A stretch of DNA of 64,000 nucleotides from Spinacia oleracea (lineage: Eukaryota > Streptophyta > Magnoliopsida > Caryophyllales > Amaranthaceae): the NCBI RefSeq assembly GCF_020520425.1, contig NC_079491.1, positions 5,629,143 through 5,693,142 on the forward strand. Reading direction: 5' to 3'. Position 1 is the stretch's first letter; each line of letters opens with the position of its first letter. Shown here piece by piece: positions 1 to 64,000 of the stretch. The notes under the pieces were generated by a model. The model did no database searches and was not told the origin of the DNA. It worked only from the letters and a program-made list of their open reading frames with translations. A program made the position numbers and the translations under genes.

Positions 1-3000
1 TTAAGAGTTTATACAACTCAACCCTCATACAAGCGGTGGTTCTCTTTAAAGTGCATCTCAACTAGAACTCTACCATTAAGAGTTCAAAGACTCAACCTCA
101 TTCAAGCATTACAACACATGCCATAGGGATAAGCAAGTAATGCTTATTACTTTACTCAAATGGGCATAAAAGCCTATCCCCCTCGACATTTCAACCATCA
201 AGGATCATTACATGTCCCAATTCAATCTTCGTACCATAGTGCATAGCGTACCTTGCATTAAGATTTTCCGTTAGAAAGTATAACCATAAGCAAGGACATT
301 TAAATGGTATATGCTCACTCAAAAGCACACTTGGTAAAGAAATTATAAGATGCTTTGTTCTTGGTTCAACTAACACCAATTAAATTTGATGGGACAATTT
401 TGTAAAACTCAATTTTACAAAAAGTTCTTTATAAAGTATGATCCTCAAATCAACATAGCCACTTTAGTGAAAGTACTTCATCAATATCAAACTTCTATAA
501 TTTGCATCGAAAACTTCAAAGCGACATACTTTGAAAACATAGCAAATAAATACCATTCGACCTTATCCATGATACCTTTAAAATGAAGCAAACCCTCGTT
601 CACTAAAAATTTGTGAAATTAAAAACAACTCAATTATTTCACAGTAAATTCACAAATAATAGCTATGTCAAAATACCAACAATACATATCATTATCATAG
701 CGGAAAATATACTAGCGTCCACAACCTAAATCATGTTTTAGGTCCTTTTAAAGGTTGAAACTGAAAATTACATTCCACACATACCCACAAATGATATGAT
801 TTTATATTTCCACAAATCTTCTCAAAAATTAAGAAAATGACTTACTATGAAAACCAAACATTTGTTTTCATATATTACTCAAAACCATTTACTTAAATAA
901 CACTTTCAACTTTCAAGGGAGAAGACATAGAATTCAATGAAGGTTTAAAACTCAATATTCAACATGTGATGTAAATATAACTTGAGCACATCATCCACAT
1001 ATCGAGTAAAATAACCACACATAATTATCACCTTGGAAAAATAAGAATTGAAATTCTCCACCCAAGTTATTAATCTAAACAACTATGAGAATTCAAATTC
1101 TACACAATCAATATGCATCAAGATATCGATAAGGTACATGTACCATTACAATGGTGATAACTCCAACACACATAATGAATTCCATAAACACATAATTCTT
1201 ATCCTCAAGCATGGGAACTCATCACTCATGGTTTTACCACTTAGAACAATCACTTTACATACTTATGATAAAAGAGCATGCAATATAGGAATGAAAATTA
1301 AACTGCTCAAAAATCTAAGTGATATAAAACTTGTTCCCAAAATAATAAGAATAAGAAAATCTCACTCCCTTACGTTGATAAGGTTCTCCCAATTCAAGTA
1401 TAGCCTTGACACTCCTAATAACCATCCGGTGAATAGTCATCAAACCCTTTCAAGAAAACATCTAGATATTCATATTCCTTAGGTAGGTTGCGAAACTCAC
1501 AAGTAAGCTTAACTTACTCCCAAAAGCTTCCCCTCAAAGGTTAACGACAAAAAGTCTCCATTGACAAATCACGGAATTAAGGTCTTACTCATAGGAATTG
1601 AAAACACAACACAAATTCAAGGCATACATAAAAACGTCCTTTAGCATAACGGGCAATTCTCATGCCTTGAAAACTCTGACTTCAAGTATCTTCTAAATTC
1701 AATTTGTTCACTACTAACAAAAGAATTAGAAGAAAATAGAACAATCAAGCAAGAGACACTTTAAACCCAACATGCATAGCCAAACAATTAATTGCATCAT
1801 GCACAAACATGCTAAAAGAAGAATTACCGTTAAAATGAGAATACTCAAAAAAATACATACCAAAACTCATCAATAAGATGAACATCCCAAGAAGTCATGG
1901 AATTACATGCATAATAAAAAGAGTACACTCAAATAATACAAGGACCAAGAAAACAAGTCCAACATTGAAATATTAGGCACTTCCCATATAGTGGACTTAA
2001 AAGTCTCTTTTACATGACACCTAAAAATTTCGAATCTCGAATATTTGGACTCACAACCACTTTCCAAAAAACACCGGGGTCTAAAGGTTTCCCAAGAGAA
2101 ACTCTCAAAAATACATGAGCATTCAAAAACAACCCCCACATGGAAATAATAAGCCCAAAAATTAAGATCATAAAATGATCACTCAACAAGGTTAAACTAT
2201 GAGAAATGCCATAATAAAATTATGTACTCAACAATTCCCATAAAACCATTTTAAGATCAATAAACCCTTAAAACTCAAGTCTCAAAACTTTTGGCCAACT
2301 TTAATGAAATTCCAACACCAACACAAATAAAAAGGCTATTTAGTCTCAACCATAGAAAATTCATTAAACAACACCATACCAATCATGACAAGATTAATGG
2401 TCAAATTCCCAAAAGTGTAGTGACTCGAATAATCAGGTATACATCCAAGGAAAATATTATACGTAAAAACTCACTCAACATATTCCAAGGAAAAGGGTTA
2501 ACATAGTTTGCTTCCACAAACTCAAACACTTATGTTCTAGGGGGTCATCACAAGCTTATGATAACTTGCTCCAATGGGTACACAAAAACTCCAAGGAATT
2601 AAATATGCATATTTCCAACAATGCATAAGAAACCATTGATTATGAAGTTACATACCCAATATTCATGGTGATAAACAAGAACTTGGAATCATACGTATAC
2701 ACCAATATTACTATGACAAGTTAGCGCTTGAAATGACAACGTACAAGGCTAATAATCTAATCACTATTAGAATAAAACTACTTATTAAATACCCTTAGTA
2801 AAGCAAGTACACAAAGTCACAAGCCCAAAATTCCTCTACCAAGGAAAATATGACAATGCACAAATAATTCACATTAGTCTTTGAAAGACTAAAAACATAA
2901 CTTTAATAAAACTAAGGTCTCCTCATGAAATTAAACATGCATGAAACCAAAGTAAACTGTAGAGTGCAATAACATGTTCATACATCATAAATAATTCAAA

Positions 3001-4200
3001 TACTCTACTTTCTAGTAATCATTCCAACAAACATCATTTGACAATATAAAAATCAATTTTAATATTGTCATCTTCACAAAATATAATTTGTTGAAATGAC
3101 TATTAGAAATGAACATGTTAGAATAATATCTTATTAAAAGAAGTAGTTTAGAATGAACCTCCCTTGATATTAAATCAAGTATGTGTATTGTAAGACATTC
3201 CAAAATCTTCAATCAATCCTCCATCACGATATCATGACCACCATTCATCAATCATCTTCTTCCAAGACGTTACTTTTGACTTTCCGTATCCAGAAAAATC
3301 AGGTTCGTTGTTGAAGTTGTAACTGACGACCGCGATCATCCAATGACAATCCGACCGTAGAAAATCAAGCCCAAGATGTCCCGGATATTGTGTCAAAATT
3401 TCAGGACAATCGGACCATGGATGAACCTCGATCCGGATCAATCTTTGAGACTTCTCCCAGAAAAACGTGAATGAAAAACATCTTTGGAAACCCTCTAAAT
3501 TCCCTTTATCTTTCACTCAAACTCACAAATATAAATTTCCTCAAAAATCATAAGAAGTATTTAGCCATTGAAATATATCTCGTTTTCAAATTGTTGTAAT
3601 AATTGGGTTTTCAAGGCAAATACTAGAATAAGAATAAGAACGAGTTTAGGAAATCGTTGCGCCGTGGTAACCAAACCACTGCCTTGAAAACGAGATTCGG
3701 TGCAACCGGGGTGCACAATTGTATCCACCGATTCGTTCCCTAAGGTTTACACAACTCTCAACACACAAAGGCACTTTTGGGTGATGAGATGGAGCCACAT
3801 AAACTTATGCCCAAAAGAATAAGAAGGAAAAGGTTTGAAGAGATACAAATATTCATGACTTAATCATGAACCAAAATTCTTCCATCCAAAACAAAAGGGA
3901 AAGGAGGAGGAGAGGAAGAGATCAATATATGTGTGTACCAACAACTCAGAAAATGAAGAGTACTTATAGGATGTGTGGAGGAGACAAAACAATCCAAAGA
4001 AATCAAAGGTTTCAAAGGAATTCAATGATATTAATCAACCATAAACCCATGATAATGAAGAGTTGATAACCCCCATAATCAAGAGAAATAATGGACCAAC
4101 TTAATCACCATAATCAGAATGATAATTGTCCATAAATAATACTTAAAAGGTTATCATAAAGGAGGAATCCAAAGAGAAGATCAAAAACGGACAACACCAA
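1..4200. other. Unassigned AT-rich repeat-like DNA, no gene recognised
   Basis: No frame here shows a recognisable protein family; the longest open stretches (for example 1048-1482) are low-complexity and lack a family signature. On the minus strand, 3232-3516 is open with fairly balanced composition, but I do not recognise it. The length, uniform composition and absence of host-gene features suggest noncoding parts of a large LTR retrotransposon, such as a long LTR. I found no LTR ends, primer-binding site or polypurine tract to prove this. The assignment is a guess. Confidence 0.3.
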
Positions 4201-4385
4201 GAACCGATCTCGAAACCTGCCGGGTTTCCAAAACCGGCCGGTTTTCGGTTCACTTCAAAAAATGCCTTTTAAGTCCGATTTTCAACTTACACTCGAAACC
4301 TGCCGGTTTCCGAAAACCTAGCAGGCAGGTTTTGAGAAACCTGCCGATTTTCCAAAACCTGGCAGGCAGGTTTTGAGCGCTTTTC
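4201..4385. repeat. Imperfect repeats of an aaacctgccggtttt motif
   Basis: A GC-rich island in AT-rich DNA contains at least four imperfect copies of aaacctgccggttttc and its variants. Some are followed by caggcaggttttgag, so that direct and inverted copies alternate and could fold. No coding signal is visible. It may be part of an LTR or untranslated region of an unidentified retroelement. Confidence 0.5.
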
Positions 4386-4518
4386 CATCTTTAAATTCCA
4401 ACACTAAATACAGAGGGAGTAATTTGGAGTCTGTAATATTTTCCTTGCGTTACGTTGTAAAAGTATTACTCTGTGGTTAAAGTTTCGATCATAGTCAACT
4501 TTGGTCAAGTATAGGGTT

Positions 4519-4556
4519 CATAGGAGTTCCACTACACCATAGGAGTTCCACTACAC
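4519..4556 (+). repeat. Perfect 19-bp tandem duplication
   Basis: The unit cataggagttccactacac occurs twice head to tail. It looks like a simple slippage duplication. No function is suggested. Confidence 0.85.
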
Positions 4557-4941
4557 CCAAAGAGGCTTGTGTCCAATTTAGACCGAAGTAACATGGATTA
4601 TACAAATTAGTATGTTTGGTAATAAATAGTAACTTATTTAACACCTCAACTAAGTATCAACTTATAAGATTGAAGAGCTACTCCTCCCATGACCTATATT
4701 CAAAATGGATAACTTCACTCCTTACTTACACGACTAGGCTCATGACAAAAGGTATTTCAACTGGTTAAAACTAAGATTAAAGGAAAATTAAGAGAAGGGG
4801 AACAATTTGATTTTAAAATGTCATTAATTTGCTGATTTTGAGGGTCCTGTAATGGGGGGAGAGAAAATTGCAGATTGTTGTTAATAGTTGCCACTTTTGA
4901 TTTAAACCCAGTTTTTAGGTTGGGCCGTCTAATTAACCATA

Positions 4942-5374
4942 CTAGTTTAGATCCCGTGCATGCACGGATTTTTATCAATTTTTTCCACAAAATATTTAAA
5001 TGAATATTTCTTAAACTACAGCATAGGTATAACATTTTTAACATACTCGTTTAAATTTATTCATCTAATATGCATATTTAAAATGCTAATATGGTAATTT
5101 GACTAAAATATTGAGTGATATATTAATATATAGATCGCGATTTGACTAAAATCTTATCAATTAAGAATAATTATTATTACGTCGTATCTATTATTGCCAT
5201 AATTTATAAACTAAATTTTGTTTCCATACATAAATAGTTTATAAAAAAAGGAAGAGAATAAAAATAAAATAAAACAAATACACTTTTTTGGGAAAGTGTT
5301 TTTCGACGGGAAAATATCGCACTAGGAATTGACACGTGTCATTCCTGGTGTCTCTTTTAGTATATAGTAATAGA
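4942..5374 (-). mobile_element. Short non-autonomous Helitron, family 2 copy a
   Basis: Read on the minus strand, the element starts TCTATTACTATATACTAAAA just after an A, carries a subterminal palindrome gacacgtgtc, and ends with the hairpin ccgtgcatgcacgg followed by gatctaaactag and then T. An A|T insertion site, a 5' TC end and a 3' hairpin before CTAG are the standard Helitron marks. At 433 bp it carries no Rep/helicase gene, so it must depend on an enzyme supplied elsewhere. Related copies lie near 57807, 58278 and 60479. Confidence 0.8.
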
Positions 5375-5796
5375 TAATAGATAGATAGGTCCACATTGTC
5401 TCCTACAATTTGTGAATACCAATTAGACTTTTGTTGGATCATACATTGATGTACCCATTGACCCACCCACATTATTAGGCCCAAAAGTCCATATTGTCTC
5501 ATCTTTCTTTTTCTGAATTAAAATTTTGAATTTCGAAGTTATGAACTTAAACTTAATTATGGGCCTTAAGTTATGGCTTTATTTGCTGGCCCAAATTTGA
5601 TATTTGATCCGAATATCTGGAGATTTACGGAGTGAGTGATAATGAAAAGGAGGAAGATATGAAAAATCAAAGTGTTGCAACTAAAAGATAACAGGTGTAA
5701 TTATTATATTGGATGCGTGAGTAACATTAGCGTGTGAGTACAAATATACAAAAACCTATGTATACGAAGTATTACATAGCAACTACATATGTATTA
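5375..5796. other. Intergenic, nothing recognised
   Basis: AT-rich sequence without a convincing reading frame, terminal repeat or RNA gene. Confidence 0.5.
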
Positions 5797-6048
5797 CTTC
5801 TGTTTTATAAAGTTCTTTACAATTACTATTTGCACGAACTCCAATGCAATATTTAATTACTAATATATTCAATTTCGTATGTAAAAAAATTATAAAAAGT
5901 TGATATTCTGAAAATACATACGGAGACCAATCTAACAAGATCTTACATGTAATGTTTTGATGTATATAATAGTGAGAATTTATTGTCAAAGTTTTCATAC
6001 TTTGAACACATTTTTCAAAGCGTAAAGAACTTTCAGAAACGGAGGTAG
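5797..6048. mobile_element. Stowaway-like MITE (252 bp)
   Basis: Ends cttctgttttataaagttc and gaactttcagaaacggaggtag are imperfect inverted repeats. Both are flanked by TA, the target duplication of Tc1/mariner-type Stowaway MITEs. The ends are diverged from the ctccctccgt consensus, so this is an older copy. No coding capacity. Confidence 0.7.
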
Positions 6049-6548
6049 TACTTGGTTATTAGACGGATTGGATAGAATCAAGTCAACAGTGGGTGGTGTT
6101 AAGAAAAGGTGGCTTACAATAGCTAGCAAGGGAAGAGCCGAAGAGGAGAGAAAACTAAGTACAAAATACAGTATGAGAATACCAAAACTTATACGTAGTA
6201 CTACGAGTTACGGAGTATTATGATTTTATTTTACAAAATTTTAGAAATATTGCTCTTGCTATACGTCTTGTTATACGTAGTATTAACTTTGTTCAATAAA
6301 GGTCATACCCTATACTACCTCTGTATTCATTTAAATTTTTTTTATTGTGGAGCCGATTCAATAAGATAGAAGATACTTGAAATTAATAGTGCCAATTGTT
6401 TTTTTTTTTGGGTTATAAAAATTATTATGATGACATGAATAAAAAACTATAATACGTTAGCAAATCCCATGAATTTAGGTAAAGCTTAAGGTATTATATA
6501 TATATACGTACAACTGTACAAGTATATATGTTTGGCTTAATGTAAATA
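6049..6548. other. Intergenic, nothing recognised
   Basis: AT-rich sequence with one isolated MITE-like end (ctacctctgt near 6319) but no partner end. No gene signal. Confidence 0.5.
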
Positions 6549-7164
6549 TACAAACTTTTGTATAAGGCGGTCTTTTCTGTAAGACCACCTTGTAGTGGGT
6601 TATATTCGCGGGTCAAATCTTGTTGGGCGGGTTGCGGGTCGAATTATTTGGGTCCTATAAAAAGCTTTTTTTACGCAAATTTTCCCTCATTTCAAATCAC
6701 TGTTCACATTTCAGGGATTGAGGAGAGAGAAAGCTCTGTGATTCTTCGCCGATCCTTCTTCTACAATTCTACTGCCATTCTACTTGATTTCTTCAGATCT
6801 CCGACTCAGCCTCTCTGCTTCATCTTCGTTTCTGCGATTTCGTAAGTTTCTCTTTCGATTTTCTTTCGATTCACCTTCGATTTTGTTTTCTGGTGGTTTG
6901 TGATTGGCTTGTGGTGGGGGCTCATACGCGAATGAGAGCAAGATTTTTGGTGGATTTTATTGATGCAATAATTAAGGCTTACGAAGCAGCGGTGAGGAAG
7001 GTGGCGGCGTTGTCGATTGCGGCGGTAGTGTAGGTCTTCGCTCACCACAAAGGATGCTCGTAAGTCTGCAACCACTGGATCTCCGCCTTCAAAACAGGTC
7101 TGATTTTCTAACATTATTACTCCTATTTGAATGCTAGAGATTTCGATTTATTTCTTTGAAATTA

Positions 7165-7503
7165 TTAGGATTGAGTTTTTATTTGGATTTTCATTTTAGG
7201 TTTTTGTTTTTTGTTTCTTTTTATTAAATTCCGGCGAGAAATTAGGGTTCCAGCGAAGGAAAGAATCAGATCCTCGCCGGCGAGCAGCGAGAGATGAAGG
7301 AGAGGTCGCCGGCGTGAAGATTCAGAGCCGCCATTGTTTGCTGTTATGTGCTCTGATTTTCCTTCATTTCTAATTTGACATATATCAGACCTGTAAATGT
7401 TCTTGTGGTGGTTGTGCTGGTGGCTATGATTCCCCGGTGGCGGCTGTAGCGGTGGCAGCAATGCGAAGGAACAATGCTGCAGAGGCCGCACAAGTCCTAA
7501 CAA
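7165..7503 (-). other. Open GC-rich stretch inside the Mutator-like element
   Basis: An open frame of about 112 codons rich in Pro, His and Arg lies just inside the left end. The composition (ggcgg, gccggcg) is much more GC-rich than the surroundings, as expected for a captured exon or 5' untranslated region. I recognise no domain. It may be non-coding. Confidence 0.25.
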
Positions 7504-7849
7504 CTGTTGTTGGTGGTCGTTGTTGTTAAGGATCTACTTTGTTGTAGTTACAGATTTGTTTTAGTTATAGTTTGGTTATATTTAGTTAATAAATCAAATG
7601 GTTTAGTAATACATTGTATTTTAAAATTGCAAAGAAATGTAATTAATATCCAAATTTGTATTTTAACAATTTTGTTCATTTATAATAGTCATGATTAAAT
7701 AGGTTTTAGTTATGAATAAATTTATTTTAGTTACATATTTGTTATATTTTTTAGTTATTCTTTTTAGTTAAGATTAAATTTCTGGATTTTAGTTAAGTTT
7801 TTTGAGTTTTAGTTATGATTTCGTGAAATTCATTTAATTTAATATGAAA

Positions 7850-9145
7850 TTCAATTAGTTGAGCAATCGAAAAAATTAGTTAAGCATCAAAGACAATTAG
7901 TTAAGCAATTAGACCAATTAGTTAAGTGGTCAAACTAATAAGTTTACAGATATAAATTTGTTAAGCCGAAAATTCAATTAGTTAAGCAAAGAAATCAATT
8001 AGTTAAACAATGAAACTAATTAGTTGAGCTTGAAATTCAATTATTTAAGCTACGAAACCAATTAGTTAAACAATGGAACTAGTCAGTGAAGCAATGGAAC
8101 CAATTAGTTAAGCACAGAACTAATTAGTTAAACCTGAAATTCAATTAGTCAAGTAATGGAACCTAATAGTTAAGCAATGCAACCAATTAGTAAAGCAATT
8201 GAACGATTTAGTTAAAGCAATGAAACCAATTAGTTAAACAATTGAACCAATTAGTTAAGTTTGAAATTCAATTAGTTAAGTTATGGAACTAATTAGTTAA
8301 GCAATGAAACGATTTAGTTAAATCAATGAAACTAATTAGTTAAACCTGAAATTCAATTAGTCAAGTAATGGAACCTAATAGTTAAGCAATGCAACCAATT
8401 AGTTAAGCAATTGAACGATTTAGTTAAAGCAATGAAACCAATTAGTTAAACCTGGAATTCAATTAGTTAAGCAATTGAACCAATTAGTTAAGTTTGAAAT
8501 TCAATTAGTTAAGTAACGAAACTAATTAGTTAAGCAATGAAACGATTTAGTTAAAGCAATGAAACCAATTAGTTAAGCCTGAAATTTAATTAGTTAAGCA
8601 ATTGAACAAATTAGTTAAGTTTGAATTTTAATTAGTTAAGTAATGGAACATTTTAGTTAAGGGTTTTTGAGTCGTAGTTTTTTTTTTTAAAAAAAAATCA
8701 GTTTTAGTTAAACAATGAAATCAATTAGTTAAGCACTGGAACTAATTAGTTATGCACTGGAACCAATTAGTCAAGCAACGAAACCAATTAGTTAAACAAT
8801 GAAACCAATTGATTAAACAATAGAACCAATTAGTTAAGCAATGAAACCAATTAGTAAAGTTTGAAATTTAATTAGTTAAGCAATGAAAAGCAATGGAACA
8901 AATTAGGTAAGCACTGTAATGAATTAGTGAAGCACTGTAACGAATTAGTGAAGCACTGAAACCAATTAGTTAAACATTGAAACTAATTAGTTAAATCGAA
9001 CCGATTAGTTAAGTAATGTAACCTATTAGTTAAGCATTGAAACTAATTACTTAAGCGATGAAACCAATAAGTTTAGAGTTATAAAGAAAATATTTGTTAA
9101 GCCTAATATTCAATTAGTTAAGCAACGAAACCAATCAGTTAAGCA
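7850..9145 (+). repeat. Minisatellite, ~21-bp unit aattagttaagcaatgaaac
   Basis: Dozens of imperfect copies of aattagttaagcaatgaaac(c) run head to tail, with variable spacer words such as cctgaaattc and tttgaaattc. Higher-order blocks recur: for instance the succession around 8120-8220 is closely repeated around 8340-8440, so the array also grew by duplication of several units at once. The same unit occurs four times in the miniature element at 35903-36076. Confidence 0.9.
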
Positions 9146-9149
9146 TAAT

Positions 9150-10730
9150 TTCGTTTTAACTAAAACAATATTAATTTTAACTAAATCAAAACTTTTTTTT
9201 AACTAAAACGAAATTATGCCTAACTATAACAACTTTAATCATAACTAAAACAAATTTAATTATAAATAAAATAATAAAACTAAAATGGAGAAAGATTCAA
9301 CTAAATCATTTTATTTCTTAACTAAATATAACAAAAGTATAACTAAAACAATAATTGACTTAAATGTAACTATATCATTTTATTTTAAACTAAATATAAC
9401 AAAAGTATGACTAAAACAATTCAATTCTTAACTAGAAGGGGATATATTTAATGAGATCAACAAATGTATATTATTGAACTCTCGACAGGGTTATTTAGAA
9501 AGTTAAAACAAATACAATTAGTCAACTAGTACTAGGTGCTTGGGAGTAGTGTGTTTAGTTTAAGCTTCAGTAGTATCTGTCTCATCCTTGCAAGATCGGT
9601 CAGCCTCTAGGGCTTTGGTCTTTGGATCACAACAATAGAAGACTTCTTTTCCTGTTCTTTCTTCCCTCTTTTCTGAACTATAGCCGAAACTTCCTTAGGA
9701 AAGAGCTATGCAATTGTTGGCCAGAAATAACTGCAAAATAAACACGACTATTTAAGGAAAAACTCATTGCTAATTGCTACCAAAGAGAGATAGTAATGGC
9801 TGCCCATATTCACTACACTGCAATAGATTTGCAATTCATTTTTTCTTGCTATCTAAATGCGAAAAAGGCAGAAATGCGAAAAGGCAGAAATGCAAAAAGG
9901 CAATTCATTTTTTCTTGCTATCTACGCAACCTACGACACACCATGGACAGAAAATAGACTCCTCAACTCGTGAGATCAACTGTCAAGATCAACACATTTT
10001 ACCTCCCAACATGAGCTTTGGAGAAAGCACTTGATTATGTTTCATTGCCAAAAACATAATCCATGTATCTAAAGCACATGAAACAGATTCTATGAGTACT
10101 CAAAGCTTTACCTATACATGAAACATATTCTATCAGTAGTTTAATTATGTTCCTGTTACCAATCTTGGTATTAGATAATTAAGAACAATGGCTCTACCAA
10201 CGCTTCTTTCTTAGACACAGTGTAACTTCCCACCAGAGCTGAATGGAAACTCAAAGTGCATGATGGAAGCAGATTAGGGGATTAATATAACAACTCCCAG
10301 GACTTGATCAAATGACACTTACACACTAACACATGACACTAACACATGTAACCAACATTCAGTACAGACAACCCTGTAATCCAGTAATGTAGTAGAACTT
10401 GGCATAACTTTCAAAACCAAATTGGAAGCACATCAAAAGCAAAAATCAATTGTATCCTAGTTCATAAGTTCATAACTAAAGTATCCTAGTTCATAACTAA
10501 AAACAAGAAAAGCATAACTAATTAACATAAACAAATTCATAGCTAAACCAAAACAACCCACACAACAACAAAAATAATCAAACAAAATCTGCAAAATCAA
10601 AAACCTCAATTGCAACTAGAAACACAAAATTAAAAAAAACATGTAAATTAAATACATTACATGTATAACTAAAACACTAAAATTATTAACTAAAACACTA
10701 AAATTCTAAACTAAAACAAAAATTAAATCA
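9150..10730. repeat. Region dispersed with the inverse motif taactaaaac
   Basis: Right of the minisatellite, the word taactaaaac and variants recur (clusters near 9160-9430 and 10490-10730). This is the reverse complement of the tttagttat words that fill 7540-7850. The element therefore has a rough inverted symmetry about position 9150. Confidence 0.6.
9540..9735 (-). pseudogene. Possible captured exon within the Mutator-like element
   Basis: On the minus strand a splice-acceptor-like tattttgcag (9725-9735) is followed by a stretch that reads VSAIVQKRGKKEQEKKSS and, after a frame break, ALEADRSCKDETDTTEA then a stop. Lys/Glu-rich coding-like text after an acceptor suggests the last exon of a captured gene, now frameshifted. 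I cannot name the donor gene. It could be chance. Confidence 0.3.
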
Positions 10731-11059
10731 CCAACAACGTAACCGACCGTCAACATCAACAACCGGCTAATAGCCACAAATCCAAATTCTAAAGTTCAAG
10801 TAAACCCTAATTAATTGAGAGAGAGTTACCAGGAAAAATGAAGGCGGAGGTCGGAGAAGAAAGAGAGGCAGAAGTAAGAGATTCTCCACCGCCTTCCCTA
10901 GCAGCAGCCAACCGCACCTCCACCATCGCCACCTCCTGTCATGAAATCGAAAATCGAAAATCGAAAATTGTAAAATCAATAAATTAAAGAGAACAAACTG
11001 AAAAATAAAAACAACGGAGAACAAATTAAAGAGAAAAATAACGACGGATTGAAACTCAA

Positions 11060-11356
11060 CTAATTAAATGGAGTGACTGAGGTAGCCGGAGATCGATTGA
11101 GGAAGGAGAAAAGGCGAATGAGTGTTTCTAGGGTTTCGGAGGGGACGACGACGAGTACAACGGTGGCGAGGAGGTGAGGAGATCGCTGCAAGGAGGCGCC
11201 GACGACATGGCCGAGTTTTCTTAGGGGAGAGAGAGAGCGTGCAAAGACTTTGGAGGAGAGAGAGAGCAGAGAGAGTTTGAAGGAGGAACTGAGGAAGACG
11301 GAAATGAAAATGAAAGGAGAGAGAAAAAAAATCATATATATGGCGCGTGAGACCAC
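11060..11356 (-). other. Open stretch at the right end of the Mutator-like element
   Basis: An open frame of about 98 codons, hydrophobic at its N-terminus, lies just inside the right end in GC-richer sequence with gagagag tracts. It looks like a captured promoter/5' untranslated region plus exon, or chance. No family is recognised. Confidence 0.2.
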
Positions 11357-11675
11357 GCGCGCGTGGTTGGCTCTTGAGGTCTTTCCTACACGCGCCTATA
11401 AGGCGGTCTTACCGAAAAGTTTCTGATGTAAATATACTAGATTGAGTAAATCCATGATTAGTATAAACTAATAGTTTTCAATAATTAGCACATCCCGCGA
11501 ATTTAGGTTAATTGGAAGCTAGTGTTGATTTTCTCCTACTAAATTATGGACCAACATTGTACGTAATAGGTTAGTACAACTACCTTGTATAGTTGTATTC
11601 TGTATGATGTTGGACAGAGTTGGACGCGTTTGAAAAATTTACCAAAACTTTGCGCGCACATATATTAAGTATGTA

Positions 11676-12350
11676 CTCCCTCCGTCCCATAATTATCTTC
11701 CTGTTTGACCAAAAACACGGATTTTAAGAAAAGTGGAATATAGTACATGAAAAAGTGAAATAAAGTACAAATGATGATTGAGTTGTATGGAAAAGTGCAA
11801 TAAAGTACATGTGAAAGAGAATATATAGTACATGGGAAAAGTGAAATATAGTACATGGGTGGAGTTTTCAATTCAATTTTAATTAATATAGTACTCCATC
11901 CGTCTCTTTTTGTTCTTTACGTTTTCTTTTTTGGGTATTTCAAAATGTTCTTTACATTTTCTTTTATATTATCACACAAATGACTTAGGATTCTATCAAA
12001 ATTTGTGTCCAATTATTATTTTAACCAATTAAATTCATTATGTCATTTAATATTTCACACTTTTTCATTGGAACATTAAAATTTTCTCATTTCCCAATAT
12101 CAGAATTTTGATAAAAATAAAACATTATAAATAAACGTAATTTATCTTGTTTAAATAAAAAAATTGAGGGAATCTCGATGCAATTTAATTAATCGTTAAA
12201 ACGCGTGAAAAATACCAAACGTAAAAAACAAAAAGAGACGGAGGGAGTACATGAAAAAGTGGGGACCTTAGTAGCCAAAATTAGAAACAGGAAGATAATT
12301 TTAGGACGCTCGTTTATGAAAGCAGGAAGATATTTTTGGGACGGAGAGAG
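11676..12350. mobile_element. Stowaway-like MITE interrupted by a second MITE
   Basis: Ends ctccctccgtcccataatt and tgggacggagagag are inverted repeats flanked by TA. The interior is split by a second TA-flanked element at 11894-12247. Removing that leaves a MITE of about 319 bp. No coding capacity. Confidence 0.8.
11894..12247. mobile_element. Stowaway-like MITE, ctttttgttctttacg family, nested
   Basis: Ends ctccatccgtctctttttg and caaaaagagacggagggag are flanked by TA. At 354 bp it belongs to the same family as the copies starting at 30390, 41688, 48010 and 57418: all are about 350-370 bp and share caaaatttgtgtccaatt-type interior words. It inserted into the older MITE at 11676-12350. Confidence 0.85.
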
Positions 12351-12521
12351 TAGTATGTTGATATTTACAACGTTAATAAAGTGAAGCGGGTAAACGAGTC
12401 ATTTGGATCCATTTAGGTCGGGCACGAATTGACTAGATTTGATTCGGGGTCACATAATCTATATATCTACTTCCTATATATAATTAGCAAAACCTTAGAA
12501 AACAATCCATTTAATATTAGT

Positions 12522-12616
12522 TTATTTTTTGGGTGCAAATGAGCCATAAATGGCGGGGATGAGAATCGATCTCAGGATCATCTGGAACCGGGAAAAAAGC
12601 TTTAACCAACTAAGCT
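12522..12616 (-). mobile_element. Short tRNA-derived SINE with 17-bp target duplication
   Basis: On the minus strand it reads agcttagttggttaaagc (A-box-like), then gatcgattctcatcc (B-box-like), and ends in an A-rich tail after cacccaaaaaataa. It is flanked by perfect copies of atccatttaatattagt (12505-12521 and 12617-12633). Pol III boxes, an A tail and a long target duplication together define a SINE mobilised by LINE machinery. It is only 95 bp. Confidence 0.85.
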
Positions 12617-12771
12617 ATCCATTTAATATTAGTAGATTGCTTCAAATCATTTTTTTATTCAAAGTAATTGAGTCAAGGGTTCAGACTTCAGAGCTTATTT
12701 GAACAAGTGTTGATGCAAGCTGAAGCAAATCTTAATATATATTGTAAGGGAGACTTATGTACCGAACCTTA

Positions 12772-13082
12772 GGCTAACGCTTCACGTCTCCTGTGAGACC
12801 AGTCACACCATCAACTTGATGGTGTGACGAGCGCAAAACCAATAGCGTACCTCCCTTAAAACTATATAAAAAAAAAGTAACAGATCTAAACTATAGAAGT
12901 AACATATCTAAATTAAAAATGTACCTCTCCGAAAACTATTCCGTATAAAGAAAAAGTAACACGTCTAAACTATAGAAATAACATACCTAAACTAAAAAAG
13001 TACCTCATCTAAAATTATAAAAAAAAACTAACAGATCTAAACTATAGAAGTAACATACCTAAACTAAAAAAGTACCTCCTCT

Positions 13083-13123
<41 letters not shown>

Positions 13124-13151
13124 AAAAAGTAACATGTATATATATGTTTTA

Positions 13152-13188
<37 letters not shown>

Positions 13189-13805
13189 TAACATGTCTAA
13201 ACTATAGAAGTAACATACCTAAACGAAAAATGTACCTCCCCTAAAACTATTCCTTATAAAAAAAGTAACATGTCTAAACTATAGAAGTAACATACCTAAA
13301 CTAAAAAAGTACCTCTTCTAAAATTATAAAAAAAAAGTAACATGTCTAAACTATAGAAGTAACATACCTAAACTAAAAAAAACACCTCCTCTAAAATTAT
13401 TCAAAAAAAAAGTAACATGTCTAAACTATAAAAGTAACATACCTAAACTAAGAAGGTATCTCCCCTAAAACTACTCCGTATAAAAAAAGTAACATGTATA
13501 AACTATAAAAGTAACATACCTAAACTAAAAAAAATACTTCCTCTAAAATTATAAAAAAAAAGTAACATGTCTAAACTATAGAAATAACATACCTAAACTA
13601 AGAAGGTATCTCCCCTAAAACTACTCCGTATAAAAAAAGTAACATGTATAAACTATAGAAATAACATACCTAAACTAAAAAAAGTACCTCCTCTAAAATT
13701 ATAAAAAAAAGTAACATATCTAAACTATAGAAGTAACATACATAAATTCGCAAGTGTGAACTGGTCTCACTATCAGTTGATGGTGAGGACAGTCTCATAT
13801 AAGAA
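12772..13805. mobile_element. TIR-like element filled with 72-bp tandem repeats
   Basis: Left part contains gtctcctgtgagaccagtc followed by caccatcaacttgatggtgt. Right part contains ctggtctcactatcagttga and gacagtctcatataag. These are imperfect inverted repeats of a ttatatgagac...gagacc type, each with its own small hairpin. The interior is almost entirely one tandem array. Exact ends are uncertain: ttaatata lies outside both sides (12732, 13814) but may be coincidence in AT-rich DNA. The superfamily is unknown. Confidence 0.55.
12860..13745 (+). repeat. ~72-bp tandem array, about 12 copies
   Basis: The repeated unit runs agtaacatgtctaaactata, then gaagtaacatacctaaac, then a gtacctc segment ending in either ctaaaattat or actattccgtat plus an A run. 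The two unit variants are interspersed. Each unit is itself a loose duplication of a ~22-bp word (agtaacat.ctaaact). Two (TA)n tracts interrupt the array near 13089 and 13156. Confidence 0.85.
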
Positions 13806-14067
13806 TTTGGGTATTAATATAACCATCGTATGTGTGTTAAAAAAAAGTTGAACAAGTAATTGGAATAATTTGTGCAAGTAATTGATACTACGTATAATGC
13901 GTATGTGTAAGTCGATCTAGGCATCTAGCTACACGGTGGTCGGAACGTCGGTTTGTTCGGGCTGGTGGTTTGGTAACGTGGACGACCCATGAAAGTTCTA
14001 ATTAATAGGAGGGCTAAATTAACATACCTAGTACTTCGTTTAAAGGTTTTGTTTAAGTAAAGCTTTA

Positions 14068-14408
14068 GGCTCCGTTTGGTAGGGCGTAAAACGTTTTCAT
14101 GGAAAATGATTTTCTCCTTTTTAATCATTTTACGTTGTTTGGTTGGGTAAGGGATGGAAAACAATTTTCCATTACTCTCTCAATGATGGAAAACCCTTTT
14201 CCATTTGAAAGGGAGGGAAACCACTTTTCCTTCTTTCCTCCTTACCTCCCTATCCTTTCTTCCACTCAATCTTCACCATCTTCTCCCATTTTCCTTTAAG
14301 TTACCAAACAAAGGAAAACTAATTTGAAATTGTATTTTCCCTTGAAAACTGTTTTCCATGAAAAATTGTTTTACAATGAAAACGTTTTACGCCTTACCAA
14401 ACGGAGCC
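14068..14408. mobile_element. Tourist-like (PIF/Harbinger) MITE, 341 bp
   Basis: Ends ggctccgtttggtagggcgt and acgccttaccaaacggagcc are near-perfect inverted repeats that extend inward through aaaacgttttcat. TTA flanks both sides, the usual PIF/Harbinger target duplication. No coding capacity. Confidence 0.85.
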
Positions 14409-15034
14409 TTAATGTATGAAGTAAAAAAGAAATGTACATCAACATATTAATTTTATAGTTTTAAATGATACAACTAGTAATACGGAGTAATTATAATAAT
14501 TTACCTAAAATGAACGGTCACACCCTCCTAAAAAGCCTTAGGAAACATGCAAGCTAATTGATCAAGCAAAAACAACTTTAATTCTACATCAATCTCCAAT
14601 GGAGAGCTACAAGACCTACAACGATCGTTGATCGATATTTGAGAATCATGTACACTTCTAAACGTATCCATAAACCTAGTCATTCATCATAACATGATAG
14701 AATATTTTCAATCTTTAAAATCTTTTAATGGTATTGTTTGCATCGAATTTTCATACTCGGTAAGAAAAAATTCCATATCATATTACTTCAGTTCATATAT
14801 ATACTTCATCAAAATTACAACACTTCATAAGAACCTTACACATTTATTAGATTCCAAAAAAGAAAAAAAATTGCCCACTTTTACTTCCTTGATATAATCC
14901 CACTTCCATGAAAATTATACTTACAACTTACCATCACATTCAACAAAATGATATGGTAAAAAAAGAAACAATGAAAATAAGTTCAACACAAGAAAAACCA
15001 CCCTTTACCCCCAAAATAAAGATAAAAATAAAAA
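14409..15034. other. Intergenic, nothing recognised
   Basis: AT-rich. Lies downstream of the minus-strand frame at 15035-15331 and may hold its 3' untranslated region. No repeat ends were identified. Confidence 0.45.
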
Positions 15035-15331
15035 TCAAATCAAGGGAAATGCTTGTGGCCTTAAAATGGTCAAGGACCTCAAATAAGCCTCAATCCACTT
15101 CCCATTAGCCCCTAAATCAGCCATAAACCTCTTCAACACCCGGAATGGGCCCGCCATGTAGCTCCAATGCACCACCGTCCGTGGGCCCAGATTAACCCCA
15201 CGACGCCGATTCCCTAGCCTTACCGAGCTCAGTCGCCGCCTTCTCAACCTCCTCCGTGGGCGGCACCACCCCGTTAGAACGGCCGAGTTCGGGAGGAAGG
15301 AGACGGTGATTGACCCTCTAGACTTCAACAT
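15035..15331 (-). CDS. Small GC-rich reading frame, possible gene of unknown function
   Basis: A 98-codon frame from an ATG at 15331. It stands out because the sequence is far more GC-rich than its surroundings and a TATA-like tatatatttata lies about 80-90 bp upstream on the minus strand (15410-15422). The N-terminus MLKSRGSITVSFL and the C-terminal half (VHWSYMAGPFRVLKRFMADL, then GKWIEAYLRSL) look protein-like. The middle is an Arg-rich run (CRPRRRLRRRRL) where the next frame instead reads PPTEEVEKAATELGKARES. This suggests either compensating frameshifts or chance. I do not recognise a family. A functional small protein, a decayed gene or a sequence error are all possible. Confidence 0.35.
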   Translation of the reverse strand: MLKSRGSITVSFLPNSAVLTGWCRPRRRLRRRRLSSVRLGNRRRGVNLGPRTVVHWSYMAGPFRVLKRFMADLGANGKWIEAYLRSLTILRPQAFPLI

Positions 15332-15409
15332 TATGGTGTAATAATTAGTTTTTGTATGATAATTAAGGTGGAGTGATTATGTGTTAATTAACCTAGTAGA
15401 GCTAGATCA

Positions 15410-15422
15410 TATAAATATATAT
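15410..15422 (-). promoter_or_regulatory. TATA-like element upstream of the small frame
   Basis: On the minus strand tatatatttata lies about 80-90 bp before the ATG at 15331, a plausible core promoter distance including a short leader. In AT-rich DNA such words also occur by chance. Confidence 0.3.
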
Positions 15423-16346
15423 AGTGGAGTTAAAAGAGGGATGAGTGATGTGCAATGATTATGGTCATTATGCCAATTATGTTTGCTTAAGTAGTCATCT
15501 TATGACAAGTATTAAATTAATTACATAAGCTAAGTAAAGAGGGAATATAATTTGCTTTAATGATCTTGAGTTATATTTTTTTTTTAATTAGCATAGATGG
15601 GTATGATGATGACAACTAGCTACTACAACATACTCTTTTCAACTTTTGTAATGAAAATTGATAAACTCCATTGGACCACGGTAGAGGACAGTCCAACCGC
15701 ATATGATTATATAAGTCTGATAAGGATTCATCCTAAAATTAATTGTTGATAAGTAAAGTGACTCATCAATCTCATACGTTAGTCCTTGCCTGCATCAAAA
15801 AACTTGTTATGTACTCCTTCTTTCTTCTTTCTCCACGTAATTAGTCTCGACTCACGTATAGATTATTCTTCTTAATAAAAATTGGAGATCATTTGAATAT
15901 AATGCTTTAATTAAGGTAATTAACTATAAAGCTAGATGAAAGTACCATTTGTGTAGCAAATGAGCAGTAAAGGTCCCTTAGGAAATCGTACGAGCCGCGA
16001 AAAATTTATAAGTTAATTAAATAATAATTGGTAATTACTATTGAAATGAAAGGCTAAGGTCAAGAAGTAGTTAGCATTATTTGGATCATGATGATGCATA
16101 GCTAATATGTTCTTTCTGCGGAATGGAAGGTCCCTCTCAATTGGTGTCAATATTCTTCGATTAAAGAGAAGAAAGTTGTATAACTAATTATCCTTTAATT
16201 AAGCTTAACTTGGTTTTTGTACTTACTCTGTTACTAAATAGTTGCATCATTTCAGAAAATGTAAACAGACAATTCTACCCTTCATGTTCCTTCCTTTCAT
16301 ACAAGTGGTACCACCATATAGTGATACTACGTACATGAAATGTAAC
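15423..16346. other. Intergenic, nothing recognised
   Basis: AT-rich. One isolated MITE-like end (acttactctgttactaaata near 16219) has no partner. It may contain the upstream promoter of the small minus-strand frame. Confidence 0.45.
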
Positions 16347-17034
16347 TAGACCTGGCAAACGGGTCGTTTGGGTTGGATTTGGACCGAATCTATTCGGGTC
16401 GGGTCATTTCGGTTTATTTTCTTTCGGGTCCGGTTTCGGGTATGTGTCGGACTGTCGGATCTATTCGGGTAACTACGGTTTTTTATAATTGGGTCGGGTC
16501 TGGTTCGGGTCAATATCGGATCGGGTTTTTGGGCTTATATCGGGTTGTTTGGGTTAGATCGAGTTTTACGGATTTCGAGTTTTGATTAAGATGTTTCTCT
16601 TTAGATTTGGTGGTCACTATCGTAAAATTATCAAAGCTTTTTCTTATAACACAAAAGAGTATAAATTAATAAAAAGAAAATAATAACAATAATAATAATA
16701 TTAAATAAAATAAGAGTAATAGTATGAAATGTTTTTTAAAAAAAAACTTGTACTTAAAACTAATTGGTAAATTCAAGGTGCTTTTCGGTTCGAATCGGTT
16801 CAATTTGATTTAAATTTTACAGTTATTTTCGGTTCGGGTTAGTTTGTTTTTGTCGGGTACTTCAGTTCGAATCGTTCGGGTATAGGTTCATTTCAGGTCA
16901 AATCACTTCCGGGTCGGTTTCAATTTCGGGTCGGTTCTATTTGGTTTTCGGGTTATTATTTTGGATCAATTTCGGGTTACAGATAGGATCAATCGTGTCG
17001 ATTTTTCGAGTCCGGGTCAGTTTTTCCAGGTCTA
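16347..17034. mobile_element. hAT-like element rich in cgggtc words
   Basis: Ends tagacctggcaaacggg and tttttccaggtcta are inverted repeats over tagacctgg. The flanks are aatgtaac and actgtaac (7 of 8 identical), fitting an 8-bp hAT target duplication. The interior is dominated by variants of ttcgggtcgggt, interrupted by an AT-rich stretch at 16600-16780. No transposase. Related copies lie at 33880 and 50200. Confidence 0.65.
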
Positions 17035-18527
17035 ACTGTAACCACCATTTTAGTAGGAGTATATATGTTGGCTGGCTCAATCCTTTTGTTTATACTCCGT
17101 ATAAAGAAAGAAGAATCAGGTTTAGACCCTTTAATTTGGGAGGCCGATCTAAAGTATCCTAACGGAGGATAAGGGAGAGGGAATGATCAAAAGAAGAATT
17201 CGGCTCGATCATTTTAAACTCCTACTAGCTTAGATAATCTAGCAATTTTATTAAGCCAACACATTTGTTCAACTCAGCTAAGGAGATAGAATTGAACATT
17301 CTCTATTAAGGTGAGGTTGCTTCTAAGTCGAAATTTAGTAGGAGCATGTTTTCTTTGATTACGCTAAAGTTCAAGTTGTTGCATCACTTGTTTGTTTTTG
17401 AGTTATTACTACGAATTTAGTAAAAGATTAGCAGTTCTAATACAAAACGTATATTTTAAGAAATAAATGACTTGTGCAATGACGATGCATGTAAATCAAC
17501 ATCAAGCCTTCAAGTTATCTGTTTACTCGTCCGACGTCCCACCGCCGCATTTTAGATTGCTAGCATCTTAATTTTATAAGAGAGCAAAATCACAAGTGCA
17601 TAATTTTATTTTTATTTTTTTATTTTTTTTATGTGTGTGTAGAGAGAGTTACGGGGACAATGATGCATGTACACAGTATTCAATCTCATATTTTGAATAC
17701 TACGTACCTTCAAAAATTTTAATCAACAAAACTAATTGGTATTTACTATAGTTTCAACATAACAATTAACAACATTCCCTTGATTTATTTTATTTGTACG
17801 TTTACATATTTTGAGGGTTTAATTAGTGACTAATTACTTCTACATTGTATAAAACTAGTTGTCATCGTTATTATGTTGTTTGTGAAGTATATATATATTT
17901 TAAAAAGAAAACGTATGTCTATCTATTGCACCAACTACTTAAAAAAAATACCATCATTTCATAGATAACTTTTTAAATTTAATTAGAAGCAATCATATGA
18001 AATTAAATTATAGAAGTATACAGACAAAATACAATGGATTTTTGTTAAGATCTGACCCATGAAACATTACGTGTGATAGTCTCACATTGTTAAAATAGGA
18101 GAGAGATATAAACGAGATTCAATCAGTCACTGACAAAAATGATGCATCTTATTCTTTCAATCACTTTTTTATTTAGAGATCAGTCACTGAGAAAAATGAT
18201 ATAAACGAGATTTAATCATAAACTATATCTACCTAATTAAAGATACAATGTTCATCATAAACAAATCCTTAAAAGTGGTGGAGTCTAGCTAATGAGCTGG
18301 TCTATGTAAATTGACAAGCAAAAGCCAAGCCGTAAGGAACTAAGGACACTTGTTCCGTGTATCGAGCCATGAGTGTCAACATGCATGCAGGTAAGACTTA
18401 ACTGGTCATTCATGTTGGAAAATACTTTACAAAGCCAGCAATTAATTAATCATGATTAATGCTTGAAATTAAGTTACTATAGAAAGCCAGCAATACGTAC
18501 TATCACGATTAGCCTAATGAATGTCAA
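17035..18527. other. Intergenic, nothing recognised
   Basis: AT-rich sequence without a convincing gene. A near-repeat of cagtcactga.aaaaatgat occurs at about 18124 and 18181, a small local duplication. Confidence 0.45.
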
Positions 18528-18592
18528 TTGCCTGTTGATTTAGTGGTGATTGGGGCTGAACTTGGTAGGAAGAACTCATTTTCGATCCCTTG
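18528..18592 (+). mobile_element. SINE head fragment (tRNA-like)
   Basis: The stretch ttgatttagtggtgattggg, then gctgaacttggtaggaag, then ttttcgatccctt has A- and B-box-like words in tRNA order and spacing. It recalls a plant SINE head. It runs straight into the end of the Copia LTR remnant, so it is truncated. No target duplication was identified. Confidence 0.5.
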
Positions 18593-18790
18593 TGAAAGAT
18601 GAAGAGAATATTTTCCGTAATTCATTCTATCATTCTTAGTACATTATATAGGTAAATTACATTGAAATATCTTGCGTGAAATATGCAAAGCAATCTCGCT
18701 ATTCTAGCTAACTAATTCTAGTAGGTTGACTATTTCTATTATTTACCATAATTTACATTTAACAGAATATATGTGCCATATATTCTAACA
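18593..18790 (-). mobile_element. 3' LTR of a decayed Copia element
   Basis: On the minus strand an LTR-like start tgttagaatatatggcacat follows directly after the purine tract gcgggggag (complement of 18791-18799). It runs to about 18593, ending near atctttca. The position immediately after the RNase H remnant and its polypurine tract identifies it as the 3' LTR. The 5' LTR was not found. Confidence 0.65.
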
Positions 18791-19290
18791 CTCCCCCGCA
18801 ATCGAAACGGGAGGTTTCCGAACGCTGAGAATGTCCCGAAAATCTTCAAATAATACTTGAGGGAGCCCCTTAGTAAAAATGTCAGCAATCTGATAACGGG
18901 ACGGAACGTGTAGAACACGAACCTCTCCTCGTGCCACTTTTTCACGAACAAAGTGGATATCCATTTCAATATGTTTGGTGGCTGATGTTGCACCGGATTG
19001 CCCGAAAGATATATAGCACTCAGATTGTCGCAATGAACCAGTGTGGCCACAACGTTAGCAACCCCCCTATATTCCGCCTCAAACGAGACAGGGTTGGTTG
19101 TCGTTTTGGATGACCAAGAAAGCAAGTTATCCCCAAGAAAAACACAATAACCGAACGTCGAACGACGTGTATCAGGGCAACCACCCCAATCCGCATCGGT
19201 ATAGGACAACAAATCAGTGACGGACGAGGGATAAAGATGCAATCCATAATCGAGAGTGCCCTGAACAGAATATATAGGGAGGGGACTGGA
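18791..19290 (-). pseudogene. Copia RNase H remnant, frameshifted
   Basis: Read on the minus strand, it gives YTDADWGGCPDTRRST, then FLGDNLLSWSSK, EAEYRGVANVVA, a gap, HCDNLSAIYLSGNPVQH, then in another frame EMDIHFVREKVARGEVRVLH and QIADIFTKGLP. These are the successive blocks of the Ty1/Copia RNase H domain, ending with the usual LTKGL-type tail. The piece between the EAEYR and HCDN blocks is largely missing, and at least one frameshift is present. Only the 3' end of the element survives. It is dead and much older than the two intact Copia elements. Confidence 0.85.
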
Positions 19291-19959
19291 ACCTATCCAC
19301 CCAGAACTCGCCCCGAATCCGAATTACGATTAACCTAATGAATCAATTTTCATGTCTCAAACCCGGCCCTTTATACACCGTAGAAGATGTTAAATATTTT
19401 TAATGATAGTAATTTGAGATATTGAAGTATGGATTACGAAGTTCATACGCTTCTTATCCAATTGCTCGTTTGAAAATCTAAACTGCTGTAAAAACAGATC
19501 AAAACTTTGCACTATGTGTGCAATGTTCCGTCATTTGTTCTTACACACTAATCATGAATTATCTGCTAAGATTATGTGTAAGGACTAAGGACCCTTGATC
19601 TATGCCCCGACTGTTGCAATCTAATTACCTCCCCTTTAAGATTCATGCACACGTGATGTTTTATTTTGTTTGATTTTGGTTGTTACATGTAGTTTTTTTC
19701 ACACCTTGACTTCATGTTGTATGACTCGTGATTCCTCCGTTTAGAAATAGTCGCACTGCTCTAAACGGAGAGAGTATCTGTTAACACGGCGGCTTTCAAT
19801 ATGCTGATGTTATATACTTGTATATGAAAAGTTATAGATGTCTAAGTACCACAAAACTACTTCACTTTTTACTAAGATTGTTAGTGCAAATAAGGTCACG
19901 TTTTTAACAATGAAAATATTTCACAAAAAATTATGCTAATTCAGCATTACTATTCATAA
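19291..19959. other. Intergenic; right part shared with the F-box paralogue flank
   Basis: No gene. From about 19885 the sequence (gttagtgcaaataaggtcac, then tgctaattcagcattac) matches the flank of the second F-box copy at about 30998-31075. This marks the edge of the local duplication. Confidence 0.6.
19733..19774. mobile_element. Minimal Stowaway-like inverted repeat (42 bp)
   Basis: The sequence tcctccgtttagaaatagtc followed by gcactgctctaaacggagag is two MITE ends with almost nothing between them. TA follows on the right; the left TA is not intact. It is probably an extreme internal deletion of a Stowaway-like MITE. Confidence 0.5.
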
Positions 19960-20572
19960 TCTAATCTAATATATATATATATATATATATATAAAGAAGG
20001 TATATTTGCTGAAATATTAGAGCGCCACCTAAGATTACTAATGGTTTCGGCCAATAAAAAATAAGATTTCTAATTTATTTTTGAATTAAAAAAGTCGATT
20101 GCCATGTAGATAATTAATTAGGTGCCACGTAGATATTTTAATTAATTAATTACTAATATATACAACTCCATCTAAAATCAAACTCTAATAATTAAAAAAT
20201 AAAGTTAAAATAAAATTCATTTAAAATCAAATAAATAAAATTCAATTTAAAATCAAACATTAATCCAATATTAGAGCGCCACGTAGGAATTCTAATGGTA
20301 TCGGCCAATGAAAAATAACATTTTAAAATAAATTTTGAATTAAAAAATTCAAATGCCACGTAGATAAATAGTCAAGTGCCACGTAGATATTTTTATTAAT
20401 TAATTATTAATATTAAGCATATATAATTTCATCCAAAAAAACACTCTCATAATTAAAAAAAATCTAAAATGAAATTCAATACAAAATAAAAAACTAATCT
20501 AATCTAATCTAATATACAAAATTGGTATATACATAGGAGTTTTCATAACAATTTAATAGAACCGTGCAGTAC
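19960..20572 (+). mobile_element. Helitron family 1, copy 1 (3' end truncated)
   Basis: Begins TCTAATCTAATATATATA after an A and shares ggccaatgaaaaataa, gccacgtagata and aattaattactaatatat words with the copies at 22175-23389. The body contains two successive modules (from about 20011 and about 20272), so it is internally dimeric. The second F-box copy lacks exactly this block: there ccataa joins directly to tacacaccaaaag. The right edge here is aaccgtgcag, so the terminal hairpin and CTAG found in the other copies seem to have been lost. Confidence 0.75.
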
Positions 20573-20645
20573 ACACCAAAAGAAAAACTAAACAAGGCCT
20601 TCACCTCTTACCATGTAGAATCGCTACAACGGCAGGTCAAAACCA

Positions 20646-21719
20646 TTACCGAATTTCCTTTTGAAGGTCTCGTTGGAGAATCCATGAAGGAGGAGGTGAC
20701 CACAATACACCAGTATATTCAGGATAACCAGATATGAGTCCACCATCTCCATCCTCTAAATGAAACACCCGTATTTCATACTCCTTTTCCTTGTACGGCG
20801 AGAAAGAACTTTCATGAAAGACTACACAATTCCCTCTACAACCCGGAAAATCAGCAGTAGATGCAAAGAAACACCAATCAGCCCCCACAAACAGTACTCT
20901 ATCTTTACCAATGGTACGAACTTTAACCCAGTTACCACCCTCTTCGTTTAGCTTGCACACCTCTAAATGTATCCTTCCACAATTGTAAATGTCATTACCT
21001 TTAACAATTAAATACAAGACATTGGAGCGATCATCAACAACAAGACGCTTTTGACTCGATCGATGATAGACATGAGGGTTTGAAACAACACACTCGTATT
21101 TTAATTTTGAGTCATATGAGAAAGCATAAAGTATCCCTTTACCATGGAGGATGAAAACCCTGTTCTGGAATTCAACAATGTCGTCAAATTCCCGATTGGA
21201 ATCGAGGGATAACATCTGATGACGCGTGAGTTCAGTTATGTAAACAATACCAGATTTACGCCGGAAGAATTTGAAGGAATTATCAATTGATGAAGGGTTT
21301 GACAGACAAACAAGTTTAAATCCTGGTTTCCACATGAATCCGATGCAAAGTAAAGAGATGTGACAATCGGATAAATTCAAAATCCAAGGGTGTTCCGTAA
21401 TGATTTTATTGTGAGAAAGTGGGTAGTAAAGTTTGAGCTTACCTTTTTCGAATTCTTCGACAGTGATGAGGAAGGGTTTGGATTCCGGGAATTTACGTGA
21501 TCGGAGAAGACAGACTGCATTCGCTGTTATCTGGAAACTTGGATAGCCAGAAGATATAATAGGTAGGGTTTTAGGGATTTGAGAAGAGATAGAATAACTC
21601 CAATTCTTGAAAACTGATCGGAAATTGTGGGCGTCGAGTTGAGTTTCAAGGTTACCGGCGATCAATGAGAGGATTTCTGTGCAAAGCCCCGACCAATCGG
21701 CTCTCCGGCAAGCCTCCAT
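20646..21719 (-). CDS. F-box protein with DUF295 (KIB1-4-type) domain, intact
   Basis: Encodes 357 residues in one exon from the ATG at 21719. The N-terminus (about residues 8-48, ADWSGLCTEILSLIAGNLET then RSVFKNWS) is an F-box of the kind that binds SKP1 in SCF ubiquitin ligases. The rest (about 55-330) matches the DUF295/KIB1-4 beta-propeller family in layout, with the late motif FPGCRGNCVVFHE (about 291-303) and RVFHLEDG. Family members are of this length, so it looks complete. The likely role is substrate selection for ubiquitination in nucleus or cytosol; the substrate is unknown. A frameshifted paralogue lies at 31164-32333, and a Helitron sits 74 bp downstream of the stop. DUF295 genes expand readily in plants, so orthology cannot be named. 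Confidence 0.85.
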   Translation of the reverse strand: MEACRRADWSGLCTEILSLIAGNLETQLDAHNFRSVFKNWSYSISSQIPKTLPIISSGYPSFQITANAVCLLRSRKFPESKPFLITVEEFEKGKLKLYYPLSHNKIITEHPWILNLSDCHISLLCIGFMWKPGFKLVCLSNPSSIDNSFKFFRRKSGIVYITELTRHQMLSLDSNREFDDIVEFQNRVFILHGKGILYAFSYDSKLKYECVVSNPHVYHRSSQKRLVVDDRSNVLYLIVKGNDIYNCGRIHLEVCKLNEEGGNWVKVRTIGKDRVLFVGADWCFFASTADFPGCRGNCVVFHESSFSPYKEKEYEIRVFHLEDGDGGLISGYPEYTGVLWSPPPSWILQRDLQKEIR

Positions 21720-21821
21720 TTTATCCAGTCTCCAACAATTGGCGATTACCCTAATTGTTTTATTTGGTAGGGAGGAATAAGAATTTTATTTAGTTGGAAA
21801 ATAATAATATACGGAGTACTA

Positions 21822-22143
21822 CTCCCTCCGTCCCCGGAAACCTCGACCCGGTTTGACCGGCACAGGGTTTAAGGGACTTGAATAGACTTATTTAATTTAA
21901 TAGGTAGTAGTTGATAGTGGGGTATTATTTTAATGTAGTTAGTAGGAAATGTGTAAAGGGGTGGGGTTGAGGGAGAATAGGGGTTGAATTTTTAATTATT
22001 TTTTGTATGGAGTAGGTAGGTTAATAAGGGTGAAGTGAGAAATAATATAATATTGTTAGAATATTTCCATTTTTAGAAACAGGTCAAGTATTAAGGGACG
22101 GTCCGATAAGGAAAACAGGTCAAGTATTCCGGGACGGAGGGAG
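21822..22143. mobile_element. Stowaway-like MITE, ctcgacccggtttgacc family
   Basis: Ends ctccctccgtccccggaaac and attccgggacggagggag are strong inverted repeats, flanked by TA. It is 322 bp and noncoding. It lies just upstream of the F-box gene start (about 100 bp) and could affect its promoter. A diverged relative hosts another MITE at 30303-30952. Confidence 0.85.
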
Positions 22144-22613
22144 TACATAAAAGTTTAATAAAGAATTCATCTGATCTAATATATATACTTGCTTAGCTAT
22201 TAGAGCGCACCTAGGACATCTAATGGTTCCGGCCAATGAAAAATAAAATTCAAATTTATTTTATATTAAATAATTAAATGTCAAGTGGATATTTTAATTA
22301 ATCTATTGGTTACTACTATATACAACTCCATCCCATATCAAACACTATATATTTAAAAAAATTATATCCTAATTAAAGACTAATCTAAAATAAAATTCAA
22401 TCCAAAATCAAACACGAATCTAAAATAAAATTCAATCAAAATCAAACACGAATCGAAAATAAAATTAAATCCAAAAACCAAACATTAATCCAATGGTTTC
22501 GACCAATGAAAAAAAATCTAAATTATTTTTGAATTAAAAAAGTCGAATGTCACGTACATAAATAATTAGGTTTCATGTAGATATTTTTATTAATTAGTTA
22601 CTAATATATAGAA

Positions 22614-23148
22614 CTAGATTTTAGCCCATGTGATGCAATGTTTCTATTAAATTGTTACGTTAAAATAAAACTCCTATATATATCAACTGCTATATTTTAT
22701 ATATTAGATTAGATTGGGTTTTTTTTTATTTTGGATTGAATTTTATTTTAGATTTTTTTTAATTATAATAGTGTTTGATTTTGGACGAAATTGTTTATAA
22801 GAAAATAATTAATAAAAATATCTACGTGGCACCTAATTATTTATCTACGTGTCATTCGACTTTTTAATTCAAAAATAATTTTGAAGTCTTATTTTTTCAT
22901 TGGCCGAAACGATTTTGGATGAATTTTATTTTAGATTTATTTTTTAATTATTAGAGAGTTTGATTTTGGATGGAATTGTATATATTATTAATTAATTAAT
23001 TAATTTAAATATCTACGTGGCACCTAATTAATTATCTACGTGGCACTCGATTTTTTTAATTCAAAAATAAATTAGAAATCTTATTTTTTATTGGCCGAAA
23101 ACATTAGTAATCCTAGGTGGCGCTCTAATATTTCAGCAAATATGCCTC

Positions 23149-23234
<86 letters not shown>
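22614..23234 (-). mobile_element. Helitron family 1, copy 3, nested in copy 2
   Basis: On the minus strand it starts TCTAATATATATAT and ends catgggctaaaatctag, with A before and T after: an exact Helitron insertion between A and T. It is 621 bp. Its two modules repeat the motif tctacgtggcacctaat and the ggccgaaa block, showing the same dimeric layout as the other copies. Confidence 0.88.
23152..23230. repeat. (TA)n microsatellite, ~79 bp
   Basis: An uninterrupted run of TA dinucleotides near the 5' end of the nested Helitron. Shorter TA runs occur at the same place in the other copies (from about 19968), so the tract is a family trait that has expanded here. Confidence 0.95.
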
Positions 23235-23476
23235 TTTCATCCAAAAAAACAAACACTTCGCTAATAATTAAAAAAATAAATATAAAATGAAATTCAATCC
23301 AAAATCATAAACTATAGCAGTTGCTATATGAGTTTTATTTTAACTTAACCATTTAAAAAATTCCATGCATCGCACGAGCTAAAATCTAGTAGTATATGTG
23401 ATTTTGTGAACAGGTCAATATTCTGATGGGTCTATAGTTCTTAACATAATACAAAGCCACTTAGAGATAACATAGT

Positions 23477-23796
23477 TTTTATTTTTTTTATTTTTTTATG
23501 GGAATAACAATATCATTAATAATCAGTCATACAACATCTACAATGATAAAATAGATTTGTATACCACAGATTCAAAGAAAATACATAACTCACGGATGAT
23601 ACTCAAGAACTAAAAAAAATCTAGGAAAAACCCAAGTAAATTGGGAACAACTCAAGAATAAATTGGAAACAAAACCAACGGAAGAAACAACAAAAAGAAA
23701 AAACATGAATAGAAAACAATGAAAATAAAAGCAGAAGGGTAGAAAATAATCTAATTTTTGAAAAAATTAGACTATTTCCGACCTAAGCAGCTAAAT
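23477..23796 (-). mobile_element. 5'-truncated LINE-like retroposon end
   Basis: An A-rich tail (seen as a T-rich run at 23477-23498) follows a tail-like gatattgttattcccat on the minus strand. The insert is flanked by identical 10-bp copies of ataacatagt (467-476 and 797-806 of kilobase 23). An A tail plus target duplication indicates LINE-type target-primed insertion. The 320 bp contain no recognisable reverse transcriptase, so it is a 5'-truncated LINE end or another retroposed sequence. Confidence 0.55.
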
Positions 23797-24499
23797 ATAA
23801 CATAGTCGCCGACTCGCCGCCGCTATTTTTTTGATTTAAATAACATAATCTGCTACTCTATTGGGTTTAAATAAATGCGGTGCGAGTCAAAACTGTCAAA
23901 GTTGACGAGAAGATGTTGATATCATTTAACAGTTGGAATTTCCTAGGGCTCCAAGCTTTATGCAAAATGTAATTGTCAAGGATTCATAACGTGTACTCTT
24001 AACTCTATTTGAGTCAATTTAACTTGATTGCTACGTATCATTGATTCTTGATGGAAATTAAATGAAAGAGAAGACAATAAACCGGCCAGAGAGGATGAAT
24101 AGCAGCTGATCGAACAAGAACTAAGGAAATGAAATATTAGGTTGTTTATTAGGTACAACATTAGTAAAGTAAAGGAAAAGAAGGAGAAATAAATAATTTA
24201 TTTTCCATTATTTGGTTTGATAGAAGGAATTAAGGGGAACAAGAAAGGAAAATGACTTGACATGCAAATGAAATAGAATAAGTGATGTCGTGATGATAAA
24301 ATCCTTTCATAACACTAGGAGTTAATTATGATTTATTTATTTTTGCAAAAAATATAGTTAAAGTTTTCCAAGTAATGACTTAGGTATCGCCCGAGCTCAA
24401 AAGCTGACCTGTTCATCACAACGAGTAACCAATTTCGTGTCAGCCAAAACTGAAGAACCACTTGAAATTTCCATACAAGTTCCAAAGTTTGATTATGTA
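23797..24499. other. Intergenic, nothing recognised
   Basis: AT-rich sequence up to the Copia insertion. No gene or clear repeat ends. Confidence 0.45.
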
Positions 24500-24504
24500 C
24501 TTAT

Positions 24505-24693
24505 TATAGAAGATATAGCATTTATTTATTATTTTGTCAAGTTGTTACAAGTTAGTTAGTCCTAGTCAGCAGGTTGTTAGGCTTGCTTGTAGTATTTAAA
24601 TGCTTCTCCTCTCTCATTTCAGATCATGAGATTCAGTTAATACAAAACTGATTTTTCTCTCAATTTGCTTTAATAATACGCTACTCTTCTATA
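24505..24693 (+). repeat. 5' LTR of Copia 1
   Basis: 189 bp with TATA...TATA termini. A TATA-like tatttaaa (24593-24600) about midway is the likely promoter element for the genomic transcript. Confidence 0.95.
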
Positions 24694-24705
24694 TGGTATC
24701 AGAGC
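24694..24705 (+). promoter_or_regulatory. Primer-binding site of Copia 1
   Basis: tggtatcagagc abuts the 5' LTR without a gap. This is the usual plant Copia match to the 3' end of initiator tRNA-Met, which primes minus-strand DNA synthesis. Confidence 0.95.
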
Positions 24706-24918
24706 AGAATCTCTGATAAGAGATTGAGGTTACTCGATCTTGATTGCTTGACAGATTTCATTTCTGTTTGTGATCATTTCATCCTGAGATTTGCTGCGAA
24801 AATTCATTTGATTGTGGATTTTCTTGCGTGAATTTGAGGATTTTCTTGCGAATTTTCTTGCACGAAAATTCATCTTGTGAATTCGTGAAATCACATTGTT
24901 AAATTGAGTGAAATTGTG

Positions 24919-27900
24919 ATGGCGTTTGAGGATTCAAACGAAGATCAGTCGCATACACAGAACAACATGAATCAAGGAGGTAACAATAACAATCTTGATC
25001 CTTATTTCATTGCAAACTCAGACAATCCTACTTCTGCATTGGTGGCTGTAGTATTTTCTGGTACTAATTTCATGCGCTGGAGTAGAAATATCAAGCGAGC
25101 TTTAATTGCTAAAAATAAAGAAGGATTTATCAATGGTGACATAACTAAACCTGCAACAAATCATAAGGATTACTTGAAATGGAAGCGTGCTGATTTTATG
25201 GTAATTAGCTGGATTTTGAGTTCAATGAATCATGATCTAGTTGATGATTTTGGTTACATTGAAACTGCTGAGGAATTGTGGAAGGAATTAACTGAAAGAT
25301 TTGGTCAATCCAATGGACCTCTAATCTATCAGTTGAAAAAGGAAATTGAGAACCTGAATCAGCAGAACATGACTATTGTCAATTACTATGGAAAGCTGAA
25401 GAAACTTTGGGATGAAATGCAGAATTTAAGAGCATTTCCTACCTGTTCTTGTGGTGCTATGTTGCAGTGCAGCTGTAACTTCATGAAGAAGGTTGCAGAA
25501 TTTGAAGAAGAAGACAAGATGATGAAATTTTTGCTTGGTTTGAATGGTGGTTTTGGAAACACTGTGACTAATGTTTTAGCTATGGATCCTTTACCAAATA
25601 TAAATCGAGTATTCTCCATCACTCAGCAGATTGAGAAACAGAAGGAAGTAAGTAATGCTGCAACAGAATGCAATGCCATGAATAGCAGTGCTATGGCTGC
25701 ACAGGCTTACAGAGGTGTTGGATTTACTCAAGGAAAGAAAGATTGGAGAGATCTGAAAAAGGAAAAGCTCCACAAACAATGCACTCATTGCAAAGGGAAG
25801 GGTCATATAGTTGACCAATGTTTCAAGATCATTGGTTATCCTGATTGGTATAACACAATCAAAGCTTCAAAAGGAAGTAATCCACAGGGAAGCAGAATTG
25901 CTGCTAATGCTCACACTAATGCTGAATTTGATAGTCCTCTGGATGATGCTGATAATGACACTGGAACTGTAAGCAATGAGATGCTAAATGCAATCTGTCA
26001 AGAAGTGATGAAAGCTATGAAAGGCAAGCAGCTACAGAACAATACTGGTACTGGAAACAGCTGTTCCTATGTAAATTATGCAGGTACAATTTCCCATTCC
26101 CTTAATTGTTCTGTGAATAAGCTACTTGATGAATGCCTGTGGATTGTGGATTCTGGTGCTTGTGATCATATGACTTACAATGAAAACATGTTGACAAACA
26201 TAAAAACTCTAAATAATCCTATGAAGGTAGGACTACCAGATGGATCTCAATTAACTGTAGAAATCATGGGTGATGTTGTGTTAAGTGATGATCTGATTCT
26301 GCATAATGTGTTGCTGGTTAAAGGTTTTAAACACAACTTGTTATCTGTTGGAAGACTGATAGAACATAATGGTTTTCAAGTTGAATTCACCACTGCTGGA
26401 TACACTTTCCAGGACCCATCTAAGTCTATGTTGATTGGCACTGGGAAAAGAACAAATGGACTCTATTACTTTGTTGCCAGTTCAAGAAATAAGCAATGCA
26501 ATGTTGTGAAACAGCAAGATGAAGCTTCTCAGCATACAAGTTGTCATAATGTGGGAAATTTAGCTGATGTAAGTCAGATACAACTGCCAAATAAGACTAG
26601 TACTAGCATTGCTGTAAATGTGAAAGATCATAGAATGAACCTAGATCTATTGCATGCTAGGTTAGGACATACTTCTCTGTCCAAAATGAAATGTATCAAT
26701 GCTGATTTTTGCAAGGGAATCACTGAATACAATTGTGGTATTTGCTATAGTTCCAAGCAGCATAAATTTCCTTTTGGTATAAGTGAAAGTAGATCTGTTG
26801 CATGCTTTGATTTGATACACCTAGATCTTTGGGGACCTTATAGGGTCAAAAGTCTGGATGGGGCATCATATTTTCTTACTATTGTGGATGATCACAGCAG
26901 AACTACCTGGACATACTTACTGCATAATAAAATGCAGGTTCCGAAAGTTATAACTGAGTTTCTTTCTATGGTAGAAACTCAGTTTAATACAAGAGTTAAG
27001 AAGGTTAGATCAGACAATGGGACTGAAATAGTGAAAGAATCTTGTATATCTTTGTTTGCTGCTAAGGGTATATTGCATGAGAAAAGTGTACCATATACAC
27101 CTCAGCAGAATGGAAGGGTTGAGAGAAAACATAGAAGTCTACTGGAAATTGCTAGGGCTTTGAGATTTCATGCAAATCTTCCCAAGAAATTCTGGGGAGA
27201 ATGCATTTTGACAGCAACTTTCTTAATAAATAAAATTCCCTGTAAGGTATTGGATTGGAAATCTCCATTTGAGGTCATGTTTAAAACTCCTCCAGATTAT
27301 GATAAGCTGAGAGTGTTTGGATCTCTGTGTTTTGCTCATACAAATAGCATACACAGGGATAAGTTTGACTCTAGAACAAGAAAGTGCTTGTTCATTGGAT
27401 ATCCCAGTGGTTACAAGGCATTCAAACTCTATGATCTGGAATCTCACTCTACATTTGTCTCCAGAAATGTGATTTTCTTTGAGACAGTCTTCCCATACAA
27501 AGTGACTTCTCTGTCTGATGTTTCACACCCACCTACACTTGTTCAGTTTAGTTCTGATACATCTCCAGAAAACAACTTACCAGAGTTTGACACCAATTCT
27601 ACTCCTCTTTCTTCTCCACACACTAATACTGATTTCTTGTCTCCTCTGATATCTCAAAACACCCCTAATCACTCTTCTACTTCTGAATCTTCTCATTCTA
27701 TTTCTGAATCCACTCTTTCACCTGTTTTGGACCAAGTTGTTGTTCCAATCACAAACTCTATTCCTAACTCTATCCCTGTTTTAAGACAATCTTCTAGACC
27801 ACTTAAACCTCCTTCCACTTTAAAAGATTTTGTGGGGAGTTACATTCCTCACAGAGAAAAAATCCCTCCATCTGGAAATGACATTGATAGTCAATCTCTA

Positions 27901-29577
27901 TCCTTCAATGTTCATAATTCTGTCTTGAACCCTGGTTCTGTTGAACATGATGATCATTGGTTACTTGCTTTAGCTCTTTCTGATTATGATACTTGGGAAT
28001 CACTTGCCTTTTCTGTCTGTGCTTCTTCTTCTGATCCCAAACACTACAATCAAGCAAAGAATGATGAAAATTGGATACTTGCCATGGATAAGGAGATACA
28101 AGCACTTGAGAGCAATAATACTTGGGAGCTTACTGTCTTGCCAAAGGACAAAAAGGCTATTGGTTCTAAATGGATTTACAGAACTAAACTAAACCCTGAT
28201 TACACCATAGATAAACACAAGGCTAGGCTGGTAGCTATTGGTTATCAGCAGATAGAAGGGAAAGATTTTACTCAAACATTTTCTCCTGTTGCTAAACTTG
28301 CAACTGTACGAATTGTAATTGCACTTGCAGCCATGAGAGGCTGGACATTATATCAACTTGATGTCAATAATGCATTTTTGCATGGATTTCTTGATGAGGA
28401 AGTCTACATGATTCCTCCTGCTGGTTACACTAAGGCAAAACCAGGAGAAGTTTGTAGACTCAAAAGATCTCTTTATGGGTTAAAACAAGCATCAAGGCAA
28501 TGGAACAAAGAGCTGAGTAAATTTCTCAAAACTCTGAAGTTTCAGCAATCTACTCAAGACTATTCTTTATTTACAAGACACCTTGATGGGGAATTTTTGG
28601 TATTGCTGGTTTATGTGGATGATATACTCCTCACTGGTACTTCAATTTCTCAAATTGACAAAGTTAAAGTTGCTTTGGATAATGCCTTTACCATCAAAGA
28701 TCTAGGTCAGTTGGCATACTTTCTTGGTATTGAGGTTCACAGAAATGATAAAGGCATATTTCTCTCACAGAGAAAGTACATCAAAGATATTCTTGTTGAT
28801 GCTGGAATGGAGGAGTGTGATCCTGTTCCTACTCCTTTATCATGTGGCTTAAAACTTTCTACTGATGTTGGTGAACTAATTGATGAACCTGAGGTGTACA
28901 GAAGATTAATAGGAAGGCTATTATACCTCAGTATTACTAGACCTGATCTGTCTTACTGTGTTCAACATCTAAGTCAGTTTGTTCACTCACCAAGAACTCC
29001 TCATTTGCGTGCTGCTCTACATGTTCTCAAATATCTAAAAGGCACTTTAGATGATGGCATATGGTACTCATCAAGTTCTGATATGCAATTGTCAGCATAC
29101 AGTGATGCTGATTGGAGCTCTTGCCAATTCAGCAGCAGATCCCTTAGTGCCTATGCAGTGTTTCTTGGTCCTAATTTAATCTCCTGGAAGACTAAAAAGC
29201 AAAGAACTGTCAGCAAATCCTCTGCTGAAGCTGAATACAGAAGCATGTCAGCTACAGCTAGTGAGTTGGTTTGGATACAAGGTCTGCTTGAAGATCTTCA
29301 AGTGAATATTTCTCTTCCTGTCACTCTATACTGTGATAACACTTCAGCTGAACATTTGGCTCAAAATCCAATGTTTCATGACAAGACTAAACACCTCAAG
29401 AGGGATATGCATTATGTTCGTGAGCAAGTGGAAGCTGGCTTCATCCAAACTGCTCATGTTTCAAGCTCACAGCAACTTGCAGATTTGCTTACAAAGCCTT
29501 TGGCTTCCTCTCAACATCATGCTTTATCTGCCAAGCTTGGACTTATCTCTCGAGTCCAGCTTGAAGGGGGAGTATAG
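24919..29577 (+). CDS. Gag-Pol polyprotein of Copia 1, intact
   Basis: About 1552 residues from the first in-frame ATG at 24919; the frame is open upstream to 24904 but only with a TTG. Domains in order: Gag with zinc knuckle CTHCKGKGHIVDQC (about 287-300); aspartic protease VDSGACDHM (about 409); integrase with an HHCC-type region near LHARLGH and the D-D-E triad in HLDLWGP, RSDNG and VERKHR (about 635, 697, 734); reverse transcriptase with YVDD (about 1231); and RNase H starting YSDADW (about 1394) and ending LADLLTKPL. All catalytic signatures are present. The stop TAG at 29575-29577 lies inside the 3' LTR, whose first bases supply it. The order protease-integrase-RT-RNase H identifies Ty1/Copia. 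Confidence 0.95.
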   Translation: MAFEDSNEDQSHTQNNMNQGGNNNNLDPYFIANSDNPTSALVAVVFSGTNFMRWSRNIKRALIAKNKEGFINGDITKPATNHKDYLKWKRADFMVISWILSSMNHDLVDDFGYIETAEELWKELTERFGQSNGPLIYQLKKEIENLNQQNMTIVNYYGKLKKLWDEMQNLRAFPTCSCGAMLQCSCNFMKKVAEFEEEDKMMKFLLGLNGGFGNTVTNVLAMDPLPNINRVFSITQQIEKQKEVSNAATECNAMNSSAMAAQAYRGVGFTQGKKDWRDLKKEKLHKQCTHCKGKGHIVDQCFKIIGYPDWYNTIKASKGSNPQGSRIAANAHTNAEFDSPLDDADNDTGTVSNEMLNAICQEVMKAMKGKQLQNNTGTGNSCSYVNYAGTISHSLNCSVNKLLDECLWIVDSGACDHMTYNENMLTNIKTLNNPMKVGLPDGSQLTVEIMGDVVLSDDLILHNVLLVKGFKHNLLSVGRLIEHNGFQVEFTTAGYTFQDPSKSMLIGTGKRTNGLYYFVASSRNKQCNVVKQQDEASQHTSCHNVGNLADVSQIQLPNKTSTSIAVNVKDHRMNLDLLHARLGHTSLSKMKCINADFCKGITEYNCGICYSSKQHKFPFGISESRSVACFDLIHLDLWGPYRVKSLDGASYFLTIVDDHSRTTWTYLLHNKMQVPKVITEFLSMVETQFNTRVKKVRSDNGTEIVKESCISLFAAKGILHEKSVPYTPQQNGRVERKHRSLLEIARALRFHANLPKKFWGECILTATFLINKIPCKVLDWKSPFEVMFKTPPDYDKLRVFGSLCFAHTNSIHRDKFDSRTRKCLFIGYPSGYKAFKLYDLESHSTFVSRNVIFFETVFPYKVTSLSDVSHPPTLVQFSSDTSPENNLPEFDTNSTPLSSPHTNTDFLSPLISQNTPNHSSTSESSHSISESTLSPVLDQVVVPITNSIPNSIPVLRQSSRPLKPPSTLKDFVGSYIPHREKIPPSGNDIDSQSLSFNVHNSVLNPGSVEHDDHWLLALALSDYDTWESLAFSVCASSSDPKHYNQAKNDENWILAMDKEIQALESNNTWELTVLPKDKKAIGSKWIYRTKLNPDYTIDKHKARLVAIGYQQIEGKDFTQTFSPVAKLATVRIVIALAAMRGWTLYQLDVNNAFLHGFLDEEVYMIPPAGYTKAKPGEVCRLKRSLYGLKQASRQWNKELSKFLKTLKFQQSTQDYSLFTRHLDGEFLVLLVYVDDILLTGTSISQIDKVKVALDNAFTIKDLGQLAYFLGIEVHRNDKGIFLSQRKYIKDILVDAGMEECDPVPTPLSCGLKLSTDVGELIDEPEVYRRLIGRLLYLSITRPDLSYCVQHLSQFVHSPRTPHLRAALHVLKYLKGTLDDGIWYSSSSDMQLSAYSDADWSSCQFSSRSLSAYAVFLGPNLISWKTKKQRTVSKSSAEAEYRSMSATASELVWIQGLLEDLQVNISLPVTLYCDNTSAEHLAQNPMFHDKTKHLKRDMHYVREQVEAGFIQTAHVSSSQQLADLLTKPLASSQHHALSAKLGLISRVQLEGGV
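29561..29572 (+). promoter_or_regulatory. Polypurine tract of Copia 1
   Basis: ttgaagggggag sits directly before the 3' LTR and would prime plus-strand synthesis. It also encodes the last residues of the polyprotein. Confidence 0.9.
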
Positions 29578-29761
29578 AAGATATAGCATTTATTTATTAT
29601 TTTGTCAAGTTGTTACAAGTTAGTTAGTCCTAGTCAGCAAGTTGTTAGGCTTGCTTGTAGTATTTAAATGCTTCTCCTCTCTCATTTCAGATCATGAGAT
29701 TCAGTTAATACAAAACTGATTTTTCTCTCAATTTGCTTTAATAATACGCTACTCTTCTATA
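29573..29761 (+). repeat. 3' LTR of Copia 1
   Basis: 189 bp, 188 of them identical to the 5' LTR. It supplies the polyprotein stop codon. Confidence 0.95.
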
Positions 29762-29766
29762 CTTAT

Positions 29767-30302
29767 GCTAGTTCATCAGTTTGTGAAAAGACCCATTTTT
29801 GCGCTCACTCTTTCGTGTAGTGTTCAATTGATTCTTGAAGGAATTTAAGAAGAGGAAAAACCAAGATCAAGATATGAAAGAGAAGACAATGAACTGCCCG
29901 AAATAGATGAGTAGCAGCTTGTTCACAAAAGGTTTTGCGCGCACAAGGTGTACAATAAATTTATCGTACACCAAGATAACTTTTATCCATTTATTTGTAA
30001 CTTTAACCTAGTTTTGATTAACTTTTATATTAGTAAAAAAGTTGGATAGATAAACATTTTAAAGGGTTAAATGATTAGTTTTATACATTATTAGTGATTT
30101 TGAAGAAATAAATTTTACTAAAATAAAAAAAATTATCACTAAAAAATAGATAACGTTTATATATATAAGCTTAACTTTTAAACATTTTGAATTAACTTTT
30201 ACTTGGGTGTACAATAAATATTGTACACCCCCTTGTAAATAAGAATTTGTGGCTTTGTTCATACATTTTTTTTCTTTTTCAAACCTCAACTTCTAGATAA
30301 TA
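29767..30302. other. Intergenic, nothing recognised
   Basis: AT-rich. The words ggtgtacaataaat.tatcgtacacc (29949-29972) and gggtgtacaataaatattgtacaccc (30204-30229) make small hairpins of similar sequence in the two halves, possibly ends of a small unknown repeat. Confidence 0.4.
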
Positions 30303-30952
30303 CTATATCCGTCCCTGAATACTCACACCGGGTTTGATCGACATATAATTTAAGGCAACTTAGTTGGCTTCTTATTTAATATGGTGGTACTCTCTCTGAT
30401 TCTTTTTGTTTGTTACGTATTCCTTTTAAGGTGTTTCACAATGTTTGTTACATGGGAGAATCTTTCCTTTTATAAATTTATTATAATGTTATTTTTGTGC
30501 CAGCTTTTAATTTTAATTGGTCTAATTTTTTCAAGTCATTAAATTCTTTACAAATTTCCTAAGTATGTTAAATTAGCAAATTGTGTGCTTTTCCATTATT
30601 GGTTCATTTTGATAAATAAAATAATCTTATTGGTTGTTGCAATGATTAGTGGTTTGAGGTTTTTCTTGGGATTTATTTTTTTAATAAAAAAAATCTTTAG
30701 TATACGTTAATAAACGTGCAAAAGTCTAAACGTAACGAAAAAAAAGAAACAGAGAGAGTAGTTGATATTGAGTTTTTTTTTTAATATAGTTAGTGGGAAA
30801 TGTGTCAATTTTTTGAGGGTGGTAGAGGAGTGGAGTGTTTTTTTTCTAAAATTTTTAAGATATTAGGAATATAAGAGTGATCTTAGCTAAGTGAGAGAAA
30901 CAATATAAAATTAGAACAAAAAATATGTCATTTATATTCTGGGACAACTTCA
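30303..30952. mobile_element. Diverged Stowaway-like MITE hosting a second MITE
   Basis: Left end ctatatccgtccctgaatac with caccgggtttgatcgacata resembles the MITE at 21822-22143. The right part (gtagttgatattgagttttt..., then atagttagtgggaaatgtgt, and ttctgggac) also matches it. The TIRs are eroded, especially at the right. The block at 30390-30758 interrupts it. Confidence 0.65.
30390..30758. mobile_element. Stowaway-like MITE nested in an older one
   Basis: Ends ctctctgattctttttgttt and gaaaaaaaagaaacagagag are inverted repeats flanked by TA. Its length (369 bp) and interior (ggtctaat, ttattggttg) place it with the family at 11894, 41688, 48010 and 57418, as a diverged member. Confidence 0.75.
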
Positions 30953-31163
30953 TAAGAAAAGCGGGGAATGATCCGTGTCAAAAATACCAGACTATTTGGT
31001 TAGTGCCAATGTGGTCACATTTTAAGAAATGAAAAAGTATTTAACAAAAAAAAAATGCTAATTCAGCATTACCATCCATAATACACACCAAAAGAAAAGC
31101 TAAACAGAACCTCAAACACCTTATGTCTTATGTCCGATATTGATATGAGGTTTGCGAAAACCA

Positions 31164-32333
31164 TTACCGAATCACCTTTTGACGGTCTACGCAATTCAGT
31201 ATATTCAGGAGAATCCATGAAGGAGGTGGCCACAATACTTGAGTATATTCAGGATAATCAGATATGAGTCCACCATCTCCATCCTCTAAATGAAACACCC
31301 TGATTTCATATGGCGAGAAAGAATTTTCATGAAAGACTACACAATTCCCTCTGCAACCAGGAAAATCCGCAGCAGATGCAAAGAAGCACCAATCAGAACC
31401 CACAAACAGTACTTTATCTTTACCAATGCTATGAACTTTAACCCAGATACTACCCTCAGCTCTCATTTAGTTTACACACCTCTAAATATATCCTTCCACT
31501 ATTGTAAATGTCATTACCCTTAACAACTAAATACAAGATATTGGAGGAATGATCAACAACCAGACGCTTTCGATTTGATTGATCATAGATTCATAGTCAT
31601 GAGTATTAGAAACAACACAATCATACTTCAAGTTATTTGAATCTAACTCATATGAGAAAGCATAAAGTCTCCAATAACTATCGAGGATGAAAACCCTTTT
31701 CTGAAATTCAACAATGTCATCAAATTCTTGATTGTCGTTCAAGGATAAAATCTGATGACGCCTAGGTCCACCTATGTGAACAACACCAGATTTAAACCGG
31801 ATGAATTTGAAGCAGGGATGATCAATATTTTCAATTGATGAAGGGTGCGAAGAAATTGCAGGGTTTGATAGCCAAACAATTTTGGACTCTTTTTTATGGT
31901 AAACCGCTGATTTCAACATGAATCCGATTGAAAGTAAGGAGATGTGACAATCGGATAAATTTATAATCCAACGGTGTTTTTTAAAGATTTGAGTTCGGGA
32001 TAATGGGTAGAAAAGTTTGAGCTTACCTTTTTCGAATTCTTCGACAGTGATGAGGAAGGGTTCGGATTCCGGGAACTTACGTGATCGGAGAAGATAGACT
32101 GCATTCGCTGTTATCTGGAAACTTGAATTTGGGACGACGGGATTTAGGGTTTGGGGATGGCCAGAAGATACAATAGGTAGGGTTTTAGGGATTTGGGAAG
32201 AGAGTGAATAACTCCAATTCTTGCAAACTGATCGGAAATTATGGGCGTCGAGTTGAGTTTGTAGGTGACCGGCAATCAATGAGAGGATTTCTGGGTAAAG
32301 CTCCGACCAATCGGCTCTCCGGCTATCCTCCAT
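31164..32333 (-). pseudogene. Frameshifted paralogue of the F-box/DUF295 gene
   Basis: The minus strand starts MEDSRRADWSELYPEILSLI at the ATG at 32333 and stays in frame with the intact gene at 20646-21719 until about 31590. There the frame shifts after a Tyr-Glu-Ser-Met run and stops at 31527. The shared sequence (KRLVVD, NILYLVVKGNDIYN) continues in another frame. A second shift near 31465, at gagagctgaggg, moves into the frame reading GSIWVKVHSIGKDK to the end at 31164. The F-box and the late FPGCRGNCVVFHE motif survive. At least two indels make a full-length product impossible unless they are sequence errors. The C-terminus is slightly extended compared with the paralogue. Flanking homology shows an old local duplication. 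Confidence 0.85.
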
Positions 32334-32584
32334 TTTCCCCTGTCTCAAAGAGTTGCTGATTACTCTAGATTTTATTTCCGAAACTTTTCTTACATGGATG
32401 AATAAGGATTTTCTTTTTAGGAGTTTTTGTTAGAAATGACCTTTTTTAAAATTCAAAAATTGTGATAAAGTTGTGAAAAGGGATTTAAAATCGATCTTTT
32501 TTTGTGTGGATTGAGACCTACACTTATTTTCCGGTAATTGACTCAATTTTTTGGGCATTGACCCACGTATGCGGGTCACGTGCC

Positions 32585-32949
32585 TGTAAACCATAAATTT
32601 CAAATCTGCAAAATAAATTTAAAGAGGCAAAAGAATATGGGATACATAATTTTATTGATGTTTTTGAGATTACAATTCTCGTAACTCTCTTGATTCTTCT
32701 CTTCTAGGAATTGTAATACTGGGCTCTGGTCGACTTATTCCAGTACTGCATACCTACAATTTGATGGTAGGGAGGTGATGGGGTCTTTGTGACTTATTCC
32801 ATCTGAGCGTGACGAAACCCTAATATTAGAACTTCATTATATAGGAAAGTTGAGAGTCCTACTAGGTTAAAATTCCCTAAATCTTTGAAATATTATTTTT
32901 TATTGAGATATAATTGACACCACAAATTTACAAAATTTCGGTGTCTACA
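32585..32949 (-). repeat. 3' LTR of the miniature element
   Basis: Starts TGTAGACACC after the purine tract and ends ATGGTTTACA. The end region ttttgcag...tttaca resembles the end of the other LTR (ttttgcagactcttaa...tttaca). The bodies align poorly by eye. Confidence 0.55.
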
Positions 32950-33119
32950 GATGCCCCCTCGAGATCTGTTGTGGAGACTTGATGTCGGATGCAACTTGGT
33001 CTCGAAACTTTGATGTAGAATTTGAAAACAAATTTGACTTGCCTCCATTGATTCTAAGAACTTTTAACCTTGAAGAGAGGAGATGAAGAGCGAAAATCGT
33101 CCCACCGAGCGTGCCAATT

Positions 33120-33702
33120 TGTAAACACAATTTTAAGAGTCTGCAAAAATAACAGAATCAAAATAATGTGAACAAAATATTTTGTATTGATTTTTGTATT
33201 TGGGTACAATCTCTAATGTATTTATCCACTGATTCGGTCTTTACAACCGTAAGAATTGTTTTGTCGGACGTCTTGAACGAGGGCCACCGGGCTTGATCTC
33301 TTTCGATGACGCAGTATGGAGGTAGAATGGCGTTTGTGCTTGTTGTTCTTCTTCCACCGAGATTTCGACTTGTATGCTTGGAAGCAGTCTTAGGGTTTTC
33401 TGGAGAGTAGTATGTTTTCTGAATATTACGTTCAGTCTGTCTTGCCAAAAGACTTAGAGAGAACTTTTTATATCCTCCTCTTAGGTCTAGGGTTTTCCTT
33501 TTGATAAATGGGCCTCTTTTCTTCTAACCCATTTAAATAACTCATTTCTATTAAATGAACGTCGTTTGACTCAAAATGGGCTTATTTGATTTATGACCCA
33601 AATTAAACAATATATCTGACATTTAAATAACAGAAGTCAATATTTGACTTTTTCGGGACCAAAATTAATGACATGGCATTTATCACATTTTTAATGCCTA
33701 CA
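33120..33702 (-). repeat. 5' LTR of the miniature element
   Basis: Starts TGTAG and ends TTTACA on the minus strand. A TATA-like gatataaaa lies near 33470 with leader-like agggtttt words upstream. An open frame at 33158-33448 inside it has no recognised domain and is probably not coding. Confidence 0.55.
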
Positions 33703-33879
33703 GTACCTAATAAAATATGATTTTTATTTTATTTTATTTAGAATTCCCTCCAAATTTCCCCCTTAACTCCTCAAAAAAATCCTTATTCCTCATTAAGCTG
33801 TACAATAGGAGAGAATACTTTATACTTTATATACACCGTATTAATATGTCTATCAATCATGCTTACTTTCTCTTTTATG

Positions 33880-34429
33880 TGAGATCGTTGTAAACGGGTC
33901 GGTCGGGTTGGATTGTAAAAAAATTATTTTTGGGTTCAGGTTGATTCGGATCGGTCATTTTCGGATTCGGGTATACAAATGTTTGTTCAAGATCCCAAAA
34001 TTTCGGATTCGGATCGACCCAACAGGTTGAGAGATTTTAAAACACGCATTATATTTTCATTAATTTATGTGATAAATATACAAAATATGGTCACAAATTA
34101 ACAAATTTTGCTACACAAGTTTATGTTTAGTCAAATTCAACCACAAGATGGCGTATAATTAAAATTAAAATCATATTACACACATCAATAGTAAAACAAC
34201 GTATTTATTATGCTTAAATTTTCTCATAATCTCATTTATTACTATAAATACAATGATTTTCAATCGGTCGGGTCCAAAATAGGTTGGGTTGGGTTTCGAC
34301 CCATTACTTTTCGGGTTGCTCGGATCCGGATAAAATCGGGTTACAGGTCACAAAATCTTGTTCAAGACCTCATATTTTCGGGTTGAGTTCGGGTCATTTT
34401 CTGAGTCTGGTCGATTTTTAACAGGTCTA
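33880..34429. mobile_element. hAT-like cgggtc-rich element, left end eroded
   Basis: The right end ttttaacaggtcta and cgggtcggtcgggttggat at the left match the family at 16347-17034. The interior again has two cgggt-rich arms around an AT-rich centre. No clear target duplication. Confidence 0.5.
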
Positions 34430-34785
34430 ATAAGCACGATAGAAAAACAAAATGCTACTAAAGGCAAACTTTTTATTTGGACGTCACAACGACTTAAATA
34501 TAAGATAAAACAAATGAAAATAAGTTTTAATTTTTGCGTGTTCTAAACTCATAACCAAACGTCAAATTTACCAGTATGATATTTTCCTAGTAATTTAGAC
34601 TGAGAATTTGTGTACGGTAAATTTCATGTTCAAAATCCCTACCCTGGCACCCCATTTTGTTATTTGAATTGCTCGAAAGGACCATGTTCCGTTACTCCAT
34701 ACGACCATACATCAATTGAAAATCAAACAATGATTAAGAGTAATGAGACTAATGACAATGTAGATTAAGTAGAAGATATAGTAAT
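34430..34785. other. Intergenic, 3' flank of the dCTP pyrophosphatase gene
   Basis: AT-rich; the 3' untranslated region of the minus-strand gene probably lies here. Nothing else is recognised. Confidence 0.5.
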
Positions 34786-36523
34786 TTATTTGTTAGAAGG
34801 GTACTTAAGAGCATTAAGTTGAATCTTGCGAAGAGCAACTTGACCAAGATCAACACCACAACTATCAGAGAGTTGAATCAAATAAAGAAGAACATCTGAA
34901 AGTTCTTCTCCAAGATGAACTTTCTCTTCTTCTTTCCAGTTTGGTAAACCTCTTTCCACTTCTCCTTTCCATTGGAATATTTCTGATAGTTCTCCCATTT
35001 CTCCTACCTGCATTTTTTAACATTCATTAATTATTTATGTACCACAATCTATATTTATCTATGGTGCGATATTAAAAAGTGTTCCTATAAAAGGTTCATA
35101 CAATAACCTAAGGCGTCGCTAGACCAGAGTACTAGTTTAACTTTATAATAGTTTTACGTTCGGTGGTAGCGTTTGAGATAGCGGATAGTGTTTTTGACAT
35201 ATTCAAAACGCTACTTGTAAAATTATAAATTGTTTAGTGAGGTAGCGGTTAGCAACAGAGATAGTGGTTAGGTAGTTTTTGTCAAACGCTAAAAGTAGTA
35301 GCGTTTGAAGGTAACAAGTAGCGTTAGATAAAATTATAATAAAGTTTTTAACAATATATATAGGTTTTATTGTATTTTACAATCTCAACGACTACTTTTA
35401 CAAAATATTCATTCATACTAGTTATCTGCTAATTTAACAGCTAACTGTTACCCGCTATTATTGATCGCTACCATCTACTCAACCGCTAAACGCTACCTGC
35501 TAGCGCTGGTTTTACCGAACAGGTCATACGTAAACAAACTTAACAAACATAAGTTTATACTTAGGGAGTGCACTTAGGAAAAATTAAAAAATGTTATTTT
35601 TAATTGAAAGCCAATGAAGTTTAATCCTAATTCTAGGTGTTGCTGGGTGCGTCTAAGAATTTGTAATTAGATGGACACCCACGGCCCATGGGCCACATTA
35701 TACATTTGAAAAAACACTAGACAATGCAACCACGCAATAGGCAAACTAGACATTAACCCATGCTAATTGCTTTCTAAACATTGATTAAAATAAATGCATC
35801 CACTAATCAAGCCTAAGCTTCCTTTCATCTAATAAAAGTATATAAACATGGTTTTGATCATTAACTCTATATTTTTATTAGCAAAAATTAGAATATTCAC
35901 ATTACAAACTTTTATATAAGTCGGTCTGACACAGAAGAGTACATTGGTGTCATATAAGTTAAGCAATGAAACTAATTTAGTTAGGCAGTGAAACTAATTA
36001 GTTAAACAATGGAACCAATTAGTTAAGCAATCAAAGTGGTCTTTTCGGTAAGAACGATCTTTCACAAAAGTTATCGTATTCACATAGTTCACCTACTATA
36101 CCGTTCCTTAAAAAAAAAAAAAAATTATTATACCAATGAAATCTTGACCTAATGGTAAAGACTGATGTATGGATTACGGGTTCGAATCTCACATCCCTAT
36201 TTAAAATTTACAACGTAATGCCTTTATAGATTATTCGCAACAAAAAAAAAACATAGCCACAATACTATACGTGATCATTTCCTCTATTAATACAATTTAA
36301 CTCCACAATTTATCAACCACACAATTACATAGATTAATTGGTAAAAGAATTGTTAACGCAACAACATTTGTAAAAAGAAAAGAAAAGAAGTAAATACCAG
36401 AGCCAAAAGAAGGTTCCTAGGAGTATGATGAGGTTCCCATCCTCTTTCCTTAGCAAAATCTCTCATTTTTTGCCTGAGAAGTTCTAGACTTACGCTTTCT
36501 GCTTCCCCTGAAATTCCTGCCAT
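34786..36523 (-). CDS. dCTP pyrophosphatase 1-like (MazG-fold NTP hydrolase)
   Basis: Two exons: 36398-36523 (42 codons, MAGISGEAESVSLELL...) and 34786-35007 (73 residues then stop), joined across a GT-AG intron of 1390 bp in phase 0. The product is 115 residues. The MazG metal-binding pattern EXXE...EXXD is complete: E45/E48 in VGEMGELSE and E77/D80 in GEELSD. The family hydrolyses dCTP and modified dCTPs to the monophosphate plus pyrophosphate, cleaning the nucleotide pool; it usually forms tetramers. Plant members are short, like this one. The ATG at 36523 follows a ctt/aag-rich leader typical of plants. The intron carries a TIR element, a miniature Mutator-like element and a SINE-like piece, all apparently tolerated. 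Confidence 0.9.
35158..35520. mobile_element. TIR element of ggtagcggtt type in an intron
   Basis: Ends gttcggtggtagcgtttgag and cgctggttttaccgaac are imperfect inverted repeats, and the interior has many variants of ggtagcg / cgctacc in mirrored order. It lies in the intron of the dCTP pyrophosphatase gene. The target duplication was not determined, so the superfamily is open (hAT or Mutator-like). Confidence 0.55.
35903..36076. mobile_element. 174-bp miniature of the 4.9-kb Mutator-like element
   Basis: Starts tacaaacttttatataagtc and ends cacaaaagttatcg, matching the ends of the element at 6549-11425. It contains ggtcttttcggtaagaac near the right end and four copies of the aattagttaagcaatg unit. 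A perfect 9-bp duplication tattcacat flanks it (35894-35902, 36077-36085). It lies inside the intron of the dCTP pyrophosphatase gene. Confidence 0.85.
36140..36240 (+). mobile_element. SINE-like tRNA-derived repeat
   Basis: gacctaatggtaaagact (A-box-like) and cgggttcgaatctcacatcc (B-box) are correctly spaced, then a short body before an A run at 36242. It resembles the fragment at 48660-48745. No clear target duplication. Not a tRNA gene: it cannot form an acceptor stem. Confidence 0.55.
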
Positions 36524-38282
36524 CTTCTTCTTCTTTTTCTAAGGAGTAAAACAAAGAAGATATGAACAACCCAATTAACTCAACATAAAAACCTTATTTT
36601 TATACTCTTATTAATGTTATTATGACTCTTAATTAAATAAAATAAGAGGGAAGGAAATCTCAAAAGAAGGAAAGTTTTGAAATTTTCTATAATTAAAAAA
36701 GTAGATTTGCCTATTTGCTTCCTCTCTTTCTCTAATCTCTATGCTTTTCTTCCTAATTTAGAGATTTGCTTTAATTTAGTGATCGTGCCCTGTTTTTATT
36801 GGTAACATAATCTTCCTTATAGGCTATAGTATCTTTTGTTTATTAAATTATTATTGTTAATTATTTCTTAATATACTTTGATTTGATAATGTGATATGAT
36901 TATATGATAATATACTCTATCCTATGACTTGACAAATTCCACCAACAAGGCTACAACTCATATGAGTCATATGACTAATATGATCATGGGGCCAAATATT
37001 TGATATTATTATTCTAGTATTGCCTTATGTCTATGTCTACTACATCGTACTATGGTTGCGAAAATGTTAATGATGACAGTAAAAAGTTGTCTATATTGAT
37101 GTGGATGACAAGGAAATATTATTAATTAGGAAAGTTGAGATTATTAGCATAAAAAAGGTAAGAAATTATTTATGGTCACTTCCAACTCAATTCCTTTACA
37201 TTATGGCATGGTGCCCATAATGTTTTAGTAACCAAATATACTCCGTATCCTCCAAACGAGGAAGTATATTCCCATGTCAGATATATTTTTACAAGAACAT
37301 ATCAGCTAATAAAACGTTAAAATAGACTAAAGACAAACATAAAAAGACAAAATCAATTTTTTTAAAAAATGTCATATGTTTAATGCTTGTATCAATCACT
37401 ATAATTAAATAAAATATTCGCCATTGAGAAACAATTTTATGGACTTCTTGGATGACTTTCATGGGCCAAATTATATAATCAATCTAGCTGTAAAGCCCAT
37501 TATTGTAATTGGCAGTCCATTGAACCTTTTTTCTTTTGGACTCTTATGACCAAAGTAAGCATGGGCCCCTATCATAACTAACCAGTTGGGCTCATATATA
37601 AGTTAAAAGCACCATGGTTGTCAAATCAGGCATACGATTGAATATGGATCGGGTATAATTGAATAATATTTTACGCAGTGTCATTGTGTGCGTACGATCA
37701 TACGTATTACGTAATTTATATTTTCTGTATCAATTTGAATTTTGTCCGTCAATTCGGATCAGTTTTTAAAAGTCTACTTAAAATCCAATTTTTTTTCCAA
37801 TTGAGGTTTAAAAAGGCAAGCTTTCCCAAAATGTATGCACTTAAAAAAAAAACTTTGACCCATTCTTGTGAGCTGTAACTCTGTAAGTAGTCGAGTTTGT
37901 CAAGTGTTTCTAATATTGATTTTTAACTTGACATTTATGATTTATCAATTCCAAATTGCCAAATCGAATCCTATCATGCCCAAAGAACCATGCTACCAAA
38001 TCTTTTATTATCCAATGTAGGCAAGTTGCATTCCCTGCTTATAAATGAGATCACTTAATTTGTGTTTTTGTTTGAGTGGAATTGCCAAATGAAAAATGGA
38101 TTAGCGTTTAAGGAGCTAAAAATGAATGTACGAAGTATATACTAATATTAAGTTAAATAAAACATCAATTATTACGATTTATGCATAATTTTATCACGAT
38201 TTCTTAGATTAATATATACCATATTGTTCATAAGTGTTTCTAATAAATTTTGTATGGTAAATGGCGCTTTGTTTACGAGTCT
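36524..38282. other. Intergenic, promoter side of the dCTP pyrophosphatase gene
   Basis: AT-rich. The first few hundred bases should hold the promoter of the minus-strand gene. No gene or clear TE ends were found in the rest. Confidence 0.45.
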
Positions 38283-38405
38283 TCTACTCCATGTAATCTT
38301 CATATACATTAAAAAAAAAAAAAAAAAAAAATTGTTACACGTGATTGGTGGTTTGAAACTTCGACCTTGAGTTTAAATAATAAAAACTTTTATCACTAGG
38401 ATATG
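38283..38405 (-). mobile_element. Possible SINE fragment
   Basis: On the minus strand atcctagtgataaaag and aaggtcgaagtttcaaacc look like A and B boxes, ending in a T-rich tail (an A run of about 21 at 38311-38331 on the plus strand). This is the layout of a plant SINE with a T tail. No target duplication was seen. Confidence 0.4.
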
Positions 38406-39411
38406 ACATATTTCAGGTTATCATTGCAAAAGAAATCTAACTAAATGCGAATGGTATTAATGTACTAATTCGGGGCATCAACCTGACCCAAAAACTAGTT
38501 CTAATTTAAGAAATGTACTACTCCGTAAATGAAGAAGGTGAATAAAATAGTGCTCAAATGAGAATGTAATAATTATTATATCGAATTTGTTTATGAAAAT
38601 GGAAAATACGAAAGGAAAATAATATGCTTACAATAGATTGATGGATATTGTCATTATATTTGTCATTACACTTTCCTTACAAATTTTTTATTAACATTAT
38701 TATCTTTACCTCTAACGAAATGTCAGCATTGAAAAATATTAAGGCGTGTCTCAATCACCTAATTTTCAACTATTTTTTTCCGAGTATAGTTTACTTTATC
38801 AATTGGATTTTGCTTTTTACTTTTTGGTCAGATGGAAAATACAAATTGTAACGAGGGGAGGATTTCAAAATGTAATCTAACATATATACCCTAAACGATC
38901 TTGACCACTAAATCAAAGACAACATTGATATTTCATAAATTAAACTTAACAAAACTTATTTTTCTTGTATAAACTTATATTTCTTGAAATAAGTTAAAAC
39001 AATTAAGCAAACAGTCTAATCCAATCATAAATTGATAAGTACTCACATTATACCATAATAAAATAAAGTAATTAAATTATAAATTGATAAGTCCTCACTC
39101 ATACACAACTCAGCATTTGGCTTTTCCTAATTTGCCATCTATTTGCCAGTTTTTATACATTTTTATTCCTACCAATGCTGGCAGCATCTATCCATCTATT
39201 ATCTCATTAGCTGTGACTCTCCATCTCTCTCAACATCCCTTCATTTTATCCATCTTCAAAATACCTTTCTCTTTTAAACACTCTCAAGAATTTTTCTTTC
39301 AAATTCAACACATCAACTCTTAAACACCCAAACAAGAGTACGTGTACGTCTCGAGTATAACATACTCGTGTTTCAGGGATAAGGTTGCGTACATTTGAAT
39401 CTTTTAAAAAT
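38406..39411. other. Intergenic and 5' leader of the DUF868 gene
   Basis: The last ~250 bp (39170-39411) are rich in ctctc and cct words, typical of a plant 5' untranslated leader. Otherwise nothing was recognised. Confidence 0.45.
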
Positions 39412-40458
39412 ATGTTAGCGGATCCGATCGGGATGCCGGCGTGTTTCTCATCGGGCCCCCGGCCCACGGATGACTTAGAGAACACGGCCGTGACCCGAGC
39501 GGGTCAAAGCGTGATCATATCAATGTATAAAGTCAAAGTGGGTAGTCAAACCCGTGTGATCACCATCACATGGTGTAGGAACCTCCTCCTCCTCCACGGG
39601 TTATCGATCTCGATATCGAGCCCTTACGACGAAGGCCGATCATCGTCGTCGTCGTTATCGTCGTCGGAAAACGGAGACGGGCAGTACTACTCTTGTAAGG
39701 TGGAGTTGAAGCCGTGGTATTTTTGGAGGAAACAAGGGTCAAAACATTTCCTAATAGAGGATGGTAAAAAAGTGGATATTTTTTGGGACTTGAAATCTGC
39801 CAAGTTTAATAACGGTGAAACAGAACCAAGTTCTGATTTCTATGTTGCTCTTGTTTATGAAAACGAGGTCGTTTTGTTAGTTGGTGATTTGAAAAACGAG
39901 GCGTATAAGAAAACCGGCTCTAGGCCAAATCTTGTGGAGCCTAACTTGATCTCGAAAAAGGAGCATATTTTTGGTAAAAAGAAGTTTTTTACCAAGGTAA
40001 AATTTCACGAAAAAGGTAGATTTCACGATATAGTGATCGAGTGTAAGAGTAATAAAGTCGATTCTGATTTGGAAATGGAGGTGAAGGTAGATGGGAAGAG
40101 GGTGATTCAAGTGAAGCATTTGCAATGGAAGTTTAGAGGGAATGAGAGCATACATTTGAATAGGTTAAGGGTTGAGGTGTATTGGGATGTACATGATTGG
40201 TTATTTAGTCCCGGGTTGAGACACGCTTTGTTCATCTTTAAGCCTATTATTCCTCCATCGCCGTCGCTAAAAAGTGTTTCTTCGGCTTCACCAATGTCGT
40301 TGTCCTCGTCGTTGTCGTTGTCGTTGTCCTCGTCGTTGTCTCTCTCGTCCACCCCATTGTCGTCCCAGACGGGGAGCTCAGGGTCGTTGGGGGACGGATT
40401 AAACGGAAATTGGTCATCCGAGTTTTGTTTATTCCTTTATGCTTGGAAGGTTGAATGA
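39412..40458 (+). CDS. DUF868 family protein
   Basis: One exon, 348 residues from the ATG at 39412 (MLADPIGMPACFSSG). The frame is open nine codons further upstream but without an ATG, and this start matches the MLxDPIGIPACFS beginning usual for the family. Family hallmarks are present in order: TRAGQSVIISMYKVK, ITITWCRNLLLLHGLSI, CKVELKPWYFWRKQGSK, VDIFWDLKSAKF, VVLLVGDLKNEAYKK, KKEHIFGKKKFFTKVKF, LQWKFRGNESIHLNRLRVEV, YWDVHDWLFSPGLRHALFIF, and the final LFLYAWKVE. Two Ser-rich low-complexity runs lie near residues 75-88 and 290-330. DUF868 proteins are plant-specific and of unknown function. No signal peptide or membrane span is visible. Length is normal and the gene looks intact. Confidence 0.93.
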   Translation: MLADPIGMPACFSSGPRPTDDLENTAVTRAGQSVIISMYKVKVGSQTRVITITWCRNLLLLHGLSISISSPYDEGRSSSSSLSSSENGDGQYYSCKVELKPWYFWRKQGSKHFLIEDGKKVDIFWDLKSAKFNNGETEPSSDFYVALVYENEVVLLVGDLKNEAYKKTGSRPNLVEPNLISKKEHIFGKKKFFTKVKFHEKGRFHDIVIECKSNKVDSDLEMEVKVDGKRVIQVKHLQWKFRGNESIHLNRLRVEVYWDVHDWLFSPGLRHALFIFKPIIPPSPSLKSVSSASPMSLSSSLSLSLSSSLSLSSTPLSSQTGSSGSLGDGLNGNWSSEFCLFLYAWKVE

Positions 40459-41687
40459 TTGGTCATTTAGCCCTAAGTTAGGGCTTATTTCCAAGACAAA
40501 GATAAACCAATAAATCAGATCGAGAAAACACGACGTAATTATCTTATGTGCCTGAAAGTACATATATGCCCCTCTAACTCTCAAATCGGTACAGGTAAAA
40601 CATCGTAACACATGCTCCCGGGTGCAACGGACACTTGTAAATCTCAATGTTACTAAAGGACATGAGTATTCTTGTAAAATGAGGAATAAGTTTGAATGGG
40701 GAGCACATGGGAAAAGATAGAGGGGAGCTCCAAGACAGGAAAGAAGGAGCTGGAAAATGGGATATAACAGCTGGGGGGAAGTCCTTATTCCTCAAGTGGG
40801 CAATATGAGACCGGACATATTGGATTTGGATTTGTTAAAACATGGGTCAATTATTCTTCTAATCACTTGTATAGTTGTATCATTTGTCTGTTTTTTTTCT
40901 CACTTGGCTTGCCCATTTGGGATTATTATCACTTGAAATTATTATTTATTGGTCATACACACTATCATGGTGTATGATCTCTTACTATTAGTAGTATTAC
41001 AAGAACATTACCACACAACTGGTTGTACTTTATTTGTCCTATTGTATTTTTGGGTCAAATTTTAGAAAGTTTGATCATGAATTCTTATTAACCTGCAAGA
41101 AATTATATAGTTATGTTATGTGTGGGTTTTTTTTAATTTCGGTTAATGTTAATTTTTAGAACATCTATTTCTAAGTATTTTTACGCGAGTAGAGTTGGAG
41201 ATATTTGCTTTTTAAGTCACGTCTTGAAGACCGTGTAAAACCTAATGGACAAACAATAAGGGACAACGGGAGTAATGTACAACTACTGCTATTTTTATGC
41301 GTGTGTGATCTTAAATTTAAACACGTAAGTTAAGAAATAGTCTTGGTTAGTTTAGTTGTATGGAATTTATAGCTAGGAATTAGATTGTGAATATCTCCAC
41401 TTGAAAAAATGTGAAAATATTAAAACAATTGCTCGTGTCAAGCTTGAAACAGTAGACTTGGAGTTGTAAAATATGCTTAAAATTACGGAGTAATTGTTGT
41501 GATTATGATAACAATGTTAAATCTCTAAATATATTTACAAATTGTGATCATCGTTGTAATTTGTGGATGCACTTATTATTAATGATACTTCTTCTCAAAC
41601 CCTAAAAATAGTAGCCCCTTAGGGTTAACAATTTTTAACTTTGGTTAAATTTCAAATTTTGTATGGAGTAGTTTTAATAAATGGCTA
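40459..41687. other. Intergenic, nothing recognised
   Basis: Contains the probable 3' untranslated region of the DUF868 gene at its left end. The remainder is AT-rich without a convincing gene or paired terminal repeats. Confidence 0.45.
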
Positions 41688-42036
41688 CTCCCTCCGTCTC
41701 TTTTTGTTTTTTACGTTTTTTTTGGGTGTCCCAAAATGTTTTTACATTTCCTTTTATATTATCACATAAATTATTTAATATTCTATCAAAATTTGTGTCC
41801 AATTATTATTTTAACCAATTAAATCCATTTGGTCATTTAATCTCTCACACCTTTTCATTAGAACATTAACTTTTTCTCATTTTCCCAATATCAGAATTTT
41901 GATAAGAGTGAAAACATTATAAATAAACGTAATTTTCCTCATTTACATAAAAACTTAAAAGAATTTCAATGCACATTAATTAATCGTTAAAAAGCGTGCA
42001 AAATACCAAAAGTAAAACAAAAAGAGACGGAAGGAG
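41688..42036. mobile_element. Stowaway-like MITE, ctttttgt family
   Basis: Ends ctccctccgtctctttttg and caaaaagagacggaaggag, flanked by TA, 349 bp. Nearly the same interior as the copies at 11894 and 48010. Confidence 0.88.
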
Positions 42037-42139
42037 TAGTTCTTTTGATATAATTTCATTTGGTCATATTTTTAGAGAGGCTAAAGTTATGGCTCATCTT
42101 AGCCCACTCGAGTTCTCTACAAGCCATGGCCTGTGCAAA

Positions 42140-42178
42140 CGAATATAGAAGGCTAAAGTCCCTGAGAAAGTAAAAAAC
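42140..42178 (+). pseudogene. Left half of a LINE zf-RVT remnant
   Basis: Immediately left of Copia 2 the frame reads I-stop-KAKVPEKVKN. It continues after the element (47555 on) as LVWRATRNALPT. The stop TAG (42146-42148) sits where this domain normally has Trp (TGG), so it was already inactivated by a point mutation. Confidence 0.7.
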
Positions 42179-42596
42179 TGTTGGTGTATATACTCCTACT
42201 GCAGCCTCTACTACAACTGCATCATGCAGCATACAAGCCAGCAAGCAACAGCATACAAGCCAGCAAGCAACCACCCCTACTGCACGAAGCTTCTAGAAGG
42301 AATCAGCTCAACAAACTCCCCTAAATTCTAGGAATTCTGTTAGCTTATTGTTAGCACTGTAATAATCAGTTAGAGTTGTATTAATGCTGATGTGTAGGAT
42401 TGCTGGCATCTCATTGGTTAGACCACGTAGCATTCAGTGTATATAAACTCATCACTCTGTAATTATCATTCAATCAAGAAGATCAGTTTATGATTTCATC
42501 AAACACTTTTCTCTTTCTCTCTTTTTCTTTCTGTCATTGTGCAGATTGTCAATAGACAATCAAGGTTAAATATCAACTGTGAGGTTGATTTTAACA
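42179..42596 (+). repeat. 5' LTR of Copia 2
   Basis: 418 bp. A TATA box tatataaa (42440-42447) and an upstream attggtt CCAAT-like word form a plausible promoter. The U3 part carries a tandem duplication of gcatacaagccagcaagcaa. Confidence 0.95.
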
Positions 42597-42608
42597 TGGT
42601 ATCAGAGC
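42597..42608 (+). promoter_or_regulatory. Primer-binding site of Copia 2
   Basis: tggtatcagagc directly follows the 5' LTR; initiator tRNA-Met type. Confidence 0.95.
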
Positions 42609-42711
42609 AGTTGATCAACTGATCCTGCTGTTTTTCGTTCAATTGGTTGAATCAATTGAAGCTTTTCAATCATTCTTTTCTTAGTTTTCTTCTAGAAAAT
42701 TCAATTGCAAG

Positions 42712-45700
42712 ATGCCTGCAGATCAGCAAACAGATCAATCACTAAATCCTAACTCTGCTTATTATCTAAGCAATAGTGATCTGAATGCCACAAAGCTGGT
42801 GAGCATTGAATTTGAGGGACAATACTTTAATGATTGGAAAAGGTCTATGATGATTGCGTTGTCAGCAAGAAACAAATTGTGCTTCATTGATGGATCCTTG
42901 AATCAACCAGCAGCAAACTCCACCAATTACAGGTTGTGGTGCAGATGTAATGACTTGGTGATATCTTGGATGTTAGCATCTCTAGAGCCTAAGATAGCAA
43001 GAAGTGTCTTATACCTCAAAACTGCAAGAGAGATATGGCTGGAATTGGCTGACAGATATTGCAGAGAGTCTGGTCCTCAGTTGTATGCAGTACAACAACA
43101 GTTAAGTGAGTTGGTTCAAGGAGAGGATGAAGGAATTGCTAGTTTTTTTACCAAGATCAAGCTGTTTTGGGATCAGTTAGACGGTTTGGAACCTTTGCCT
43201 ACATGTGTGTGTACTGGTTGTAGCTGCACATTGACACAGCAGCTTCTCAAGACTCAACAAAATCAAAGACTAATTCATTTTTTAATGAAACTGAATCAGA
43301 AGTATGAGCATCCAAAGAGCACAATATTAATGATGAATCCTCTGCCTACAATTTCTAAAGCATATGGCCTTTTGCTTCAAGAAGAGCAACAGAAAGAGAT
43401 GCATGATGTCAAACATCAGCCTAATCAAGAATCTACAGCTTTCAATGCTAGAAGGTTTGACAAACCTTACAAACCTCAGTATGTTTCAAATTCTGGTGCT
43501 GGATTTCAGAATGGAGGTAGTGCAAATCAATTCAGGAATACAACTAGAAACAACCTGTTTTGTGATCATTGCAAAATGAAGAATCATACTATTGATAGAT
43601 GCTGGAAACTACATGGTTATCCTAAAGACTTCAAGAACAAAGGAAAGAGAGTTGCAGCTGCAGCTTCACTAGATGATTACTCTCTCAAGGAAACACAAAC
43701 TGAAAGAGAACCAGGAGCAGTTCATGCTACCTTCACTGAAGAACAATACAGCCAGTTAATGCAGTATCTGAACAACAATCAAGTTGCTAATCAACCTGAG
43801 AATTCTGGATCTCACTCACTTGGTTTAGCTGCTACCTCACAACACAAAGGTATTTTCTGTCTATCTGCTAATTTTAAGAGAAATTGGATTTTAGATAGTG
43901 GTGCAAGTGATCATATGTGTTCAAACCTATCTTTATTTGATTCTTTTGAAACTGTGAGTAAAGATCAGCACACAATCACTATTCCTGATGGCACTGAATT
44001 ACAAGTCAAACATAAAGGAGTTGTTCACTTAGGTCCAAATATCATTCTCAAGGATGTGCTGCATGTTCCAGAGTTTCAATTCAACCTGATCTCAGTATCT
44101 AAATTGTGTTGTGATGCTGGTTGTTCTGTTTCTTTTACAAATAATGACTGTGTTCTTCAGGACCTTTCCAAGAGCAAGCATATTCTGCTTGGTAGGTTAC
44201 ATAAGGGATTGTACAGATTCAATGAAGATTTGATGATTTCAGACACTCACTTCTCTCACAATAACTATGGACTCTCAACCACTGGATCAGCAGCTGTACA
44301 GGAAGCCAAACTTTGGCATCTTAGGTTGGGACATATGTCATTTGGAAAAATAAAGAATCTAGATGGAGTTGATGTACCAGGATGTTTAGCAGAGTCATTT
44401 TGTCAAATATGTCCATTAGCTAAACAGTCTAGGTCTCCCTTTCCAACCAGTTGTATCAAAACTACTAGACCATTTGAGTTGTTACATATTGATGTATGGG
44501 GACCATACTCTATCGTTGATACAGCTAGGTGCAATCAATTTCTCACCATTGTAGATGATCATACAAGAATGACTTGGACTCACCTTATGAGAAATAAAAC
44601 TGATTCATTGCAGATTATGACTCAATTCCTCTCTTATGTTGAAACACAGTTTGGTTTTAAAGTTCAGTATATTAGATCAGACAATGCTCCTGATTTGATT
44701 GAAGGAGGAATGAAAGAACTATTTCTATCCAAAGGTATTTTACAACAGAAGAGTTGTAGTTACACACCACAGCAAAATGGTGTTGTAGAAAGAAAGCATA
44801 AACACTTACTTGAGACAGCTAGGGCTTTGTTCTTTCAATCTCACTTACCTGATAAGTACTGGAGTGAGTGCATACTTACAGCTACATATCTTATTAACAG
44901 GATGCCTTTAAAGAGCATACAATTTTGTACACCATATGAAAAACTCTTTCATAAGAAACCTGATCTTTCTCATTTGAAAGTGTTTGGTTGTCTGTGCTAC
45001 ATCACAACTCCAAAACTTAACAGGTCCAAGTTTAAACCTAGAGCAGACCCTTGTGTTTTTCTAGGATATCCATCAGGTCAAAAGGCTTACAAAGTCCTTA
45101 ATCTAGCTACACACAAAATTACAACTTCAAGAGATGTTGTTTTTCATGAGAAACATTTTCCTTTTCACTTCTCTTCTGCACCAACACAAACCTACAAAAA
45201 TAAATTCTTTCTTCCCATCCATACAGATTTTACAGATTCCTCACATTATCCCATCTTTGATCAAAACTCATCTGATCAACCTTCTAATTTAACTTCTGAC
45301 ACCAACAACACAAATTCTCCTACTTCACATTCTTCTCATTCTTCAATTCCTATCTCTACCACTCCTTCTTCTAACCTTCCAAACTCACCTCCTACAGCTA
45401 CAATTCCACATTTTAATTCTCTTGAATTCCCTATTCTACCTTCCAGAAGGTCTACTAGAAAAACTCAACCACCTTCTCATCTCAAAGATTTTGTCTGTCC
45501 TCCACCAAAAAGACATTGGTGTAATCTTGTGGCCTATGATTGTCTACCTGACAAACAAAAGGCACTCATTGCTGCACAGTTGGAATTAATTGAGCCTACT
45601 TCTTATTCAGAAGCAGCAACAGACAGCAACTGGATAGCAGCTATGGAAAAGGAAATCACAGCTTTGGATAAAAATCATACTTGGGATTTTGTTGTTCTTC

Positions 45701-47277
45701 CCAAGGGTAAAAAGGCAATTGGATGTAAGTGGGTTTTCAGAATTAAAAAGAATGCTGATGGAACAATTGAAAGATATAAGGCTAGGTTGGTTGCCAAGGG
45801 CTTCACCCAGAAGTTTGGTATAGATTATCATGAGACATTCTCTCCTGTAGTCAAAATGTCCACAGTCAGGTGTTTAATCTCATTGGCTGCCAGTAAGGGT
45901 TGGAAATTGTTCCAACTAGACATCAATAATGCTTTTTTACATGGAAATCTTGATGAGGAGGTGTACATGAAGGTCCCAGAAGGTGTTACTGCCCCTCATG
46001 GTCATGTTTGCAAACTGACCAAATCACTTTATGGTTTAAAACAAGCTTCTAGACAATGGTTTGCTAGATTGCTTCATGAACTCACCTCTCAAGGTTTTAA
46101 ACAATCCAAGAATGATTATTCTCTCTTCATTAAACATGACACTGGTGACATCACTATAGTGGCAGTATATGTGGATGATATTATCATCACAGGGTCCAAT
46201 CCAGCTACCATTTGTGCTCTCAAAAGTCATCTTCATCACACTTTCAGCATCAAAGATTTAGGTCTCTTAAATTTCTTCCTTGGTATTGAAGTTTGTCACA
46301 CATCAGAGGGATATGTTCTTACTCAGAGGAAATATACCAAGGAGATGTTACAGGATTGTGTTTTAAACATTTCAAAACCAGCTGTTACACCTTTCCCTTT
46401 GAATCTGAAACTCACTCCTGATGGTGACATTTATCCCAATCCTGAACTGTATAGATGCTATGTGGGCAAGCTTAATTTCTTAACACATACTAGACCTGAT
46501 CTAGCTTTTGCTGTTCAATCCCTCAGTCAGTTCATGCACTCCCCCAGAATTCCTCATGTTGATGCCCTTATTCATACACTGAGATTTGTCAATCACACTG
46601 CTGGTCAAGGTATTCTTCTTAAAGCCACTGACAAGCTTACATTACAAGCTTTTTCTGACTCTGATTGGGCTGCTTGTCCTACAACAAGGAAGTCAGTCAC
46701 TGGTTACATCTTACTCTTGGGCAATTCTCCTATTAGCTGGAAGTCCAAGAAACAGTCCACCATCTCTAAAAGTTTTTCTGAAGCTGAATATAGAGCCATG
46801 TCTCAAGCTGCTAGTGAAGTTTCTTGGATTGTTAGGTTATTGGAGGAGCTTGGTGTTTCTAACCTACAACCTGTTCAACTCAATTGTGACAATCAATCAG
46901 CCCTTCACATTGCAAAGAACCCCATTTTCCATGAAAGAACTAAACACATAGAGGTGGATTGTCACTTTACAAGGGATAAAGTTCTTGAAGGTTTACTGCA
47001 ACTGAGTTATCTTCCAACTCAACATCAATTGGCTGACATCTTTACTAAGATACTTCCTAGTCCTCAACACAGACTTCTCTCCTCCAAACTTGGAATGACA
47101 AATGTTTCTCCCATCCCAAGTTTGAGGGGGGTGTTGGTGTATATACTCCTACTGCAGCCTCTACTACAACTGCATCATGCAGCATACAAGCCAGCAAGCA
47201 ACAGCATACAAGCCAGCAAGCAACCACCCCTACTGCACGAAGCTTCTAGAAAGAATCAGCTCAACAAACTCCCCTAA
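42712..47277 (+). CDS. Gag-Pol polyprotein of Copia 2, reads into the 3' LTR
   Basis: 1521 residues from the ATG at 42712. Domains: Gag with zinc knuckle CDHCKMKNHTIDRC (about 284-297); protease LDSGASDHM (about 394); integrase D-D-E in HIDVWGP, RSDNAPD and VERKHK (about 594, 655, 691), where the usual Gly after RSDN is Ala; reverse transcriptase with YVDD (about 1153); and RNase H from FSDSDW (about 1315) to LADIFTKIL. The EAEYR block is preceded by KSFSEAEYR, where SSAEAEYR is usual. The frame passes through the purine tract (SLRG) without stopping, so about the last 48 residues are encoded by the 3' LTR, up to TAA at 47275. All catalytic residues look present. Whether the tail is harmless is unknown. 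Confidence 0.94.
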   Translation: MPADQQTDQSLNPNSAYYLSNSDLNATKLVSIEFEGQYFNDWKRSMMIALSARNKLCFIDGSLNQPAANSTNYRLWCRCNDLVISWMLASLEPKIARSVLYLKTAREIWLELADRYCRESGPQLYAVQQQLSELVQGEDEGIASFFTKIKLFWDQLDGLEPLPTCVCTGCSCTLTQQLLKTQQNQRLIHFLMKLNQKYEHPKSTILMMNPLPTISKAYGLLLQEEQQKEMHDVKHQPNQESTAFNARRFDKPYKPQYVSNSGAGFQNGGSANQFRNTTRNNLFCDHCKMKNHTIDRCWKLHGYPKDFKNKGKRVAAAASLDDYSLKETQTEREPGAVHATFTEEQYSQLMQYLNNNQVANQPENSGSHSLGLAATSQHKGIFCLSANFKRNWILDSGASDHMCSNLSLFDSFETVSKDQHTITIPDGTELQVKHKGVVHLGPNIILKDVLHVPEFQFNLISVSKLCCDAGCSVSFTNNDCVLQDLSKSKHILLGRLHKGLYRFNEDLMISDTHFSHNNYGLSTTGSAAVQEAKLWHLRLGHMSFGKIKNLDGVDVPGCLAESFCQICPLAKQSRSPFPTSCIKTTRPFELLHIDVWGPYSIVDTARCNQFLTIVDDHTRMTWTHLMRNKTDSLQIMTQFLSYVETQFGFKVQYIRSDNAPDLIEGGMKELFLSKGILQQKSCSYTPQQNGVVERKHKHLLETARALFFQSHLPDKYWSECILTATYLINRMPLKSIQFCTPYEKLFHKKPDLSHLKVFGCLCYITTPKLNRSKFKPRADPCVFLGYPSGQKAYKVLNLATHKITTSRDVVFHEKHFPFHFSSAPTQTYKNKFFLPIHTDFTDSSHYPIFDQNSSDQPSNLTSDTNNTNSPTSHSSHSSIPISTTPSSNLPNSPPTATIPHFNSLEFPILPSRRSTRKTQPPSHLKDFVCPPPKRHWCNLVAYDCLPDKQKALIAAQLELIEPTSYSEAATDSNWIAAMEKEITALDKNHTWDFVVLPKGKKAIGCKWVFRIKKNADGTIERYKARLVAKGFTQKFGIDYHETFSPVVKMSTVRCLISLAASKGWKLFQLDINNAFLHGNLDEEVYMKVPEGVTAPHGHVCKLTKSLYGLKQASRQWFARLLHELTSQGFKQSKNDYSLFIKHDTGDITIVAVYVDDIIITGSNPATICALKSHLHHTFSIKDLGLLNFFLGIEVCHTSEGYVLTQRKYTKEMLQDCVLNISKPAVTPFPLNLKLTPDGDIYPNPELYRCYVGKLNFLTHTRPDLAFAVQSLSQFMHSPRIPHVDALIHTLRFVNHTAGQGILLKATDKLTLQAFSDSDWAACPTTRKSVTGYILLLGNSPISWKSKKQSTISKSFSEAEYRAMSQAASEVSWIVRLLEELGVSNLQPVQLNCDNQSALHIAKNPIFHERTKHIEVDCHFTRDKVLEGLLQLSYLPTQHQLADIFTKILPSPQHRLLSSKLGMTNVSPIPSLRGVLVYILLLQPLLQLHHAAYKPASNSIQASKQPPLLHEASRKNQLNKLP
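47121..47131 (+). promoter_or_regulatory. Polypurine tract of Copia 2
   Basis: tttgagggggg immediately before the 3' LTR; it is part of the open reading frame. Confidence 0.9.
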
Positions 47278-47549
47278 ATTCTAGGAATTCTGTTAGCTTA
47301 TTGTTAGCACTGTAATAATCAGTTAGAGTTGTATTAATGCTGATGTGTAGGATTGCTGGCATCTCATTGGTTAGACCACGTAGCATTCAGTGTATATAAA
47401 CTCATCACTCTGTAATTATCATTCAATCAAGAAGATCAGTTTATGATTTCATCAAACACTTTTCTCTTTCTCTCTTTTTCTTTCTGTCATTGTGCAGATT
47501 GTCAATAGACAATCAAGGTTAAATATCAACTGTGAGGTTGATTTTAACA
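47132..47549 (+). repeat. 3' LTR of Copia 2
   Basis: 418 bp, 417 of them identical to the 5' LTR. It encodes the C-terminal tail and stop of the polyprotein. Confidence 0.95.
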
Positions 47550-47554
47550 AAAAC

Positions 47555-47701
47555 CTTGTCTGGCGAGCCACGAGGAATGCGCTTCCCACCATGGAGGTCT
47601 TAACTCGCCGTGGTATCAATGTGGACAAGATGTGCCCAAGGTGTGGAGAGGAACCTGAAACAATAACCCACATGGTAGTTCAGGGAGGATTAAAGATATA
47701 A
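47555..47701 (+). pseudogene. Right half of a LINE zf-RVT remnant
   Basis: Reads LVWRATRNALPTMEVL, then TRRGINVDKMCPRCGEEPE, TITHMV, then leaves homology and stops at 47699-47701. The W-R-A...N-A-L-P-T block followed by CPxCGxxxExxxH is the zinc-binding domain found at the end of plant LINE reverse transcriptases and related RNase H-like proteins. Only this domain remains. With the left half it frames Copia 2. Confidence 0.8.
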
Positions 47702-48009
47702 TTGTTTCGAATTTTTGCTTACTTGTTACTGAAAGTTGGTGGTCGATGCAGATTACTAGAAGAAAAAAAAAGTTCTGGTGGTGGGTTGGCCCGTGAAAGA
47801 GGACTTTCGTTATTGGAAAGATTGGGTTCGGTCCAATAGCAGGTAACTTTTCAACGGGCCAAAAAGTTGTGCCATATGAATTGCGGGTCAATAGTTGAGC
47901 AATGACTTATGTAGTTATGTTATGGCCGAAAAGAAAAGATGGAAGTATGGAGCACAGAATGAGAGAAGCGATCTAGACCCACATAATTGACATAAACAAT
48001 TAAACACTA
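47702..48009. other. Intergenic, nothing recognised
   Basis: About 300 bp between the LINE remnant and the next MITE. No gene. Confidence 0.5.
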
Positions 48010-48362
48010 CTCCCTCCGTCTCTTTTTGTTTTTTACGTTTTCTTTTTTGGATGTTTTAAAATGTTTTTTACATTCTTTTTATATTATCACATAAATAACT
48101 TATATTCTATCAAAATTTGTGTCCAATTATTATTTTAACCAATTAAATTTATTGGGTCATTTAATCTCTCACACTTTTCCATTGGGACAATAGATTTTTC
48201 TCATTCCCCAATATCAGAATTTTGATAAAAGTGAAAACATTATAAATAAACGTAATTTATCTTGTTTAAATAAAAAAAAGTGAGGAATCTCGATGCAAAT
48301 TAATTATTCGTTAAAACGCGTGAAAAATACAAAACGTAAAAAACAAAAAGAAACGGAGGGAG
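48010..48362. mobile_element. Stowaway-like MITE, ctttttgt family
   Basis: Ends ctccctccgtctctttttg and caaaaagaaacggagggag, flanked by TA, 353 bp. Close relative of 41688-42036. Confidence 0.88.
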
Positions 48363-48390
48363 TAGTACTTAAAAAAGAATTAATGATGTA

Positions 48391-48628
48391 CTCCTCACGT
48401 CCTCCATCTTTAAAAGATTATCCTAATTTCTTTTTCAATCCGTCTTTTTGAATTTTTCCGATATCATTTATACTATGTGGTATGTCTCCTCTCACACTCT
48501 ATTTTTTAAATTAGTAAGAAAAATAAAATTAATAAATTATCAATCAACTACTCCGTAGCTTTCTTTTGCTTTATTTCTTAATAAAATAAAAAATGTGATT
48601 TAGAGCAATCTTTTAGAGATAGAGGGAG
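48391..48628. mobile_element. Stowaway-like MITE, different family (238 bp)
   Basis: Ends ctcctcacgtcctccatctt and tctttta...gatagagggag are inverted repeats (the aaagatt/aatctttt words inside also match), flanked by TA. Only 28 bp separate it from the preceding MITE. Confidence 0.75.
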
Positions 48629-48659
48629 TATTTTTTGTAATGCCAAAAATTAAAGGCAT

Positions 48660-48745
48660 GTGCATGATATTTTATAGGTTTGAATTCCGGTCCCCTATTT
48701 GTAAATTGCAATTGTTTTATGTTCGTTATGACCAAGAGAATAGCT
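48660..48745 (+). mobile_element. SINE-like fragment (B-box part)
   Basis: The B-box-like ataggtttgaattccggtcc is followed by cctatttgtaaattgcaatt, similar in order to the SINE-like repeat at 36140-36240. The A-box half is not clear. Confidence 0.4.
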
Positions 48746-50199
48746 ATTTAAAGAAAATAAACATTGTCAACACTAAATCATACGGAGTATGAAGTATAGG
48801 AATTTAAAAAAAAAAACATGCTTGAACTATTTTTTGACCCTATGATACTCTTATCGATAAAAATCAGACCGTTGTCACACATTTTCTTTGATATTAGAAA
48901 GACCTATTAAGAACAAACAATGTAGACATAGGCCGTGAATATCATACCACCAAATTTTAGTCAGCTAAGACAATTGACACCTATTAATCTTACCCTTATA
49001 CAGTTATATACTTATATCCATCAGATGAATTGTCTAATCTTTCAATTTCATGCCAATAAATACCTTCAAATTTCCAACATAAAGCAATGTGGAAAATTTT
49101 GATTTGTCTCACAACAACCAGCACTATCAATACTCAATAGTCATGAATGTTGAAAGTTAACCTTATACTCGAACTCGTACGGAGAAAGGATTGAATCTTG
49201 TTATCTTTAAATAAAAGGCCATTTTTTATGGCAAAATTCATGCCTTTTGTTCTCTTGGGTTAAAGACATGAACCATATTTCATTGAATCATTTACATTCA
49301 TTTTTTCAAGGTTTGGTTGAGAATGTATGAATTAGCGAAAACAAAAATAAAGTACTCTGTAATTGTTATCCACTGAGTAAAGCGTTTTTTTCTCCCTATT
49401 TCGTTCTAAATGGTTGTCTTATTTCACTTTTTGTACAGTTTTTTATGTAGCGTTTAAACGTAAATTCAAACACATGTGATAAAACATGATAAAAAAAAAA
49501 ATTATATTGTAAAACTATACATCGGCACGAATAAAATAAGATTTTAATATGTTTTAAGTACATATATATATATATATCCAAAGTGTTAAATTTTATTTTC
49601 ATTTTAATTTTTAAAGATTCTAAATAGGTCAAATAGAAAGAAACGAGAGTGTGTTCTAATTTATTGATTCTCAAGAAAAAATGACAAGCATGCTACATGA
49701 GAACAAAAGAAAATGAAACCTTAATCACTTTTTCTAAGAAGCATGGCAATTGGCAAAGTACACCTTTTATATTCTAACTACCCTTATATTCTAACATAGA
49801 ATCACAAAAGTCATTTAAGTTAAACTAAAGAGATATGGATATAGGTTTGGATTCGCCATCAAATGTTGGTAAGGTTGTTATATATGGGTATGTTAAATGA
49901 CATGTGAGACCTATTCAAGCTACATATAAATAGGATCTTATTTTACTATTTAAAGATTATTGTTTACAAGCGATGTAGATTAAAATAATAATGTTGCAAG
50001 CCAAGCCACAATTATCCAAAAACGACTATTGGAGTTGTCCTAAGAATCATAACAAATAAATATACACAAGACAAATGCAAGTTGAATCACCAACCAAATC
50101 TACCTAAGACACGACAATTAAATTAATTATTTAGAACCTAATCAAAATTTCAAGTGACTTAAGTGTAACATTGATAAACTCAATACACAATGTCATTCA
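48746..50199. other. Intergenic, nothing recognised
   Basis: AT-rich. No convincing gene or paired repeat ends. Confidence 0.45.
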
Positions 50200-50528
50200 T
50201 AGAGATGATCATCATTGGCCTGGCCTGACCTGACCCGACCCGAAAATTCATGGGTTTGGGCAAATTATTTTGGCCCATTTTTCGGGCCGGCTCGACCCGA
50301 ACTTTTTTAAAAAAATTACGGGCTTTGGGCAACGCAAAATAACATTTTTAGTTATAAATTTGGCCCGGTCCGAAAATGGCCCAAAAATCCCGCTAACTTT
50401 GGCGTTAAATAGCGTTTTTTGGGCACACAAAATTGGCCCGAACCTTGACCATGGCCGGTCTGGCCCGACATAATGGGCAGCTTTTTATTCCCCCGAACCC
50501 GGCCCGACCCGCCTTTTGATCAGGTCTA
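50200..50528. mobile_element. hAT-like gacccg-rich element (329 bp)
   Basis: Right end ttttgatcaggtcta and left tagagatgatc are imperfect inverted repeats. The flanks gtcattca and atcattta match at 6 of 8. The interior is full of ggcccga / gacccg words. Same broad family as 16347-17034. Confidence 0.55.
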
Positions 50529-51163
50529 ATCATTTATTATTATAATCACCAATAATACTAAAAAACTAAAACCTAATTATTCAATCTCTCTACAACAAAA
50601 ATATCAACAATACAAACTTCTTTTCCAATGAAGGTAAGACTTTGACGCATTTTAATCTACATCATCCCCTTTGTAAACTTTACAAGCTTCCCAATTAAGA
50701 ACTTTTGTTAAAAGAAATCTCTTTCATGAAAGTAAACACATAAGTTGACTTTTTTTAATTTCACTAGTGCCACGTAAGCCTAAAGAAAGACTTTTTTTAA
50801 TAGGAGGATCTTCAATAACCACTCGCCTGGTGCCAAACGACAAACTCCAAATGTCAAAATTTTAAACCGCCATATAAGAATGCACATTTATGTCATCTTA
50901 CAATTTGACTCGCAACCCAAATTCAAACATTTTTTTTTGCATATTTTTTCATTCTCCATTTTCCTGATTCTTCGTGAAAATAGCAATTACACCAACATCA
51001 AATCATTAAATTACGATTTATTATTTAAATTTTTTTTATATGATTTTCAATTGGTTTTGATTTATATTCCAAAATAATTTTTGGATGCGACGATCAGATT
51101 TGATTAATTTTGAGAAACTGGGATTATTTTATTTGTCATTTCTGGATTAATTAAGGTTGAATT
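50529..51163. other. Upstream region and leader of the WNK gene
   Basis: AT-rich sequence before the first coding exon; promoter and 5' leader of the kinase gene should lie here. A frame at 50880-51077 has no recognisable domain. Confidence 0.45.
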
Positions 51164-54100
51164 ATGCGTGGCGACGCATCCTCGGAGCAAGAACTGGACG
51201 ATTCCGACGCTGAGTTTGTTGAGGTTGATCCAACTAATCGCTACGGTAGGGTAAGTATTTTTCTTAATCGAATTTCATAATTTTGTTTAATTTCTGTAAT
51301 TACAGCATTTTGGGTAATTGCAATTAGGCGATGAGTTTGGAATTAGGTCATACGGAATGGTTTATAATTATTTGTTTGTTTGATGTATCGGAAAGCATGA
51401 AAGGGTAATACGAAGTTTGTAGTAGACGGGATTTGATCCGAGCTCATAGACTCTTTTACCAACTCAGCTAGCTCGTTCTACATTTCAAATTAAGTTTATA
51501 TGTAATCAAATTAAGTTTATATATGATCATGTTTTTCGTTAATGTTTAGTGAATCATATTTGTTTTGGATGATTTGGATAATAATGGGCATTTGCCAATT
51601 TTGTTTGTTCCATTTATTTTGCAGTATAAGGAAATCCTAGGAAGAGGGGCTTTCAAGAAAGTGTATCCTCTTCTACTACTTCTTACTAACTTTTGTTAGT
51701 TATTGATTTTTGATATATACATGATGAAAATCGATTTTGGCACACCACTTTGTTGATTTTGGCACACTTCTATGTTAGTAGAGTGCAGTTTCACGTGGGT
51801 GTGCCAAAATCACGTCCCACACATTAATTATGTTAGTAAATTTAGAATTTTATGATCTAAGCTAATCCTTAATTGAAGAAATTATTAGATACAGAGCATT
51901 TGATGAGTTAGAAGGAATAGAAGTAGCTTGGAATCAAGTTAAGGTTTCAGAATTACTGCGAAATTCAGAAGATTTGGAACGACTCTATTCTGAGGTTCAT
52001 CTTCTTAAGACCTTGAAGCATAAGAACATTATCAAGTTCTTTAATTCTTGGGTTGACACAAAGAATGAGCATATCAACTTCATTACTGAGATCTTCACAT
52101 CCGGCACCTTGCGCCAGTATGTTTCTGATCATATATCTACTTGTTTTTTTGGATAAACTTCATTGTTCGCGGTATTGAGACATTTACTTCCATTGTAGAT
52201 ACCGACAGAAGCATAAGCGTGTTGACTTGAGGGCACTGAAGAAATGGTCTAGACAAATTTTAGAAGGGCTTCAGTATCTTCACAGTCATGATCCTCCTAT
52301 TATACATAGGGATCTTAAGGGCGATAACATATTTGTGAACGGTAATCATGGTGAACTGAAAATTGGTGATCTTGGATTGGCTGCTATTCTTCACCATGCC
52401 AACGCGGCACATAGTGTCATTGGTAAGGAGTAACTTTGTAAAAAGATCAATTTACAAGTTAAGTTCCTCTGTTGATTATCATTAGAGTTGGGGGATATAT
52501 TGTGACAATTGTCTTTTTTCATCAGGTACACCGGAATTTATGGCTCCAGAGCTTTATGAGGAGGAGTACAATGAGCTTGTTGATATCTATGCCTTTGGCA
52601 TGTGTTTGCTGGAGTTAGTGACTTTTGAGTACCCTTATATTGAATGTAGCAATGCTGCTCAAATATATAAGAAAGTGACAAAGGTAAGGCCTTGAAAATC
52701 TTCCTTAAACTCCCTTTGACAGTATGTCTTGTTTATGTCAATGTTTTCCAGAATCTATATTCTTGTCTGGTTTAGAATTCGCCATTGATGATTGGAGAAT
52801 GTTGAGTTCTGTTTCTAGTTTTCTTATGATGAATTGATGACCTTTTATGGAGCGGGGACCTTTCTTTAACTGGTAAAAATGCCTTTACTTTCATCTGCTG
52901 TAAGATGGTGCATTTGCTACCCACTGACTGGAAGCAGTTCAGGCCTTCAGGATATATCTACTCATTATAAGTGAAGGAAATAACTCTCAATAACAATTAG
53001 GTGAAATAAATTATAGGCGTTATAGCGTGTTTGATAGAAACTCAAAAGTACTTTATACCTCGTATCAATTAGTGATGGTGATAAAGAATTTGAATCCAAA
53101 TTTGTAAAGTACGTTCCAGCCCCAAGGTATGGTAATGCAACTTGATCCCCAAACATTTGTTTTTCTTCATAAATTTTCATTACCATGACTCCGTGAGTTG
53201 CCACTTAGAGCTATATTGGGTAGGTGAATAAGCATGAACTATTTGATTGACATGAGACTTCCATTACAGGTTGCATATCTATATTCATTACCATCTTTTA
53301 TTAGTTATTCCTGCTTATGTGCCTACTGAATAGGCCGAAAGTTAGCTGTCTTGTACTGTTTTTATTTTATTGTATTATTTATTTCTGACCCTTTCTTTCA
53401 TGTAAGTTTTTTCCTTCTGTATCAAGGGAAAGAAGAGGGAGGGGCATTGTAGATTGTATTAGAAACAAAAGCAATTCACGCTTATGCGTTGTAGAAAGTT
53501 CTATCTTAGAAATTTCCATCTATGATTCATCTGGCATCTGGGAAACTGAGTTGCTGATAAAGATAACAAATAGAAATAGAAGTTTTGCACTTTAATGAGA
53601 ACGTCTTGTACTTTGTATGTATGGTCACCCAGCAGTGACACTGCGTAATCTGTGTCTGCATTCTTTAGTTGATGCAGAATTTTTAAGTAAATTGGACCTT
53701 GTAGTTGGTATATATAGTCAAAATAGAAGAGTTTCAAACTAACTTTTTACTTATCAACATGAACCATGTGTCTTCATTGGATATACTTACATATCTTTGT
53801 GGTATTGTTTTGGTAGGGAATTAAGCCTGCATCTTTGGCAAAAGTGACAGATCCTGATGTCAAAGCTTTTATAGAGAGATGTATAGCTGATGTTGGAGAA
53901 AGACTGTCCGCCAAAGACCTTTTAATGGACCCTTTTCTGTCAGAAGTGAGTCCTGAGATCACTGCACATTCATCACATGTTAATATTCCGCATTTAGATT
54001 CAGGTTCAGGTATGGTATTTGGATAAGCAAGAACATTTAAAAATATTTCTTGCCTTTCTTCTAATTGCATGCTGAAACATCTGCAGAGGCTAGTCATAGC

Positions 54101-55495
54101 AGGTCTGATATTGATAGAAGTAGTTTGTTACACGATACTAATCATGGGCCTAGTATAGACCTTACTGTACAAGGAGAACGGAAAGATGTCAACACTGTAT
54201 TTATAAAATTGCGAATAGCTGATTCTACAGGTATTCTTTTCTTGCCCCACAGTTTTTTGATGTGTGTTCGGGTGCAAAAACTCGTGTATATCTTTGTTGC
54301 TTCATGTGATTTTTTAGTTGATATTTGCAATGCGGTGATATTGTAGATGATTAAGTGAGGTTTGCTTTAAAATGGTACAGATAAATGCCGCAATATTCAT
54401 TTTCCATTTGACATCGAAAACGACACGTCAATTGCAGTTGCTAGTGAAATGGTTAATGAACTTGACCTAACAGATCAAGATATTACAACCATTGCTGACA
54501 TGATTGACTCTGAAGTTCGGGCTTTGGTTCCGGATTGGTCACCTAAGGAATCATCTGGTGGCGATTCTGCGTTTGATACCCACACAACTGACTCTAAGGA
54601 GGATTCATCTCCACATCATTCCCTTGAAAATAAGGATGATATGTCTCCTTTAGCAAATGCATCATCCTTCTTTACAAGCAGTATTTTTCCAGATCAATTG
54701 CCTTCTGGTCGTGTGTTCTGGTCCGACTCTCCAAAAACTGGTGGTGGGTTATCACCAGCTGAGAGTAGCCCTAAATGCCCCTCTGAAACTATTGAAGACA
54801 ATGAAAGTTCTCCTCAGAAAAACAATCTGCCTGAACTAGAGACTGACAAAGAGATTTTGACTGAGGGTATTGATAAGACATATGCCGGACCGGTGTCACA
54901 TAAACGTGATTGCGGTGGGCTCCCACCAAAAATCCCATCAATTTTTCATTTAGGAAATGATAATGACTTTGTGTTTCTGGAGAAAAAGTCACTTGAAAAC
55001 CAAAGAAACATCGAAGTTGGTCATGAACAAGCAAGAACAGAGGAACTAAAATGTGGAGAAGAGGTTTGTTATAGCAAGAAAGATGGTATTATTACTTTTC
55101 CAGTTACCCAAAATGGAGAAGGTGACAACAGTGAATCTGAATTGAGGATCATTGCTGATAAACTTGATCAGTTGTTTGCACAACAGCAAAAACAACTAGA
55201 GGAATTGAAATGGAAGCATAAGTTGGAAATCTCTCATGTTTTGAAGGATGTTCCACCTCAAATGCATCTGAAAGTGCTTAAGATGTGTAGCAGGAAGATG
55301 GCATCTGATGATATGCCTAATGTAGTTGGGTACAATGCAGTTGGTGATAGTTCAAAAGCATCAGCAAAGAGAATATTTACACGTTCGTTGAGTACTCTTG
55401 ATATATCTAGCTCAAGAACAAGCAATTTCAAGCAGGAATCCATGTCGGAGATGGGAATTGCTGTCATTTTGAAACATGATTCAGCAGAAGTGTAG
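51164..55495 (+). CDS. WNK (with-no-lysine) serine/threonine kinase
   Basis: Eight coding exons, all GT-AG: 51164-51250, 51625-51662, 51889-52116, 52199-52422, 52526-52683, 53817-54009, 54087-54230, 54381-55495. Together they give an unbroken 728-residue frame. Kinase domain about 30-286: glycine loop GRGAFKKV (35-42), whose Lys40 is the WNK-type ATP lysine; VAWNQV with Asn57 in place of the usual beta-3 Lys; HRDLKGDN (154-161); DLG (175-177), not [12 protein letters not shown] (193-201). An OSR1-C/PF2-like region follows (about 338-403: [20 protein letters not shown]). A coiled-coil-prone stretch lies near 611-640 ([20 protein letters not shown]). Plant WNKs act in ion, osmotic, clock and flowering signalling, mainly in the cytosol. 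The specific orthologue is unclear. Confidence 0.93.
51415..51480 (-). mobile_element. tRNA-like SINE relic in WNK intron 1
   Basis: On the minus strand gagctagctgagttggtaaa (A-box) and ctcggatcaaatcccg (B-box) are in tRNA-like order. No acceptor stem or CCA-proximal pairing can be drawn, so it is more likely a SINE head than a tRNA gene. No target duplication was found. Confidence 0.4.
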
Positions 55496-55529
55496 GCCTG
55501 TAGCTATATCAGTCAAGTAAAGCAAGGCT

Positions 55530-55558
55530 TTCTGCAATCTGCAATCTGCAATCTGCAA
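55530..55558 (+). repeat. Short tandem repeat ctgcaat in the WNK 3' region
   Basis: tctgcaatctgcaatctgca: three or four copies of ctgcaat about 40 bp after the stop codon. Simple slippage. Confidence 0.8.
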
Positions 55559-55776
55559 CCGTGATCTTATTTGTTGCCATAGTTCGTAGATGCAAGTCTC
55601 TCTGTCAGTAATCGTCCATTTACTCTTTGTTACTGACATATTTCACAAAATCATGTTAGAATGTTAGATGCTTGTACATAGGCTTTGGATGTGATTTCTT
55701 CAACTTTCCGGAAGGTTGAGCAAGTTGGTTATGTCTTAATCAGGTGTCCTGTATATCAAGCTAGAAACATCGAATT

Positions 55777-55870
55777 CGAGCAAAAGTTTTGTTCATTTTT
55801 TCCTCCAGTGGGAGTGAGTGATTTTGAGCAAAAGTTTTGTTCATTTTTGCCTCCAGTGGGAGTGAGTAAT
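55777..55870 (+). repeat. ~45-bp direct duplication in the WNK 3' flank
   Basis: The unit gagcaaaagttttgttcatt, followed by ttt.cctccagtgggagtga, occurs twice in tandem with few differences. It probably lies in or just beyond the 3' untranslated region. Confidence 0.85.
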
Positions 55871-56848
55871 TTTGAACTGTGTGTTCTATAATAAATTCAT
55901 TGATAATGAATGATCAGGGATATTTATATTTATGTTAATTGTATTTGTTGTGCTGTTCAGTTGATGTTCTTTTCTGTGAATTGAGGTTAAGCAATTTAAG
56001 GAATTATATCTCTATCTCTGTTGGAATAACATGAAGAAAAGTGATCCTACTAGCTAGCTCCACTCCATGATTTTGCCAGCCAATCTGCAACACGGTTTGC
56101 TTCTCAATAACAATGCGGAGTACATGAAAATAATCTTCCAATTCAGGTTGCTTGTTAAGAAGGTTATTACAAACCTTTACCTAATTGTACGTATGCACTA
56201 TAAAGCCGTCTTTTACATCCTTCAGACACGTCAACTTTCGTATGTTTTTGATGTTTTGACTGTACAACCGGTTGTAGCTATTGCTAGCGAATTGTAATTT
56301 ATCATATTGAAAATGTTGATACAACTTGCATTGCCCATATTCATGTGCTTATCTTCATTTAAAATGGGAAAATATAATAATAATCATAACTACTCTAAAA
56401 AGCCGAAAGGTTCACCACTTTTGCGTATTTTTTTTAATACCAAATTTGCCCTTTTGCTCGAGTGTGATTTATTCCGAACAATTGATATGTGTTGTTTTGA
56501 AAACTCATCTGAACAAATGGTTTTGAAATAAAAATGATTTTGACGGGCTGAAGTAAAGGTTATGAGTTTTTCACTGATCATTTTGTAATTTTGTTTGTTT
56601 TGTATCTTATTTAAGTAAGCAAGTTTGTGTGGAGGCTCGAATTGGATTCAAGGAAGTCAAGTTTGTGCTTATTGGTTTGGTATTTGTATTTTGTTAGCTA
56701 ATCATTTGTTAGATTAGTTTGTGGATTGATTATAAGTTTGAATGTGAATTAAAGGTTCATATTTGTGCAAGGATAATTCCTTCAAAGTTATTTAAGGTTG
56801 TATGTTGTGGACCCATAACCTACAGATTCAGGACCAAGTTTAAATTTA
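55871..56848. other. Intergenic, nothing recognised
   Basis: AT-rich sequence without a convincing gene or paired repeats. Confidence 0.45.
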
Positions 56849-57374
56849 GGATAAATTGTTTTTCACCACCTAAAAAAATCGAAAAATTGTTTTTTACCAC
56901 CTAAAAAACTAAAACTTGTATTTTACCACATAATTTTTTTTTAAATTGTTTTTTACCACCTGAAAAGTGGGACAATAGATGAAAATGTTATGTGGGGGGC
57001 ACAATAACGGTAATATTTCATATATGTTCTTTTCTTCCACTATTTCATGTAATTAACTCTCTTCTCTTCCCACGCTTTCTTATTTTCCATGAATTCACAT
57101 AATTTTTCACCATTATTAATTCACAAAATTAACAAAATTTAATGAAAATAAAGAGAGAAGGGTGAAAGAGTTAAAGAAATTCATAAAGGGAGTGTAAAAA
57201 ATTTGAGAGAAATTGAATTAGGTAGCCACACATAATGGTTGCATCTACTTTTTTGTTTTAGGTGGTAAAAAACAAGTTTTTATTCTTTTTTAGGTGGTAA
57301 AATACAAGTTTTAGTTTTTTAGGTGGTAAAAAACAATTTTTCGATTTTTATAGGTGGTAAAAAAAAATTTGTCC
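56849..57374. mobile_element. Foldback (Mutator-like) element with repeat-built arms
   Basis: Ends ggataaattg and aaatttgtcc begin long inverted arms (about 85 bp and more). The arms are built from repeats of ttttttaccacctaaaaaa with spacer words atcgaaaaattg and ctaaaacttgta. A perfect 9-bp duplication ttaaattta flanks it (56840-56848, 57375-57383), fitting Mutator-like elements. The centre (about 56960-57240) is unique and noncoding. Confidence 0.8.
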
Positions 57375-57417
57375 TTAAATTTAAGACTAATTTTTTTTTG
57401 TTGCGCGTTAAGTGTTA

Positions 57418-57769
57418 CTTTCTCCTTCTATTTTTGTTCTTTACGTTTGGTGTTTTGCACTCGTTTTAACGGCTAATTAATATGCATTGAGATTCCTCTA
57501 TTTTTTTTAACAAGACAAATTACGTTTATTTACAATATTTTTACTTTTATCAAAATCCTGATATTGGAAAAGTAAGAAAAAATTTAATGTCCCGGTGGAA
57601 AAGTGTGAGAGATTAAATGACTCAATGAATTTAATTGATTAAAATAATCATTGGACACAAATTTTGATAGAATATTAAAGCATTAATGTGATAATATAAA
57701 CGAAAAAGTAAAGAACATTTTGGGACACCCAAGAAGTGAAACGTAAAGAACAAAAAGAGACGGAGGGAG
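57418..57769. mobile_element. Stowaway-like MITE, ctttttgt family
   Basis: Ends ctttctccttctatttttgt and caaaaagagacggagggag, flanked by TA, 352 bp, oriented opposite to the copy at 41688. It sits 35 bp from the foldback element. Confidence 0.8.
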
Positions 57770-57806
57770 TAATTGTGATCATTAAGGGTTAAGTGTTCTT
57801 TATTAG

Positions 57807-58256
57807 TAGCTCGAACGAGCGGGCTGTTACACAAAGTTATTGCATATTTAATAAATTTTGATCATACTCATTTAATTATCATTCAGATTTACAGAGTATG
57901 TAATTTCCGTCCTACCTCGTATTACATATTTTATATATTTTATACGTTGATTTGACCAAAAAATTCAATATACAACTATGCCGATTTGACCAAAATATTT
58001 AGTAAATATATTTTTCATTAGTAACATACCTATTTGACTAAAATATTACCAAAAATTACTTTGCAAACAATCATTATATGTATTTCCATAATCTATAAAC
58101 AAATATTTTTTTCATACATAAACAGTTAACAAAAAAGGATAGAAAATAAACAAATAAATAACTAGAGATATCATAGAAAAAATATTTTTTGCGGGAAAAT
58201 TTCTCACCAGAAAGTGACATGTGTTATCATGGTACCCGTTTTAGTATAATGTGACG
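57807..58256 (-). mobile_element. Possible Helitron family 2, degenerate copy c
   Basis: On the minus strand the 5' side (tcacattatactaaaacggg, then acacatgtcac) matches the family starts at 5374 and 60479. The 3' side near 57807-57830 (cccgctcgttcgagctacta) is hairpin-like but lacks a clean CTAG end. Ends are approximate. Confidence 0.45.
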
Positions 58257-58277
58257 AGAAAGTCATAGCCTATAACT

Positions 58278-58696
58278 AGATCAGGTCATTCTAAAATTAC
58301 TTGACTAAATTTTTTTATAGTATATTTGGCTCAAATATTAGAGTATGCAACATATATCCTACTAACCATTACTTATTTTATATGCTTGTTAATTGACCAA
58401 AATATTCAATATAATAATAGGATGATTTGACCAAAATATTTAGTAATTATATTTTCTCTTATTAATATTAATGATTTGACTAAAATATTACCGAAAATTA
58501 TTTTTAGCAAATTATTATGGAGTGTGTGACATATATTATTTTTTAAATCTTTAAACAAATAACTTTTCCATATATAAAAATCAAATGCAAAATATATAAC
58601 TAGATATATTTTAGGGAAAACAAATTGGAGGGGAAATTTTGCATCAGGAAATGACACGTGTCATTCCTGGTGTCTGTTGTAGTATTATGTAATAGA
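58278..58696 (-). mobile_element. Helitron family 2, copy b
   Basis: On the minus strand it starts TCTATTACATAATACTACAA, has the subterminal ggaatgacacgtgtcattt, and ends at CTAG (58278-58281) after an A on the plus strand. The terminal hairpin is eroded. About 419 bp, close to the 433 bp of copy a. Confidence 0.6.
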
Positions 58697-60478
58697 AGAT
58701 TGGTTCGTTTGTTTTCTGTTGTTTTCCTTTTCGTATTTGTTGTTTTTTCTGTTGGTTTGCTATACTTTAATGTTTTATTTTTTTTCAAGGGGTTTACCTT
58801 TCTCAACCGCCAAAGAAAGAAAAACAATAAAATAAAATTTACTATGTTTTCTGTAATTGTTGCATTTTTATTTAATACCAAATTAAACAACATAGTTTAA
58901 TAGAAGAAGATAGTTGTATTTTCTCATTTGATACCAAATAACATAGTTTGTTAACGTGGTTGTATTTTTATTTGCTATAAAACAAAATGATTTGGTGCTC
59001 ACAAGTTGTTTGTAAATATATTTTTTTAGTCAGACTCAATTTATTACCTGAAATTATCATTTAGCCCTTAGTATAAGATATTAAATGATCTACCAATTAT
59101 AGTCTCAGAAACCCCCATAATGTGACTAGCTTAAGACTCGTGCTACAAATAGATGAAATTAAATTTGTTTACGGAATATTATTATTTACTCGTAAATAAT
59201 ATTATAAATGAGAAACATTTTTAATGAAGTAATATTTTATTACGTGTGATTCTGAAAATGTACAAATTAAAAATGTCCACATAGTAAAATTTTGTTTGTA
59301 TAAAACATAATTAGTTCAAAGTAATCAATTAAGCATGAATTATTCTACGTACTGAAACTACAACTATAATCCTCATTATTTTTAATTAGTTAAGTTTAAG
59401 AAAAATAAGAGCTAACTCATTCTTGGAAAAAAGGTAGCACGGCACAAGGAGAACTAGCTCCGGCTTCAAAGTACAACGAGGTAAACGCTTGGTAGTACCA
59501 TGCAAAACATGCTTTCAGTTAGCTATGCTTGTCCTTCTACTACTTCTATTAAAAAGTAAAGGTATGAGTTTATCCTAATTTTTTTTTTTTTTGACTGTTT
59601 GAGAGGTTGAATAATAAAACCTAAATAAATTAACAAATCTTGATTAGATGTGATTAGTTGAGAAAATTGAAGTGGGCGATGAAACCAAGTAGCTTATATA
59701 TTTGAGGTAACTAGGTTAGAATTTGTACAATGTACGGATGATACTTAGTTCATTTGTTATTATTATTACTACACCAATAATTTACGAACAAAATGTGTAA
59801 AGGAAAAAAATAAATTTGGAATTTAATATAGGGGAATCTGAAAATCATATAAACTAATAACATATATGGAGTTAAATATAAAATCCAAAGTTGTGCAAAA
59901 AATCGTCTAAATTGAATAAATTTAAAATTAGATATGTGATATTGTTGTTTTATACACTTTTTAAATGACTTCTTTTTTTATGTCAAAATTAATATTATTG
60001 TTTACGATTTTATGTTCCATGTTTATTCAAAATAGGAGAATCTCTTCTTTTTTTTTTCTTTTTTTTTACGGGGATTCCACATTAGGAGATGATCAAATAA
60101 TAATCATTAAAGGATTTAAGATATTTAAAATATAGCGTAGTAATGAATTTGACAGTCATGATCGAATTTTAAAAGTAAGTGAACTAAATAAGAAATTAAG
60201 ATACATTCTTTTGATATTTTCAATTTCTTTGTAAAAAATTTCAATTTCAACCGATCACAAATTTAATCTTAAACAATGTTAATATATTTATTAATGAATA
60301 AAAAAATGATAAAATATTTTGTGATACATATAAATACTTGATTGTTGGAAAGAATAGTACTGTAGTTGAACCCATTAGAACAAAAAAATGAAAATGATAA
60401 ATTAAAATGCAACGCTGAATAGTTTTATCATACGTATGGAGTTAAACCGAGTAAAAAAAATAATGAGGATAATTTTTA
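58697..60478. other. Intergenic, nothing recognised
   Basis: AT-rich (many A and T runs). No gene, RNA or paired repeats recognised. Confidence 0.45.
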
Positions 60479-60941
60479 CATGTTACATTATACTAAAACA
60501 GGCACTAAGAGTGACACATGTCACTTCTTGTTGTAAAAAACTTCCGCCAATAATGTTTTACTAAAAATATATCTACTTTATTTCTTTTTATCTTCTATCA
60601 TTTTTTATAAACTGTTTATGTATGGAAAAAAATTGGAGTATTAGAATATGACAATTATTATTTGCTTAAAATGAGTTTGGTAATATTTTAGTCAAATAGG
60701 TATATCAAATAGAAATTTTATTTATTTAATATTTTGGTCTAACTTACATAGTACATATATTTCTTTTAATACATATTATGACGAAATGGCTTATTAAATA
60801 GTTAAATGAGTGTTTTCAAATTTATTAATTATGCATTTACTTCATGAGAAAAAATATATATGTCTAACATTTTATAAAAAAAGATCAAATAATAATTTTA
60901 GATATATTTATGTGTGCACTAGTGCACGAGATCTAATCTAG
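60479..60941 (+). mobile_element. Helitron family 2, copy d
   Basis: The 5' part attatactaaaacaggcac with gacacatgtcac matches the family. The 3' end is the hairpin gtgcactagtgcac followed by gagatctaatctag and T. The exact 5' base is uncertain because TC is not conserved. Noncoding. Confidence 0.7.
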
Positions 60942-61586
60942 TATTATGACATCCTCAAATACGGCGTAGCTAATTTTATGATATTATGTCAAAAAAAATT
61001 AAGCAACATGATACCGTGCATATAAAATAGGTGATATATTTAAGTACTTCAGTTTTTTAGAAAGGGGTGGGCTTTTTATAGTCAAGTTGGAGTAGTTAAA
61101 ATAAGAAAGTATATAAAAAAAAAATGGTTCAAAAATGTTATAAAAAAGATGGTTAAAAAATTAGTAGTACAATTATTTTTCGGAAAAATTAACAATACTT
61201 AATTCCAACTATGGGTGGTCTTCTAATACTAATCCCAATTAATGATTATTCCAGAATAATACTAATCCCCCTTCTTTAAACAATCTTAGTAAATTTAAAA
61301 CCCCTTGTAGCAAGTAACTTCATTAGTTGTGGGCCCCACCCCTTTGTTGTTCTTCTTCTTTGTTAGTTACTATAAAGAAGGATTCTTCCTTTATTGAAGT
61401 TGTCTCTTCCTTCTTCCTTTTCTATTTTTCTTGCCTGCTTCTTCTTCCCTTACTATTTTGTTTGCCTTCTTCTTCCTTCTCTATTTTTGTTACTAGATGT
61501 TCTCTATGTTCGAGTTTCGATATCTGCAGGCACCACATTGAACTATTTCCTGGATGACAAAATTAACAAGGCTGACATCTTTTCCC
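60942..61586. other. Intergenic with a possible short exon at its right end
   Basis: After an acceptor-like tatctgcag (61530) the sequence reads GTTLNYFLDDKINKADIFSL up to the start of an LTR-like unit. The upstream part (61340-61520) is ctt-rich like a leader. No gene can be named. Confidence 0.35.
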
Positions 61587-62196
61587 TGAAGGAATTATGT
61601 CCTTAGACATTCCCGGCAATTACTAAATATAAATAAGAATTAATTATGAAGATAATAAGTTAATTATTTTAGTAATCCTATTTGCTTGCTAGAGAATAAA
61701 TGTGATTAATTAGTAGGACAATATTGATTGGTCCTACAACTAAAAAATATTAATCCTATGAGGTTACACATATAAGCATTAATTGAAATGGGCCCAAAAG
61801 GCCCTATAGCAATCGGCCTATTAAGAGAAAGCAGGTTGGGCTTTATTTTTGTGTTAACCTAAAACTCACATTATATTAGTTATAATGTCAGGGATTTAGA
61901 ATAGACGTTCATTCGAAATATCTGACACAAAAACCCTAACTCTCATTCTCTAAAACGCCGTTCTTCCCAAACAAGCATACGTGGGATTCAATTGGTGCTT
62001 GTGGATTAAGTAGAGGAGCAACAAGTGGGGCTCTCAGATCTTCGAAGTTTGCATACGAACGAGAGAACACGCTACAAAGGTGATTATTCTTTCATCTTAA
62101 TCTGATTCATATTATTGTTATGCATGTGATCCTGTAATAGATGTTAGGAAATTGTTTTCCTGAAATTCTGCTTCATGCATCTATATTATCCTACAG
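61587..62196 (+). mobile_element. Possible Copia-type LTR
   Basis: A unit starting tgaaggaattatgtcctta and ending catctatattatcctaca is followed by gtgacatcagtttgag, which resembles an eroded primer site tggtatcagagc. Leader-like aaaccctaactctc and a TG...CA frame support an LTR plus primer site. The second LTR would lie beyond the window. Assignment is tentative. Confidence 0.4.
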
Positions 62197-64000
62197 TGAC
62201 ATCAGTTTGAGTCTTTTGCATAATTTTTTATGATCATGATTGTAGGAAACATTATTATTTTGATTCAATTAAGGGAAGATTTATTTATGGCTTGAATTTG
62301 CAAAATTAATATATGATATTAATTGATTGGAATTAACAAATCGTGATTTATTTAATTTTTGCTCAAAACAAATTTATAAAATTCAAATTTTTATCATAGG
62401 GCCGAAATTAACATTTTATTTCACACAAAAAATTTTGGATTTTTTAAAACTAATTACGTTAGATTTTAAATTATTTATTGGTTAATAAGATTAATCATGA
62501 TAATAATTTGTTAACAATTAAAGATTTGATTTTTAATTTGTTAAATAAATCTATTGATAATCTCCTAATTTTTATACAGTAGCCGAAACTTTTTTGTAAT
62601 TTTTCCACCATAATTTTTTCAAGCATAATGTTCGGATGATTAAACCTAATTAAATTCTTTAATCTTTTAAACAAAAGTTGGATAAAGATTAGTTTAAATT
62701 TGGATAATAGTTACACAAATTTACAAAGAATTATCCACCATGGCTGGGTGGCCCCAACTGCGACGGTGGAGCCACAGTGGAGGATGAATTAGGGTGGTGG
62801 AAAACCGGTGCGGGTGGCTGAGACAGGCGGCAGAGCAGCGACGCAACTGTTCCGACGCTGTTGTGTTGGCCACGCTGTCGGTCTTGCTGCCGGCATTTTC
62901 TGGTGGTCGGGTCGGCCTCCGTGGAAGCTGATCGGCGGCCTTGGCGGCTGCTGGCCGGCGTCAGATTGTTGTCCCTCGAAGGTTTTGAGCAGTTTCTAAT
63001 CGTTATGAAGCTGCCAATCTTGCTTCTGTCAAAAGTTGTTTTTTTCTTTCCTTGGCTGTTTCTGCAATGTTTAACTTAATTAAAAAAAGGAATATTAAAA
63101 ATCAGTCTTCCTAAATCAATTTGGAAATGTTGGAGATTATATAAATTTAGTTTTTCTAAATTTAGAATAATTTCCAAAATCAATTTTGAGTAATTTGTAA
63201 ATATTTTTTTTGGGAAAATAATATTTTCTATGTTGAGCATAAATCAATAAATTTCCTTTAAATGAAAATTTGTGATTAATAAGATTATTCTAGCCATATT
63301 TAAATAGTAATTGAATTAAAATAATAAAGTTTCCTAAATAATGTTAAAATTAATTTGTTTAAGTTTTTATATTTATTTTGGAAATGTTATTTGCTTATTA
63401 ACAGTTAATAAGTAAATATTTTGTGTTTAATATACTTTGTATTATATGAGTGTATGGAATATATATGATATTTTGTTACAGGCAAGTGACTAGTATGGCC
63501 CAAAATAGGATAGAAAATACAATCTGCGTATCGTTTTGTTTTCTTGTAAATTTCGAAATACGATCTGATCATCGTTCTGTGTTGTTGTAATATACTTTAA
63601 AAGTTTAAATTAGATTATAAAGTTCGTATTATGAGCTCGATGGAGTAAGAATTTCCAATCGGAAATTCAAGGATGGAGAACCAAGAAAGATGAACAGGAA
63701 CCCAAGAAATTTTGAGCTTATTTTTTAGGGGCCATACTAGGATCAAATTTAATTTTATGCATTTTATATTACCTTAAAATTCTTATTAAGTTTATGTATG
63801 TGGTTATTTAAGCTATGTGTTCACTTTTAATTAACCAACATAGTAAACTTAGGTCCCAAATAATATTGAGTTTAAGAGCTTCTCCATACAACACCTATAA
63901 AGCCTCAGATCATGAGTAATAGGTTCTGCCAAAGCAGGGTGTTGCTCGTAATTCCGGGGATAGTAGGATAGGTTTTTGAAACTTAACTAGTGTGTGTCCC
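62197..64000. other. Possible 5' internal region of a decayed LTR element
   Basis: Mostly AT-rich, with one GC-rich island at 62740-63000 that has open frames (Arg/Gly-rich) but no family signature. An atggcccaaaataggata near 63494 might be an old gag start. No polymerase domain occurs before the window ends. Confidence 0.3.

What the first reader, a model, noticed from the sequence alone, without database searches (positions are those of the whole stretch)
6549..11425. Large Mutator-like element whose interior is mainly a 21-bp minisatellite
The sequence shows short inverted ends (tacaaactttt / cagaaactttt), a 9-12 bp flanking duplication atgtaaata(tac), and about 1.3 kb of aattagttaagcaatgaaac repeats. 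Mutator-like elements are known for 9-11 bp duplications and for capturing host DNA. A mobile unit that carries and spreads its own minisatellite would be a way to seed satellite DNA. The gene-like GC-rich ends add a possible Pack-MULE component.
Basis: partly seen in the sequence, partly recalled or inferred. Interest (0 to 1): 0.72.

Follow-up and report, generated by a model that had tools for sequence, protein, structure and literature searches.

The report
Jumping DNA carrying 21-base repeat arrays
A family of plant jumping genes carries, between its ends, arrays of a 21-base repeat with a conserved 10-base core; the same kind of array fills the non-coding gaps of a larger relative that encodes the jumping enzyme, so the arrays may be docking sites for a protein that keeps the family switched on.

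Summary
The finding is real. Window 6549-11425 is a 4,877-bp Mutator-like element (MULE) with a 9-bp target duplication. Of 14 long relatives tested, 12 have their own perfect 9-bp duplication; one sister copy differs by 13 substitutions and one 1-bp gap. The window holds a second member, a 174-bp MITE (35903-36076) with about four copies of the same unit. Of 39 MITE relatives fetched, 35 show both ends and 29 of those match at 8-9 of 9 flanking bases (mismatched-pair control 11 of 1190). MITE lengths step by about 21 bp.

A related 11.5-kb element encodes a MULE transposase and, converging on it, a Ulp1-bearing gene. 21-bp arrays fill 8 of its 10 mapped inter-exon gaps: 93 core motifs, none in the mapped exons. 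In nine arrays compared, the majority base of the first ten positions (AATTAGTTAA) never changes, while most of the spacer drifts. The repeat is thus the family's own DNA. It resembles the tandem motif arrays bound by VANC anti-silencing proteins in Arabidopsis VANDAL elements.

Docking is inferred, not shown. Genome-wide repeat counts, and whether free arrays exist, could not be obtained. Best filed as a new variant of a known kind.

The parts
6540..6548 (.). left target-site duplication ATGTAAATA of element A
   Evidence: 9-bp length fixed by comparison with relatives
6549..11425 (+). element A: 4,877-bp non-autonomous MULE
6549..6891 (+). left end and GC-rich leader, related to the left end of the coding elements (64-67% to F76/F77) and of L026/L027 (71-72%)
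7844..9145 (+). main 21-bp array, consensus AATTAGTTAAGCAATGAAACC, core AATTAGTTAA
9154..9271 (-). degenerate 21-bp units in the opposite orientation (TAACTAAAAC...)
9440..10460 (.). unique interior: present in the 6 A-type copies (split in one); parts at 12 other places at 76-100%; origin open
10666..10725 (-). short reverse-oriented 21-bp array
11267..11425 (-). right end and leader, about 80% identical to the right end of coding element F76
11426..11434 (.). right target-site duplication of element A
35894..35902 (.). left target-site duplication TATTCACAT of element B
35903..36076 (+). element B: 174-bp MITE of the same family
35953..36037 (+). about four 21-bp units in element B
36077..36085 (.). 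right target-site duplication of element B

Best explanation
A (6549-11425) and B (35903-36076) are non-autonomous members of one MULE family in this plant genome, most likely mobilised in trans by coding elements (one read end to end, 11.5 kb). SHOWN: 9-bp target duplications; shared ends; a MULE transposase domain and a converging gene with a Ulp1 domain in an element with related ends; arrays of a 10-bp core (AATTAGTTAA) on a 21-bp period in most mapped non-coding gaps of that element; core conserved while most of the 11-bp spacer drifts; array length changing by whole units. INFERRED: the arrays are docking sites for an element-encoded DNA-binding factor. 21 bp is about two turns of B-DNA, so the cores would face one side of the helix. 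The factor would relieve epigenetic silencing of any copy that carries the array, as VANC does for Arabidopsis VANDAL elements. Internal deletions kept the two ends and the array, giving A; further deletion gave B-type MITEs that are little more than ends plus docking array. Slippage, unequal exchange or gap repair after excision makes the 21-bp ladder.
For: Family: 12 of 14 long copies with a perfect 9-bp duplication; A versus L009 13 substitutions and one 1-bp gap in 4,877 bp; 6 A copies in the genome, all 19 candidates scored. MITEs: 2060 first-look candidates, 40 scored; 29 of 35 with 8-9 of 9 flanking bases versus 11 of 1190 control pairs; lengths cluster on a 21-bp ladder, Rayleigh p about 8e-9, n=31. 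Coding source: F76, 11,510 bp, duplication TTTTAAAAT 9 of 9; MULE domain E 2e-19 for one piece, 4e-26 for joined pieces; Peptidase_C48 E 3e-10; 7 left ends lie 9-11 kb from a transposase exon of this clade. Arrays in gaps: 93 plus-strand TTAGTTA cores (9 on minus, 3.6 expected), 0 of 93 in mapped exons against 32.9 by length. Core conservation with position-neutral alignment: core positions 0.81-0.96 in 108 pooled coding-element units; G at position 6 in 0.90, G at position 16 in 0.25, shuffles 0.37 for both (Fisher p 3e-23, on counts rebuilt from these fractions). Precedent: VANC21 binds YAGTATTAY; its targets form tandem repeats in introns and upstream regions of VANDAL21, and VANC proteins have variable regions with tandem peptides (PMC5735166, passages and section 9); the Ulp1-bearing gene of F76 also carries a 51-bp tandem repeat in a coding segment.
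Against: No protein-DNA, methylation or expression data were available. DUF1985, a domain of VANC, was not found in the mapped pieces of the Ulp1-bearing gene; a plant mobile domain was matched instead, below Pfam's cut-off. Core conservation could partly reflect homogenisation of old arrays; single core positions fall to 0.55-0.65 in single arrays, and spacer position 15 also stays high (0.90, shuffle 0.78). The shuffle control used one array only. Exons are less AT-rich, so 32.9 is a generous expectation. A carries part of its units inverted, and one gap of F76 has only inverted cores. Four of 30 long loci (L024, L026, L028, L071) hold no unit at up to 5 mismatches in the stretch read, so an array is not required for every member; L026 moved with a perfect duplication.
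Confidence: 0.55

Rival explanations
1. Neutral passenger: a slippage-prone minisatellite arose once in the non-coding DNA of a MULE ancestor and is carried along without function; ladders and deletions are ordinary replication or repair errors.
For: Indels of 21 bp and of 460/481 bp (about 22-23 units) inside the array between copies at 98.7% identity or more; no units in 4 of 30 long loci; tandem repeats carried by transposons are commonplace (PMC6947457, passages).
Against: Neutral drift would erode all 21 positions alike; in the coding elements mainly the spacer drifts. Cores keep one strand across two genes of opposite direction.
Confidence: 0.3
2. The arrays are internal transposase-binding sites that help synapsis or titrate transposase, rather than anti-silencing sites.
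For: Arrays lie between the ends in the shortest mobile members, and the transposase is the best-supported DNA-acting protein of the family.
Against: Arrays sit mid-element in long copies and are spread over many gaps in F76; the first and last ~850 bp of F76 hold no core (positions listed); L026 has a perfect 9-bp duplication with no unit and only 5 plus and 11 minus cores.
Confidence: 0.1
3. Pack-MULE: the element captured a host minisatellite (and gene pieces) and spreads it.
For: Unique interior 9440-10460 matches parts of 12 other places at 76-100%; middle parts differ between subfamilies.
Against: The same kind of repeat fills gaps of the family's own coding element, and the GC-rich ends match that element.
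Confidence: 0.05

Closest known systems
Arabidopsis VANDAL21 / VANDAL6 MULEs with VANC anti-silencing proteins (PMC5735166, passages and section 9; PMC10398659, passages)
   Same: MULE; short AT-rich motif in tandem repeats in introns and upstream regions; repeat number differs between close copies; another gene besides the transposase; coding copy read here has almost no terminal inverted repeat (VANDAL is called non-TIR in PMC13317346, passages)
   Different: Motif differs (AATTAGTTAA versus YAGTATTAY or AGTTGTCC/AC); 21-bp period with constant core; no DUF1985 found; MITE members made of ends plus array; binding untested
Ulp1-carrying MULEs (KIU/Kaonashi) of eudicots (described in the review PMC13317346, passages; the primary papers were not seen)
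   Same: MULE with a second gene carrying a Ulp1 domain; the review says such elements recognise motifs in non-coding regions of their own kind
   Different: Here a weak plant mobile domain match precedes the Ulp1 domain; array-cored short derivatives; sequence kinship to KIU not tested
Transposon-borne minisatellites (Inukai 2004, rice: title seen in the reference list of PMC6947457 only; P. gingivalis MITE with minisatellite PMC4596501: abstract start seen; Tetris of D. virilis PMC4079207: abstract start seen)
   Same: A mobile element that carries a tandem repeat
   Different: Here the repeat is traced to non-coding gaps of a coding relative and its core is conserved
Sugar beet minisatellite BvMSat05 (PMC2820488, section 9 and passages)
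   Same: 21-bp, AT-rich, highly variable, with head-to-head junctions; A too has units in both orientations
   Different: Representative monomer is different; in the passages seen it is not placed in a MULE ('Mutator' has 0 occurrences); kinship not tested

Membership tests
Mutator-like element (MULE) | 9-11 bp target-site duplication | tested here: met
   A 9 of 9; 12 of 14 long copies perfect, one 8 of 9, one without left end; F76 9 of 9
Mutator-like element (MULE) | transposase of the MULE family in elements with the same kind of ends | tested here: met
   PF10551 E 2e-19 (one piece) and 4e-26 (joined pieces) in F76; right end 83% identical to the last ~120 bp of A, left 144 bp 77%
Mutator-like element (MULE) | terminal inverted repeats (TIR-MULE) | tested here: inconclusive
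   MITEs 0.68 over 45 bp versus 0.47 shuffled; A 0.63 over 30 bp; F76 not above shuffles
MITE (for B and relatives) | short, inverted ends, target duplication, many copies | tested here: met
   2060 candidates but only 40 scored, so the copy number is not measured
VANDAL / VANC system | gene with DUF1985 anti-silencing domain | tested here: not met
   no DUF1985 match in the seven mapped coding segments of the Ulp1-bearing gene (at E up to 0.01; at E up to 10; HMMER filters may hide weak ones; unmapped exons not scanned)
VANDAL / VANC system | tandem motif arrays in non-coding regions | tested here: met
   0 of 93 cores in mapped exons; 8 of 10 inter-exon gaps hold plus-strand cores, one holds inverted cores only, one is 29 bp
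VANDAL / VANC system | element protein binds the motif and removes DNA methylation | not testable with these tools
   needs binding and methylation assays
Ulp1-carrying MULE (KIU/Kaonashi type) | Ulp1 protease domain in a second gene of the element | tested here: met
   Peptidase_C48 E 2.8e-10
Ulp1-carrying MULE (KIU/Kaonashi type) | phylogenetic placement with known KIU elements | not tested
   no reference sequences at hand
Pack-MULE | captured host gene fragment | tested here: inconclusive
Satellite DNA | long arrays free of the element | not tested
   whole-genome pattern searches with the 21-mer did not complete

The most novel reading that the evidence does not exclude
This MULE family has packaged the docking array of its own anti-silencing system into free-standing MITEs: short elements that are little more than two ends and a helically phased protein-binding array, perhaps at many hundreds of places (2060 first-look candidates, 40 scored). 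They would ride on the coding elements' transposase and anti-silencing factor and could carry a switchable, factor-recruiting module next to host genes.
Probability: 0.3. Interest if true: 0.8.

Novelty: new variant of a known kind. Interest (0 to 1): 0.62.

Why it matters
For one family it points to where a mobile minisatellite comes from: the non-coding DNA of the coding transposon rather than captured host DNA. It supplies a natural series from 11.5-kb coding element through array carrier to MITE with 3-9 units, with unit-by-unit length steps. It also gives a sharp, testable prediction, that an element protein reads AATTAGTTAA every 21 bp. If so, sequence-specific anti-silencing by repeat arrays reaches beyond the Arabidopsis cases read here and can be exported to tiny elements.

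Tried and rejected
Rejected: 12-bp target duplication (the extra TAC is element sequence); host-gene origin of the GC-rich ends; Pfam hits of six ORFs of A (best E 0.043, chance); relatives among solved structures for the N-terminus of the Ulp1-bearing gene (best E 0.23); plasmid collection (no match); Rfam (no match); tRNAs (none). The first unit-conservation measure was biased by its anchor and was replaced by the position-neutral alignment.

Weak points kept: the tandem triplication as a step to satellite DNA rests on one locus (L030). The host is called spinach only by inference (894 Mb in 242 contigs; C1-C6 of 115-189 Mb make up about 879 Mb; 2n=12 seen in the abstract start of PMC5458060); no call names it.
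Full report
OBSERVATION. The element call is exact. ATGTAAATATAC occurs only twice in the window, at 6540 and 11426. A whole-genome search with the first 601 bases gave 63 matches at 40 scored places (of 130 candidates); 39 of the 40 start within 5 bases of 6549. The array runs from 7844 to 9145. The genome held has 894 Mb in 242 contigs, and the window lies at C5:5629143-5693142.

COPIES. Twenty loci were fetched. Thirteen of them, holding 14 copies, could be tested for both ends: 12 copies have a perfect 9-bp duplication, each with its own sequence; L011 has 8 of 9; L025 has lost its left end. Seven loci (L010, L012, L013, L014, L022, L024, L028) were not tested, because no right end was recognised in the stretch held; in L010, L012 and L013 the match to A is split by other DNA and runs off the stretch. 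A and L009 differ by 13 substitutions and one 1-bp gap in 4,877 bp; A and L011 by 56 substitutions, five 1-2 bp gaps and one 21-bp unit. Six A-type copies exist, one of them split (19 of 19 candidates scored). Of the 20 loci, 17 hold at least 8 units at up to 5 mismatches and L024, L026 and L028 none; of ten more loci with A's first 67-214 bases, five hold 22-30 units, four coding ones hold 3-4 on the plus strand in the first 2.5 kb, and L071 none.

ARRAY LENGTH. Among close copies (98.7% identity or more) the indels of 8 bp or more inside the array are 21 bp, 460 bp and 481 bp; the last two are about 22 and 23 units. Indels of 12 and 328 bp lie outside it.

SHORT MEMBERS. Element B (35903-36076) has a 9-bp duplication, TATTCACAT. 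A genome search with B gave 2060 first-look candidates, 40 of them scored. Of 39 relatives fetched, 35 have both ends: 14 with 9 of 9 and 29 with at least 8 of 9 flanking bases equal. Wrongly paired flanks give 1 and 11 of 1190 (a small shift of each end was allowed in both, penalised in the real set). Of the 31 members under 400 bp with at least 7 of 9 (B included), 28 have lengths of 171-174, 213-217, 234-235 or 254-258 bp; the others are 164, 180 and 286 bp. The fit to a 21-bp ladder has Rayleigh p about 8e-9; periods 20 and 22 score nearly as high. The relatives share ancestry, so these p-values overstate independence. Folded as one DNA strand, B is more stable than its shuffles (z -3.2).

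SOURCE. Several long relatives match A only over its first 66-214 bases. One of them, called F76 here (C3:16589184-16600693, minus strand), was read to its right end: 11,510 bp, duplication TTTTAAAAT 9 of 9, last ~120 bp 83% identical to A. On its minus strand lies a gene with a MULE transposase domain (E 2e-19 for one open piece; 4e-26 for pieces joined with X). On its plus strand, converging, lies a gene with a Ulp1 protease domain preceded by a weak plant mobile domain match, below Pfam's cut-off. No claim is made that F76 is active. Seven left ends lie 9-11 kb from a transposase exon of the same clade (150 of 1205 candidates scored). Six have it in the converging direction; the seventh, F77, has two copies of that region in opposite directions.

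WHERE THE REPEAT SITS. F76 holds 93 plus-strand TTAGTTA cores and 9 minus-strand ones (3.6 expected from composition), with 21 bp and its multiples the commonest spacings. None of the 93 lies in the coding segments conserved with F77 (4,075 bp; 32.9 expected by length). Those segments leave out unmapped exons, among them the first exon of the transposase gene. Eight of the ten gaps between mapped segments hold plus-strand cores, one holds only inverted cores and one is 29 bp long. The cores keep one strand although the two genes run in opposite directions, which argues for a role of the DNA rather than the RNA (inference). In F77, of which 9.9 kb was read, the count is 66 plus and 16 minus.

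WHAT IS CONSERVED. All units of nine chosen arrays (A, L016, L027, four in F76, two in F77) were aligned to the A consensus with equal weight at every position. The majority base at positions 1-10 is AATTAGTTAA in all nine. Pooled over the 108 units from F76 and F77, core positions match in 0.81-0.96; positions 11, 12, 16 and 20 match in 0.43, 0.39, 0.25 and 0.20, near the shuffled values of 0.33, 0.26, 0.37 and 0.23 (20 shuffles of one F76 array). The clearest contrast is between two G positions: position 6 at 0.90 and position 16 at 0.25, shuffles 0.37 for both (Fisher p 3e-23 on counts rebuilt from these fractions). Against a clean 10-bp site: position 15 (T) is also high at 0.90 (shuffles 0.78), and single core positions drop to 0.55-0.65 in single arrays. 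In A, L016 and L027 the spacer is fairly uniform too, as expected of recent amplification. The simplest reading is selection on a ~10-bp site at a two-turn spacing with a mostly free spacer; homogenisation of ancient arrays is a partial alternative.

MECHANISM AND PRECEDENT. In Arabidopsis, VANC proteins bind short motifs that form tandem repeats in introns and upstream regions of VANDAL MULEs and cause loss of DNA methylation there (PMC5735166, passages and section 9; PMC10398659, passages). VANC proteins have variable regions with tandem peptides (section 9); a coding segment of the Ulp1-bearing gene of F76 has a 51-bp tandem repeat of 5.1 copies, which TRF did not report in F77. A review describes Ulp1-carrying VANC genes in eudicots (PMC13317346, passages); the primary paper it cites was not held. 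The present family works like that in anatomy: a MULE, almost no inverted repeat in the coding element, a Ulp1-bearing second gene, motif arrays in gaps. It fails one membership feature, DUF1985, in the seven mapped segments of that gene. So 'it works like VANDAL/VANC' is favoured (about 0.55) and 'it is a VANDAL' is not claimed.

ENDS AND PACK-MULE. A's first ~343 bp and last ~160 bp match F76 at 64% and 80%. Most of the interior 9440-10460 (9449-10448 was compared) has no match in the other elements compared (F76, F77, L016, L026, L027, L068-L077) but shares parts with 12 other places at 76-100%.

LITERATURE. In the titles and abstract starts listed (one search listed none) I saw no paper on this repeat or on a VANC-like array in spinach; the library holds open papers only, and most were not opened. 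The Spinacia repeat paper PMC7840529 (passages) lists a different 21-bp satellite and has no occurrence of 'Mutator' or 'MULE'. Sugar beet BvMSat05 (PMC2820488, section 9 and passages) has the same period and head-to-head junctions but a different monomer.

Mended: 'every array' and 'nearly every gap' became counts, the outside places of the interior are 12 at 76-100%, L026 is stated with its cores, and array-free loci are counted.

Noticed in passing
window 56849-57374: 526-bp element whose inverted arms are themselves arrays of a 29-31 bp unit (TTTTAGGTGGTAAAAAACAA...), flanked by a 9-bp duplication TTAAATTTA (56840 and 57375): another array-bearing MULE-like element.
   Followed up: partly
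window about 12793-13810; L017 about 5130-6120 (oriented): A further mobile minisatellite: 22-bp/75-bp composite array with shared outer ends in both places; in L017 the 9-bp flank GTTAAAATA appears on both sides by eye, in the window no duplication was found.
   Followed up: partly
L030 (C2:113995500-113996650), 363-888: A MITE left end plus about 94 bp of flanking DNA repeated in tandem (177-bp unit, first two copies 98.9% identical, third runs into the full MITE), a possible newborn satellite with its break point at the array.
   Followed up: partly
L010 793-933: Reverse-oriented 21-bp array just outside an A-type copy, perhaps a neighbouring member of the family.
   Followed up: no
F77 (L077+L078), element positions about 6466-7399 and 8047-8983: Part of the transposase region is present twice in inverted orientation within one coding element.
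   Followed up: no
F76 (L079+L076 read on the minus strand), positions 3624-3887 numbering: A 51-bp (17-residue) tandem repeat in a coding segment of the Ulp1-bearing gene, not reported by TRF in F77.
   Followed up: no
window 24889-29577 and 42685-47277 (+): Two long open frames (1562 and 1530 aa) that look like copia-type retrotransposon polyproteins (family name recalled from the sequence, not searched).
   Followed up: no
window 20646-21785 and 31527-32429 (-): Two related open frames that look like F-box/DUF295-type proteins (recalled, not searched).
   Followed up: no
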